From assembly GCF_014196205.1 (NCBI RefSeq), contig NZ_JACIDE010000025.1, positions 1 to 44,916 on the forward strand: 44,916 nt of DNA, in the 5' to 3' direction. The translations under genes were made by a program, and so were the position numbers. The notes under the pieces were generated by a model. The model saw only the letters and a list, made by a program, of their open reading frames with translations. It made no database searches and had not been told where the DNA came from. The stretch's first letter is position 1. Each line of letters begins with the position of its first letter. Source of the stretch: Anoxybacteroides voinovskiense (GTDB taxonomy: Bacteria > Bacillota > Bacilli > Bacillales > Anoxybacillaceae). Shown one piece after another: positions 1-44,916 of this stretch.

Positions 1-207
1 AGAAAACGCTTACAAACACTGGGTTATTTAAACCAAATATATCCAGAGAATCGAAATATCAAAAAAAATCTCCCACAAACTCTTGACTCAATCATTTTCA
101 TCCCTCCATTTGATTTTTCGCGGCGACTCCTGTACTATGTAAGTAACTGCTCGAAGTAAGGAATCACCTTTTTCTGAAACGTCTCACTCCGTCAAGTGAG
201 GCGTTTT
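1..207. other. Left edge of the element; no gene recognised, one terminator-like hairpin
   Basis: I see no convincing gene here. Positions 178-212 hold an inverted repeat (GTCTCAC with GTGAGgC) followed by a T run on the plus strand, so it can end a rightward transcript entering from outside the window. The same hairpin lies just past the end of the leftward gene at 208-423 but lacks a T run in that direction. A 25-codon leftward reading frame with a ribosome site sits near 50-125; it is too short to call. Confidence 0.4.
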
Positions 208-423
208 TCATTCCGCAATTTTTCGTACTACACCAAGATTTTCAATAAGATACTGCCAAATGTTTTCTTCAAGAACGACTTCCCCGTCTGGAAACTCGTA
301 GATTGTATCGCCATACAAAATTTCATCTCCGCACGCATCTACTCCCCAATGTTCTGATTCAATCTGATATGGGTAGCCTGTCCGCAACATTCTCGTGATT
401 GCTGGATGCTCTAAGTCTTGCAC
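208..423 (-). CDS. Small phage protein, YqaI-like
   Basis: Acidic 71-residue protein of unknown function. The middle and end (GDEILYGDTIYEFPDGEVVL, then a short helix ending NLGV) resemble the YqaI protein of the B. subtilis skin prophage from memory, so the family label is tentative. The GTG start at 423 is chosen because GGAGGTG lies 7 bases upstream. It is the last gene of the leftward operon inside the window and sits divergently from the rightward gene at 497 across the first palindromic sigma-H element. Confidence 0.6.
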   Translation of the reverse strand: MQDLEHPAITRMLRTGYPYQIESEHWGVDACGDEILYGDTIYEFPDGEVVLEENIWQYLIENLGVVRKIAE

Positions 424-430
424 GTCTTTT

Positions 431-493
431 CACCTCCTTTTTTGTAGGAATTCCCTCCCTTCGTGTCTAATAGTGGCGGAGAAGGGAGGTGAA
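431..493 (+). promoter_or_regulatory. Palindromic sigma-H-like promoter element, copy 1 (divergent ribosome sites)
   Basis: AGGA at 446-449 and TAAT at 468-471, 18 bases apart, occupy the places of the sigma-H -35 and -10 boxes seen in the sister copies. The -10 is degenerate (TAAT instead of GAAT). The pyrimidine spacer CCTCCCTTC is exactly complementary to the GAAGGGAGG that forms the ribosome site of the rightward gene at 497. The left edge CACCTCC is the ribosome site of the leftward gene at 208-423. Confidence 0.55.
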
Positions 494-496
494 AGC

Positions 497-772
497 ATGA
501 AAGAAAAGTTTCAGAAAATCGAAGAAATATTCAAAATTCTTGATGAATCTTTAATCAAAGAGATTATTGAACCTAAGATAAGCAATCGTATTCGAAACCA
601 TTACGATACCCTTATTCAACTCGGACTCAAAGATGATGAATTGATATCTGCGCTAGTTTCCGTTAGTGTCGCTGAATCCATTAGACTAAGCGCGTTCATT
701 ACGGTTTTATTAACAAACCTTGATCCAAACGAGCCATTCGACCCTCGCGATTTTATTCATGTCGTGAAATGA
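497..772 (+). CDS. Small cassette protein of unknown function (91 aa)
   Basis: Unknown 91-residue, mostly helical protein. It runs against the leftward early operon and follows palindromic element 1. ATG at 497 is chosen over upstream in-frame codons because GGGAGGTG sits 6 bases before it and because the sigma-H start would fall just upstream of that site. The C-terminus (NEPFDPRDFIHVV) recalls a stretch inside the cassette protein at 4030-4500 (NDAFDPTYFLHTL), which hints at a shared fold or ancestry. Its last 20 bases overlap the end of the convergent gene at 753-989. Confidence 0.7.
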   Translation: MKEKFQKIEEIFKILDESLIKEIIEPKISNRIRNHYDTLIQLGLKDDELISALVSVSVAESIRLSAFITVLLTNLDPNEPFDPRDFIHVVK

Positions 773-989
773 ATGGTTTTGCTAGTTCTTGAATACGCTC
801 TTTGCTTAATGGCTCTGGAAGCTTTATTACCGCATCGCTGGGTTTCAAACGTTCTGTATACACTTCACATTTCGGTTCAAACTCATTGATCCGCTGAAGG
901 GTTTCCTGTAGTTGCTCTACAAGAGTTTCGGCTCTCTCAAGCAAATGCTGGAATTCTTCAGCATTCTTGAATTGAATGGATGCTTTCAT
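753..989 (-). CDS. Small coiled-coil phage protein (78 aa)
   Basis: Unknown function. The first 45 residues are a strongly heptad-like helix (EEFQHLLERAETLVEQLQET), followed by a charged tail. Short coiled-coil proteins of this kind are common in the early regions of Bacillus phages; that comparison is general, not a family match. ATG at 989 has GGAGGTG 7 bases upstream, contributed by the left edge of palindromic element 2. It is presumably co-transcribed with the other leftward genes, since no promoter for it is visible in the element. Confidence 0.65.
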   Translation of the reverse strand: MKASIQFKNAEEFQHLLERAETLVEQLQETLQRINEFEPKCEVYTERLKPSDAVIKLPEPLSKERIQELAKPFISRHE

Positions 990-1000
990 ATTTCCTCACC

Positions 1001-1055
1001 TCCTTTTGCAGGATTCCCCTTTCTTTTGTCGAATGGTGACAATGAAAGGGGGTGA
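1001..1055 (+). promoter_or_regulatory. Palindromic sigma-H promoter element, copy 2
   Basis: AGGA at 1010-1013 and GAAT at 1031-1034 are separated by 17 bases, as I recall for the sigma-H promoter of B. subtilis spoVG. The -10 also reads as a 0A box (TGTCGAA). The arms are unusually long: CCCCTTTC and TTGTC pair with GACAA and GAAAGGGG around a loop that holds the -10. The ribosome sites of both flanking genes are the outer parts of the element. Confidence 0.75.
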
Positions 1056-1061
1056 GTAGCC

Positions 1062-1298
1062 TTGAAGAAGATATACGCCAATCTTCTTGGTGAATGGGTC
1101 GATCTCTCATCCGATGATACATGCTTAATGGGACCACGTATGGTCAAACCTTCCGTTTGGTGGGAAGAAAACGCTGAGATTTGGAGTCCCAATAAAAAAG
1201 ATGAACATACCATGTATCAATTGGACTATGTGAATATTCACTACAAAGGGAAAGACTATCGAATCAGCCCTATTTTTATCCAAGTTGTTAGCGAATAA
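1062..1298 (+). CDS. Small cassette protein of unknown function (78 aa)
   Basis: Unknown protein rich in tryptophan and tyrosine with a beta-like second half (YVNIHYKGKDYRISPIFIQV). No catalytic or metal-binding motif is visible. The TTG start at 1062 is supported by GGGGGTG 8 bases upstream and by the position of the sigma-H element; there is no in-frame ATG until far inside. It ends three bases before the convergent gene at 1301-1507, so the two can share a termination zone. Confidence 0.7.
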   Translation: MKKIYANLLGEWVDLSSDDTCLMGPRMVKPSVWWEENAEIWSPNKKDEHTMYQLDYVNIHYKGKDYRISPIFIQVVSE

Positions 1299-1300
1299 CG

Positions 1301-1507
1301 TCACTCAGTTTTGGCAATGACATCCGAATAACGTCGAAGGTTAAACTCAACTTCAAGGTTTCTTTTCAATTCTTCAGAGTCGTCAAGCTCCAGCTTGGCG
1401 GCTTTTAACGCGAAATATAGATTGACTTGTTGCGCAATTCTTTCCCACTCGTATTTTTTAAGACCTTGGAGTTGCTCAACTAAAGACGCGATTTGCTCTT
1501 TTGTCAT
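1301..1507 (-). CDS. Small helical phage protein (68 aa)
   Basis: Unknown function. It is almost wholly helical and charged (KEQIASLVEQLQGLKKYEWE at the start). ATG at 1507 is preferred to the GTG nine bases upstream because GGAGGTG precedes it at proper distance. This leftward gene has no palindromic partner element; upstream of it is the structured non-coding stretch at 1524-1690. Confidence 0.65.
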   Translation of the reverse strand: MTKEQIASLVEQLQGLKKYEWERIAQQVNLYFALKAAKLELDDSEELKRNLEVEFNLRRYSDVIAKTE

Positions 1508-1523
1508 TCCCTTCACCTCCTTT

Positions 1524-1690
1524 GCGTGTAGTCAATGCGCCAGTGCGCATCGTCATGACCAGGAACAAACGTGACGGGCGGGGGAGAACCCGATAGTTCC
1601 TAGCCATGACGACAGGCACTAGACCTGTCGGGTATGCGTGTAGTACAATGGTGGTGTGTGGGGGCTAGCGTTGCCGCGCTGGCCGTTTTT
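1524..1690 (+). ncRNA. Candidate structured RNA or DNA site with terminator
   Basis: About 140 bases without a gene, GC-richer than the surroundings and full of helices. ATGCGC (1535) pairs with GCGCAT (1545). CGTCATG (1551) and AGGAAC (1561) pair with GTTCCT (1596) and CATGACG (1605), making a long two-part stem. GACAGG (1611) pairs with CCTGTC (1624). GGCTAGCG (1663) pairs with CGCTGGCC (1677) and is followed by GTTTTTC, a rightward terminator shape. A near-perfect direct repeat GCGTGTAGT-(a)cAATG stands at 1524 and 1636. It could be a small RNA or a replication/transfer site; no clear promoter is seen. Confidence 0.4.
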
Positions 1691-1829
1691 CTTGTTGTAG
1701 CTCACGCAACCTTTGTTTCATTCGGTACTCAAACACCATGATGTGGAACGGATTGTTCCGCATCACCTCACAAACTCTCCGAATCTCTGAAACTTTCATT
1801 AAACGAGTAGTGAAGAAACGTACACTCAT
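1665..1829 (-). CDS. Small basic protein (54 aa), translationally coupled
   Basis: Short arginine-rich helical protein (start MSVRFFTTRLMKVSEIRRVC, end REKRPARQR-like basic tail). Function unknown. The ATG overlaps the TGA of the gene at 1829-2092 (TGATG), which argues for translational coupling and for a real gene despite its size. Its stop lies inside the terminator-like hairpin of the candidate RNA on the other strand. Confidence 0.55.
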   Translation of the reverse strand: MSVRFFTTRLMKVSEIRRVCEVMRNNPFHIMVFEYRMKQRLRELQQEKRPARQR

Positions 1830-2092
1830 CACTCATTCCCCTTTCTTGCTACAACTGCAATATCAATCCCTTTCTCACGCAGCGTTTCCACGATTTTCAC
1901 CAACTCATCGTGCCGTTCTTTCCGCCTAATAAGCTCGTCCAAATCTCGCTTGCAGCGAAGGAATTCCTCCGCCCATTTCTCTGCTTCGTCAAAGTGATCG
2001 TGTATTAATTCCAGGCGCGCTTGGAGTAAGCATAACGCCCCGAAGTTGACCAGCTTCTCCGCCAAGTGACGGTCTTTTTCTAATACGTTCAT
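1829..2092 (-). CDS. Small helical phage protein (87 aa)
   Basis: Unknown function. It has two long amphipathic helices rich in E, R and L, the second forming a probable coiled coil (residues about 40-75). The start overlaps the stop of the upstream gene at 2089-2385 (ATGA), and its own stop overlaps the next start, so 2629-to-1665 is a tight four-gene translational chain on the minus strand. Confidence 0.65.
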   Translation of the reverse strand: MNVLEKDRHLAEKLVNFGALCLLQARLELIHDHFDEAEKWAEEFLRCKRDLDELIRRKERHDELVKIVETLREKGIDIAVVARKGNE

Positions 2093-2385
2093 TGCTTCAT
2101 CTCCTCTCGGAGTCGAAGCCCGAACCGTTCAGGATACTTCTTGATTGCTTCAAGCACCGTTCCTAACGTCACAACGTTTTCGTGCAGTAACCCTTTATCG
2201 TCATCGAATGTTACTTCCGTAATAATGTTGCGATCCAAATCCAACACACTCACAACGTATAGTGGTGGTACAGCGTCAAATTCCAAAATGGACGATTGAA
2301 TGATTTGCGGTTGTTTATAGAGCGCATTTACATGGTTACGTACAAACACCGGAAGCTCATCGAACGAGATACGTTTAATTTTCAT
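2089..2385 (-). CDS. Small phage protein of unknown function (98 aa)
   Basis: Mixed alpha/beta protein with a hydrophobic strand pair in the middle (VPPLYVVSVLDLDRNIITEV). No family recognised. It overlaps the end of the gene at 2375-2629 by 11 bases and is preceded by a GGGGGATAAC ribosome site inside that gene. Part of the leftward early operon. Confidence 0.65.
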   Translation of the reverse strand: MKIKRISFDELPVFVRNHVNALYKQPQIIQSSILEFDAVPPLYVVSVLDLDRNIITEVTFDDDKGLLHENVVTLGTVLEAIKKYPERFGLRLREEMKQ

Positions 2386-2629
2386 TGTTATCCCCCTTCA
2401 TTTCTTGCTCTTTCTGCTTTCTGCGCTTTTCATTTTCCTTGACCATCCGAATATAAATTTCGATAAAGTTATCTAGCGCTTCTTTTGACGGTTCTTTCCG
2501 TTCACCTACGCACCGAACGACTACTTCTGGCGGCTTCATCGTTCTTTTTCGTTTTTTCACGTTCACCATCTCCTTTTTAGGAGATGTATGCGACGAATCA
2601 TCGTGTACAACATTCTGAATTTCCGACAT
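2375..2629 (-). CDS. Small basic phage protein (84 aa)
   Basis: Unknown function. Highly charged with a lysine/arginine cluster (VKKRKRTMK near residue 25) and a C-terminal helix of alternating E and K, so nucleic-acid binding is possible but unproven. ATG at 2629 has AGGAGGGAAATAAA before it. This ribosome site lies at the outer edge of palindromic element 3 but is not the usual CACCTCC form, so this copy of the element differs on its left side. Confidence 0.6.
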   Translation of the reverse strand: MSEIQNVVHDDSSHTSPKKEMVNVKKRKRTMKPPEVVVRCVGERKEPSKEALDNFIEIYIRMVKENEKRRKQKEQEMKGDNNEN

Positions 2630-2639
2630 TTTATTTCCC

Positions 2640-2700
2640 TCCTGTCAGTTTGTAGGAATTTCCTCCCTTCGTGTCGAATAGTGGCGGAGAAGGGAGGTGA
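2640..2700 (+). promoter_or_regulatory. Palindromic sigma-H promoter element, copy 3
   Basis: AGGA at 2654-2657 and GAAT at 2676-2679, 18 bases apart. The spacer CCTCCCTTC is exactly complementary to GAAGGGAGG before the rightward gene. This copy and copy 1 share the GTAGGAATT and GTGGCGGAG variants, so they form a subfamily. Confidence 0.65.
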
Positions 2701-2706
2701 TAAAAA

Positions 2707-2922
2707 ATGGCAAAGTTTTATTACTACAACAAACATGTTGATAATAAAGGAAACCACGAAGTTCACAGCGAAGATTGTTCTTATTTGCCTAACTATGACA
2801 ACCGCATAATGATCGGGTACGAAAACGACTGTAAATCTGCAATCGAGCGAGCAAAACGAGAAACCGGAAAAACGAACTTCGATGGCTGTTGGTATTGTAG
2901 TTTTGAGTGCCACACCGGATAA
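2707..2922 (+). CDS. Small cysteine/histidine-rich cassette protein, probable metal binder (71 aa)
   Basis: A 71-residue protein with an ordered set of possible ligands: HSEDC near residue 20, a single C in the middle, then GCWYCSFECH at the end. The layout (H-x3-C, then CxxC-x3-CH) suggests one small zinc site that ties the termini together, of the kind seen in Ada-type metal-binding modules; this is inference from spacing. ATG at 2707 follows GGGAGGTG by 7 bases. The gene is headed by palindromic element 3 and ends in a two-way terminator. Confidence 0.7.
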   Translation: MAKFYYYNKHVDNKGNHEVHSEDCSYLPNYDNRIMIGYENDCKSAIERAKRETGKTNFDGCWYCSFECHTG

Positions 2923-2946
2923 GAGGGGCTAGTCCCTCTTATCTCT
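2919..2946. terminator. Bidirectional terminator between convergent genes
   Basis: GATAAGAGGG and CCCTCTTATC form a 10-bp stem around a six-base loop. It overlaps the ends of the rightward gene at 2707 and the leftward gene at 2929. Confidence 0.55.
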
Positions 2947-3090
2947 ATAAGGAATCGCATTATCGTAATAAAACTTTCTGACAAGTGACGGTATTTTTTC
3001 GAGTTCCCTTAATGTAAAACCGTGTTCCTGACACTGTTTGCAAATGTACGTCACCAAGTCGTTGAACGCTTGTTCTCTTTGGTTGTTCAT
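2929..3090 (-). CDS. Small phage protein (53 aa)
   Basis: Short protein starting MNNQREQAFNDLV with a CKQC motif near residue 17 and a basic, aromatic end (VRKFYYDNAIPYRDK). Function unknown. ATG at 3090 has AGAGGGGGATATAC before it. It lies downstream of the 44-residue gene at 3109-3243 with an 18-base gap and is probably co-transcribed. Confidence 0.6.
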   Translation of the reverse strand: MNNQREQAFNDLVTYICKQCQEHGFTLRELEKIPSLVRKFYYDNAIPYRDKRD

Positions 3091-3108
3091 GTATATCCCC
3101 CTCTCTCA

Positions 3109-3243
3109 TTATTCGTAATGGGCGAGGATGATCTTTGCGATAACGTAAAGGTCTTCTTCGTCCCATCCTTTTTCGTAGGCGAATTGCAAAAGTTCTTTTG
3201 CTTTTGTGAGCGTTTCGTTCGGTAGTTTAATCATGTCTTTCAT
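3109..3243 (-). CDS. Very small phage protein (44 aa)
   Basis: A 44-residue acidic helical protein beginning MKDMIKLPNETLTKAKELL. Function unknown. The ATG at 3243 has GGAGGTG 7 bases upstream, formed by the left edge of palindromic element 4. The strong ribosome site and its place at the element justify calling it despite the length. Confidence 0.6.
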   Translation of the reverse strand: MKDMIKLPNETLTKAKELLQFAYEKGWDEEDLYVIAKIILAHYE

Positions 3244-3249
3244 TCCCTC

Positions 3250-3308
3250 TCACCTCCTTTTGCAGGATTTTCCTCCTCCTTGTCGAATGGTGACAATGAA
3301 AGGAGGTG
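3250..3308 (+). promoter_or_regulatory. Palindromic sigma-H promoter element, copy 4
   Basis: AGGA at 3264-3267, GAAT at 3285-3288, 17-base spacing. TTGTC pairs with GACAA around the -10, and CCTCCTT in the spacer pairs with AAGGAGG of the ribosome site. CACCTCC at the left serves the leftward gene. Confidence 0.75.
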
Positions 3309-3314
3309 GTTTCA

Positions 3315-3533
3315 ATGATTCGGATTGTTTATGGTTCGTGCCCAGAACAAGATTGCGAATATGACATCGCGGTTTACTATGCGCGTGTACCAACAATAAA
3401 TAGTCATCGAATCGGATACAAGAAAAATGGGTTTAATTGCGATTATGGCTCACTACATGGTTGTTCTTATGAAGATCGGCAACAATGCCCTATTTACAAC
3501 AATCTTCCTGAGATCTCTTACGATTTGGTCTGA
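3315..3533 (+). CDS. Small cysteine-rich cassette protein (72 aa)
   Basis: Unknown protein with five cysteines (CPEQDC near the start; C-x7-C and a further C in the second half), which may hold a metal ion. Tyrosine-rich, no catalytic motif recognised. ATG at 3315, not the in-frame GTG at 3306, because AGGAGGTG overlaps that GTG and lies 6 bases before the ATG. Its last 44 bases overlap the end of the convergent gene at 3490-3795. Confidence 0.7.
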   Translation: MIRIVYGSCPEQDCEYDIAVYYARVPTINSHRIGYKKNGFNCDYGSLHGCSYEDRQQCPIYNNLPEISYDLV

Positions 3534-3795
3534 TGAGCGCACTATATCGAATGTCTGTTGTTAGCTCTTCGAGAAGCCAAAATCGACTAAGATGATTCCA
3601 ATTGCATGCGTTAACGTATTTGCACGTTGCGCAGACCATCCCGAGGTCTGCCAACTGCTCCACTTTTGAATCTTCCCAAAAGTGGTACAAGTGCCAGCTG
3701 ATACAATGAAATGCGTGTTTCATCTTCTCGTCTCTTTCAACCAGAGCCACTAACGCTTGCACATTCTTCTCATCTGTGCAATAATTTTTTTCCAT
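3490..3795 (-). CDS. Phage protein with Cys/His cluster (101 aa)
   Basis: Unknown 101-residue protein. Residues about 28-70 carry H, C, H, H, then CATCKYVNAC and NH, a pattern that could bind zinc, followed by a basic tail. Start ATG 3795 with GAGGTGAGGGGAG before it; that ribosome site lies inside the end of the upstream gene at 3802-3957, so the pair is coupled. Confidence 0.65.
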   Translation of the reverse strand: MEKNYCTDEKNVQALVALVERDEKMKHAFHCISWHLYHFWEDSKVEQLADLGMVCATCKYVNACNWNHLSRFWLLEELTTDIRYSALIRPNRKRSQEDCCK

Positions 3796-3801
3796 CTCCC
3801 C

Positions 3802-3957
3802 TCACCTCACCGATATGAGTTGCATTGCCGCAATCACAAAAGCTAATTCACTTCGATCAGACCGTTCGATGAAGTTTTCTGCTTCATCAACGGTCCATCC
3901 TAAATGTTCAACAAACTGATTGATAAGCTTCTTTCGCAATGGAGCGCTAACGCTCAT
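3802..3957 (-). CDS. Small helical phage protein (51 aa)
   Basis: Short protein beginning MSVSAPLRKKLINQFVEHLG, mostly helical, resembling a single UBA-like or helix-bundle module only in a general way. Function unknown. ATG at 3957 follows AGAGGGGTGGGAG. It is the first leftward gene after palindromic element 5 and ends seven bases before the next start. Confidence 0.6.
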   Translation of the reverse strand: MSVSAPLRKKLINQFVEHLGWTVDEAENFIERSDRSELAFVIAAMQLISVR

Positions 3958-3965
3958 TAACTCCC

Positions 3966-4021
3966 ACCCCTCTTGCAGGATTCTCCTTCCTTTCGTCGAA
4001 TTAAAGCGACGGAAGGAGGTG
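3966..4021 (+). promoter_or_regulatory. Palindromic sigma-H promoter element, copy 5
   Basis: AGGA at 3977-3980, GAAT at 3998-4001, 17-base spacing. Here the inner arm is CGTCG with CGACG instead of TTGTC with GACAA, and the outer arm is CTCCTTCC with GGAAGGAG, so the base pairing is kept although the bases changed. Confidence 0.75.
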
Positions 4022-4029
4022 ATAACACG

Positions 4030-4500
4030 ATGGATAAAAAATCAGATAACGAAATTCCTACCCTCTTAAAAGAACGTATAGATTTAAAAGCGTTAACAGC
4101 TAAAACTTTTGCAAATGTTATCGAAAATATAAGAAACGGAAAGACTGAAGAAATAAGTATGGATCTGAATACTGAAATTTGGTTCTTTACACACTTTGGA
4201 ATAGTATCAGGAAGTCTATATATTCCATCAGAAGAAAACGATGCATTTGATCCGACTTATTTTCTTCATACACTCATTTTTAAGACTCGTGACTCGCTGC
4301 TTTCATCCTACATAGAAAAAGGTGTTGCGAGATTAACAAACGATTCTAGTTTCGTATTGCTTAAAAATGTAACAGTCAAGCCTTATGCTAGTCCTAGTAC
4401 TCCGTACAAGCTCGGTTACTTTCTTTTATACGGTGATGCAATTCTCGGCATATCTTTTGGAGATCAGCCGAAGGATCAATACGTACATGTGGTTGAATAG
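4030..4500 (+). CDS. Cassette protein of unknown function (156 aa), largest of the set
   Basis: A 156-residue protein without a signal peptide. The middle (residues 40-90) alternates strands with aromatic residues, and the NDAFDPTYFLHTL stretch resembles the end of the cassette protein at 497-772. The end (KDQYVHVVE) also matches the IHVVK ending of that protein, so the two may belong to one family with the larger one carrying an N-terminal addition. ATG 4030 follows GGAGGTG by 8 bases. Its 3' end overlaps the convergent gene at 4394-4594 by 107 bases. Confidence 0.7.
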   Translation: MDKKSDNEIPTLLKERIDLKALTAKTFANVIENIRNGKTEEISMDLNTEIWFFTHFGIVSGSLYIPSEENDAFDPTYFLHTLIFKTRDSLLSSYIEKGVARLTNDSSFVLLKNVTVKPYASPSTPYKLGYFLLYGDAILGISFGDQPKDQYVHVVE

Positions 4501-4594
4501 ACACTGACTTCGGAGCTGTCGCCTTATCGGCGGCTTCTTTTTCCAATTTAGCGATACGTGCTTCTAATTCAGCTAGACGTTGCTCGATGTCCAT
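4394..4594 (-). CDS. Small coiled-coil phage protein (66 aa)
   Basis: Starts MDIEQRLAELEARIAKLEKE, a clear coiled coil in residues 3-22, followed by a less regular basic part. Function unknown. ATG 4594 has GGAGGTG 7 bases upstream from palindromic element 6. Its second half lies fully antisense to the end of the rightward gene at 4030-4500; either both frames are used or the real protein matters mainly for its first 30 residues. Confidence 0.6.
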   Translation of the reverse strand: MDIEQRLAELEARIAKLEKEAADKATAPKSVSIQPHVRIDPSADLQKICRELHHRIKESNRACTEY

Positions 4595-4601
4595 TTCCCT
4601 C

Positions 4602-4658
4602 ACCTCCTTTTGCAGGATTCTCCTTCCCTTTGTCGAATGTTGACACTGGAAAGGAGGT
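4602..4658 (+). promoter_or_regulatory. Palindromic sigma-H promoter element, copy 6
   Basis: AGGA at 4614-4617, GAAT at 4635-4638, 17-base spacing, perfect 0A-like TGTCGAA. TGTC pairs with GACA around the -10. CTCCTTCCC pairs with GGAAAGGAG with one mismatch. Confidence 0.75.
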
Positions 4659-4664
4659 GTCCAA

Positions 4665-4892
4665 ATGAGCTGGAATGCAGAAATTGTTTTAAAATCTGGA
4701 AAAGTTGTTGCTGTTGCTGATTTAGTATCAATCAATCGCGTAAGTCAATCTGACAGCTCTGTGTCTAAAAACACTGACTTTGAAAACTTTACACTTCCAT
4801 CTAAAGGGATACTGTCGTTTGTCGGTAAAAACCATATCGTATGGCTCGAATCGTCCGATATTGAATACTTATCGTTATTCCGAGTTAACTGA
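4665..4892 (+). CDS. Small cassette protein of unknown function (75 aa)
   Basis: A 75-residue protein that reads as a small all-beta module (VLKSGKVVAVADLVSI, then GILSFVGKNHIVWL and an acidic end). This could be an SH3- or Sm-like barrel, but that is only a guess from strand pattern. ATG 4665 follows AGGAGGTG by 6 bases. It overlaps the end of the convergent gene at 4885 by 8 bases. Confidence 0.7.
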   Translation: MSWNAEIVLKSGKVVAVADLVSINRVSQSDSSVSKNTDFENFTLPSKGILSFVGKNHIVWLESSDIEYLSLFRVN

Positions 4893-5013
4893 TTTCAATT
4901 TCCACGACAAGAGTGCAGCGTGCGCTGTGCTCTTTTTCAATTTCGAGTAGTTGCTCGACAATCCGTTTTGCTTCTTCCACGTTTGAGCAAGATAGTTTTA
5001 CTTTTACTTCCAT
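4885..5013 (-). CDS. Very small phage protein (42 aa)
   Basis: Begins MEVKVKLSCSNVEEAKRIVE; a strand-helix-strand pattern that could be half of a small alpha/beta fold. ATG 5013 is preferred to an upstream in-frame ATG because GGGGGTG lies 6 bases before it and the longer form would read through palindromic element 7. Function unknown. Confidence 0.55.
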   Translation of the reverse strand: MEVKVKLSCSNVEEAKRIVEQLLEIEKEHSARCTLVVEIEIS

Positions 5014-5024
5014 TCCCCTCACCC

Positions 5025-5093
5025 CCTTTATGCGGTTTGTTATTGCAGGATTTTCCTTCCCTTTGTCGAATGTTGACACTGGAAAGGAGGTGA
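5025..5093 (+). promoter_or_regulatory. Palindromic sigma-H promoter element, copy 7
   Basis: AGGA at 5047-5050, GAAT at 5068-5071, 17-base spacing, TGTC/GACA inner arm. The left side differs from the other copies: the leftward ribosome site is separated from the -35 by about 14 extra bases. Confidence 0.75.
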
Positions 5094-5098
5094 ATAAG

Positions 5099-5371
5099 TT
5101 GATAACTTTTGCCGAAGTAAAATGCTACAATTGTGAAAATTCTTTTCCTGTTTACTGGAACAACTGGGAAAAGAACTTGCCTATCCGTTGTCCTTTTTGT
5201 ATTGCTAGTTTTAATGAAAAATTTACAGAAATGCTTAAACATTCGTTAGGTACAGTAAACGAATTAAACAAAGAGCTTAGAAGTCGTCACAGCGACGGGT
5301 CTCACGACTTGTTCCAAGTCGATTTCAAACATGTATACGTTCCAATCGATAAATATCGCTTAGATGATTAA
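5099..5371 (+). CDS. Cassette zinc-ribbon protein (90 aa)
   Basis: Residues 9-12 (CYNC) and about 32-35 (CPFC) form a CxxC...CxxC zinc ribbon, followed by a helix (NEKFTEMLKHSLGTVNELNK) and a short tail. Such ribbons bind DNA, RNA or proteins; the partner is unknown. The TTG start at 5099 is chosen because AGGAGGTG precedes it by 6 bases and no ATG fits. Its last 47 bases overlap the convergent gene at 5325-5531. Confidence 0.65.
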   Translation: MITFAEVKCYNCENSFPVYWNNWEKNLPIRCPFCIASFNEKFTEMLKHSLGTVNELNKELRSRHSDGSHDLFQVDFKHVYVPIDKYRLDD

Positions 5372-5531
5372 ACAACTCATACGCTTGATATTCATTGAGA
5401 TCGTTACGCAATAACACTTCTTTGATTTCCTCTACGACTTTTTCGTAACGGTCTCTCCCCAACGCAATTTGTAATTCTTGTTTAGCATGCTTGATTGAAC
5501 AAAGTGCTTGCTCAAGCTGTTCCATTGTCAT
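5325..5531 (-). CDS. Small helical phage protein (68 aa)
   Basis: Begins MTMEQLEQALCSIKHAKQEL; all-helical, charged. Unknown function. ATG 5531 is chosen over a GTG nine bases upstream because GGGGGTG stands 7 bases before it. Lies 16 bases after the antirepressor gene, likely the same leftward transcript. Confidence 0.6.
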   Translation of the reverse strand: MTMEQLEQALCSIKHAKQELQIALGRDRYEKVVEEIKEVLLRNDLNEYQAYELFNHLSDIYRLERIHV

Positions 5532-5546
5532 TGTCCTCACCCCCTT

Positions 5547-6332
5547 TCACGCGGTTTGCTCGTCCCTCTCGATAAGAGGAAGGATGCCGAGTTTGTTTTT
5601 CAACATTTCATAGATGAATAAGCGTCCTTTTTGCGTCCAATACGTGTGCATTTTGCTCGTTTCTGAATCAATCGTGTGCGTTTTACTTTGCGTGTACCCT
5701 TTGTCTTGGTACTTGGAGTAAAGCAACCAGCAATCACCTTGTTTGTATTGAATGCCGAGCTGATGCAACAGTTGGTTCATTTTCATCGCGCTCATGCCGT
5801 AGTCTTTCGCAATTTTACTAATCGAAATGAGCGATTTGTTTTGCAGGATTAAATCGTAATAAGTCGCTTTCGGCTGTAATTCTTTGATGATTTGGTCTTT
5901 CTGTGCGTTTTGCAGTTGCAATTGCTCGTTTCGCTCCACTTGCTCAACTAACTGCAACAGCGCCTCTTTGTACGTCGTCGGCAACTTGAACGGCTGTTTC
6001 TGCTTCTCCAGCTCCGCACGCATGCGCTTAAACTCCTCAATGAACCGCACCTTCATTTTCATTGCCTCTGGCGTCGTGTACGACATGGCTACCAACGTGA
6101 ACGCTTCTTCGGTGAGAAGGTATTTTTTGTACCACTGCTTGTTTTGTGGGTGTTGGTAGTGGGTCTGCTCAAAGTTGAGCACCCCCCATTCTCTTTCGCC
6201 AGCTTCATTCAATTTTTCGATCTGTACTTCAATATCACGTACAACGTTTCGATGATCTTTCTCAAACACTTCCGCTACCGTTAAGCTGTCTGTTACAACA
6301 CGGTTGCTTTCGATGAAAACTAACTGATTCAT
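5547..6332 (-). CDS. Phage antirepressor: Rha-type N-terminus with ANT (KilA-C) C-terminus
   Basis: A 261-residue protein. Residues 1-110 match the Rha (pRha) domain: VTDSLTVAEVFEKDHRNVVR, then the VLNFEQTHY and YLLTEEAFTLVAMSYT segments. Residues about 150-250 look like a C-terminal antirepressor domain (ISISKIAKDYGMSAMKMN with a winged-helix feel), with a coiled linker between. In phages such proteins counter the repressor or alter host functions during early growth. It lies directly after the Cro-like gene, on the leftward transcript that the CI-like repressor would control. Confidence 0.85.
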   Translation of the reverse strand: MNQLVFIESNRVVTDSLTVAEVFEKDHRNVVRDIEVQIEKLNEAGEREWGVLNFEQTHYQHPQNKQWYKKYLLTEEAFTLVAMSYTTPEAMKMKVRFIEEFKRMRAELEKQKQPFKLPTTYKEALLQLVEQVERNEQLQLQNAQKDQIIKELQPKATYYDLILQNKSLISISKIAKDYGMSAMKMNQLLHQLGIQYKQGDCWLLYSKYQDKGYTQSKTHTIDSETSKMHTYWTQKGRLFIYEMLKNKLGILPLIERDEQTA

Positions 6333-6344
6333 CGCGTTCCTCCT

Positions 6345-6563
6345 TTATGCGGTTTTGTCACCATTTTGGTTACTACGGGGTAAAAAAATATCTTCTATTC
6401 TTTTACCGAAAAAATCTCGTAGTTTAAACATTTCTTCTAAAGTGAATTGAAATTCACCGCGTTCTTTCAAACCATATGTTTTTTCGGTGATTCCTAGATA
6501 TTCAGCGAGTTGTTTTTGGGTCACTCCTCGCTTTTTACGAAGGATAATCAGTTTTTCCTGCAT
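6345..6563 (-). CDS. Cro-like XRE-family regulator
   Basis: A 72-residue single-domain helix-turn-helix protein (KRGVTQKQLAEYLGITEKTY), divergent from the CI-like repressor gene, hence the likely Cro counterpart. GGAGGTG lies 6 bases before the ATG at 6563. Upstream, TTTACA and TAGGAT with 17-base spacing form its promoter, and one copy of the operator repeat sits between them. Unusually, this HTH has TYGLKERG where most XRE proteins have TYSRWERG. Confidence 0.85.
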   Translation of the reverse strand: MQEKLIILRKKRGVTQKQLAEYLGITEKTYGLKERGEFQFTLEEMFKLRDFFGKRIEDIFLPRSNQNGDKTA

Positions 6564-6589
6564 CCTATCACCTCCTTCTGATTGTTATC

Positions 6590-6692
6590 CTATCACCAAA
6601 ACGGTTACTTGTAAAGAGTTTTTTGTTATTTTTTTTATATTTTTGTTCCGAAACGGTTACTTTTGTGCTAATATTCTATTAGATTATTAGAA
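6590..6692. promoter_or_regulatory. Divergent cro/cI promoter-operator region
   Basis: Two direct copies of an operator-like word, AAACGGTTACTT, lie at about 6599-6610 and 6652-6663. The left one falls in the 17-base spacer between TTTACA and TAGGAT of the leftward promoter. The right one falls just upstream of a TGCTAATAT extended -10 before the rightward repressor gene. A third partial copy (TTTTGGTTAC) lies at about 6363 near the end of the Cro-like gene. A repressor bound to these sites would control both directions. Confidence 0.65.
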
Positions 6693-6705
6693 AGGAGGTG
6701 TTGAT

Positions 6706-7326
6706 TTGAGTTTACAAAGATATGTAGGAGAGAAAATAAAAGAATTTCGTTTAAAACGCGGTATGAGTCAAGAAGAATTGGCTGACTTATTAGGCACGAC
6801 TAAACAAACAGTAAGTAGATATGAAATCGGAGAAAGAAAAGCTAATCAAGACGTTCTTTTTAAATTGTCAGAAATATTTAAAGTTAGTATTGACGATTTT
6901 TTCCCTTCCAAGAAAGAAAATGAAGTAAAATCGATTGTTTTCACCAAACTCCCGGTGGTCGGGGCGGTCAGCTGCGGAAATGGCGTGTTGGCATACCAAG
7001 AGATTGAGGGGTATGAAGAAGTGCCGACAAGTTGGTTGAACGGCGGCGAATACTTTTTCGTGCGTGCCAAAGGTGACAGCATGATAAACGCTCGCATTAT
7101 GGACGGCGACCTGTTACTCATCCGCAGGCAAGAGGATGTGGAAAGTGGAGAGATTGCCGCTGTCCTTATCGACGACGAAATCGTTTTGAAACGAGTGTAC
7201 AAAACAAACGGCACGATTATTTTGCAAAGTGAAAACCCGAAGTATCAGCCAATTGTTGTGCAAAAGAGCGACATGAAAAATGTGCGCATCATAGGGAAAT
7301 TGAAGAAAGTGGTTTTAAATTTTTGA
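6706..7326 (+). CDS. CI-like phage repressor (XRE HTH plus S24/LexA peptidase)
   Basis: A 206-residue repressor. Residues 8-62 are the helix-turn-helix domain (GMSQEELADLLGTTKQTV). Residues 83-206 are the LexA/S24 self-cleaving domain: predicted cleavage bond Cys90-Gly91 (VSCG), nucleophile Ser125 in GDSM, general base Lys162 (VLKRV). It should hold the element silent and cleave itself when RecA filaments form after DNA damage. The TTG start at 6706 has AAAGGAGGTG 5-6 bases upstream. A strong terminator follows at 7341. Confidence 0.93.
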   Translation: MSLQRYVGEKIKEFRLKRGMSQEELADLLGTTKQTVSRYEIGERKANQDVLFKLSEIFKVSIDDFFPSKKENEVKSIVFTKLPVVGAVSCGNGVLAYQEIEGYEEVPTSWLNGGEYFFVRAKGDSMINARIMDGDLLLIRRQEDVESGEIAAVLIDDEIVLKRVYKTNGTIILQSENPKYQPIVVQKSDMKNVRIIGKLKKVVLNF

Positions 7327-7338
7327 CGTCAGAAATTT

Positions 7339-7370
7339 AAAAGAGCAACGCAAATGGTTGCTCTTTTTCA
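7339..7370 (+). terminator. Terminator after the repressor gene
   Basis: AGAGCAAC and GTTGCTCT form an 8-bp stem followed by a T run. Confidence 0.8.
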
Positions 7371-7449
7371 CTTTTAAGTTAAAATTTTTGAAGGAAATCA
7401 CCTTTTTTTATAGAAAAACCTATAATAAGTAATACTAACAGGGGGAATA

Positions 7450-7737
7450 ATGATGGAAAAGAAAACTTACTATGCAAATAATGTACAAATGGCTCTGCAA
7501 TTATACGATATGGTCATGGAGTTTTCTATTTTAAACCCTGATAACACCAAAGAGGACACCGTCAGAATCTTTATGAGTCCACAACATGCCAAAGTTTTTG
7601 CACATCTTTTATTGGATCATGTTCGTATTTATGAAGAGACATTTGGTTCTATCCCTAATCCACCTTCTCCAGAACAATTGCAAGAACTCCAAGAAAGAGG
7701 GATAATTAATCTTAGAGAAGGGGATGCAAAAAATTAA
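7450..7737 (+). CDS. DUF3467 family protein
   Basis: A 95-residue protein matching the DUF3467 family from memory: NNVQMALQLYDMVMEF, DTVRIFMSPQHAKVF, and the IPNPPSPE tail typical of the family. Biochemical role unknown. It is the first gene of a tight rightward trio with the nuclease-fold gene (TAATG stop/start overlap) and the DUF2283 gene. GGGGG precedes the paired ATGs at 7450/7453, and a TATAAT -10-like box stands at 7421. Confidence 0.75.
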   Translation: MMEKKTYYANNVQMALQLYDMVMEFSILNPDNTKEDTVRIFMSPQHAKVFAHLLLDHVRIYEETFGSIPNPPSPEQLQELQERGIINLREGDAKN

Positions 7738-8123
7738 TGCAGGAAAAGCATTCATCTTCAACAGCGAGTATTTATATATTTGATACTAAGGATCCATACG
7801 GTAAACGAGTGTTTTTGGAGAAGGCTCGTTTCGAAGAGCATATATTGGATCATCACCCAGAGATGAAGGGGAACGAGCATGCCATGAAAGAAACGGTTGA
7901 AAATCCTCATCTCATCATCCAAAGCAAACAGAACCCTAATCGCTGGTTGTATGTTGGGAAAAGCGATATGGCTACCTACCCACTTTTAAATATAAAAACA
8001 GTGGTTGACCATACTTCAACGGAATATGGATATGTAGTCACGGGACTATTCCAAAAGAAAATTAACGCGGAAAAGGAGGGAACGGTCATTTATGAAAGAA
8101 CAAGTGAAAATTCACTACGATGA
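7737..8123 (+). CDS. Predicted PBECR-like nuclease-fold protein, possible toxin
   Basis: A 128-residue protein with the pattern FEEHILDHHPEM, ETVENPHLIIQS, RWLYVGK and a C-terminal YVVTGLFQKKI strand. This pattern resembles the barnase/EndoU/colicin-like small nuclease folds found in phage and plasmid proteins (PBECR group). The conserved HHPE and arginine/lysine residues would be the active site. The family assignment is by memory of the motif order, so moderate. It precedes and overlaps (32 bases) a DUF2283 gene, the usual arrangement of a toxin with its antitoxin. Confidence 0.55.
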   Translation: MQEKHSSSTASIYIFDTKDPYGKRVFLEKARFEEHILDHHPEMKGNEHAMKETVENPHLIIQSKQNPNRWLYVGKSDMATYPLLNIKTVVDHTSTEYGYVVTGLFQKKINAEKEGTVIYERTSENSLR

Positions 8124-8334
8124 AGAATGCGACGTTTTATATATTTCATTTGGGGAACCGCGCCCTTCCTACGCAGAAGATTTTGAAGATGGGGTATACA
8201 TTCGGTATGACATGGAAACAGATGCGCTAACAGGCGTAACTATTTTAGATTTCTCGAAAAGAAAAAATGAACTTAAAAATATGCCTTGGCCGTTTACATT
8301 CCCAACCGAAAGTGTAAACGAAGTGGTTCATTAA
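8092..8334 (+). CDS. DUF2283 family protein, possible antitoxin
   Basis: An 80-residue protein with the DUF2283 signature: IHYDEECDVLYISFGE, then GVYIRYDMETDALTGVTILDFS. Members are often coded next to small toxin-like genes and are taken as antitoxins in several predicted modules. The ATG lies inside the end of the upstream gene with a GGAGGGAAC ribosome site, so its translation is coupled to that gene. Followed by a terminator hairpin at 8351. Confidence 0.75.
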   Translation: MKEQVKIHYDEECDVLYISFGEPRPSYAEDFEDGVYIRYDMETDALTGVTILDFSKRKNELKNMPWPFTFPTESVNEVVH

Positions 8335-8349
8335 TCATTCTCCTCTTAT

Positions 8350-8380
8350 AAAGCGCTCAATACGGGCGCTCTATTTTTGT
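8350..8380 (+). terminator. Terminator after the DUF2283 gene
   Basis: AGCGC and GCGCT stem separated by about eight bases, followed by CTATTTTTG. Confidence 0.6.
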
Positions 8381-8424
8381 TAGCATAGTTCTGTAATTTG
8401 TTTTTCCAAGGAGGCTCAACCAAA

Positions 8425-9816
8425 ATGAAAGTCGCCATTTACGTTCGAGTCAGTACAGACGAACAAGCGAAAGAGGGGTTTTCCATCCCAGCGCAACGGG
8501 AACGACTGCGGGCATTTTGTGCAAGCCAAGGCTGGGAGATTGTGCAGGAGTATATCGAAGAAGGATGGTCTGCCAAAGACTTAGAGCGACCGCAAATGCG
8601 GCAATTGCTTAAAGATATCAAGAAAGGGAACATCGACATCATATTAGTTTATCGGTTAGACCGCTTAACACGGTCGGTGTTGGACTTATATTTGTTGCTC
8701 CAGACGTTTGAAAAATACAACGTGGCGTTTCGTTCAGCAACCGAGGTATATGACACTTCCACGGCAATGGGAAGGCTATTTATTACGCTTGTGGCTGCGC
8801 TTGCGCAATGGGAGCGCGAAAACCTTGCCGAGCGCGTGAAATTTGGTATCGAACAAATGATTGATGAGGGGAAAAAGCCTGGCGGACATTCCCCATATGG
8901 TTACAAATTCGATAAAGATTTTAATTGCACGGTTGTCGAAGAGGAAGCGAAGACGGTTCAAATGATATATCGATTGTATTGCGATGGGTATGGATATCGG
9001 AGCATCGCCGATCGACTAAATGAATTAGGAATCAAGCCGCGCATCGCCAAAGAGTGGAATCATATTTCTATCCGCGATATTTTAACAAATGATATTTACA
9101 TCGGCACATATCGATGGGGGAATAAAGTCGTTCCGAACAATCATCCAGCGATTATTAGTGAGCCGTTATTCAAAAAAGTGCAGAAAGAAAGGGAAAAAAG
9201 AGAAGTAGATCGGTCAAGAGTTGGGAAATTTCTTTTTACTGGTCTCTTATATTGTGGCAATTGCAATGAACATAAAATGCAAGGCTCTTTTGATAAACGT
9301 GAACAAAAAACGTATTATCGATGTTTAAAGTGTAACCGAATTACACACGAGAAGAATATTTTAGAGTCATTGCTCGCGGAAGTTCAATTGCTCATCACAT
9401 CGAAAGAATATTTTATGTCCAAGTTCTCTCACCAGTTCGATGAACCGAAGACAATCGACGTTTCTGCCCTAACAAAAGAGCTGGAAAAGATAAAACGACA
9501 AAAAGAAAAATGGTATGATTTATACATGGACGATAACAATCCCATTCCGAAAGAGGAGCTATTCGCAAAAATTAATGAATTAAACGAGAAAGAAAAAGAA
9601 ATTTACGAAACATTAAGCGAATGTGAATTAGAGGAGAAAGAGTCCATTGAGGAGAAATATAATCGAATAAGCAAGATGACCGATTTTAAACAGCAATTCG
9701 AACAAGCAGACGATTTCACGAAAAAAGAACTTCTCTTTAGCATTTTCGAAAGAATTGTAATGTATCGGGAGAAAGGGAAAGGGAAAAAGCTAACGCTCGA
9801 TTACACATTGAAGTAA
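8425..9816 (+). CDS. Large serine recombinase (integrase)
   Basis: A 463-residue large serine recombinase. Residues 1-150 form the resolvase catalytic domain (YVRVSTDEQ with Ser10 as nucleophile; YRLDRLTRSVLDL helix). Residues 160-260 form the recombinase domain. The zinc ribbon (CGNCNEHKM ... YYRCLKCN) lies near residues 280-310, and a long coiled coil (EKIKRQKEKWYDLY onward) carries the att-sorting role. It integrates and, with a directionality factor, excises the element between attP and attB. ATG 8425 is preferred to upstream codons because GGAGG lies 10 bases before it. It ends within 20 bases of a broken host gene, as expected at an attR boundary. Confidence 0.95.
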   Translation: MKVAIYVRVSTDEQAKEGFSIPAQRERLRAFCASQGWEIVQEYIEEGWSAKDLERPQMRQLLKDIKKGNIDIILVYRLDRLTRSVLDLYLLLQTFEKYNVAFRSATEVYDTSTAMGRLFITLVAALAQWERENLAERVKFGIEQMIDEGKKPGGHSPYGYKFDKDFNCTVVEEEAKTVQMIYRLYCDGYGYRSIADRLNELGIKPRIAKEWNHISIRDILTNDIYIGTYRWGNKVVPNNHPAIISEPLFKKVQKEREKREVDRSRVGKFLFTGLLYCGNCNEHKMQGSFDKREQKTYYRCLKCNRITHEKNILESLLAEVQLLITSKEYFMSKFSHQFDEPKTIDVSALTKELEKIKRQKEKWYDLYMDDNNPIPKEELFAKINELNEKEKEIYETLSECELEEKESIEEKYNRISKMTDFKQQFEQADDFTKKELLFSIFERIVMYREKGKGKKLTLDYTLK

Positions 9817-9840
9817 ACCGAACCTGTTTAAAAGTTAGCG
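9817..9840. other. Probable attR junction of the integrated element
   Basis: The reading frame of the broken binding-protein gene continues upstream without a stop to about 9819 but stops looking like the family before residue K (9831), followed by VSVGQLTQTDGTF. The integrase stop is at 9816. The crossover therefore lies in about 9817-9845; the exact core cannot be set without the left end, which is outside the window. Confidence 0.55.
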
Positions 9841-10520
9841 TTGGGCAACTCACCCAAACGGACGGAACGTTTCTCGTGTCGCGGAAAAAAATCGATCACT
9901 TCTCGTGGGAAATGTTAAAAGGAAGCACGTTCCTCGGGCAACGGAAAGGCGGCATGCCACAAATGGTTGGTGAATTTGTCTTAAAGAAACACGGAATTGA
10001 CCCGCACAAAGACTTAAACCTCATTCAAAACATCGATTTTGCCAATCTTGCCAATGCTTTTGCGAGCGGTACTGGCGACTTCGTTCAATTATTCGAGCCA
10101 ACCGCGAGCGTTTTTGAACAACAAGGAAAAGGATATATCGTCGCTTCGTTTGGAACAGAGTCCGGTCACGTCCCATATACAACATTTATGGCAAAACAAA
10201 GCTTTATGAAAAACAATCAAGAGACAATCGAAAAATTCACCCGTGCCCTCTACAAAGCGCAGCAATGGGTCGATGCACATAGCGCAGCAGAAATCGCCAA
10301 AGTCATTCATCCGTATTTTAAAGACACGGACGTCAAACTAATCGAAACGGTCATTGACCGCTACAAGCAACAAAGTTCTTATGCAACAAACCCAATTTTA
10401 GATGAAAAAGAATGGGAGAACTTGCAAAACATTATGAAAGAAGCTGGAGAACTGCCGAAACACATTGATCATGACATCCTTGTGAATACCTCTTTTGCGA
10501 AAAAAGCAATGGCAAAATAA
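9831..10520 (+). pseudogene. 5'-truncated ABC transporter substrate-binding protein (NMT1/SsuA-like, ytlA type)
   Basis: About 230 C-terminal residues of a periplasmic-type binding protein of the nitrate/sulfonate/thiamine-precursor class (GQLTQTDGTFLVSRKKIDHF, then FASGTGDFVQLFEP and the helical ending). The lipoprotein signal and roughly the first 100 residues are missing. No start codon with a ribosome site lies near the beginning, and a GTG at 9876 is only an accidental start. The missing half should be found beyond the left end of the element. Ligand unknown; thiamine precursors or sulfonates are the usual choices. With the promoter also displaced, the downstream ATPase and permease genes may be poorly expressed while the element is integrated. 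Confidence 0.8.
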
Positions 10521-10538
10521 TCGTGGCAGGTGAACATG

Positions 10539-11312
10539 ATGAGCTTCTTAGTCGTCCATCGCGTCAGCCATACGTACTTTACGGAAAAAACAGCAATCCC
10601 CGCATTAGACAATGTGTCGCTTTCCATTGAGAAAGGAGAATTTGTCTCCTTTCTCGGCCCAAGCGGCTGCGGAAAAACGACGTTGCTTTCGATTATCGCT
10701 TCCCTCCTACGGCCAACCGAAGGGACGGTTACATTGGAAGGGGAAAAAATTCAGTCAATGCATCCATCTGTCGGCTACATGCTGCAACAAGATTATTTAT
10801 TCCCGTGGAAAACGATTGAAGAAAACATTTTACTTGGACTAACTATTATGGGCATCGACACACAAGAAACACGGCAACAAGCACTCGAGCTACTGAATCG
10901 AATCGGTCTAAAAGGAACAGAGCAGCATTATCCGAACCAGTTATCGGGTGGGATGCGCCAACGGGCAGCGTTAGTGCGAACAATGGCAACAAACCCGAAA
11001 ATCTTGCTCCTTGATGAACCATTTTCGGCACTAGATTACCAAACAAAACTAAAGCTAGAAGAACTCGTTTGGCAAACGTTAAAAGACTTTGGAAAAACCG
11101 CCTTGCTCGTCACACACGATATCGGCGAAGCAATCGCGATGAGCGATCGTATTTTCTTGTTCTCAGCAAAACCTGGACGGCTCGTTCGCACCTTTCTCGT
11201 TCCGAGCGAATTGCGGCAGCTATCACCATTTCATGCGCGGCAGCATCCCGCATTTTCCGATTTGTTTCAGTTTCTTTGGAAGGAGCTTGATTCCCTTGAA
11301 CCTAATCAATAA
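10539..11312 (+). CDS. ytlC: ABC transporter ATPase, nitrate/sulfonate/thiamine-precursor type
   Basis: About 257 residues. Walker [10 protein letters not shown] (near residue 40), Q-loop [10 protein letters not shown], signature LSGGMRQR, Walker B ILLLDEPF and H-loop VTHD are all present, so it should be active. It powers import through the permease encoded next to it. The symbol follows the B. subtilis ytlA-ytlC-ytlD arrangement beside ytkD. ATG 10539 (or 10536) is chosen over GTG 10530 because AGGTG lies just upstream. Its end overlaps the permease start. Confidence 0.88.
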
Positions 11313-12105
11313 CCGCCTTCAAGCCCTTCATGCCCAATATGTCGCATCGCTTCGGAAAGAAAAACGGCTAGTCCGATCGTATCAGCTTCTCATTTGCATC
11401 GCATTTTTCACGCTTTGGGAAACGGCGAGCCGAAACCAATGGATCGATCCGCTCTTATTTAGTTCTCCATCCGCCATCGCTACATTATTGGTGCAAAAAG
11501 TGAAAGACGGTTCGCTTTTTCTCCATACAAGCGTTACGCTATTTGAAACGGTGCTTGGATTTTTGTTCGGTACTTTGCTTGGCACATGCTTTGCCGCACT
11601 TCTTTGGTGGTTTCCACGCCTATCGAAAATCACCGACCCATATTTAGTCGTTTTAAACGCTATGCCAAAAGTAGCGCTCGGACCGATTCTTATTGTCGCA
11701 TTAGGACCGAATTTTTCTTCGATTATCGCCATGGGGACACTCATCTCCGTCATCATTACGACGATTGTCGTCTACACCTCATTTCGCGAAGTCGATCCTA
11801 ATTACTTGAAAGTATTAAAAACGTTTGGCGCAAACCGGTGGCAATGTTTCAAAGAAGCTGTACTACCGGCGTCGTTTCCGACCATTATTTCGACATTAAA
11901 AGTCAACGTCGGGCTATCGTGGGTCGGGGTCATGGTTGGCGAATTTCTCGTGTCAAAACAAGGGCTTGGCTATATGATTATTTACGGATTCCAAGTGTTC
12001 CATTTTACCCTAGTGTTATTGAGCCTCCTCATCATTGCTTGCTTAGCCACCGTAATGTACCAAGCGGTGGCATGGTTCGAAAAAAAACTCATGAAAAACC
12101 GCTAA
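11296..12105 (+). CDS. ytlD: ABC transporter permease, nitrate/sulfonate/thiamine-precursor type
   Basis: About 269 residues with six hydrophobic segments. The EAA loop ([20 protein letters not shown]), which docks to the ATPase, sits near residue 190. Start is uncertain: the TTG at 11296 has AAGGAG upstream and overlaps the ATPase end by 17 bases, while the longer frame from 11233 would read through the ATPase. The last 17 bases overlap the end of the convergent ytkD. Confidence 0.87.
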
Positions 12106-12577
12106 AGGCGTTCGAACATAACGAACGTCTTTTTATTTCGGCAAGCGTGTAAACAAGCACTTCGTCTTTCATAATAAAACTGAATCGGCTGTCTTCTCGT
12201 ACGTTTGTTGGCAGTTCCGTCAATAAGACAGGCCCGTTTGTTTCCAAATAGTTTTGACGCGGCTTCAGTGCTTTTATGTTGGCAAAATAAATATTTTTCA
12301 CTAACGCTTCGCCGACTTTGTACTGTCCGATATATGTAAGCTCATCCACCACTCCACCCGTTTCCTCCAACACCTCGCGAACAGCTGCCTGTGTCGGACT
12401 TTCCCTTGCTTCTATCTTCCCACCAGGAAACTCAAGCCCGCGCTCCCGATGGTCAGTCAACAGCCACTTTTCTTGAAAACGGCACACGATCCATACATGG
12501 TCTGGTGCTTTCGCAAATGGATGATCGGCAAAGGACAATCGCACTTGATTGCCATAATAGTCCTCAAAAACAAACAT
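12089..12577 (-). CDS. ytkD: NUDIX nucleoside triphosphatase YtkD (MutT-like)
   Basis: A 162-residue NUDIX protein. The Nudix box reads [24 protein letters not shown] (given here as GGK...REVLEETGG), with the glutamates needed for magnesium. The sequence follows B. subtilis YtkD closely from memory ([33 protein letters not shown]), an enzyme that removes 8-oxo-dGTP and other nucleotides and is made during sporulation. ATG 12577 aligns with that start; an upstream GTG at 12595 has no better ribosome site. Confidence 0.88.
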
Positions 12578-12640
12578 ATTTACCAACCCTATCACTGTAA
12601 TGTTCTTCTTTCATTATAGCACTTTCCTTCTCACCGAAAA

Positions 12641-12668
12641 CAAAAACGCCTTTCAAAGAAAGGCGTCT
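12641..12668 (-). terminator. Terminator of the sbtA-like gene
   Basis: ACGCCTTT and AAAGGCGT form an 8-bp stem with a T run on the minus strand, directly after the stop of the gene at 12669. Confidence 0.85.
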
Positions 12669-13664
12669 TCACGAATGTAACCATTGCGCTAACTGGTAAT
12701 ATAAAGGCAAGCCAACGGTTAGATTGAACGGGAACGTCAATCCTAGCGACATCCCTAAATAAATCGATGGATTCGCTTCTGGAACGGACGCACGCATTGC
12801 GGCAGGTGCTGCAATATAAGAAGCGCTCGCTGCTAACACCCCCATAAGAACTGTTCCACCTAAAGAAAGATGTGCATAGGTTCCGACAGACACGCCAATC
12901 AACCCGTACAACAGCGGAAATCCAATGCCTAACATGACTAACTTTATGCCATATTTTCGAATGGCGGCAAGTTGACTCCCTGCCGTTAATCCCATTCCTA
13001 ACAAGAAAAGAATGAGCACACTTGGATATAAATCAACAAATAATGGCTTTACAACAGAAAGAGCATTTTTCCCCCCAAGCAATCCGATCAATAAACTACC
13101 TAGCATGAGAAGAACGCTTTTCCCAAATAAGCTTTCTTTTAAAACTGGGGCGTATGCTGCATATGCAGAAAAATAATGGTTCATTCGATTAAGCGTATAT
13201 GTCTCTTTTTCTAAAAGCTGCAAAAGAAGCAACGACACAATAATAGCTGGGCTTTCCAATAATACAACGAAAGCGTTCATGTAAGGTTCATAAGACGTAT
13301 GGGTCAGATCAAGAAATGAAATCGCTGCACCAAATGTAACAATGCTTACCGAGCCATATGTTGCGGCAATGGCAGTAGCATTTTTCCGATCAATTCCTAT
13401 ACGACGGCAAATAACAAAGGTAACAATAGGGATAAATATGCCAAGAAATAATGTTCCTACTAATGGACGAACAAATTCAGCAAACGAATGTTGTGATAAT
13501 TCAATTCCCCCTTTTAATCCAATGGCAATTAATAAATAAATGCTTAACGTTTCACTTAATCCTTTTGGAAATTTCAAATCTGACTTCACAAGTGCCGCGA
13601 TTAGTCCAAGTAAGAAAAATAAAATGGCTGGGGATGAAAGGTTATGAATAATAATATCCGTCAT
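12669..13664 (-). CDS. SbtA-like sodium-dependent bicarbonate transporter
   Basis: A 331-residue membrane protein with about ten hydrophobic segments in two repeats, matching the SbtA/DUF897 family (SPAILFFLLGLIAALVKSDL start; GIELSQHSF; ending NLTVGLPLYYQLAQWL). Cyanobacterial members import bicarbonate with sodium; substrate in Bacillaceae is inferred. ATG 13664 has AAAGGAGAGG upstream. It follows the DUF2294 gene but a strong hairpin-terminator lies between them, so its expression can be set separately. Confidence 0.82.
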   Translation of the reverse strand: MTDIIIHNLSSPAILFFLLGLIAALVKSDLKFPKGLSETLSIYLLIAIGLKGGIELSQHSFAEFVRPLVGTLFLGIFIPIVTFVICRRIGIDRKNATAIAATYGSVSIVTFGAAISFLDLTHTSYEPYMNAFVVLLESPAIIVSLLLLQLLEKETYTLNRMNHYFSAYAAYAPVLKESLFGKSVLLMLGSLLIGLLGGKNALSVVKPLFVDLYPSVLILFLLGMGLTAGSQLAAIRKYGIKLVMLGIGFPLLYGLIGVSVGTYAHLSLGGTVLMGVLAASASYIAAPAAMRASVPEANPSIYLGMSLGLTFPFNLTVGLPLYYQLAQWLHS

Positions 13665-13687
13665 CTAAATCCTCTCCTTTTCCATAT

Positions 13688-13795
13688 AGTTTTCCATAAA
13701 AAAACCGGAAACACTCTTCGACTGTTGAAACAATCGAAAAACGTTTCCGGTTTATCTTTTACCGACCGACACTCGGCCTTTAAAAGATCGACCAA
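13688..13795 (-). promoter_or_regulatory. Structured intercistronic region with terminator between DUF2294 and sbtA
   Basis: Read leftward, two hairpins stand in series. The first is ATCTTTTA with TAAAAGAT enclosing GGCCGA with TCGGTC. The second is AAACCGGAAAC with GTTTCCGGTTT enclosing TTCGATTG with CAGTCGAA, and ends in seven Ts, a full terminator. It may end the DUF2294 message, or act as an attenuator for sbtA. No known riboswitch recognised. Confidence 0.6.
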
Positions 13796-13798
13796 TGT

Positions 13799-14164
13799 TC
13801 ATTTTTGAAATTCTTCCTCTAAATTTTCCGATAACAAAAAGACGATGATTCGTTCCCCAGTATGAGTACTAATATCCGTATGAATGCTAGTAACGTTTTT
13901 TCCCGTCATGCTCCAAATCATTTCTTTTAGCTGGTCACTGCCTGATTCAATTAATTCCGAACGGACTCGCTTAATGGATAGCATCCCTTCTTTTGTTTCC
14001 GCTAATTTTTGTTCCGCCGGCGTCAAAATTCCTCGCAATTGAACAATAATCATATTGCGAACAATATCGGTTTTAACCGATAGCGGTCCCCTTCCTAAAT
14101 ACTCCTTCTCCCATTGTGTCAACGCTCGACTAATTTGATCTTCCATCTCTCCTTTAGACTTCAC
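13799..14164 (-). CDS. DUF2294 family protein
   Basis: A 121-residue soluble protein with the DUF2294 pattern (QWEKEYLGRGPLSVKTDIV, MIIVQLRGILTPAEQKLAE, and the THTGERIIVFLLS ending). Function unknown; members often lie near SbtA-type or other carbon-related transporters as I recall. The GTG start at 14164 has GGGGG 7 bases before it; an ATG at 14146 is possible but its ribosome site is too close. A structured leader RNA lies directly upstream. Confidence 0.78.
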   Translation of the reverse strand: MKSKGEMEDQISRALTQWEKEYLGRGPLSVKTDIVRNMIIVQLRGILTPAEQKLAETKEGMLSIKRVRSELIESGSDQLKEMIWSMTGKNVTSIHTDISTHTGERIIVFLLSENLEEEFQK

Positions 14165-14182
14165 ACATAATCCCCCTTTGAA

Positions 14183-14390
14183 ACAAAAACGGCATGCCTC
14201 ACCATTCTTCCGAAGTGAAACATACCGATCTATCTTTAGCTTAAATCATAAAACAGCCGACAAAGCCCTTTCGTTCTTGTAGCGTTTCCGCCCCAAGAAC
14301 GCTAAAGCCGTCCATCGCTATGATTTAGCTTTCAGTCTCTCGGTTCAATTTATTTTTATTATAACGAACTACGGTCTTCTGTCAAGAAAA
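14183..14390 (-). ncRNA. Candidate riboswitch-like leader with terminator, upstream of DUF2294-sbtA
   Basis: Read leftward, GCTAAATCATA pairs with TATGATTTAAGC as a closing stem about 100 bases wide. Inside, CGTTCTTG pairs with CAAGAACG and caps in GCG-GAAA-CGC, a GNRA loop. The single strands GGACGGCTTT and GGGCTTTGTC flank it. Downstream, GGTATG...TTCAC pairs with GTGAG...CATGCC and is followed by GTTTTTG, an intrinsic terminator, 25 bases before the DUF2294 start. A folded aptamer-like part plus terminator is the layout of a transcription-control RNA. I could not match it to a known class. Confidence 0.6.
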
Positions 14391-14425
14391 ATAATAAACG
14401 AAAAGCCACCTGCTCTGGTGGCTCA

Positions 14426-14743
14426 TTATTCGCTTATAACTCCCATCGAGCGAATATGTTGTTTTGCCTCTTCGTTACCGAGTTGATAAATAAGCTGATA
14501 AATTTTTTTCAACGTTTCATCGTACGCATCATTTTCACGATCATAATGGTATTGAATATACGGCACGTGCGCGCGAAAAAAGTTTTGAATATCGGTCGAA
14601 TAATTTTGATCAAAGTACTCTCGCAGTTGAATAATTTCTTCATCGGTCGCTTCAATTTGAAAATCCCATGGCGACGCTGTTTTTACTTGCGAAATTTCAC
14701 CATGGGCCATCGAAACGTAATATGTTTTCTTTTTCTCCGCCAC
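14426..14743 (-). CDS. Conserved small Bacillaceae protein of unknown function
   Basis: A 105-residue acidic soluble protein (YYVSMAHGEISQVKTASPWD near the start, then a helical body). The hallmark is the short N-terminal beta pair followed by ATDEEIIQLREYFDQ. I do not recognise a named family. GTG 14743 has AAGGAGGG 6 bases upstream. It lies after the holin-like gene in the same direction. Confidence 0.7.
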   Translation of the reverse strand: MAEKKKTYYVSMAHGEISQVKTASPWDFQIEATDEEIIQLREYFDQNYSTDIQNFFRAHVPYIQYHYDRENDAYDETLKKIYQLIYQLGNEEAKQHIRSMGVISE

Positions 14744-14797
14744 ACTATCCCTCCTTTTCGTTTAGTTGTAGTGTGGATGAAAGTGAAAAAATTATGC

Positions 14798-15193
14798 TTA
14801 TTTCGATTGGTCTTTCAGCAATTCAATCGCCTTTTTCAAAAAATCTGGAACAGGCAGCCCCGCCCTCCCAACATTTTCAACAATCGAAATTGCCTCATTC
14901 ATCATATAGAAAAACACCGTCGCATCGCGAATAAAGTGATTTTCCCAACCGATAGCAAGATCAAGAAGATGAGACACTCCTACTAAAACAAAAATGAGCA
15001 GTTTGCGAACGATGCCGCGAAAACCTGCTTCGCTCGATAATTTCCCTTCGAAAGCACTCGCAATAATCCCTGTGATATAATCAATAACAACGAAGCAAAT
15101 TAAAATAATGACTAATAAATCCATGCTCCCGAACATCGTGGAAAGGAACGAACCGATCAACGAAGCCCCAAGAAAAAATGTATATTTGTTCAC
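14798..15193 (-). CDS. ytkC: Holin-like membrane protein (phage_holin_4 family, YtkC type)
   Basis: A 131-residue protein with three to four membrane segments (FLGASLIGSFLSTMFGSMDL, LLVIILICFVVIDYITGIIA, LLIFVLVGVSHLLDLAIG) and the DYITGI and GLPVPDFLKKAI motifs of the TcdE/phage_holin_4 family. Such proteins make holes that release murein hydrolases; chromosomal copies such as B. subtilis ytkC have unclear roles. GTG 15193 has GGAGGAGGGG before it. Confidence 0.8.
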   Translation of the reverse strand: MNKYTFFLGASLIGSFLSTMFGSMDLLVIILICFVVIDYITGIIASAFEGKLSSEAGFRGIVRKLLIFVLVGVSHLLDLAIGWENHFIRDATVFFYMMNEAISIVENVGRAGLPVPDFLKKAIELLKDQSK

Positions 15194-15324
15194 ATTCCCC
15201 CTCCTCCCGTTTTCCTTGCCATCATTTTATGCAAATAGGAAAAAAGGGGTATGGACATTTTGACAAAACATGCTGTCTTTTTAAAGATATGCTACAATGA
15301 AATTAAAAAGAAAGTTGGGGAGTT

Positions 15325-15480
15325 ATGTTTACGATTTTGGTGATTTCGCTTGTCATTATTGCGGTGGTGCTCGTGCTCGCTGTTGCGACGACATCCAAAG
15401 CATACCAATATAAGCATACGATCGACCCAGTGGACAATAACCCGCATTTGTCAAAAGAAGAGCAACTGAAAAAAGAATGA
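15325..15480 (+). CDS. ytzI: Small membrane protein YtzI
   Basis: A 51-residue protein with one membrane helix (FTILVISLVIIAVVLVLAVA) and a hydrophilic tail ending KEEQLKKE. Length, layout and position near luxS agree with B. subtilis YtzI. GGGGAG lies before the ATG. Followed directly by a terminator. Confidence 0.72.
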   Translation: MFTILVISLVIIAVVLVLAVATTSKAYQYKHTIDPVDNNPHLSKEEQLKKE

Positions 15481-15516
15481 GGCGACTGTCAACACAGTCG
15501 CCTCCGCTTTTCTTGT
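15481..15516 (+). terminator. Terminator after ytzI
   Basis: GGCGACTGT and ACAGTCGCC form a 9-bp stem with a 4-base loop and a TTTTCTT tail. Its right half is duplicated at 15614, see the repeat. Confidence 0.85.
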
Positions 15517-15635
15517 CTAGCTACGGCTCCTAGCTCTCTTATGCCAAACAACCTTCCTCCGTCGAAGCAAAAAGCGCTTCTCGTCGGAAGAACGTTTGGC
15601 TTCGAGAGCTAACCAGTCGCCTCCGCTTTTCTTGT
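15495..15635. repeat. 97-bp multi-hairpin element flanked by a perfect 22-bp duplication
   Basis: The 22 bases starting CAGTCGCCTCCGC at 15495-15516 recur identically at 15614-15635. The 97 bases between (15517-15613) fold on themselves: TAGCTCTC (15531) with GAGAGCTA (15604), then GCCAAAC with GTTTGGC, then CTTCC with GGAAG, then CGAAGC with GCGCTTC. This reads as insertion of a small structured element with target duplication into the ytzI terminator. Confidence 0.7.
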
Positions 15636-16109
15636 TTATCCAAACACTTTCTTTAGCTCTTCTTTATCTTGCGCAAGCCAAAAACGCATGAGCTTTTTGG
15701 CTCCTTCTAAATCATGCAGTTTCGCCTGTCCGCATTGCTGCTCAGTTGCCGCTGGAATTTCGGTTGCATTTAATGCATCGTTCATCGTTTCTTCTAACAA
15801 ATCAATAATTTCTTCAACCGTTGGTGAGCCGCTTACGACTAAATAATACCCTGTTTGGCACCCCATCGGCGAAATATCAATAATATCAAAATGAGCATAC
15901 TTCTCCGCATGTTTACGGATAGTAAACGCCAATAAATGTTCTAGCGTATGAATCGCTGCTGGCTCCATCGCCTCTTTGTTCGGCTGGCAAAAACGAATAT
16001 CAAATTTATTCACCACGCCATCACTACCGACTTTATGAACACCGCAATGTCTCACATACGGCGCTTTTACGGCGCAATGATCGAGTTCAAAGCTTTCTAC
16101 TGAAGGCAT
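15636..16109 (-). CDS. luxS: S-ribosylhomocysteine lyase LuxS
   Basis: A 157-residue enzyme splitting S-ribosylhomocysteine into homocysteine and DPD, the precursor of autoinducer-2, in the activated methyl cycle. Metal ligands His54 and His58 (HTLEH, with catalytic Glu57) and Cys126 (QQCGQ), and catalytic Cys84 (PMGCQTG) are all present. Full family length. AGGGGTGATACG precedes the ATG. Both flanks carry repeated structured elements. Confidence 0.97.
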
Positions 16110-16292
16110 CGTATCACCCCTATTTTTTTTTCATTACTTATCATACACATTTATCCGATGTTTTTCATCTGTTTTGTTGTGATAAAGCAACAAACGTGAG
16201 AACTTGTCCATGTTATGATACATTATAATTATACATGGCTGTTGATTATCCATTATTTTACTAAAAAACAAAGAATCATTTGACTGAACATA
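16110..16292. other. AT-rich upstream region of luxS
   Basis: No gene supported. It contains a leftward TATAAT within a palindrome (CCATGT...ACATGG at about 16209-16239) that could hold the luxS promoter; no clear -35 is seen. A long leftward reading frame over this region has no family likeness and crosses the repeat at 16293, so it is not called. Confidence 0.4.
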
Positions 16293-16433
16293 AGCTTTTC
16301 TGCCTCTTCCCTCGAACAAGAACGCCGGCGGGCAAATGTCATTTGCCCGCAAAGCGTTCATTGTTCGAGGAGGGCATGCGTACAGCATGCCCAGTCGGCA
16401 AGCGAACCGCTTGCCGACTACGGCAGAAAAGCT
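16293..16433. repeat. 141-bp four-way-junction palindromic element
   Basis: An outer 12-bp perfect stem (AGCTTTTCTGCC at 16293 with GGCAGAAAAGCT at 16422) closes three internal hairpins. The first is CCTCGAACAA with TTGTTCGAGG, extended by GCGGGCAAATG with CATTTGCCCGC. The second is GGGCATGC with GCATGCCC at 16372-16392. The third is AGTCGGCAAGCG with CGCTTGCCGACT at 16393-16419, 12 bp perfect. Its start (TGCCTCTTCC) is the same as the start of the hairpin repeats in the tRNA cluster. Confidence 0.8.
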
Positions 16434-16516
16434 AGGAATAGAGCGAGGTCAACTGGTTTTTAATGGTTAATCAATACGCCTGATAATTATACTTTCGTTC
16501 AATAGGGGCGATATAT

Positions 16517-16741
16517 GTGAAACAACTATTGATGGCGCTTATTCGCTTTTACCAACTTGCTATTTCCCCATTAAAACCGCCGACATGCCGATTTTATCCA
16601 ACATGTTCACATTATGGGTTAGAAGCGATTCGGCGGTTCGGTGCGATAAAAGGCGGATGGCTGACGATAAAACGCATTGTCAAATGCCACCCGTTTCATC
16701 CTGGCGGCTTCGACCCCGTTCCAGACAAAATAAAGAAATAA
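16517..16741 (+). CDS. yidD: Membrane protein insertion factor YidD
   Basis: A 74-residue YidD-family protein ([48 protein letters not shown]). It helps YidC/SpoIIIJ place proteins in the membrane. The three conserved cysteines and the amphipathic N-terminus are present. The GTG start has AGGGGCG upstream. In B. subtilis the homologue (ytjA) is also next to luxS. Confidence 0.95.
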
Positions 16742-16854
16742 GCAGATGGGCACGCCGTATGCATGCCCATCCATTTTTTCTGAAAATATAAATGGTCATT
16801 TCCCTTTAAGAATAGTTGTATTTTTCCCTTTTTTCCTGTATGATTAATATTGTT

Positions 16855-16875
16855 AAATCGTAATCATTTCGATTT
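16855..16875 (+). promoter_or_regulatory. Zur box upstream of the zinc-binding lipoprotein gene
   Basis: AAATCGTAATCATTTCGATTT is a near-perfect match to the B. subtilis Zur operator (TCGTAAT-n-ATTACGA), one base off on the right arm. It lies 43 bases before the gene, so zinc should repress transcription. Confidence 0.85.
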
Positions 16876-16917
16876 ATTTCGCAGTTACGATGACACTACA
16901 TAGAAAGGAGAAGAACG

Positions 16918-17844
16918 ATGGAAAAAAGATGGCTTTTATTGGTCTTTTTTGCCACCATGCTTGCATTGGTTGGCTGTAATAAACAAGAAGCTACGAAACC
17001 GAAAAACGGTTTAACGATTTATACAACCGTCTATCCGCTCGCTGATTTTGCGAAAAAAATTGGCGGTGAATACGTTGCAGTCGAAAGTATTTATCCTCCT
17101 GGAGTGGAAGCACATACGTTTGAACCGACGACACAAACGATGAAAGAACTAGCGAATGCCGATGCGTTTATTTATGTCGGGGCAGGGATGGAAGAATTTA
17201 TAAATAAAACGATGCAAACGCTACAAAACGAACATGTAACGTTTATCGAAGGCACAAAAGGCATTCCGTTATTAGACTCAACTAGCGAACACGAAACTAG
17301 TGAAGAACATCACGACCATGGCGACAAAGACCCACACGTCTGGCTCGATCCGATTCTTTCTATTCAGATCGCAGAAAACATTAAAAATGCACTCATTGAA
17401 CTGAAACCAGAAGCGAAAGACACGTTTGAAAAAAACTTCGCTTCCTTAAAGCAGCAGCTACAACAGCTCGATCAACAGTTTCAAGCAGTCGTAAACACCG
17501 CACCGAAAAAAGAAATTCTCGTTTCTCATGCTGCTTACGGCTATTGGGAAAAACGATACGGCATCCATGAAATAAGCATTGCTGGTCTTTCTCCAAGCAA
17601 CGAGCCGTCGCAAAAAGAATTAGCACAAATCATCGATACTGCTAAAAAGCATCATATTCACTATGTCATTTTCGAGCAAAACGTTACACCAAAAGTCGCA
17701 GATATTGTAAAAAACGAAATCGGAGCCGAGCCACTTCGTCTCCATAACTTAGAAACTCTGACAGAAGACGATATCCAAAAAAGGAAAGACTATTTTACTA
17801 TTATGAAAGAAAATATAGAAGTGCTGAAAAAAGCATTGCAATAA
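16918..17844 (+). CDS. znuA: Zinc ABC transporter substrate-binding lipoprotein (ZnuA/AdcA type)
   Basis: A 308-residue lipoprotein of the cluster-9 metal-binding family. The signal (MALVGC-type lipobox, Cys near residue 20) is followed by the two lobes. Metal ligands are expected in GVEAHTFEP, in DPHVWLDP after a His/Asp/Glu-rich loop (EEHHDHGDKD), in SHAAYGYW, and in the FEQNVTP segment. The His-rich loop is typical of zinc importers. The Zur box supports zinc. No permease or ATPase gene is adjacent, so it must share a transporter encoded elsewhere. Followed by a terminator. Confidence 0.93.
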   Translation: MEKRWLLLVFFATMLALVGCNKQEATKPKNGLTIYTTVYPLADFAKKIGGEYVAVESIYPPGVEAHTFEPTTQTMKELANADAFIYVGAGMEEFINKTMQTLQNEHVTFIEGTKGIPLLDSTSEHETSEEHHDHGDKDPHVWLDPILSIQIAENIKNALIELKPEAKDTFEKNFASLKQQLQQLDQQFQAVVNTAPKKEILVSHAAYGYWEKRYGIHEISIAGLSPSNEPSQKELAQIIDTAKKHHIHYVIFEQNVTPKVADIVKNEIGAEPLRLHNLETLTEDDIQKRKDYFTIMKENIEVLKKALQ

Positions 17845-17849
17845 GTAAA

Positions 17850-17886
17850 AGAGGGTGTCCCAAAAGTAACGGGGCACCCTTTGTTA
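17850..17886 (+). terminator. Terminator after znuA
   Basis: AGGGTGTCCC and GGGGCACCCT stem followed by TTTG; one G-T pair. Confidence 0.8.
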
Positions 17887-17971
17887 TAACCATATATACG
17901 TATGAAACATTTTTGTGAAACTATTTATTGTATCTTCCTTGGAGAAAGGCGACCTTTTGGGTCAGCTCCTT

Positions 17972-19927
17972 TCACTCTAGCGACCGAACATATTCGGCAA
18001 TCGCCGCGATTTCGCCTTGCGTAAGTGATGGTATTTCTTTTGTTTTGTGGCGTTCAATCGCTTCCTCAATTGTTTTTGCACTTCCGTCATGTAGATAAGG
18101 TGCTGTCGCCCATATCCCACGTAATGTTGGCGTATCCCATTGCTTCGGTGTGCGCGGATTCGTAAAATGCGCTCGCGCATCTCCGTTAGAGACTTTATCT
18201 TTTCGATTATTCGTTCCGACATCGTGCAAATACGACGTATTCGCAGTCGTCAGTTTTCCGTGTGTATCCACCGCTTTCACACTGTCAGTAAAATATTCCC
18301 CGCCATGACAACTCAAGCAATTGCCTTTTCCGTTAAACAGCGCTTCTCCTTCTTCCGCTTTTGCTGTTAAACTACCATCTTTATTCCGGTACGGACTTTT
18401 CGGAACTGGGAAAGAATCGGGCGCATCTAAATACGCAAACAACGCATCATACATATGCTGGACGTCTTTTGGCAGCGGTTTGCTTGGATCAACCGTTGTC
18501 ATGCCGCCCATTTCATTTTGCACCGTATGAATATAGTCGCTAAACTCATCGCGTGAACCGTCCCACATAAACAAGCCTGTTTTCGTCGTCAGTACATTGC
18601 TCGGAACGTTGCGCGGCCCTTTTGGCGTGAGCAATGTCAATCCATTAATTTCCCCATCGCTATGGCACGAAGCGCAACTCATCCAATTGTTCCCTGTAAT
18701 TGCTGCTGCAAATTCGTCGCTGTTGGCACTGTAAAAAATCGTTTTCCCTTCCCGAACAAGCGGCGAGAGCGAATCGTTGGCAATAAGCGGAATCGTTCCT
18801 TTTACTTCCTTAGCCCTTGCATATGGACTTTTTCCTCCCGTTTGAATCACAGCTAAATCATGGCTCATCGCATTGTGAACAAACAACGTTTTTCCGTCCG
18901 GCGAGATAACAACCCCACGTGGATTATTGCCTTCAATGCGCCGCAAAATTTGCGTCGCATTGCCGCCACGCGCTAAATCAAACACAACTAAATCTTCACT
19001 GCCAGACATCACAGCATACATTTTGCTTCCATCGGGCTGAAACGTAACATCATACGGATTCGACACAATGATCGTTTCGTTTTTCACATCTTTCACATTA
19101 ATCGCTGCAAACAGTTCTTTCCGCTCCCCAAGCAGTTCCTCATCTTTTTCTAAATCAATGACCGAAATAGCTGGAAACACTGTTTCTTCAAACTGAATGG
19201 GAGTATCAATGTTCGTCAACAAATGTGGAATATACGCTTTTTTCCCATCCGGCGCAATGACAAACTGCTCGAGCGTATTCGGAACGCCTTGGCTTTTTTT
19301 TCGATCCACTTGGTCAGGTGAAGGGGCAAGGGTAATCTCTTTGATAACACGATTTTTTCCTGTGTCAATGACACTAATTTTCGCATCTAAATAATGTGGG
19401 ACATATAATTTTTTCCCATCTGCTGTAATGGCAACCGTACGCGGTCGATCGCCTACACGTATTTCTTTTCTCACCTTTCTTTTCTCTAAGTCAACGACCG
19501 ATACCGTACCCGAACGGTAATTCGCTACATATAGCGTTTTTCCGTCCTGACTTGTGACTAAGCCAAACGGTTCAATGCCCGTTTTTATATGATCGACTAC
19601 TTTTTTCTCTTTTAAAGAAATAATATCCACGCGGTCAGCGTGCATACACGACACGTACAAAAACTGCTCATCTGGGCTTAACGTTAACTGCCGCGGCTCT
19701 TTTCCGACAGGAATCTCTGCTTTTTTCTTTCTCGTTTTCGCATCGATGATGGTGACAGTATTTACATCGATGTTTGCTGTATATAGCGTATCCCCTTTTC
19801 GATTAATGGTAATATTGTCGCTATGGACCGCATCCTGCCGAACGATTCGTTTTTCGGTTTCAAACACCGGATTCGCTTGGCACCCGATGAGCACGAACAA
19901 CAAAAACAAGCCAATCCACTTTCTCAT
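17972..19927 (-). CDS. Lipoprotein fusing a YVTN beta-propeller to a diheme cytochrome (MauG/CcpA-like)
   Basis: A 651-residue exported lipoprotein (lipobox LIGC, Cys16). Residues about 30-370 hold repeated YVTN-type blades (DGKTLYVANYRSGTVSVVDL and similar). Residues 418-422 (CASCH) and 537-541 (CLSCH) are two c-type heme sites in a C-terminal domain of the bacterial cytochrome c peroxidase/MauG superfamily, ending in the usual TPTLRGIWATAPYLHDGS. It should sit on the outer face of the membrane and carry out heme-based oxidation or electron transfer. ATG 19927 is preferred to one at 19999 because of GGGGG upstream and the signal peptide. A Fur-like box precedes it. Confidence 0.85.
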   Translation of the reverse strand: MRKWIGLFLLFVLIGCQANPVFETEKRIVRQDAVHSDNITINRKGDTLYTANIDVNTVTIIDAKTRKKKAEIPVGKEPRQLTLSPDEQFLYVSCMHADRVDIISLKEKKVVDHIKTGIEPFGLVTSQDGKTLYVANYRSGTVSVVDLEKRKVRKEIRVGDRPRTVAITADGKKLYVPHYLDAKISVIDTGKNRVIKEITLAPSPDQVDRKKSQGVPNTLEQFVIAPDGKKAYIPHLLTNIDTPIQFEETVFPAISVIDLEKDEELLGERKELFAAINVKDVKNETIIVSNPYDVTFQPDGSKMYAVMSGSEDLVVFDLARGGNATQILRRIEGNNPRGVVISPDGKTLFVHNAMSHDLAVIQTGGKSPYARAKEVKGTIPLIANDSLSPLVREGKTIFYSANSDEFAAAITGNNWMSCASCHSDGEINGLTLLTPKGPRNVPSNVLTTKTGLFMWDGSRDEFSDYIHTVQNEMGGMTTVDPSKPLPKDVQHMYDALFAYLDAPDSFPVPKSPYRNKDGSLTAKAEEGEALFNGKGNCLSCHGGEYFTDSVKAVDTHGKLTTANTSYLHDVGTNNRKDKVSNGDARAHFTNPRTPKQWDTPTLRGIWATAPYLHDGSAKTIEEAIERHKTKEIPSLTQGEIAAIAEYVRSLE

Positions 19928-19956
19928 CCGTATTCCCCCATTTTTATTAAAGAAAA

Positions 19957-19971
19957 TGAAAACCATTGTCA
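19957..19971 (-). promoter_or_regulatory. Fur-like box before the cytochrome lipoprotein gene
   Basis: TGAAAACCATTGTCA approximates the 7-1-7 Fur operator (TGATAAT-n-ATTATCA) with four differences. It is the weakest of the three boxes in this cluster. Confidence 0.5.
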
Positions 19972-20009
19972 TTTTACAAAAAAATGCGGCAATCCTCAAT
20001 GGATGCCGC

Positions 20010-22070
20010 TTACTTTTTCTTCACTTCTACTGATAACAAAACAGGTGCAATTCCGTACTTGCCGTGTCCCGCTTGAATTTGTGGGACATGGTCGCCGTCG
20101 GTATTGCCGGAATCATTGCCTTCCATATACACATCCCCTGTATCCCAAAATTCACTCGCCTGCATCCCTTCATTGACGCTTGGTCCATCAATGATACGGT
20201 CATAAAAATCAACATAACGGGAAATAATCGTTTCTCTCTCTAACGCTTTTATTGGCTGATCGGAATCAGTGTTATTTAAGTTATTTAGCGCTACGCGGAA
20301 CACACCGGACAATGCACCCGCAACAAACGGTGTATACTTCATCCCATCTTCCCCCGTTTTATACACACGCAACGTGCGGTCCCAAAAATGCTTATCCATC
20401 GCTTCGTAAATATGGCGAGCCGCTTCGCGATATTTTTCTTCTTTTGTCGCTAAAAACGCAGCGGTCAATCCGCGAATCGCTCCGAGCTGTGCAAGCAACG
20501 TTGGAGCTGTTTGTTCTGGTCCTTCCCCAATGATAAACCCGTTGGCAACAAGCCCGTCTTTCCGCATCAATTTCGTAAGGATGAACTCCGCTTGTGATGT
20601 CAACAGTTCTAATGCCCGCTTTCCTTCTTTAGTGCCAAGCCCTTTCGCCTGCTCTCCACTCGCATAGCCGACTGGGAGACCGTCGATCGCTCGCTCAAAT
20701 ATACGGAGCGCCTCCATCGTATACCCTGCTTGGAACGTATCGACGCGTTTTCCTTGCCCATTGTTATACTCTTCCACAAAAGCCCCTGCTTCTCGATTAA
20801 AATGCATCGCATCGATGTTTTTAAACACTTGCAGTAACACGTCGCGATTGACGGAATATGGATCGGTCGCGACAACATCGTTTGCTGGATTGGCATCTAC
20901 ATTTTCTTTCGGGGCACTCGGGAATGGTGCACCATCAAATACGGCTAAAAACGCTTGGTTTTGATTAGAATTGGCAGGTCGTTGATCGGTTATCCCGTAA
21001 AACTCAGATGCTGGCCAAAGCATTAGCCATTGATCTTGCAATAAGCTTCTTGCATCTTTCACGATTAACTGCTTCGCCTTTGGCGCCAGCTTATTTCCAT
21101 CTTCAACTACTTCAATGGCATGCGGCAAATATACAAGCCCTTTACTTGGATCATACTTATTTCCTACGCCTTTCGCTAATGCCTGCCGCTTTGCATCATA
21201 AAACAAATAATCGCGCACAAAGTTCAATTTATTCCATATTTCTTCTGTTAGAATCATGCCTTGCATCCCGTCTGCCGAGCTGACACCGAGCGCAATGTTT
21301 TTATCTTGGTCATCGTGTGACGTTTTCGCCTCTAGTTCTTCATCTTTATCAACCGTATGGAAACCGCCTAAAAAATCACCGGCCCAGAGCGCTTGTTTTA
21401 AAAAGACAGCTCCATACGCCGACGGTGTCAGCAGTTTTTGCATGTTATCGCGATTCCAACGCAACGACTGAAAATCGACTTGATATACTGGGACATATGT
21501 TTTGTCCTTATTTTCCGCATATACGCTCGTATCGACTTTTTGTGCATAGTGCGGATCTCCGCCGGCATATTCAATCAACGTCGGGAACATATTACGGAAA
21601 ATTTCTTCATGCGGATACCCGACACTATCCGCCAGCGCATAAAAACGAGCGGCTAATGCTTCATCTGCTGCTTTCTTTTCTTTTTCCGCCCATTGCCCCG
21701 TCACCGGACCATGAATTAAATGCAAACCTACCCCTGATTTTTCCGTCACTTCATACATTGCTTCTTCTGAATACTCATAGGACTCAATACCAGCTGTGTA
21801 ATCAAATTTTGTCGGTTTGTTTATTTTTCGCGCATCTAATACGTCCAAATTAAGCCCAAGCCCTTCCGCTAACGGCTCTCCTGACAGCTCAAATTCGGAA
21901 TAAGCAAACATATTTCCTGCTGTATCAAACGAATAGTCGATCACCGGCACCGCAATTTCTTGTTCATTTTTCTTTTTTTCATTCGTTTCTTGTATTGGCG
22001 TACAGGCTGAAGCGAGCAGAAGCGAAGAGGCAAGCGCTGCTGCTACGCCTTTTGAGCCATTTTTCTTCAT
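20010..22070 (-). CDS. Large lipoprotein of unknown function, probable alpha/alpha-barrel fold
   Basis: A 686-residue lipoprotein (lipobox LASAC, Cys23). No known catalytic motif recognised. Repeated helix pairs with conserved aromatic/acidic ends (RDYLFYDAKRQALA, YTMEALRIFERAIDGLP, AARHIYEAMDKHFWDRTLRVY, VAGALSGVFRVALNNL) suggest a six-hairpin or (alpha/alpha) barrel as in some glycosidase-like proteins. Rich in W, Y and H. It lies between two Fur-like boxes and just upstream of the diheme lipoprotein gene, so it is probably its partner or substrate on the cell surface; that link is inference. Confidence 0.75.
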   Translation of the reverse strand: MKKNGSKGVAAALASSLLLASACTPIQETNEKKKNEQEIAVPVIDYSFDTAGNMFAYSEFELSGEPLAEGLGLNLDVLDARKINKPTKFDYTAGIESYEYSEEAMYEVTEKSGVGLHLIHGPVTGQWAEKEKKAADEALAARFYALADSVGYPHEEIFRNMFPTLIEYAGGDPHYAQKVDTSVYAENKDKTYVPVYQVDFQSLRWNRDNMQKLLTPSAYGAVFLKQALWAGDFLGGFHTVDKDEELEAKTSHDDQDKNIALGVSSADGMQGMILTEEIWNKLNFVRDYLFYDAKRQALAKGVGNKYDPSKGLVYLPHAIEVVEDGNKLAPKAKQLIVKDARSLLQDQWLMLWPASEFYGITDQRPANSNQNQAFLAVFDGAPFPSAPKENVDANPANDVVATDPYSVNRDVLLQVFKNIDAMHFNREAGAFVEEYNNGQGKRVDTFQAGYTMEALRIFERAIDGLPVGYASGEQAKGLGTKEGKRALELLTSQAEFILTKLMRKDGLVANGFIIGEGPEQTAPTLLAQLGAIRGLTAAFLATKEEKYREAARHIYEAMDKHFWDRTLRVYKTGEDGMKYTPFVAGALSGVFRVALNNLNNTDSDQPIKALERETIISRYVDFYDRIIDGPSVNEGMQASEFWDTGDVYMEGNDSGNTDGDHVPQIQAGHGKYGIAPVLLSVEVKKK

Positions 22071-22092
22071 ATAGCAATCCCCCTAAAAACAA

Positions 22093-22107
22093 TGATTTTC
22101 ATTATCA
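22093..22107 (-). promoter_or_regulatory. Fur box before the large lipoprotein gene
   Basis: TGATTTTCATTATCA (plus strand) matches the 7-1-7 Fur operator with two differences. It lies 23 bases before the lipoprotein start, at the end of the preceding gene. Confidence 0.75.
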
Positions 22108-22113
22108 TTCATT

Positions 22114-22626
22114 TTAACGGAAACGATGCGAAACGTCTACATAGACATCTTTTCGTTCCCCAGTAAGCAACGAATAAAATTCGACTTTGCTCAGAGCAAT
22201 TCCTAAATCACGGCAAGCCGCAACGACACAAGCAAAATAACGGGAGCAACCCGCTTCATCTGCCTCCAATAAAAACTTGCGAATCACGCATTTTCCTTTG
22301 TCGTTATACGCCATATCAATTTCTATCCTTTTTTTCATCCACTTTGCCCCGTACTCTATTCGTTCAAACAACAAAAAGCAGTCAACACTAGGTTGCAAAA
22401 ACTGAAGAAGATGGTCAATCGTTTTTACTAATACCGTATAATAATGCACCGGAGAATCAAACAAACGTTCATCAAGTGTTTTCCAATAGCGGTCAGTTAG
22501 CCGCAAAATAAACGAAGCAGACCGTACAGACGGAGAGGCTTGATAGTAATGAAAAATAATTTGCTTTACTACCCCTTCCACCGCTTGCTTCCAGTTTTGG
22601 TCCATAGACAAGCTGATGGCACTCAT
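22114..22626 (-). CDS. Protein of unknown function in the Fur-boxed cluster (170 aa)
   Basis: Begins MSAISLSMDQNWKQAVEGVV; a mostly helical cytoplasmic protein with scattered cysteines (VDCFLLF, GCSRYFACVVAACRDLG). I recognise no family. ATG 22626 is chosen over an in-frame ATG at 22701 because GGAGGG lies 9 bases upstream and the longer form would overlap the previous gene by 55 bases. It follows the DUF2325 gene by 20 bases, probably as one transcript. Confidence 0.65.
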   Translation of the reverse strand: MSAISLSMDQNWKQAVEGVVKQIIFHYYQASPSVRSASFILRLTDRYWKTLDERLFDSPVHYYTVLVKTIDHLLQFLQPSVDCFLLFERIEYGAKWMKKRIEIDMAYNDKGKCVIRKFLLEADEAGCSRYFACVVAACRDLGIALSKVEFYSLLTGERKDVYVDVSHRFR

Positions 22627-22646
22627 CGTATGTATCCCTCCATCGG

Positions 22647-22943
22647 TTAGTTCGCTTGTTTCGTTCCCATTTTTTGCAACACTGGATGAATCGAACTCCA
22701 CGAACGTTTCACAAAATAAATCGGCTTTTCTTGGCTTTTCGCTTTTTGCTTAATCACTTTCGCTAAATTATGGTTTACATAATCGGTCATGACGAGCACA
22801 AGGTCGATATGTTCTGGGATGCCGCGCTTCACCATATTCACTTTTCGTCCGTCGAGATGAATAATTTCCTTAAACCCAGAGCTCACTAATTTATCAGTAA
22901 TATTTCCTAAATGGTCCGCACCTACGACTAATAACGATGACAT
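22647..22943 (-). CDS. DUF2325 family protein
   Basis: A 98-residue protein with the DUF2325 pattern: SLLVVGADHLGNITDKLVSS, then IDLVLVMTDYVNHNLAKVIK and IYFVKRSWSSI. It looks like a small Rossmann-type domain. Function unknown. ATG 22943 is chosen over 22958 because GGAGGG precedes it. First gene of the iron-box cluster with a promoter whose spacer is a Fur box. Confidence 0.8.
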   Translation of the reverse strand: MSSLLVVGADHLGNITDKLVSSGFKEIIHLDGRKVNMVKRGIPEHIDLVLVMTDYVNHNLAKVIKQKAKSQEKPIYFVKRSWSSIHPVLQKMGTKQAN

Positions 22944-22975
22944 CTCGTTTCCCTCCATAAAGTTTATCTTTATCT

Positions 22976-23008
22976 TTATTCTAATTGAGAATGATTCTCT
23001 ATGTCAAT
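22976..23008 (-). promoter_or_regulatory. SigA-type promoter with Fur box in its spacer
   Basis: Read leftward, TTGACA (23007-23002) and TAGAAT (22983-22978) are separated by 18 bases. GAGAATGATTCTC at 22987-22999, a perfect palindrome and classic Fur-type core, fills the spacer, so Fur binding would block polymerase. Confidence 0.85.
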
Positions 23009-23118
23009 ATTTAATGATAAATCTTCTCATCTAATTTTCTGCTTTTTTCCGTTATAACTTTTTTCACAGTGAACAAACTAACTGTGTAGTCACTTTTACG
23101 AAAATGGAGGGAAACGAC

Positions 23119-23280
23119 ATGGCAAAAGACGTGCTTTGCGAAGTAAAAAACTGTAGTTACTGGGCAAGCGGTAACCGCTGCAACGCAGAAGCAATTTACG
23201 TCGTCAGCAACGCTGGCACAATGGCTTCGAGCGCAGCAGAAACCGACTGTAAAACGTTTACCCCAAACCACCAAATGTAA
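23119..23280 (+). CDS. DUF1540 small cysteine-motif protein
   Basis: A 53-residue protein with the DUF1540 spacing of four cysteines (C7, C12, C21, C44: VLCEVKNCSYW, NRCNAE, ETDCKTF), probably one zinc site. Such proteins are common in spore formers and of unknown role. GGAGG lies 10 bases before the ATG. Terminator-like hairpin at 23448 after an inserted repeat. Confidence 0.85.
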   Translation: MAKDVLCEVKNCSYWASGNRCNAEAIYVVSNAGTMASSAAETDCKTFTPNHQM

Positions 23281-23282
23281 TG

Positions 23283-23402
23283 ATTTAAGAAAAGCGCAAA
23301 GCGCACGCCTATCGGCGAAGATCGCACAAGCCCCACCGAGGAGGCTCGCCGCCGCAGCGTGGGGCGAGGCGACTCGAGCCGATGGCGCTTGAAGCTAGAC
23401 AG
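23283..23402. repeat. REP-like hairpin repeat, copy 1
   Basis: A long palindrome: GCCtATCGGC with GCCGATgGC outer, GCCCCAC with GTGGGGC inner. It shares CCTATCGGCGAAGATCGC and AAGCCCCACCGAG with the copy at 23711. The end TTGAAGCTAGACAGCGC is of a kind often seen at Bacillaceae intergenic repeats. Confidence 0.7.
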
Positions 23403-23445
23403 CGCTCCACCTAATCGTAAAATTTTATACTTTCTTACCTTTTGA

Positions 23446-23474
23446 AAAAAGATGTCCTTTTTGGACATCTTTCT
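23446..23474 (+). terminator. Terminator downstream of the DUF1540 gene
   Basis: AGATGTCC and GGACATCT form an 8-bp stem around a T-rich loop, followed by TTCT. Separated from the gene by the inserted repeat. Confidence 0.65.
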
Positions 23475-23507
23475 ACTTACATTATCCACGAAAAGAGGGG
23501 CGTTCCG

Positions 23508-23699
23508 GTGAATAAAAAAGAAAGTTTGATTCGTTCCTTCCAACAAGAAGTAAAACGAGCTAATCAGCAAACGTTTCCTATGTATGTCGATTCTTTCACG
23601 AATTTATGGCAATACGAATTTGGAACGCTTGACGAACTGCCAAAAGACATTGAGCAACTCGTTGCTAATCGAGCGTTAGAGTTAGAATTAATGGAATAG
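23508..23699 (+). CDS. Small protein of unknown function (63 aa)
   Basis: Begins MNKKESLIRSFQQEVKRANQ, soluble, helical, with an acidic end (ANRALELELME). No family recognised. The GTG at 23508 is chosen because GAGGGG lies 7 bases before it; an ATG at 23442 would start inside the preceding terminator. Both sides carry related hairpin repeats. Confidence 0.6.
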   Translation: MNKKESLIRSFQQEVKRANQQTFPMYVDSFTNLWQYEFGTLDELPKDIEQLVANRALELELME

Positions 23700-23710
23700 A
23701 AAAAGAAAAT

Positions 23711-23791
23711 TAGCTTTATCACGCCCACCTATCGGCGAAGATCGCCAAAGCCCCACCGAGAAGGCTTTGGCAATAGCGCTTAAAGCTAGAT
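23711..23791. repeat. REP-like hairpin repeat, copy 2
   Basis: TAGCTTT with AAAGCTA outside and GCCAAAGCC with GGCTTTGGC inside. Same core words as the copy at 23283 but shorter. Confidence 0.7.
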
Positions 23792-23793
23792 TG

Positions 23794-23829
23794 AAAAAGG
23801 GTGTCCGTCGACAATCGACTTAGACACCC
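23794..23829 (-). terminator. Terminator of the men operon
   Basis: GGGTGTC...GTCG pairs with CGAC...GACACCC, T run on the minus strand; follows the menE stop. Confidence 0.85.
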
Positions 23830-25293
23830 CTATATTTTTGGCAAAAGGCGAACAAGTTCACGGCGTACTAATTTTTGCGAAGCGGTTCGCGGGAGGTGAT
23901 CGACGATATAAATTCGTTTCGGCAGCTTATAGTTAGCAAGCTGTTGTTTGCAAAAGGCAAGCAACTGCTCTTCTGTCACATGACTCCCTTCTTTTATTTT
24001 GACAAACGCGCACGGCACTTGTCCCCAACGGCTATCTTCTATTCCCGTCACTCCTGCCTCTTCTACCGCTTCATGGGCAAGGAGCACTGCCTCAATTTCC
24101 GCAGGATAAATATTTTCCCCGCCAGAAATAATTAAATCAGAGCGGCGGTCTAGCACATACAAAAACCCTTCGTCATCCACATAGCCAATGTCACCTGTAT
24201 ACAACCAGCCGTCACGAATCGCTCGTTTTGTCGCTTCTGGTCGGTGCAAATATCCTTTTGTGACGTTCGGACCTTTCACAACAATTTCGCCCGCTTCATA
24301 CGCACGTGCTTCTCTTCCCTCCAATTCAATCCGAAGCTGTGCAGGAAACAATGGCTTCCCAGCGGAGCCAAGCTTCGATAAACTATATTCAGGTGCCAAT
24401 GTCACCATTTGCGAAGCCGTTTCCGTCATTCCATACGTTTGGTACACTGGAATACGTTTCGCACGGCACGCCTCTAGGAGCGGTTTTGGAGCTGGTCCGC
24501 CTCCGAGCAACATGCAGCGAAACGTGTTCGGATACACTCGGTCGCCTAACTCGTCGACCATTTGCTGCAACATCGCACTAACAACGGACATCATTGTTAC
24601 GTTTCCACTCATAATGATGTCGTTTGCGTGTTTCGCGTTAAACGTGTTCAACAAATAAACGCTCATTCCGTAAATGACGCTTCGCATTAAAATCGATAAC
24701 CCGCTAACGTGAAAAAACGGCACCGCCGCTAGCCAACAGTCATCTTCTCTAAGCCCTAAATTGAGTACAGAACCAATAGCGCTCCACCAATGGTTGCCGT
24801 ATGTTTGCAATACTCCTTTCGGTTTCCCTGTCGTTCCAGACGTATACATAATGGTCGCTATATCATCGAGCGCATACTCTTGTTGTAGCGATGTTTCTTT
24901 TTGTGGCAATTTCGTTAATTCATTCGCTGTCACCGTCGGAACGGAAGTAGCTTCACCATATTGTGCCCACTCATCATCAACAATCCACCATCTCGCTTGG
25001 CTATCTTGCAGCTGCCAATCCAATTCACGGACGGTCAAGCGCACGTTTTGCAACAACACGACCGCTCCAAGATAATGAAGCGCATGAATCCATTCGACCA
25101 TTTCGATGCGATTGCGCATCAGCAATGCAACGATCTCGCCTTTTCGCACGCCGAGAGAGGTCAATTTTTCTGCTTTTTTTACCACTTCCTCATGAAGTTC
25201 CGCAAACGTTTTTTGAACCACTCCATCTGAAGTAGCGATGCGATTGGGCGTTAAAAAAGCGCGCTGCATAAGCCAATTTGGCGTTTTATCCAT
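23830..25293 (-). CDS. menE: o-Succinylbenzoate-CoA ligase MenE
   Basis: A 487-residue adenylate-forming enzyme that activates o-succinylbenzoate with ATP and CoA for menaquinone synthesis. Motifs: MYTSGTTGKPKG (phosphate loop), YQTYGMTETAS, GWLYTGDIGYVDDEGF and the RRSDLIISGGENIYP hinge; the C-terminal catalytic lysine lies in ASQKLVRREL. ATG 25293 follows GGAGGG by 6 bases and is preferred to the upstream ATG at 25335. Last gene of menF-D-H-B-E; menC, its neighbour in B. subtilis, is absent here. Confidence 0.96.
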   Translation of the reverse strand: MDKTPNWLMQRAFLTPNRIATSDGVVQKTFAELHEEVVKKAEKLTSLGVRKGEIVALLMRNRIEMVEWIHALHYLGAVVLLQNVRLTVRELDWQLQDSQARWWIVDDEWAQYGEATSVPTVTANELTKLPQKETSLQQEYALDDIATIMYTSGTTGKPKGVLQTYGNHWWSAIGSVLNLGLREDDCWLAAVPFFHVSGLSILMRSVIYGMSVYLLNTFNAKHANDIIMSGNVTMMSVVSAMLQQMVDELGDRVYPNTFRCMLLGGGPAPKPLLEACRAKRIPVYQTYGMTETASQMVTLAPEYSLSKLGSAGKPLFPAQLRIELEGREARAYEAGEIVVKGPNVTKGYLHRPEATKRAIRDGWLYTGDIGYVDDEGFLYVLDRRSDLIISGGENIYPAEIEAVLLAHEAVEEAGVTGIEDSRWGQVPCAFVKIKEGSHVTEEQLLAFCKQQLANYKLPKRIYIVDHLPRTASQKLVRRELVRLLPKI

Positions 25294-25349
25294 CCTCATC
25301 CCTCCAATACAAAGAAACAGCTTGATATTCATCAAGCTGCTCGATTCGT

Positions 25350-26168
25350 TTACGGAAAACGTGGGAATTGTTTGAAGTCCGGTTTGCGTTTTTCTTTAAA
25401 TGCATCGCGGCCTTCCTTTGCCTCTTCTGTTGTGTAGAACAGCAACGTTGCATCACCTGCGAGCTGCTGAATGCCAGCAAGGCCGTCAGAGTCGGCATTG
25501 AACGCTGCCTTTAAGAAGCGAATCGCCGTTGGGCTTTTTTCTAAAATTTCTTCTGCCCATTTGACCGTTTCTTCTTCTAGTTGCTCTAACGGCACGACTT
25601 TGTTCACAAGCCCCATTTCTAACGCTTCTTGCGCGTTGTATTGGCGGCATAAATACCAAATTTCCCGCGCTTTTTTATGACCGACGATGCGCGCTAAATA
25701 GCCAGCGCCATAACCGCCATCAAAGCTGCCGACTTTCGGGCCTGTTTGGCCAAAAATCGCGTTGTCTGCTGCGATCGTTAAGTCGCACACGACGTGCAAC
25801 ACATGCCCACCGCCAATCGCATACCCTGCCACCATCGCAATAACCGGCTTTGGAATGACACGAATTAATCGCTGCAAATCTAATACGTTTAGGCGTGGAA
25901 TTTCATCGTCTCCGACATATCCGCCATGGCCGCGCACCTTTTGGTCTCCGCCAGAACAGAACGCTTTACCGCCCGCACCTGTTAAAATGATAACCCCGAT
26001 GTTGGAATCGTCACGCGCATATGAAAAAGCATCGATTAATTCTTGAACCGTTTTCGGACGAAACGCATTATGTACTTCCGGACGGTTGATTGTAATTTTG
26101 GCAATTCCGTTATACGTTTCGTACAAAATATCTTCGTACTGACGCTCGGCAACCCATTCAATCGCCAT
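25350..26168 (-). CDS. menB: 1,4-Dihydroxy-2-naphthoyl-CoA synthase MenB
   Basis: A 272-residue crotonase-fold enzyme closing the second ring of the naphthoquinone. Conserved [27 protein letters not shown] and the [16 protein letters not shown] segment with the catalytic Asp are present. ATG 26168 has AAAGGAGG 7 bases upstream. The start overlaps the end of menH by 11 bases. Confidence 0.97.
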
Positions 26169-26982
26169 TCTCTTTTCCTCCTTTTTCAATAAACTCATTT
26201 ACTATTTTAGCAAAAATCTTCGGCTGTTCCACATGAATTGCATGCCCCGCGCAAGAAATTTTCACGAGTTGCGCATTTGACATCCGTTCCTGCATTTCTG
26301 CTGCAAGCTGACAAAATTTTTCATCCCATTCACCACAAAGGAGCAATGTCGGAATAGAAAGACTCTTTAAGTGCTCCCACCAAGACGGCTGGTTTCCTGT
26401 TCCCATGCCGCGCAAACTGTTTGCTAGCCCTTTGGCAGATTGGCTTAGCCGTTCGCGACGAATGTTTTCTTGTTGTTCGAGCGGAAGCTGTTTTTGTGTC
26501 GCAAAAAGGGGAAGTTGTTCCCATTTTTCCACAAAAGCAGCAACCCCATGTTGCTCAATCATTGTTGCCAATGCTTCATCGCTCTGTCTGCGTGCAGTTC
26601 GTTCTTCTTCTGTTTTTAATCCTGGTGAACTGCTTTCCAATATAAGCGTCTTTACGCACTGAGGATACCGAATCGCAAACGTTAGCGCCAACCGTCCGCC
26701 CATCGAATAGCCAAGGACGTGCACTTTCGCTATTCCTAATTGTTTTAGTAGTTCATAAAGGTCGATAGCGACGCTTTCGATCGTATATCGTTCGATATCG
26801 TCGGGGCAATCTGTTTTTCCATGCCCTATAATGTCTACCATCACCAATTTTCGCTCTTTCCATTCTGAAACAAACGGATACCATGTTTTCACACTTCCAG
26901 TAAACCCATGCAACAGTAAAAGCGGCTCACCTTCGCCCACCACTTCTACATAATATGACACACCGCGAAGCAACACGTTCAT
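26158..26982 (-). CDS. menH: SHCHC synthase-type alpha/beta hydrolase MenH
   Basis: A 274-residue alpha/beta hydrolase ([14 protein letters not shown] oxyanion loop, nucleophile Ser in GYSMGGR, Asp and His in the C-terminal half, GHAIHVEQP). It removes pyruvate from SEPHCHC in menaquinone synthesis. The start is one of two adjacent ATGs overlapping the menD stop; the second (26982) gives better spacing from GAGGG. Confidence 0.92.
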
Positions 26983-28730
26983 CATTTCCCTCTTTTCGCA
27001 AGAAACTGGGCGATTTCCTGGGAAACAATATTCCACAAAAAGCGATGTTTCCCGACATTTTCTTCTCTCGATGTGCATAATTCGATGACATGTAATCCTT
27101 TGTTATGAACAGATTGTTGAACATACTCGCGAAACTCATTCCATGTCGTTGCTTCGTAGTATTGTCCATCGTACATGCGAACGACATGTTCAAAACGCAA
27201 ATTTGTCGGCGTCCCGAACAATGTTTCAAAATGGGTGCGATAATTTGCTTGCGGCAAAAACGAAAAGATACCGCCACCATTATTATTCATCACAATAATT
27301 GTCGCATTTAACTGGTGCAACTTAGCCGCAAGTAGCCCGTTCAAATCATGGTAAAAGGAAAGATCACCAATTACTAAGACGAGCGGTTCAGCCACTGCAC
27401 TTGCGCCTAATGCGCTGGAAACGACCCCATCAATACCGTTAGCTCCACGATTCGCGAGGACACGAATTTGTTTGTCGTTTACCATAAAAAACGTATCGGC
27501 ATCACGAATTGGCATGCTGTTTCCAACAAATAATAGCGACTGCTCTGGCAATAGTTCGGCTAATTCAATAAATACTTTTCCTTCAAATAACGAATCCTCG
27601 TGCTTCGCACGAAGAAGCACCTTTCTTGCCAGTTCGTTTACATCACGCCATAGCTTTGCCCATTCACTCACTCCTCGTTCGCTCCCGTATTGCACAAGCC
27701 GTTTGCAAAACTCCATTTCTTCACAATATACCATTCGTGATGCCATATAGGTCGGCTCACGCCATCCATCTCCCCCATCAACGACAATTTGCATAATCGA
27801 CGGATCGCGCTTGAGTGTTAACGAAAGCGGCTTCGATACAGGCATCGCCCCAAATCGAATCACCACTTCTGGCAATAGGTGCTGAGCGATTGTTTCATCT
27901 TTCAAAATCGCATCATAACACTCGATAATCCAATCTTTCGCATGTATTCCGCTGCGCAATTGAGAAAGTGGGTCGGCTAAAATCGGATAACCAAACGTTT
28001 CAGCAAGCCCGGTTACCGCTTCAGCAAATCCAGGCTTGTCTAAATCGCCGCAAACAATCCAACCTTTTTCTATATGAGAAAGCTGCTCATACAGTTGCCG
28101 AAACTGTTCGTCTGCTAGCGTCTTTTGCCCAATCGTTACTTCTATACAGGAAGGAGCTTCCGCTTTGACTTGCTCCCACGTTTGCTCGGTAATAACAGGG
28201 ACAAGCGGCTCGCGAAGCGGAAAATTCAAGTGAACAGGTCCTTGCGGCGCAAGCGTTGCTACTGCTGCGGCACGAGCAGCCATGACGCGCGCATAACGCA
28301 ACATTTCATCGGAACTTTCTGGGAGCGCCATTTCTACAAACCATTTCGCATATTTCCCAAAAATATGAAATTGATCAATTGCCTGTGGCGCCCCGACATC
28401 GCGAAGCTCATGTGGACGGTCAGCCGTTAACACAATGAGCGGAACGCGCGAATAGTAAGCTTCTACTATTGCTGGAAAATAGTTGGCAACAGCTGTTCCT
28501 GACGTGCAAAGCAGAGCGACTGGCTTTCGCTCTGCTTTCGCCATCCCGAGCGCAAAAAAAGCAGCCGAACGTTCATCAATATGCAAATGAATGTTCATTT
28601 CTCGATGTTCTGCCATTCCAATCGCAAGCGGAGTCGAACGTGACCCTGGGCTAATGACCGCATGCCGCACTCCCGCTTTCACTAATTCATCGACAAACGC
28701 CGCGACATATAACGTTAACTCATCGTTCAT
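26982..28730 (-). CDS. menD: SEPHCHC synthase MenD
   Basis: A 582-residue thiamine-diphosphate enzyme joining isochorismate and 2-oxoglutarate. The N-terminal ISPGSRSTPLA motif, HIDERSAAFFALGMAKA with the catalytic Glu, TSGTAVANYFPAI and the C-terminal diphosphate-binding GDLSFYHDLNGL...NNNGGGIF segment are present. Full length. It overlaps the end of menF by 11 bases. Confidence 0.97.
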   Translation of the reverse strand: MNDELTLYVAAFVDELVKAGVRHAVISPGSRSTPLAIGMAEHREMNIHLHIDERSAAFFALGMAKAERKPVALLCTSGTAVANYFPAIVEAYYSRVPLIVLTADRPHELRDVGAPQAIDQFHIFGKYAKWFVEMALPESSDEMLRYARVMAARAAAVATLAPQGPVHLNFPLREPLVPVITEQTWEQVKAEAPSCIEVTIGQKTLADEQFRQLYEQLSHIEKGWIVCGDLDKPGFAEAVTGLAETFGYPILADPLSQLRSGIHAKDWIIECYDAILKDETIAQHLLPEVVIRFGAMPVSKPLSLTLKRDPSIMQIVVDGGDGWREPTYMASRMVYCEEMEFCKRLVQYGSERGVSEWAKLWRDVNELARKVLLRAKHEDSLFEGKVFIELAELLPEQSLLFVGNSMPIRDADTFFMVNDKQIRVLANRGANGIDGVVSSALGASAVAEPLVLVIGDLSFYHDLNGLLAAKLHQLNATIIVMNNNGGGIFSFLPQANYRTHFETLFGTPTNLRFEHVVRMYDGQYYEATTWNEFREYVQQSVHNKGLHVIELCTSREENVGKHRFLWNIVSQEIAQFLAKRGK

Positions 28731-30099
28731 CTTCGTTCACTCCTAAGGCGGATAACATTGGTTTTAATTTCACTTTCGTTTCCTCATATTCGCTTGCTGG
28801 GTCAGAATCGCCAACTACGCCGCAGCCGGCAAATAAAATGGCTTCGTTTCCTTGCAATAAGCCCGAACGAATCGCAACAGCAAACTCCCCATTTCCCAAT
28901 CCATCCATCCATCCTATCGGCGCAGCATACCAGCCACGATCAAGCGGCTCAAGCACCCGAATCGTTTCTAGTGCCTTCTCACGCGGCGTCCCCCCTAATG
29001 CTGGAGTCGGATGAAGCCGTTCGACAAGTGAAACGAGCGAAACGTTGCGCCGGCTTTCTCCAATGACTGGCGTATAGAGGTGCTGAATATCTCGCATTTT
29101 CAATAACTGCGGACGCGGAGAAATATCGATAGTATCACAAATTTCCTCCATCGCTTCTTTTATCATTTCGACAACAAACTGGTGTTCTTTTAAGTTTTTT
29201 TCGTCTTGCAATAACCAATTTCCAAGTTCTTCGTCTTCCCGCATCGTTTTGCCACGGCGAATTGATCCGGCTAAACAGGTAGAATAGCAAACCGTCCCCT
29301 CTTTTTTGACAAGCTGTTCTGGAGAAGCTCCAATAAAACAGCGGCCATCTTGTTCAAAGGCAAATAAATAACTCATCGGCTGCTGCTCGCGCAATCGTTC
29401 CAATACTGCTACAACATCTAGCCTGTCGGCAAATGCAAACCGTTCTTCTCGCGCTAGCACGACTTTTGCAAATTCCCCTACCCGAATGCGGTCAATCACT
29501 TGTTCGACCGCTTTTACCCATTCTTCCTTTCCACGTTCTTCACAACGAACGAGTGGCGGAAGAGGAGAAGGGGAAAAATGGGCATCCAAATGAGTGAGTA
29601 GCTGCTGAATACGCGCTATTTCACCTTTTTCGGACTGCGAAGGCAAGGTAATCGTTACCGTTGCCTCACCATTTTTCACCGTTAATAGTATAGTCGGAAC
29701 AACAAACGTTGCATCGGAAAAATGCTGCCACTGTTCGCTTTTTCGTTTCAATGGATCAAACGAAAACCCGCCGAAAAGAATGGGACACGCGCTTGTTTGG
29801 TTAGAATGAATTGTCGTTCGTTCGATAAAACGCTTCCACTCTGCTTCAACGGTCGCAAATCGTTCTTCATTTCCGTTGACAACGATTGTGTACGTGCAGC
29901 CAATTCCGACGTATGTCGCTTCATTGCTACGGTCGGACCAATAAAATCGGCTTTTAAAACCACTCTGTTCTCCTAAGTAAAAAAAGTGGAGAGGGTCGAC
30001 CGACGGAATCGATTCGCTCCAGCTAACGAACGGCGTGCGCGCAGTTTTTATCATTGCATCCCATTGTTCTTTCGTTTTATGTTGAAATAAAGTCGTCAC
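28720..30099 (-). CDS. menF: Isochorismate synthase MenF
   Basis: A 459-residue chorismate-using enzyme, first step of the menaquinone branch. The C-terminal catalytic part shows FAFEQDGRCFIGASPE, CLAGSIRRGKT, HPTPALGGTPREKAL and YAAPIGWMDGLGNGEFAVAI, with the Glu and His residues of the family. First gene of the leftward operon. Start ATG 30099; upstream GTAATCC...GCGGGATTAC-like sequence gives a moderate ribosome site. Confidence 0.96.
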   Translation of the reverse strand: MTTLFQHKTKEQWDAMIKTARTPFVSWSESIPSVDPLHFFYLGEQSGFKSRFYWSDRSNEATYVGIGCTYTIVVNGNEERFATVEAEWKRFIERTTIHSNQTSACPILFGGFSFDPLKRKSEQWQHFSDATFVVPTILLTVKNGEATVTITLPSQSEKGEIARIQQLLTHLDAHFSPSPLPPLVRCEERGKEEWVKAVEQVIDRIRVGEFAKVVLAREERFAFADRLDVVAVLERLREQQPMSYLFAFEQDGRCFIGASPEQLVKKEGTVCYSTCLAGSIRRGKTMREDEELGNWLLQDEKNLKEHQFVVEMIKEAMEEICDTIDISPRPQLLKMRDIQHLYTPVIGESRRNVSLVSLVERLHPTPALGGTPREKALETIRVLEPLDRGWYAAPIGWMDGLGNGEFAVAIRSGLLQGNEAILFAGCGVVGDSDPASEYEETKVKLKPMLSALGVNEDER

Positions 30100-30277
30100 T
30101 GTAATCCCGCTTTCTTATCGTACTAAACTTTTTATAGCAAAAACCAATCACCTATTCCATTATATATAATAGGAAATAATTTATCTATGCCAAAAGGGTT
30201 GACACCTTCTTTCCGTTTACCTACACTTATTTTGAACGTTTTTTGAACAATTCTTTTATCCATAAGGGGTATGATGT
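30100..30277. other. Divergent menF/menA promoter region
   Basis: AT-rich; no gene. It must hold leftward and rightward promoters, but I can assign no clear -35/-10 pair with confidence. AAGGGG before the menA ATG is its ribosome site. Confidence 0.5.
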
Positions 30278-31207
30278 ATGCAATCACCATTACCGACACA
30301 ACAATCATTTCAGTCGGAGCGGGATTGGCGCGTATGGTGGCGGCTAACGCGACCGCACACATTAACGGCTGCGTTCGTTCCTGTTTCGATCGGCACTGCA
30401 TTAGCTTTTCATGAAACCGACATTCGCCTTTCTTTATTTGTAGCAATGCTTGTCGCTTCTTTGCTTATCCAAGCGGCAACGAATATGTTTAACGAATATT
30501 ATGATTATAAACGGGGACTTGATTCAGCAGAATCGGTCGGCATCGGCGGCGCCATCGTTCGTGACGGCATTGCCCCAAAAACCGTGTTATCGCTTGCTGT
30601 TTCTTGCTTTATTGCTGCAATGTTCATCGGCATCTATATTTGCATCAATAGCAGTTGGTGGCTCGCTGCAATCGGTGTCGTGTGCATGGCGGCAGGCTAC
30701 TTTTATACCGGTGGCCCACTTCCAATTGCCTATACTCCGTTTGGTGAGCTTGCTGCTGGTTTTTTCATGGGGGTCGTCATTATTTTAATTTCTTTCTTTA
30801 TTCAAACGGGCAGCGTGACAATGGTGCCGATTGCCGTATCGGTTCCTATCGCTATTTTAGTCGGCGCTATTTTGTTAGCGAACAATATTCGCGACCTTGA
30901 CGGCGACCGGAAACACGGAAGAAAAACAATGGCAATTTTAGTTGGTCGAACAAATGCCATTCGTATTTTAGCAGGCATGTTTATCGTTTCGTTCACATGG
31001 ATCGTTGGGTTAGTTGCTTTTCATGTCGTTTCCCCATGGACGTTGCTTGTTTTCTTAAGCGTTCCGAAAGCAATCGCTGCAACGAAAGGATTCGTCGGCA
31101 AAACAAAACCGTTCGATATGATGCCTGCGATGAAAGCAACAGCACAAACGAATACACAGTTCGGATTTTTATTAGCAATCGGCCTTTTCATTAGCCATTG
31201 GCTGTAA
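30278..31207 (+). CDS. menA: 1,4-Dihydroxy-2-naphthoate prenyltransferase MenA
   Basis: A 309-residue UbiA-family membrane enzyme that attaches the prenyl tail. About nine hydrophobic segments; the two Asp-rich motifs are NMFNEYYDYKRGLD (near 68-80) and NNIRDLDGDRKHGRKT (near 205-220). RPHTLTAAFVPVSIGTAL is the usual N-terminal motif. Divergent from menF; in B. subtilis menA is unlinked. Confidence 0.95.
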   Translation: MQSPLPTQQSFQSERDWRVWWRLTRPHTLTAAFVPVSIGTALAFHETDIRLSLFVAMLVASLLIQAATNMFNEYYDYKRGLDSAESVGIGGAIVRDGIAPKTVLSLAVSCFIAAMFIGIYICINSSWWLAAIGVVCMAAGYFYTGGPLPIAYTPFGELAAGFFMGVVIILISFFIQTGSVTMVPIAVSVPIAILVGAILLANNIRDLDGDRKHGRKTMAILVGRTNAIRILAGMFIVSFTWIVGLVAFHVVSPWTLLVFLSVPKAIAATKGFVGKTKPFDMMPAMKATAQTNTQFGFLLAIGLFISHWL

Positions 31208-31239
31208 ACACGGTTTTATCGACCGTGTTTTTTTTCTGT
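31207..31239 (+). terminator. Terminator after menA
   Basis: AACACGGT and ACCGTGTT stem with eight Ts. Confidence 0.9.
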
Positions 31240-31280
31240 TTTCGTCCATACTACATCGTAAAGAGAAAGGAGGACGTTGC

Positions 31281-32051
31281 ATGTTATCCAAAGACGAACT
31301 AGCTTTTTTTCAACAACAGTTGCTGCAAGCAAAGCAAGAATTGGAAGAGCGGCTAAAAAATAATGACCATTTTGGCTTAGAACGAAGCCAGGCCCACGAC
31401 TCCACTGGGGAATTAGCAAGCTACGACAACCATCCAGCGGACGAAGGGACGGAGCTGTATGAGCGGGAAAAAGATATCGCCCTTTATGACCATGCCGAAC
31501 GAGAACTAGCAAATATTCATCGAGCCCTGCAAGCGATTAAAAATGGCACATACGGGCAATGTGAACGATGCGGGCAACCAATCCCGTACGAACGACTCAA
31601 AGCGCTGCCGACGACTACGTTTTGCAAAGAACATAGCCGCGATCAAGTCGTTTCCCAAAAGCGACCGCTCGAAGAAGGAGTGTTATTGCCTCCGTTCGGA
31701 AAATTCGACTTTGATGGGCGAGATGCCGTCATGTACGATGCAGAAGACACATGGCAAGAAGTCGCTCGTTACGGAACATCAGACACCCCGTCAGATGTAT
31801 GGGAACACGTCGATCATTACAATGAAACATACGCAGAAGCCGATGAGCCGATTGGGTATGTTGAGGCGTTTGAAAATTTTGCTGCGGTTGATTTATACGG
31901 ACAGCCGCTCCCTGTTTATCCAACAAAGAAACATGAACAATTAGAAGAACTATTAGACGATGAACAAATAATGTCAAACATCGGAGATTTTCCCGCCTAT
32001 GAAAAAGAACCGTATACAGAAGCGAAAGCTCATAGCCAAGACCATCGGTAA
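31281..32051 (+). CDS. yteA: YteA, DksA/TraR-type zinc-finger protein
   Basis: A 256-residue protein of the TIGR02890/YteA family. Residues 1-80 form the coiled coil (FFQQQLLQAKQELEERLKNN). The DksA/TraR finger is at about 92-120 (CERCGQPIPYERL ... TFCKEHS), with three cysteines. A long acidic tail (PSDVWEHVDHYNETYAEADE) is family-typical. B. subtilis YteA belongs to the same family and is linked to stress/sporulation regulons; its target is not clear. AAAGGAGG precedes the ATG. Confidence 0.9.
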   Translation: MLSKDELAFFQQQLLQAKQELEERLKNNDHFGLERSQAHDSTGELASYDNHPADEGTELYEREKDIALYDHAERELANIHRALQAIKNGTYGQCERCGQPIPYERLKALPTTTFCKEHSRDQVVSQKRPLEEGVLLPPFGKFDFDGRDAVMYDAEDTWQEVARYGTSDTPSDVWEHVDHYNETYAEADEPIGYVEAFENFAAVDLYGQPLPVYPTKKHEQLEELLDDEQIMSNIGDFPAYEKEPYTEAKAHSQDHR

Positions 32052-32067
32052 AGATGGTCTTTTTTTG
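32038..32067 (+). terminator. Terminator after yteA
   Basis: AAGACCATC and GATGGTCTT stem followed by a T run; it overlaps the stop codon. Confidence 0.9.
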
Positions 32068-32134
32068 AAACAAAAAGGAAAGACTGATCGTAATACAGAA
32101 TACATACGATAAAACTAATTTTTGAGGTGAAACA

Positions 32135-32929
32135 ATGAACGCACATGACATTGATTACCAATTATATGGTGATGACATGCAGTTTGTAGAAATTGAACTA
32201 GACCCGCACGAAAGCGTCATCGCCGAGGCAGGCGGCATGATGATGATGGAAGACGGGATTGAAATGGAAACGATTTTCGGGGACGGATCTAGTGCCAACA
32301 AAGGTCTTTTTAACAAATTAGTCGGTGCTGGAAAACGGCTACTAACTGGAGAAAGCTTGTTTATGACCGTGTTTACTAATCGTGGAACGAGCAAGCGGCG
32401 CGTATCGTTCGCTGCCCCATATCCAGGAAAAATTATCCCTGTCGATTTGAGCGAACTTGGTGGCAAAATCATTTGCCAAAAAGATGCGTTTCTTTGTGCT
32501 GCGAAGGGAGTGTCTGTCGGCATCGATTTTCAACGAAAACTCGGCACTGGGTTTTTCGGCGGTGAAGGGTTTATTATGGAAAAATTAGAAGGGGACGGCC
32601 TTGCCTTTTTACATGCAGGAGGGACGATTTACAAACGGCAGCTGCAACCAGGAGAAAAATTGCGCATTGATACCGGCTGTCTCGTCGCCATGACAAAAGA
32701 AGTAAATTACGATATCGAGTTTGTCGGGAAAATTAAAACCGCCTTTTTCGGCGGCGAAGGATTGTTTTTTGCTACCCTCACCGGACCTGGAACCGTTTGG
32801 GTACAGTCATTGCCTTTCAGCCGCCTCGCCGATCGAATTATTGCATCCGCTCCTAATGCTGGCGGACGGTCTGTTGGCGAAGGGAGCATTTTCGGAGCGA
32901 TTGGCGATTTGCTGAATGGGGATGATTAA
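32135..32929 (+). CDS. AIM24/TIGR00266 family protein
   Basis: A 264-residue TIGR00266 protein ([20 protein letters not shown], then the [23 protein letters not shown] and [16 protein letters not shown] motifs). It makes a repeated beta fold of the tryptophan-RNA-attenuator-protein-like type; physiological role unclear. GAGGTG precedes the ATG. Two-way terminator follows. Confidence 0.88.
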
Positions 32930-32935
32930 TTGCTC

Positions 32936-32965
32936 GCGGAGGGAGGCTACTCCCTCCGCTTTTCA
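32936..32965. terminator. Bidirectional terminator between the AIM24 gene and glgP
   Basis: GCGGAGGGAG and CTCCCTCCGC form a perfect 10-bp stem with GCTA loop; T run on the right, A run on the left. Confidence 0.9.
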
Positions 32966-35374
32966 TTATATAAGCGGTTTTATTTTCCAAATATCACTTG
33001 CATACTCTTGAATTGTCCGGTCGCTGGAAAAATAACCGGAATGAGCGATGTTAATGGCACTCATTTGCAGCCAACAGTCACGGTTTCTATAGGCAGCTTC
33101 TACTCGCTCTTGCGCCTCTGCGTAAGCCGCAAAGTCACGCAACACAAAATATTCATCATTTTGCATTAATAAGGAATCGTAAATTGGTTCAAAATGGTCG
33201 TGTGCATCACGGAAAAAACCGTTGACAAGTTGGTCAACTACTTGCTTAATTCGTCGGTCGTGATGGTAGTACTCGTGCGCACGGTACCCACCATTTTGGT
33301 AATAATCTAACACTTCCTGTGCCGTTAAGCCGAAAATAAAAATATTTTCTTTCCCGACTGCCTCTAAAATTTCGATATTGGCACCATCTAACGTACCGAG
33401 CGTAATCGCCCCGTTCATCATAAATTTCATATTCCCAGTCCCTGACGCTTCCTTGCTAGCAGTCGAAATTTGCTCGCTCACATCCGCCGCTGGGAAAATT
33501 TCTTCCGCTAACGATACGCGATAGTTCTCTAAAAAAATTACTTTCAGTTGTTCGTTCGTTTGCGGATCTCGATTAACTTTATCCGCCAACGAATTAATGA
33601 GCTTAATAATTCGTTTCGCATAGTAATATCCAGGGGAAGCTTTTGCTCCAAAAATAAACGTACGTGGATAAATGGAAAAGCTCGCATCTTCTTTTAACCG
33701 GTTATACAAATACATAATGTGCAGCACATTAAGCAATTGACGCTTATAAGCATGAAGCCGTTTTACTTGCACGTCAAAAATAGATGATTCATCAACAACG
33801 ATGCCCGTTTGTTCATATATCCGCTTTGCAAGCAACGATTTTCGTTTTTGTTTGACTTTTCCTAGTTCTTCACGAAAAGACGTATCAAACGCATACGGCT
33901 TTAAATTAAGCAACGTTTCTGGCTCTTTAATCCAACCATCGCCAATGGCCTGCGTCACTAATGAGGACAACTCTGGATTTGCTTTTAAGAGCCAGCGGCG
34001 GTGGGTAATGCCGTTCGTTTTATTGTTAAACTTTTGCGGAAATACTTCATAAAACAGCTTCATTTCCCGATGTTTCAAAATTTCTGAATGAAGCTTTGCC
34101 ACACCATTAACGCTATAGCTTCCAACAATGGCTAAGTGCGCCATCTTCACTAACCCGTGCGCAATAATCGCCATCTCTTCGATTCGTTTCCATTGTCCAG
34201 GGTATCGGTTCCATAGCTCCCGACAAAACCGCTCATTAATTTCTTCAACAATCATGTAAATACGCGGCAGAAGCGGCTGAAAAATGCGAATCGGCCATTT
34301 TTCCAATGCTTCCGATAATGTTGTATGGTTTGTATACGAAATCGTACTCGTCGTAATGTGCCAAGCATCTTCCCAGCTCATACCTTCTTCGTCTAATAGT
34401 ACGCGCATCAGTTCAGGAATGGCTAATACTGGATGCGTATCGTTTACATGGATCGCCACATGTTCGTGTAGCTGATACAAATGACCATGTTGGCGGCGAT
34501 GAGCGCGGACGATGCTGCCGATGCTAGCCGCCACAAGAAAATATTGCTGCTTAAGCCGCAATATTTTCCCTTCATCGTGTGCATCATCAGGATATAAAAA
34601 TTCCGAAATTGCCTCTGTTTCTCGCTTATATTGCATCACATTTTTGTTCGTCGGGAACGTTTTCGCCGGCTCTGCGTTCCAAAGCCGAAGCGTATTCACT
34701 GTTTTCGCTCCGTACCCAATGACAGGCATATCGTACGGAACGGCCATCACTTTTTCGCTGTCGACATGACGAAACGTTAGCCGCCCCCCTTCCGAAGAAA
34801 CGTCCACCTTTCCCCAAAAATTCACTTCCACCGCTAAATCTTCTTTCCGTACTTCCCATACATTCCCATGCCTCAACCATTGCTCTGGGAGTTCTACTTG
34901 AAATCCATCGACAATTTTTTGGTCAAACAACCCGTGTTTATAGCGAATGCCATACCCATGCCCTGGCAAATTAAGCGACGCTAGCGAATCTAAAAAACAA
35001 GCAGCGAGGCGGCCAAGGCCGCCGTTCCCTAATCCTGCGTCTGCTTCACTTTCTTCAATATCCTGCAAATGAATCCCTAAATCGTGCAGTCCTTCTTCTA
35101 CCACCTCGTGAATACCAAGATTTAACAAGTTACTCCCAAGAAGGCGCCCGAGTAAAAACTCAATCGATAAATAATACACTTTTTTATGGTTGTTCGCTCG
35201 ACAGCGCTCATTCGTTTGAATCCAGTTTTGACTTATATACTCGCGAACCATATTCCCTAACGTCTGATATTGATCCCGTATAGTTGATTCTTCAAACCGC
35301 TTCCCATGCATCATCTCTAATTTTTTTAAAAACACCGCTTTAAACTCTTCTTTGTTAGAGAACACGACTCCCAC
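32966..35374 (-). CDS. glgP: Glycogen phosphorylase GlgP
   Basis: An 802-residue phosphorylase releasing glucose-1-phosphate from glycogen. The pyridoxal-phosphate lysine is in [15 protein letters not shown], and [29 protein letters not shown] and [15 protein letters not shown] are conserved. Last gene of glgBCDAP. Its start overlaps the end of glgA by 20 bases. Confidence 0.97.
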
Positions 35375-36806
35375 TCCCAGCCATTAATTCGTCGTAAAGC
35401 CGATTGTACTTAAACGCCGATTGCGCCCAGCTATAGTCTCGGCTCATTGCTGCTACCACTAACTTTTCCCATACCTCTTTTTGATAATAAAACCCGATGG
35501 CGCGCCGAATCGTATAGAGCATGTCGTGCGCATTAAAGTTTTGAAAGCTAAAGCCATTTCCTTCTCCCGTGAATTCATTAAACGGCTGCACCGTATCATT
35601 AAGCCCGCCGGTTTCGCGCACGATCGGTATCACACCATACCTTAAAGCAATCAGCTGTCCAAGCCCGCACGGTTCAAATAGCGATGGCATTAAAAACAAA
35701 TCCGCACCGGCATAAATTTGATGTGCCAATTCTTCATGAAAACCGATGTACACTTTCACTTTATCCGGATACGTAATCGCCATTTCATTAAAAAAATGTT
35801 CGAATTCCCAATCGCCAGTCCCTAAAACAACAAACTGCACGTTTTCCGCGATAATTTCGTGAAAAACGCATTTTACTAACTCTAACCCTTTTTGCTTTGT
35901 TAAGCGAGTGACCATTGCAATGATCGGAACGTCTTCTTCGTTTGGCAATCCAAATCGTTGCCGCAGTGCCTTCTTATTAATTTCTTTCCGCGCAATCGTC
36001 GTCTGATCATAAGGAACCGCAATGTATCGATCTTTTTTTGGATTGTATATTTCATCGTCAATCCCATTTAAAATTCCCACTAAATCGTGTTGACGTGCCC
36101 GTAATAGTCCATCCAATTTTTCTCCATAATACTCTGTTTGAATCTCTTCTTTATACGTCGGGCTAACGGTGGTTATTATATCACTCGCAACAAGCGCTGC
36201 TTTCATAAAACTAACATTCCCGTAAAACTCCACATGTTCCATCGTAAAATAGCGGTCGCTTAAATTAAGTAAGTCTCCTAAAATTTCTCGCGGAAAAATG
36301 CCTTGGAACTGGAGATTATGAATGGTAAACACGGAACGCATCTGTTGGTAAAACGAATTTTTTTTATACTCCTCCCGCAACAAAAACGGAATCATCCCTG
36401 TATGCCAATCATGGCAATGAATAATGTCCGGTTGGAACGAAATGGCAGGCAAAGCGTCTAGCGCAGCACGGCAAAAATACGAAAACCGTTCCCCATCATC
36501 GTAATGCCCGTATAAACCGTCACGTTTAAAATAATATTCGTTGTCGATAAAATAATACGTAATCCCTTGGTGCTCGAGCATTTCGACGCCACAATATTGC
36601 CGTCTCCACCCCACACGGACAATGAGTGTTGCTATTTTTTTCATTTTCGCACGATACATTTCAGGAATCGTACCGTACTTCGGCAACATGACACGAATAT
36701 CGGTTCCGAGCCGTTTTAGTTCTTTTGGCAACGCCCCTGCGACGTCTGCTAGCCCTCCTGATTTCACAAATGGCACACATTCTGATACAACAAACAATAC
36801 TTTCAC
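35355..36806 (-). CDS. glgA: Glycogen synthase GlgA
   Basis: A 483-residue ADP-glucose-using synthase of GT5. [16 protein letters not shown] (ADP-glucose binding), [19 protein letters not shown] and [18 protein letters not shown] are all present. GTG start at 36806 overlaps the glgD stop (GTGA). Confidence 0.97.
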
Positions 36807-37828
36807 TGGCTCATCAACACTCCTTGTACAGTACCTTTTCGAATAATAAACGGGCGATGTTCTGCTCCTGTTATTTTCACATCATTCTCGACTTTTGCAT
36901 CTTTATCGATGATGACATGCTCCAATTCACATCGTTCACCAATTTGCGTTTTTTGCATAATGACACTATTTTTCACGACTGCTCCTTTCCCGATTTTCAC
37001 ACCACGAAACACGATGCAGTTTTCTACATGTCCTTCAATGACACAACCGTTGGCAATCATCGAATTTTTGACAACGGCATCTGCCGTATATTGTGTTGGC
37101 GGCTCATCTTTCACTTTCGTATAAATCGGACGTGACTGGATAAATAATTGTTTCCATACATCTGGTTGAAGCAACTGCAAACTATGGTGAAAATAGCTCT
37201 CGACAGAATCAATCACTGCGACATAGCCGTCGTGCTCATAGTGACAAACATTCAAGGAGTGAAATGGGTTATGAACAACATCACCAATGCTGTTATAACC
37301 TGTTTGCACTCGATTAGCAATTAAATCAAGCAACAATGACGTTTCTAAAACAAACATTTCAAGGGAACGACCTTGGTAGCGTACTTCTGTAATATCGCAT
37401 TGACTCGCAATATGCTGCTCTAACACGAGCCGATAATCGATATTGCAAACGGTATAGCTATTGCAAATAAGCGCATACTTTTGTTTGCTACGCAAGAAAT
37501 AATCAATATGTTGTTCGAAATGCTGAAACGCTCCAATTTGTGACGATGGAAGCGGCAAATCTGGCGATGGGAAGAAAAAAAGCCCGTCTCTCTTTCGATT
37601 CAAATCCCAATTTTTCCCTGAGCCTAAATGATCCATCAGTGACCGGTATTGATACTTCGGAAAAATCGCGACACTTTCTATTCCAGAATTAACCATATTC
37701 GATAACACAAAATCAATCAAACGATACCTTCCTGCAAACGGAACAGCCGCCACCGAACGATGAGCAGCAAGGTTCTGGAGCGGCTCCATATATGTCGTAG
37801 CATCAATCACACCTAACATCATTTTCAC
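36803..37828 (-). CDS. glgD: GlgD, regulatory subunit of ADP-glucose pyrophosphorylase
   Basis: A 341-residue nucleotidyltransferase-like protein ([20 protein letters not shown], then left-handed beta-helix repeats). The GGQGSRL nucleotide loop of GlgC is degenerate here ([14 protein letters not shown]), as in other Bacillaceae GlgD, so it likely supports GlgC rather than catalyses. GTG 37828 has AAAGGATG upstream; it follows glgC by 6 bases. Confidence 0.95.
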
Positions 37829-37834
37829 TATTGC

Positions 37835-38995
37835 TCATCCTTTCTCGATCGTTTCCGACCTCTGTTGTTCCAACCATTCTTTTGTAACCAAGACAATTTC
37901 TTCAGGCATCGACGGGCGAATGACCGTACCTGCTGGAATTTCTAACGCTGACGGGACAATCGCTTTTTCCATATATACATTTTCGCCAATCGTTGCATCC
38001 GGCATAACAACACAATCTTTTACTACCGCTCCTTTTTGAATATGTACACCTTGAAACACAACGGAATGCTCCACCTCTCCTTCGATGACGCATCCTTCGT
38101 TCACTAACGAACTTACGACAGACGCGTAGGCAGCGATATACTGCGGCGGCTGATTTGGATTAACCGAATAAATGCGCCACATATGGTCAAACAAATTTAA
38201 CTCACATTCTGGATTTAATAAATCCATGTTCGCTTCCCACAGGCTTTTTACCGTTCCGACATCTTTCCAATACCCTTTAAACGGATAGGCAACAAGCCGC
38301 TTTCCTTCATGTAATAACAACGGAATCACATCTTTGCCAAAATCGTGGCTAGAATGCGGGTTGTTATTGTCTATTTGTAAATATTCTCTTAACAACGGCC
38401 AGCTAAAAATATAAATCCCCATCGATGCTAAATTATTTTTTGGATGTACTGGTTTTTCTTCAAATTCAATAATTTCCATCTGTTCGTTCGTATTCATAAT
38501 GCCAAAGCGGCTCGCTTCCGACCAAGGCACTTCAATGACCGAAATCGTCACATCCGCCCCTTTTTCGATATGATAATCCAACATTTTCGCATAGTTCATT
38601 TTATAAATATGATCTCCGGAAAGGATGAGCACATAGTCAGGGTCGTATTGCTCGATATAATTGATGTTTTGATAAATCGCATGTGCCGTTCCTTCGTACC
38701 ACTTCACTCCGGACGATTCAGAGTAAGGTGGCAATACTGTGACGCCACCATCTCTTCGATCCAAATCCCATGCGCTTCCAATCCCAATATATGAATGCAA
38801 TAAAAGCGGCTGATACTGTGTCAATACCCCAACAGTATCAATACCTGAATTTGTACAATTACTTAACGTAAAATCAATAATGCGGTATTTTCCTCCAAAC
38901 GGAACAGCAGGCTTGGCAAGTTGTTTCGTTAAAGAGTTTAAGCGGCTACCTTGACCGCCGGCCAATAACATGGCGATGCACTTTTTCTTTCCCAT
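37835..38995 (-). CDS. glgC: Glucose-1-phosphate adenylyltransferase GlgC
   Basis: A 386-residue enzyme making ADP-glucose. [17 protein letters not shown] (nucleotide loop), [28 protein letters not shown]-like [14 protein letters not shown], and C-terminal beta-helix. ATG 38995 is preferred to a start at 39046 because [11 protein letters not shown] is the family beginning; GAGGAG lies about 10 bases upstream. It overlaps the end of glgB by 50 bases. Confidence 0.97.
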
Positions 38996-40877
38996 CGTCA
39001 GTTCGCTCCTCTCGTTTTCGCATTGGGCGCAATACAGAAATTCCAAACGGTGGAATTGTCATTTGCACATGATAAGGCTTTCCGTGAAACGGCTCTTCTT
39101 TCGCCGCCAGCGCCTTTTTATTTATATGTCCCGACCCACCAAATGCAACGGCATCGCTATTAAACGCTTCTTTATAAGTTGTCTGCAATGGCACCCCAAT
39201 TTTATAATCATGATAAACGACCGGCGTAAAATTGCATACGACGATTAATAAGTCATTCTCTTTCGTTCCTTTTCGGATGAATGAAAAAATGCTTTGCTCT
39301 GCATTATGGACGTCAATCCATTCAAATCCTTCCGGCGAATGATCCAATTCATAAAGCGCCTTATACCGTTTATAAAACTTCATTAACTCTTTCACATACT
39401 CATCCATTTTTCGATGCATCTCAAAATCAAACAGCATCCAATCTAACTGCTCTAAATCTTTCCATTCATCAAACTGGCCGAACTCCCCACCCATAAACAA
39501 TAATTTTTTCCCTGGATGTGTTACTAAATACCCGTAAAGCAAGCGCAGTTGCGCAAATTTTTGTTCATAAGATCCCGGCATTTTGTTCAACAACGATTTT
39601 TTTCCATGCACTACTTCATCGTGGGAGAATGGCAAAATAAAGTTTTCTGAATAAGCATATAGAAGCGAAAATGTCACTTTATGATGCAGCGATTTCCTTT
39701 GCTCCGGCGTAGCTTCCATGTACGTTAATATATCGTTCATCCAGCCCATATTCCACTTATAATTAAAACCTAATCCTCCTTCGTACGTCGGAGAAGTAAC
39801 GCGCGGCCAGTCTGTCGAATCCTCGGCAATCATCAAGACAGAAGGGTCATAAGCAAAAACAACTTCGTTTAACTTTTGCAAAAACTCGACAGCATATGGA
39901 TTGGGGTGACGTACATCGCTATTTGGCCAGTACAGCATGTTGGCAACTGCATCTACCCGAAACCCATCAATATGAAAATACTCCATCCAAAATAGCGCAT
40001 TCGAAATAAGAAAGCTACGTACTTCTCGTCTTCCTAAATCAAAATTCGCTGTACCCCATACAAAATTTTCACGATCTTGAAAATTGACATACTCATATGT
40101 TGGTTCCCCGTCAAATAAGTAAAGGCCGTGAGCATCTTTGCAAAAATGGCCAGGAACCCAGTCTAAAATAACGCCAATTCCCGCTTGATGACAGCGATCG
40201 ACGAATGCCATAAAATCACGCGGAGTGCCGTAACGACTTGTCACTGAATAGTAGCCAGTTCCTTGGTAGCCCCACGACCGATCGAGCGGATGCTCAACAA
40301 GCGGAAGCAGCTCTATATGCGTAAACCCGTGTTCTACAATATAAGGAATCAATTCATCAGCTAATTCTTGATACGTATAAAAACTTCCATCGCTCTTTTT
40401 TTTCCAAGTCCCGAAATGAAGTTCATAAATAAACATCGGCTGGTGATAAATAGGCTTTCTTAGTTTTTTCCGTTGCCACGCTTTATCATTCCATTCGTAT
40501 CCTTCCAGTGAGTAGACAATAGAAGCAGTTTGCGGACGGAGCTCAGAATAAAAGGCATACGGATCTGCTTTTAATAACACATCACCGTTTTTCGTAACAA
40601 TTTCATATTTGTATAAATGTCCTTCTAAATTTTCTGGAACAAAAATCGTCCATACCCCTTGTTCACTTACCTTCACAAGCGAATAATTGTTCCCATTCCA
40701 ATGATTAAAACTCCCTACAAGCCGAACTTCACGTGCATGAGGAGCCCATACACAAAACCTTGTCCCTGTTATCCCATTTTCGTTTATAATATGTGCACCA
40801 AACAACTTGTAGCTTTTATATAGACTTCCCTCATGAAACAAATGAATTTCAAAATCTGTTAAGGTTGTAGCGAGCAA
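38946..40877 (-). CDS. glgB: 1,4-alpha-glucan branching enzyme GlgB
   Basis: A 643-residue GH13 enzyme. N-terminal CBM48 ([19 protein letters not shown]), catalytic Asp in [11 protein letters not shown], Glu in [10 protein letters not shown], and [15 protein letters not shown]. The start is odd: the in-frame start is a TTG at 40877, while two ATGs just upstream lie in another frame and the frame upstream hits a TGA at once. First gene of the glycogen operon. Upstream is a sigma-H-like promoter at 40924-40948. Confidence 0.95.
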
Positions 40878-40919
40878 ACATCATCGCGTCCTTTCCTTTA
40901 TAAGTTTTACAGTTATTCT

Positions 40920-40950
40920 ATATATTCCACACGTTCCGATAAATTCCTTG
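40920..40950 (-). promoter_or_regulatory. Sigma-H-like promoter before glgB
   Basis: Read leftward, AGGA (40948-40945) and GAAT (40927-40924) are 17 bases apart, inside AAGGAATTT and GTGGAAT, the same layout as spoVG and the seven cassette elements at the left of the window. Transcription would start about 40 bases before the TTG. A single-site match; chance is possible. Confidence 0.5.
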
Positions 40951-41040
40951 AACAAAATGTTTATATTTTTTGACAACTTTCAACATCAGTTTTGCCTACA
41001 TATTTCCCAAATTATCATTTGCATTTTTTCAGTTAGTTGC

Positions 41041-41136
41041 ATATAATTAAATTAAATACTTAATTATAATAATTATTATTAAAATAATTATTATATTTTA
41101 ATAATTATAATTATTTTATTGTAATAAATATAAAAT
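41041..41136. other. Extremely AT-rich tract upstream of the cation efflux gene
   Basis: About 95 bases with almost no G or C, made of repeated AATTATT/AATAATT words in both orientations, so it forms several short palindromes. It lies between glgB and the efflux gene and probably holds their promoters; no operator recognised. Confidence 0.6.
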
Positions 41137-41145
41137 GAGGGGTGT

Positions 41146-42099
41146 ATGATGTACGACTATCACCATCTTCCACACATGAAACAACAAAGCAAGTCGAAAA
41201 AAGCGCTTTGGACTACGCTTATACTAACAGTATTTTTCACATTGGTCGAAGTCATTGGTGGGATTTTTTCCAATTCGCTCGCTTTGCTGTCTGATTCGGC
41301 GCATATGGCTTCGGACGTGCTAGCACTTGGCTTAAGTATGGTGGCACTTTATTTAGCGTCACGACCGCCAAACAAAACATTTACTTTTGGCTATTTACGG
41401 TTTGAAATTATTGCTTCGTTTTTGAACGGGTTAGCACTCGTCATCATCGCATTTGGCATTTTTGTAGAAGGCATTCGGCGATTCATCCATCCAGAACCGA
41501 TCGATTTTTCCCTAATGTTAACGATTGCTTCGATCGGATTAATCGTCAATATCGTATTAACGATTGTTTTAAGCCGCAGCACAAAAGAAGAAGAAAATTT
41601 AAACGTGAAAAGTGCACTTTGGCACTTTATTGGTGATCTTCTCAGTTCCATCGGGGTAATTATTTCTGCGGTTATTATCTACTTTACCGATTTTTATGTA
41701 GTCGACCCGCTTATTAGTATGGTAATTGGGGCAATTATTTTTACAGGCGGAGCAAAAATTACACGCGAGTCATATTTGATTCTCATGGACTCTGTTCCCT
41801 CCCAGTTCGACCTAGAACTTGTTCGTGCCGATATTCGCAGTATAGAAGGGGTAGAAGACGTCCACGACACGCACATATGGTCCATTTCTTCCGATCACTA
41901 CTCGCTTACCGCCCACGTATTTATTAATGAGAAAGTTCAGCCATTTTGTGTGATTCTAGCGATTAATGAGATGTTGGAAAAAAAATACGGGATTAAGCAC
42001 GCGACAATTCAAGTAGAACATGCGTCGTTTCACAACCATGGGGAATATGGAGAACAATTTCTTCATAAGAAAAACGAAGGGACTTCGCTTTCTATATAA
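41146..42099 (+). CDS. czcD: Cation diffusion facilitator (CzcD-type Zn/Cd efflux)
   Basis: A 317-residue CDF protein with six membrane segments. The metal sites are LLSDSAHMASDVLAL (HxxxD) and ALWHFIGDLLSSIG. The C-terminal cytoplasmic domain is ferredoxin-like (GVEDVHDTHIWSISSDHYSL). N-terminal HH in DYHHLPH adds possible ligands. It exports zinc, cadmium or cobalt in exchange for protons. ATG 41146 or 41149; GAGGGG precedes. Confidence 0.93.
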   Translation: MMYDYHHLPHMKQQSKSKKALWTTLILTVFFTLVEVIGGIFSNSLALLSDSAHMASDVLALGLSMVALYLASRPPNKTFTFGYLRFEIIASFLNGLALVIIAFGIFVEGIRRFIHPEPIDFSLMLTIASIGLIVNIVLTIVLSRSTKEEENLNVKSALWHFIGDLLSSIGVIISAVIIYFTDFYVVDPLISMVIGAIIFTGGAKITRESYLILMDSVPSQFDLELVRADIRSIEGVEDVHDTHIWSISSDHYSLTAHVFINEKVQPFCVILAINEMLEKKYGIKHATIQVEHASFHNHGEYGEQFLHKKNEGTSLSI

Positions 42100-42118
42100 A
42101 GCAGAAGTCCCTTTGTCC
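42077..42118 (+). terminator. Terminator overlapping the end of czcD
   Basis: AAGGGACTTcGCTTT pairs with AAAGCaGAAGTCCCTT; TTTG follows. The stem includes the last codons of czcD. Confidence 0.8.
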
Positions 42119-42124
42119 ATTACA

Positions 42125-42161
42125 ATTAAATAAAAAATCACTATGCTGCATGCATAGTGAT
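42125..42161 (-). terminator. Terminator of the tRNA operon
   Basis: CACTATG and CATAGTG stem, followed leftward by ATTTTTTATTT; lies 7 bases after the last tRNA gene. Confidence 0.85.
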
Positions 42162-42167
42162 TAATGA

Positions 42168-42239
42168 TGACCCGTACGGGATTCGAACCCGTGTTACCGC
42201 CGTGAAAGGGCGGTGTCTTAACCACTTGACCAACGGGCC
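42168..42239 (-). tRNA. tRNA-Glu (TTC), copy 1
   Basis: Cloverleaf with GGCCCGT/ACGGGTC acceptor stem and anticodon TTC in CCTTTCACG. CCA not encoded. Last gene of the operon. Confidence 0.96.
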
Positions 42240-42252
42240 GCACATAAGAAAC

Positions 42253-42345
42253 TGGCGGAGAAGGCGGGATTTGAACCCGCGCGCCGCAAAGACGCGACCT
42301 AACGGTTTAGCAAACCGTCCCCTTCAGCCACTTGGGTACTTCTCC
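42253..42345 (-). tRNA. tRNA-Ser (GCT)
   Basis: 93 bases, class II with long variable arm; anticodon GCT in TTTGCTAAA; CCA encoded. Confidence 0.96.
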
Positions 42346-42348
42346 TCA

Positions 42349-42423
42349 TGGCTCCGCAAGTAGGATTCGAACCTACGACCTACCGGTTAACAGCCGGTTG
42401 CTCTACCGCTGAGCTATTGCGGA
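42349..42423 (-). tRNA. tRNA-Asn (GTT), copy 1
   Basis: Acceptor TCCGCAA/TTGCGGA, anticodon GTT, CCA encoded. Its first 14-16 bases recur at 42543-42558. Confidence 0.96.
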
Positions 42424-42460
42424 ATATACTCTCCTAAAAATATATCCAAAAACAACCTAC

Positions 42461-42560
42461 TGCCTCTTCCTCTACTAGCTTACTCGAAGAAGCTGGATGC
42501 GTCGAGGCAACTCGTAGCAAACTCACTGATGCTTCGCTCGTGGCTGAGCTATTGCGAAAT
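42461..42560 (-). repeat. tRNA-linked hairpin repeat A with tRNA-Asn 5' fragment
   Basis: Core 42461-42541 (plus-strand start TGCCTCTTCCTCTACTAGCT), outer pairing GCCTC with GAGGC. Plus-strand GCTGAGCTATTGCG at 42543-42556 copies the first part of tRNA-Asn. Confidence 0.85.
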
Positions 42561-42571
42561 GTTTAGGAAAG

Positions 42572-42645
<74 letters not shown>

Positions 42646-42651
42646 ATGGAA

Positions 42652-42722
42652 AGCGGGTGATGGGAATCGAACCCACGACATCAGCTTGGAAGGCTGAGGT
42701 TTTACCACTAAACTACACCCGC
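42652..42722 (-). tRNA. tRNA-Gly (TCC)
   Basis: Acceptor GCGGGTG/CACCCGC, anticodon TCC in CCTTCCAAG. First 31 bases are duplicated at 42850-42880. Confidence 0.96.
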
Positions 42723-42767
42723 ATATTGCATACTACTATTATTTTTATTTCTGCGACGCATTGTCCA

Positions 42768-42880
42768 TGCCTCTTCCTCTGCTAGCTAATTCGAGGATGC
42801 TGGATGCGTCGAGGCAACTCGTAGCAGACTCATTGATGCATCGCTCGTGGCTGAGGTTTTACCACTAAACTACACCCGCG
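42768..42880 (-). repeat. tRNA-linked hairpin repeat B with tRNA-Gly 5' fragment
   Basis: Core 42769-42849 (TGCCTCTTCCTCTGCTAGCT). Followed on the plus strand by an identical 31-base copy of the tRNA-Gly 5' part, up to the anticodon stem. Confidence 0.88.
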
Positions 42881-42892
42881 CAATTTTGGATG

Positions 42893-42967
42893 GGGCGACT
42901 AGTGGGAATCGAACCCACGAATGCCAGAGCCACAATCTGGTGCGTTAACCACTTCGCCATAGCCGCC
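42893..42967 (-). tRNA. tRNA-His (GTG)
   Basis: Acceptor GGCGGCT/AGTCGCC, anticodon GTG in ATTGTGGC. Confidence 0.95.
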
Positions 42968-42974
42968 ACATTTC

Positions 42975-43050
<76 letters not shown>

Positions 43051-43490
43051 ATACTATGTTAAACTCTCCGTACCAATTACATGCTTTATGTGCCTCTTCC
43101 TCTACCAGCTAATTCGAGGAAGCTAGATGCGTCGAGGCAACTCGTAGCAGATTCACTGATGCGTCGCTCGTCTCTACCAATTGAGCTAAGCCGGCATACT
43201 AAGTTAGACTCCTCGTACCAATTATATGCTTTATGTGCCTCTTCCTCTACCAGCTAATTCGAGGAAGCTGGATGCGTCGAGGCAACTCGTAGCAGATTCA
43301 CTGATGCGTCGCTCGTCTCTACCAATTGAGCTAAGCCGGCATACTATGTTAAACTCTCCGTACCAATTACATGCTTTATGTGCCTCTTCCTCTACCAGCT
43401 AATTCGAGGAAGCTAGATGCGTCGAGGCAACTCGTAGCAGATTCACTGATGCGTCGCTCGTCTCTACCAATTGAGCTAAGCCGGCATACT
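43051..43490 (-). repeat. Tandem array of three 145-bp units, each with hairpin core and tRNA-Thr 5' fragment
   Basis: Cores at 43091-43170, 43236-43315 and 43381-43460; tRNA-Thr fragments (24 bases, plus-strand CTCTACCAATTGAGC start) at 43172-43195, 43317-43340 and 43462-43485. Spacers of 40 bases are nearly identical; units 1 and 3 are the same, unit 2 differs in a few bases. Confidence 0.92.
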
Positions 43491-43516
43491 AAAATTCAAA
43501 ATACTCTTTATGAAAA

Positions 43517-43592
43517 TGGTGGCTCGGGACGGAATCGAACCGCCGACACAAGGATTTTCAGTCCTTTGCTCTACCGACTGAGCTACCGAGCC
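43517..43592 (-). tRNA. tRNA-Phe (GAA)
   Basis: Acceptor GGCTCGG/CCGAGCC-type, anticodon GAA in CTGAAAAT, CCA encoded. Confidence 0.96.
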
Positions 43593-43656
43593 ATAATATA
43601 ATATTCACTGTTTATTTGGTTTCTGCATGGCACTTGTTTTTGTCGCTTCCCGACTG

Positions 43657-43757
43657 TGCCTCTTCCTCTACTAGCCGTTTCAAGGAAGTTCGATGCGTCG
43701 AGGCAACTCGTAGCTTATTCGACGATGTATCGCTCGTGGCTACCGAGCCATAATATA
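43657..43757 (-). repeat. tRNA-linked hairpin repeat D with tRNA-Phe 5' fragment
   Basis: Core 43657-43737, more diverged inside (CTAGCCGTTTCAAGGAAGTTC). Then GCTACCGAGCCATAATATA at 43739-43757 repeats 43582-43600: the tRNA-Phe 5' end plus its flank. Confidence 0.85.
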
Positions 43758-43760
43758 TAG

Positions 43761-43836
43761 TGGCGGTCCCGACGGGACTCGAACCCGCGATCTCCTGCGT
43801 GACAGGCAGGCATGTTAACCACTACACTACGGGACC
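43761..43836 (-). tRNA. tRNA-Asp (GTC)
   Basis: Acceptor GGTCCCG/CGGGACC, anticodon GTC in CTGTCACG, CCA encoded. Confidence 0.96.
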
Positions 43837-43840
43837 ATTT

Positions 43841-43918
<78 letters not shown>

Positions 43919-44346
43919 ATGATAAAAAATAAATAAGATTTTTGCTATGCTCTATGTCTCTTGGGCTGCCTCTTCCTCTGCCAGCTAATTCAAAGAAGCT
44001 GGATGCGTCGAGGCAACTCGCAGCGAATTCACAGATGTGTTGCTCGTTGCTCCACCCCGCGATGATAAAAGATAAATAAGATTTTTGCTATGCTCTATGC
44101 TTCTAGCCGCCCCACTCTCAGAAAGCTTGCTCAAGTAGCAGTTCGAGTGGTGCGCTGTAGCTTTTTCACAGAAGCTTATTCGGGCGTGCTCCACCCCGCG
44201 ATGATAAATAAGAAAATAATTGGTTTCTATGCTCCATGCTCTTTTGGCCGTCCCGCTCTCAGCATGCCTATTCAAGCTGTGGCTCGAGCGGTACGCTGTA
44301 GATTTTTCACGGAAGCTTATTCGATCGTGCTCCACCCGCGATGATA
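43919..44346 (-). repeat. Three tandem ~140-bp units with hairpin cores and tRNA-fMet 5' fragments
   Basis: fMet 5' ends lie at 43918 (gene), then fragment ends at 44061, 44200 and 44340. The first core (43967-44047) is of the TGCCTCTTCC type. The second (44106-44186) and third (about 44247-44326) belong to a second, related type whose outer stem is CCACTC/GAGTGG in one and CCGCTC/GAGCGG in the other. The third fragment has lost one C. Confidence 0.9.
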
Positions 44347-44353
44347 CGAGTTA

Positions 44354-44429
44354 TGGTGGAGGATGACGGGATCGAACCGCCGACCCCTTGCTTGTAAGGC
44401 AAGTGCTCTCCCAGCTGAGCTAATCCTCC
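44354..44429 (-). tRNA. tRNA-Val (TAC)
   Basis: Acceptor GGAGGAT/ATCCTCC, anticodon TAC in CCTTACAAG, CCA encoded. Confidence 0.96.
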
Positions 44430-44436
44430 AGAAAAA

Positions 44437-44508
44437 TGACCCGTACGGGATTCGAACCCGTGTTACCGCCGTGAAAGGGCGGTGTCTTAACCACTTGACC
44501 AACGGGCC
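44437..44508 (-). tRNA. tRNA-Glu (TTC), copy 2
   Basis: Same sequence as the copy at 42168-42239, including the lack of encoded CCA. Confidence 0.96.
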
Positions 44509-44521
44509 ATATTATTAATAG

Positions 44522-44612
44522 TGGCGGAGAGCAAGGGATTCGAACCCTTGAGGCGCTGTTAACGCCTACACGATTTCCAATCGTGCTCCTTCGACCACTC
44601 GGACAGCTCTCC
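44522..44612 (-). tRNA. tRNA-Ser (GGA)
   Basis: 91 bases, class II, anticodon GGA in ATTGGAAAT, CCA encoded. Confidence 0.96.
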
Positions 44613-44616
44613 AAAA

Positions 44617-44691
44617 TGGCTCCGCAAGTAGGATTCGAACCTACGACCTACCGGTTAACAGCCGGTTGCTCTACCGCTGAGCTATTGCGGA
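44617..44691 (-). tRNA. tRNA-Asn (GTT), copy 2
   Basis: Identical to the copy at 42349-42423. First tRNA after the 5S gene. Confidence 0.96.
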
Positions 44692-44727
44692 ATGCTCTTT
44701 TAAAAATATATTTCAAAACAATCTACT

Positions 44728-44806
44728 GCCTCTTCCTCTGCTAGCTAATTCAAAGAAGCTGGATGCGTCGAGGCAACTCGCAGCAAATTCACCGATGTGC
44801 CGCCAT
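44728..44806 (-). repeat. tRNA-linked hairpin repeat F, without tRNA fragment
   Basis: Core beginning TGCCTCTTCCTCTGCTAGCT. The spacer to tRNA-Asn is like that of repeat A. The far end runs into the 5S gene flank with no recognisable tRNA-Asn copy, unlike all other copies. Confidence 0.8.
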
Positions 44807-44820
44807 AATCATTTATATTC

Positions 44821-44916
<96 letters not shown>

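Follow-up and report, generated by a model that had tools for sequence, protein, structure and literature searches.

A recurrent sigma-H-type promoter element with a predicted ribosome-site mask in front of exchangeable small genes in prophages of spore-forming bacteria

Why does a prophage carry seven different small genes, each behind its own near-identical palindromic promoter-like element, head-on to the operon in which they lie? The question is raised by a contig of Anoxybacteroides voinovskiense (NZ_JACIDE010000025.1, positions 1 to 44,916), whose 44,916 nucleotides are referred to here as the window. The host of this seven-cassette prophage is a heat-loving spore-former.

The seven elements and their cargo genes

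The seven elements were found at the sites given in a preliminary description (AGGA at 446, 1010, 2654, 3264, 3977, 4614 and 5047), with the AGGA-N17/18-GAAT layout proposed there: the gap is N18 in copies 1 and 3 and N17 in the other five, and copy 1 has TAAT. Each of the seven is flanked on either side by a ribosome site (SD), as the same description had noted for both strands; the leftward one lies ~10 to 25 nt left of AGGA. The elements are as follows.

442..493, + strand, element 1: GTAGGAATT / GTCTAAT, stem, SD (model E 9.7e-10)
1006..1056, + strand, element 2: GCAGGATTC / GTCGAAT, stem, SD (model E 2.5e-12)
2650..2701, + strand, element 3: GTAGGAATT / GTCGAAT, stem, SD (model E 5.7e-12)
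3260..3310, + strand, element 4: GCAGGATTT / GTCGAAT, stem, SD (model E 3.3e-14)
3973..4024, + strand, element 5: GCAGGATTC / GTCGAAT, stem, SD (model E 8.4e-11)
4610..4660, + strand, element 6: GCAGGATTC / GTCGAAT, stem, SD (model E 4.0e-12)
5043..5093, + strand, element 7: GCAGGATTT / GTCGAAT, stem, SD (model E 1.0e-12)

The model is a sequence-only model (no structure term) built from 53 copies including those of the window, whose matches in the 3.23 Mb genome (E 3e-14 to 1e-9) therefore hold by construction. One more strong match is located on another contig of the same genome (C18:50076, E 2e-12), and the next-best match has an E value of 0.0097. Over both strands of the whole window, AGGA-N16..19-GAAT occurs 15 times and the tighter form AGGA-W-W-N-G-N-N-GAAT eight times, six of the occurrences being elements in each case. 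In the element copies, the SD lies 10 to 15 nt and the start codon mostly 24 to 30 nt past GAAT, as read from the sequence.

The genes behind the elements are small, rightward and each different, as had been claimed, but their sizes range from 71 to 156 aa rather than from 72 to 156 aa. These genes and their neighbours in the prophage are listed below.

497..772, + strand, cargo gene 1: 91 aa, no confident family; the element also precedes its homologues in loci L009 and L090
1062..1298, + strand, cargo gene 2: 78 aa, TTG start; phrog_3240 (E 4.3e-36), a function-unassigned family
2707..2922, + strand, cargo gene 3: 71 aa, Cys/His-rich; phrog_4298 (E 1.2e-25), a function-unassigned family
3315..3533, + strand, cargo gene 4: 72 aa, Cys-rich; no confident family (scanned from codon 2)
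4030..4500, + strand, cargo gene 5: 156 aa, no confident family; followed by a terminator-like stem (4512-4537)
4665..4892, + strand, cargo gene 6: 75 aa, no confident family; followed by a terminator-like stem (4909-4934)
5099..5371, + strand, cargo gene 7: 90 aa, TTG start, two Cys pairs; phrog_15404 (E 2e-31), a function-unassigned family
5547..6332, - strand, Rha/KilAC antirepressor of the leftward early operon (PF09669 4e-28, PF03374 7e-34)
6345..6563, - strand, putative Cro-like small regulator, from a reading of the sequence
6706..7326, + strand, S24/HTH prophage repressor (PF00717 4.8e-32, PF01381 6.9e-19)
8398..9816, + strand, serine integrase (PF00239 9.7e-44, PF07508 3.6e-28)

The seven rightward genes thus lie within a serine-integrase prophage, in its leftward early region, in agreement with the head-on arrangement described earlier. 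Promoter-like sequences precede all seven genes, and terminator-like stems follow only genes 5 and 6. No distinction in base composition was found for the array. Sigma-70-type matches in the region number 10 (13.7 expected), and one weak pair overlaps element 4. Two Rfam matches in positions 1-10000 of the window were both sub-threshold and implausible. A homologue of cargo gene 2 occupies the same place in Staphylococcus phage 3MRA, where it lacks the element.

Fit to the sigma-H consensus

The -35 and -10 regions of sigma-H promoters are separated by a gap of 11-12 nt, and spoVG is a sigma-H-dependent gene. The AGGA-N17-GAAT layout also stands before spoVS and spoVG in this genome. The available part of one report gives the sigma-H consensus as RNAGGAWWW / RNNGAATWW and describes spoVS as sigma-H dependent in B. 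thuringiensis (PMC8510167). Copies 3, 4 and 7 match RNAGGAWWW and RNNGAAT in full, and the other four carry a single mismatch, at the last W of the -35 region in copies 2, 5 and 6 and at the G of GAAT in copy 1; the final WW is found in copy 5 alone. This fit, together with the layout shared with spoVS and spoVG, bears out the sigma-H-type assignment; the dependence of the elements on sigma-H and the function of the cargo are inferences. Within a class sample of 398 genomes, a sigma-H gene is present at E <= 1.3e-95 in all 23 element-positive genomes, a weak test because of kinship among the genomes, and 318 of the 398 pass the cut-off for this gene.

Occurrence in other prophages

That the element might be confined to this locus, with no turnover, is ruled out by matches in IMG/VR, in genomes and in phages and by the cassette turnover described below. 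In IMG/VR, its pattern was found in 54 stretches, against 2 for the reversed control pattern. Two pattern searches yielded 75 and 47 stretches with 112 unique matches, the window included and record L010 (almost surely this genome) and records L001-L008 left out. After removal of 19 matches with no start found and 16 with a start outside 15-31 nt or a product of <40 aa, 77 unique copies were used. Cargo starts were assigned by the longest-ORF rule, so that a few lie too far upstream (e.g. in window genes 4 and 7).

The 77 copies front 47 downstream protein clusters, and dozens of different small genes stand behind the element in prophages of other spore-formers from many host families. Sixty-five copies point against the strand that dominates their flanks, and only ~12 are co-directional. 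Only a few of the at least 47 clusters have a Pfam match. PADLOC analysis of 46 cargo representatives returned four models at E 1e-5 to 7e-4 only, and an assignment as defence genes was not accepted. A stricter promoter-SD-start pattern was found in 41 of 82 loci (L153-L234), and the genome counts therefore include weaker or host sites; in host chromosomes, the form GTAGGATTT-N10-TGTCGAAT is also found before genes that are not phage-like and have long leaders. A blastn search of GenBank phages with a 49-nt element gave three records, among which only phage NIIg3.2 is convincing; the two Listeria records match over 21 nt.

Cassette turnover between related prophages

The same genes recur in related prophages in different combinations and orders, and the cassette turnover with junctions at the elements that had been suggested was thus observed. 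In 10 loci picked from 21 (duplicates and poor matches omitted), 33 of 68 homology-block ends fall in elements, which make up 10% of the region (circular-shift P 6.5e-4). Because the elements are alike, BLAST runs through them, and these ends mark shared junctions rather than exact crossovers. The flank of element 7, for example, leads to gene 7 in the window, but in L009 and L235 it leads to homologues of gene 2.

Pairing between the promoter spacer and the ribosome site

The palindrome that had been noted is present, but it is more than a promoter ornament: the -35/-10 spacer forms its left arm and the ribosome site its right arm. What the preliminary description overlooked is that, in all seven elements, the spacer and the rightward SD downstream have complementary sequences, for which pairing is predicted. 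An RNAalifold consensus on a MAFFT alignment was weak (-1.57 kcal/mol, two pairs with two-sided changes) because the loop varies in length and the SD arm is not aligned by column; pairing was therefore tested per copy with permutations. Across the 77 copies, the arms covary, with a duplex value of -16.57 for native and -14.45 for permuted arms (z -8.3), as they do with one copy per protein cluster (n=47, z -6.2) and in the 27 copies that lack an upstream divergent SD (z -4.3). The patterns behind the 77-copy set require CC in the spacer, which biases it toward the arm. Without this requirement, 48 unique copies were collected, and 34 (28 with short and six with long leaders) were left after removal of near-duplicates; covariation was again seen in the short-leader copies (z -4.0) and was absent in the six long-leader copies (z -0.08). 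By eye, all 48 have an SD-like stretch and a start, one of which (L061) was missed by the script. Covariation was not significant in 11 co-directional copies (z -1.1, P 0.14), where protection should matter most; these form a hand list of loci, against 12 by strand dominance, with L009:12284 omitted at a contig cut.

The predicted unpaired fraction of the SD in the 77 copies is 0.10 in read-through RNA, 0.17 with a shuffled spacer and 0.63 in RNA from the element's own start, assumed at GAAT+6. For 107 other genes of the same loci with the same geometry, the corresponding read-through and own-start values are 0.45 and 0.52. Pyrimidine-rich spacers pair with SDs anyway, as the shuffled value shows. 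Copies such as L032, L051 and L066 pair via AAUUAA and not through the SD alone. In the window copies, the read-through SD stays hidden even with a shuffled spacer because the left divergent SD adds an anti-SD, and the native value is lower only in copies 2, 4 and 5.

Proposed function and alternative explanations

The element is probably an exchangeable, insulated port, through which a lysogen would express accessory genes during host sigma-H activity, with read-through RNA left untranslated. Host sigma-H, which is active at growth stop and at the onset of sporulation or competence, would start transcription ~7 nt past GAAT, within the palindrome. The resulting mRNA would lack the left arm, leaving its SD free, whereas RNA entering from upstream (rightward read-through, or the lytic operon in the case of co-directional cassettes) would contain both arms, fold and remain untranslated. 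Lysogens in the sigma-H state would then express the small genes, and other states would yield little of their products. As the ports are self-contained and alike over ~50 bp, homologous recombination could swap cargo among prophages.

It is possible that the stem instead serves the leftward transcript, by keeping the rightward anti-SD off the leftward SD, or acts in DNA as a repressor operator. Divergent SDs in all seven window elements would suit such a role, as would a left SD region able to pair with the right SD (in the fold of copy 4) and the operator-like inner TTGTC-GAATnnT-GACAA of copies 2, 4, 6 and 7. Covariation is kept, however, in the copies without an upstream divergent SD, and the pairing is conserved among copies but the inner palindrome is not; we regard this explanation as unlikely. 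It is also unlikely that another factor, a phage sigma factor or an activator, reads the promoter, which would make the cassettes lytic or middle genes instead of stationary-phase ones. Bacillus phages carry sporulation-like sigma factors according to the accessible part of one report (PMC9429907), and Sigma70_r4 exceeds the Pfam cut-off in two of six element-carrying phage records (those of L009 and L071), but not in the other four, including the complete phiOH2 genome. The layout is moreover shared with spoVS and spoVG and its GTAGGATTT-N10-TGTCGAAT form with non-phage-like, long-leader host genes, and most copies run against the flanking genes.

The complementarity could also be a roleless by-product of a pyrimidine-rich spacer near a purine-rich SD, the elements being plain sigma-H promoters with ribosome sites. 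Shuffled spacers already mask the SD well, and the co-directional and long-leader copies show no covariation; yet arms fit their own partner better than arms of the same composition class from other copies, control genes of the same loci are far less masked, and pairing through AAUUAA in L032, L051 and L066 extends beyond the SD. This makes a by-product improbable. Finally, the rightward ORFs might not be genes and the elements might be boundary signals of the leftward operon, as the ORF behind the element of phage NIIg3.2 is unannotated in GenBank. PHROG matches of the products of genes 2, 3 and 7 (E 4e-36 to 1e-25), the 30 PHROG families matched by the 46 cargo representatives and the annotated gp51 of phiOH2 behind its element render this highly improbable.

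Beyond the insulated port itself, a wider proposal might hold or fail with equal ease: that temperate phages of many spore-forming Bacillota share one standard, mobile port, a host sigma-H promoter with a spacer selected to mask the ribosome site except in its own transcript, so that small ORFs behind it become genes of stationary or sporulating lysogens, insulated from the lytic programme, and the port provides the homology for trading cargo, forming a revisable library of dormancy-time genes. If true, the defining part of this gene-exchange system would be an expression adaptor and not a recombinase, and a single searchable signature of ~50 bp (promoter, mask and ribosome site) would mark prophage genes for the resting or sporulating host. 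The clusters behind the element would then constitute a candidate list for prophage action on sporulation, competence and dormancy, and the ports would illustrate how small genes travel from phage to phage along with their regulation and would offer a natural, compact design to shield a promoter from read-through.

Comparison with known systems

The claim that no such system has been described stands in part. A literature search found no description of the combination of promoter, SD-masking spacer and exchangeable cargo, and a search of papers for the element letters returned primers and chance matches only; an insulating hairpin (in T4) and shuffling promoter elements (PeSLs) are, however, known. 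On the port reading, the elements would work like T4 late-gene hairpins and shuffle like T4 PeSLs.

Morons, or lysogenic conversion cassettes, are self-contained, inserted against the lytic operon and presumably expressed in the lysogen. The element-fronted genes likewise stand against the prophage lytic operon, but they differ in their rare terminator-like stems (after two of seven), their one standard promoter-RBS module and the indistinct composition of the array.

The T4 late and homing-endonuclease genes (I-TevI, segB, Aeh1 mobE, soc and e) have RBS-sequestering hairpins; RNA from a promoter immediately upstream begins within the hairpin and is the only RNA with an exposed SD, longer transcripts being silent (PMC2988022, in the portion available). 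There, T4 late promoters time lytic genes and each hairpin belongs to its own gene. The element resembles these hairpins in its predicted SD masking in read-through RNA (0.10 unpaired against 0.45 in controls). It differs as one recurrent sigma-H-type module before many unrelated genes, with arms that covary between copies and cargo mostly opposed to the operon (65/77) rather than on longer co-directional transcripts.

In PeSLs (promoter early stem-loops), an early promoter of a lytic myovirus is combined with a terminator-type stem. PeSLs mediate gene shuffling in T4-like phages and, as far as the available text describes them, share with the element a repeated promoter and stem at the edges of shuffled small genes (PMC4503421). 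In the element, promoter spacer and SD form part of the stem, after which the element letters show no T-run; the promoter is of sigma-H type and the phage is temperate with a serine integrase. Host sigma-H promoters (spoVS and spoVG) share the -35/-10 layout and spacing, but have leaders of ~46 nt and more from the GAAT region to the start and no common stem module.

In cluster K mycobacteriophages, the short SAS and ESAS repeats lie at the starts of some non-structural genes of different families; in the part of the source available, half of the repeats have an inverted repeat, the 13 bp motif GGGATAGGAGCCC is without a promoter and 17 bp inverted repeats lie upstream (PMC3203893). Compared with that description, the element has another sequence, combines promoter, stem and SD in one unit and is spread over many host families rather than one phage cluster.

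Prophage locus and element array

The window constitutes the entire contig C25 of a 58-contig, 3.23-Mb draft genome. Its left 9.8 kb represent a prophage end that is cut off by the contig start, and transporter and chromosomal genes lie beyond, with 14 leftward tRNA genes clustered at 42168–44691. The prophage end contains the following genes:

left part, − strand: small leftward genes
5547–6332, − strand: Rha/KilAC antirepressor
6345–6563, − strand: small regulator
6706–7326, + strand: S24 repressor
8398–9816, + strand: serine integrase

Seven elements of ~50 bp are located where the preliminary description had placed them (AGGA at 446, 1010, 2654, 3264, 3977, 4614, and 5047). Behind each lies a rightward ORF of its own, and these ORFs encode 71–156 rather than 72–156 aa. 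Leftward genes sit between the elements. Genes on opposite strands are convergent where they end and divergent at the elements, which is why ribosome sites are found on both sides of the elements. A sequence-model search of the whole genome identified one further strong copy, at position 50076 of contig C18 (L153 and L240). This second element-bearing region has a single element, which fronts a different cargo gene (MDKYKIGELFNNC...).

Turnover of cassettes

The proposal that cassettes are gained or lost by recombination agrees with the variation of the cassette set among related prophages, in which other gene orders and swaps were found (L235, L236, L237, and L009). In L235, from another species of the same genus, the blocks are arranged in the order of window 1504–2700, a new gene, 869–1055, 2649–3309 (element 3 and gene 3), 1006–1523 (element 2 and gene 2), and 5525–6346, and adjacent blocks have 51 and 50 bp in common, which is the element itself. 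In L237, gene 5 comes after gene 6, and the blocks overlap by 21 bp in the element. L236, from another genus, shares 96.5% identity over window 1607–2700; the similarity ends at element 3, behind which another gene is found there. The flank of element 7 leads into gene 7 in the window, but in both L235 and L009 it leads into a homologue of gene 2. Over ten loci, 33 of 68 homology-block ends fall in elements, although these make up 10% of the region (P = 6.5e-4 in a circular-shift test). The remaining ends cluster at points of gene convergence; the cassette is thus the segment from an element to the convergent end.

The similarity in L235 and L236 also extends past the integrase to window 9894–9895, into a truncated transporter-type gene, and this run of similarity (9816–9895) suggests use of the same attachment site in different hosts.

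Distribution of the element

The possibility that the element is confined to this one locus is disposed of by its occurrence in 46 distinct genomes with 19 family labels (order and class samples, E ≤ 1e-5). Matches were found in 27 of 397 genomes of the order sample and 23 of 398 of the class sample at this threshold; within the family, 18 of 41 genomes matched at E ≤ 1e-5 and 28 at E ≤ 0.01. The strict promoter-SD-start pattern was present in half of the 82 loci inspected, and some matches are therefore weaker or host promoters. Clear cassettes were recognized by eye in 13 of 75 loci of named genomes, including those of Oceanobacillus, Anoxybacillus, Ureibacillus, Parageobacillus, Halalkalibacter, Melghiribacillus, Sporosarcina globispora, Piscibacillus, and Perspicuibacillus. 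Other matches in named genomes represent long-leader promoters of the host type or arose by chance (Bacteroidetes and others). Two isolated phages also carry the element, namely phiOH2, before gp51 (L013:6885), and vB_PtoS_NIIg3.2 (L012:7131), in which the −10 reads GTCGAAAT. In the latter, the element and the rightward ORF behind it, which resembles the YjcQ-type cargo of locus L070, occupy L012:7131–7420, where GenBank annotates leftward genes only.

Predicted pairing of the promoter spacer with the SD

A feature overlooked in the preliminary description is the complementarity between the −35/−10 spacer (e.g. CCTCCCTTC) and the SD that follows it (GAAGGGAGG). The stems predicted for the window copies have energies down to −18.8 to −25.7 kcal/mol, with the −10 in the loop; in the best predicted fold of copy 4, the SD pairs with the left-hand ribosome site instead of the spacer. 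Sigma-H promoters start transcription ~7 nt after GAAT; with this position assumed for the elements, the left arm would be absent from the RNA.

Pairing was analysed in copies taken from IMG/VR. In a set of 77 short-leader copies, duplexes between the spacer and its own SD arm had an energy of −16.57, compared with −14.45 for arms permuted among copies (z −8.3; P was at its floor, 5e-5). When each downstream protein cluster was represented once (n = 47), the values were −15.93 and −13.90 (z −6.2). Because the first patterns required CC in the spacer, a second search used GTAGGATTT-N10-TGTCGAAT alone; it yielded 54 stretches (48 unique copies), compared with 2 for the reversed pattern, and 28 non-redundant short-leader copies of this set again covaried (−13.25 versus −11.82, z −4.0). 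The stem is more than a by-product of divergent ribosome sites, as 27 copies without a divergent site still covary (z −4.3). Covariation was absent in 6 long-leader copies (z −0.08).

In partition-function folds of the 77 copies, the unpaired fraction of the SD was 0.10 in read-through RNA, 0.63 in transcripts beginning at the assumed start, and 0.17 in read-through RNA with a shuffled spacer, whereas 107 control genes from these loci gave 0.45 and 0.52 in like geometry. These values are consistent with masking of the SD in read-through RNA. Two results count against masking: 11 co-directional copies showed no significant covariation (z −1.1), and spacer shuffling lowered SD hiding in only copies 2, 4, and 5 of the window's seven, since the ribosome site on the left offers the right-hand SD a second pairing partner.

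Long-leader variants (L026, L034, L038, L061, L130, and L132; L278, L280, L288, and L314) share the −35/−10 but carry a separate stem behind it (TTGGT..ACCAA or, in Aneurinibacillus, GAAGAACCG..CTTCTTC), with the SD 27–40 nt or more downstream, and possibly represent another leader control.

Promoter type

The published sigma-H consensus is RNAGGAWWW and RNNGAATWW (PMC8510167). In the same genome, spoVS (GCAGGAATA-N-AGTGAAT) and spoVG (GAAGGAAATA..GTGGAAT) have AGGA-N17-GAAT, with the same spacing as in five of the seven elements, and sigma-70 promoters in the array region are no better than in shuffles (10 matches versus 13.7). Each of the 23 element-positive genomes of the class sample (E ≤ 1e-5, among 398) contains a sigma-H gene (E ≤ 1.3e-95), although kinship weakens this test; 318 of the 398 pass the family cut-off, the 23 being counted as passing from their E-values. 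A Sigma70_r4 match over the cut-off was found in two of six element-bearing phage records and in none of the other four, including the complete phiOH2 genome.

Elsewhere in the genome, a sigma-H-like site, AGGATTTTTTTATCTTC(A/C)TGTCGAAT, occurs in three near-identical copies (C13:69225, C14:1446, and C45:9668; L003, L004, and L008). Two of them are followed, after ~67 nt, by one and the same ORF (MSVQIRAIYESSYLN...), an apparent IS transposase, and this insertion sequence is possibly expressed in stationary phase. At C19:4402 (L005), AGGA..TTGTCGAAT lies ~65 nt before an ORF resembling, by eye, a ComQ-type isoprenyl transferase, and is plausibly a host sigma-H promoter.

Proposed mechanism and related systems

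Comparative sequence analysis demonstrates the anatomy, covariation, spread, and exchange of the module, which, judged from sequence, is real, widespread, and under strong constraint. Host sigma-H would start the element RNA, the masked SD would silence read-through RNA, and the prophage would thereby express its cargo in a resting or sporulating lysogen. For cassettes opposed to the dominant strand of the flanking genes, the read-through to be silenced would come from neighbouring cassettes or repressor-side transcription, which is the least secure step.

The predicted insulation is the same as that by hairpins at I-TevI, segB, mobE, soc, and e of T-even phages (PMC2988022). Shuffling of genes at promoter-stem elements is shared with PeSLs (PMC4503421), and repeats at gene starts are shared with cluster K mycobacteriophages (PMC3203893). 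On the features tested, the elements belong to neither the PeSLs, the SAS, nor the T4 late class, and a search of open-licence PMC papers found no description of a sigma-H cassette module that recurs in prophages. The module unites two known principles under a presumed host developmental sigma factor.

Cargo and orientation

The 77 copies front 47 protein clusters, and 65 are opposed to the dominant flank strand (12 are not). The 46 cargo representatives matched ten Pfam families, one member each (DUF2513, KTSC, YjcQ, DUF1508, zinc ribbons, SWIM, and others), and 30 PHROG families, nearly all of unknown function, with one Lar-like match at E 1e-4. In Staphylococcus phage 3MRA (L015:4016–4255), a gene-2 homologue occupies the same place, opposed and beside an antirepressor, without an element; the cargo slot is therefore older or wider than the element. 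At L009:9337, a gene-2 homologue ends after 34 codons, representing decayed cargo behind an intact-looking element.
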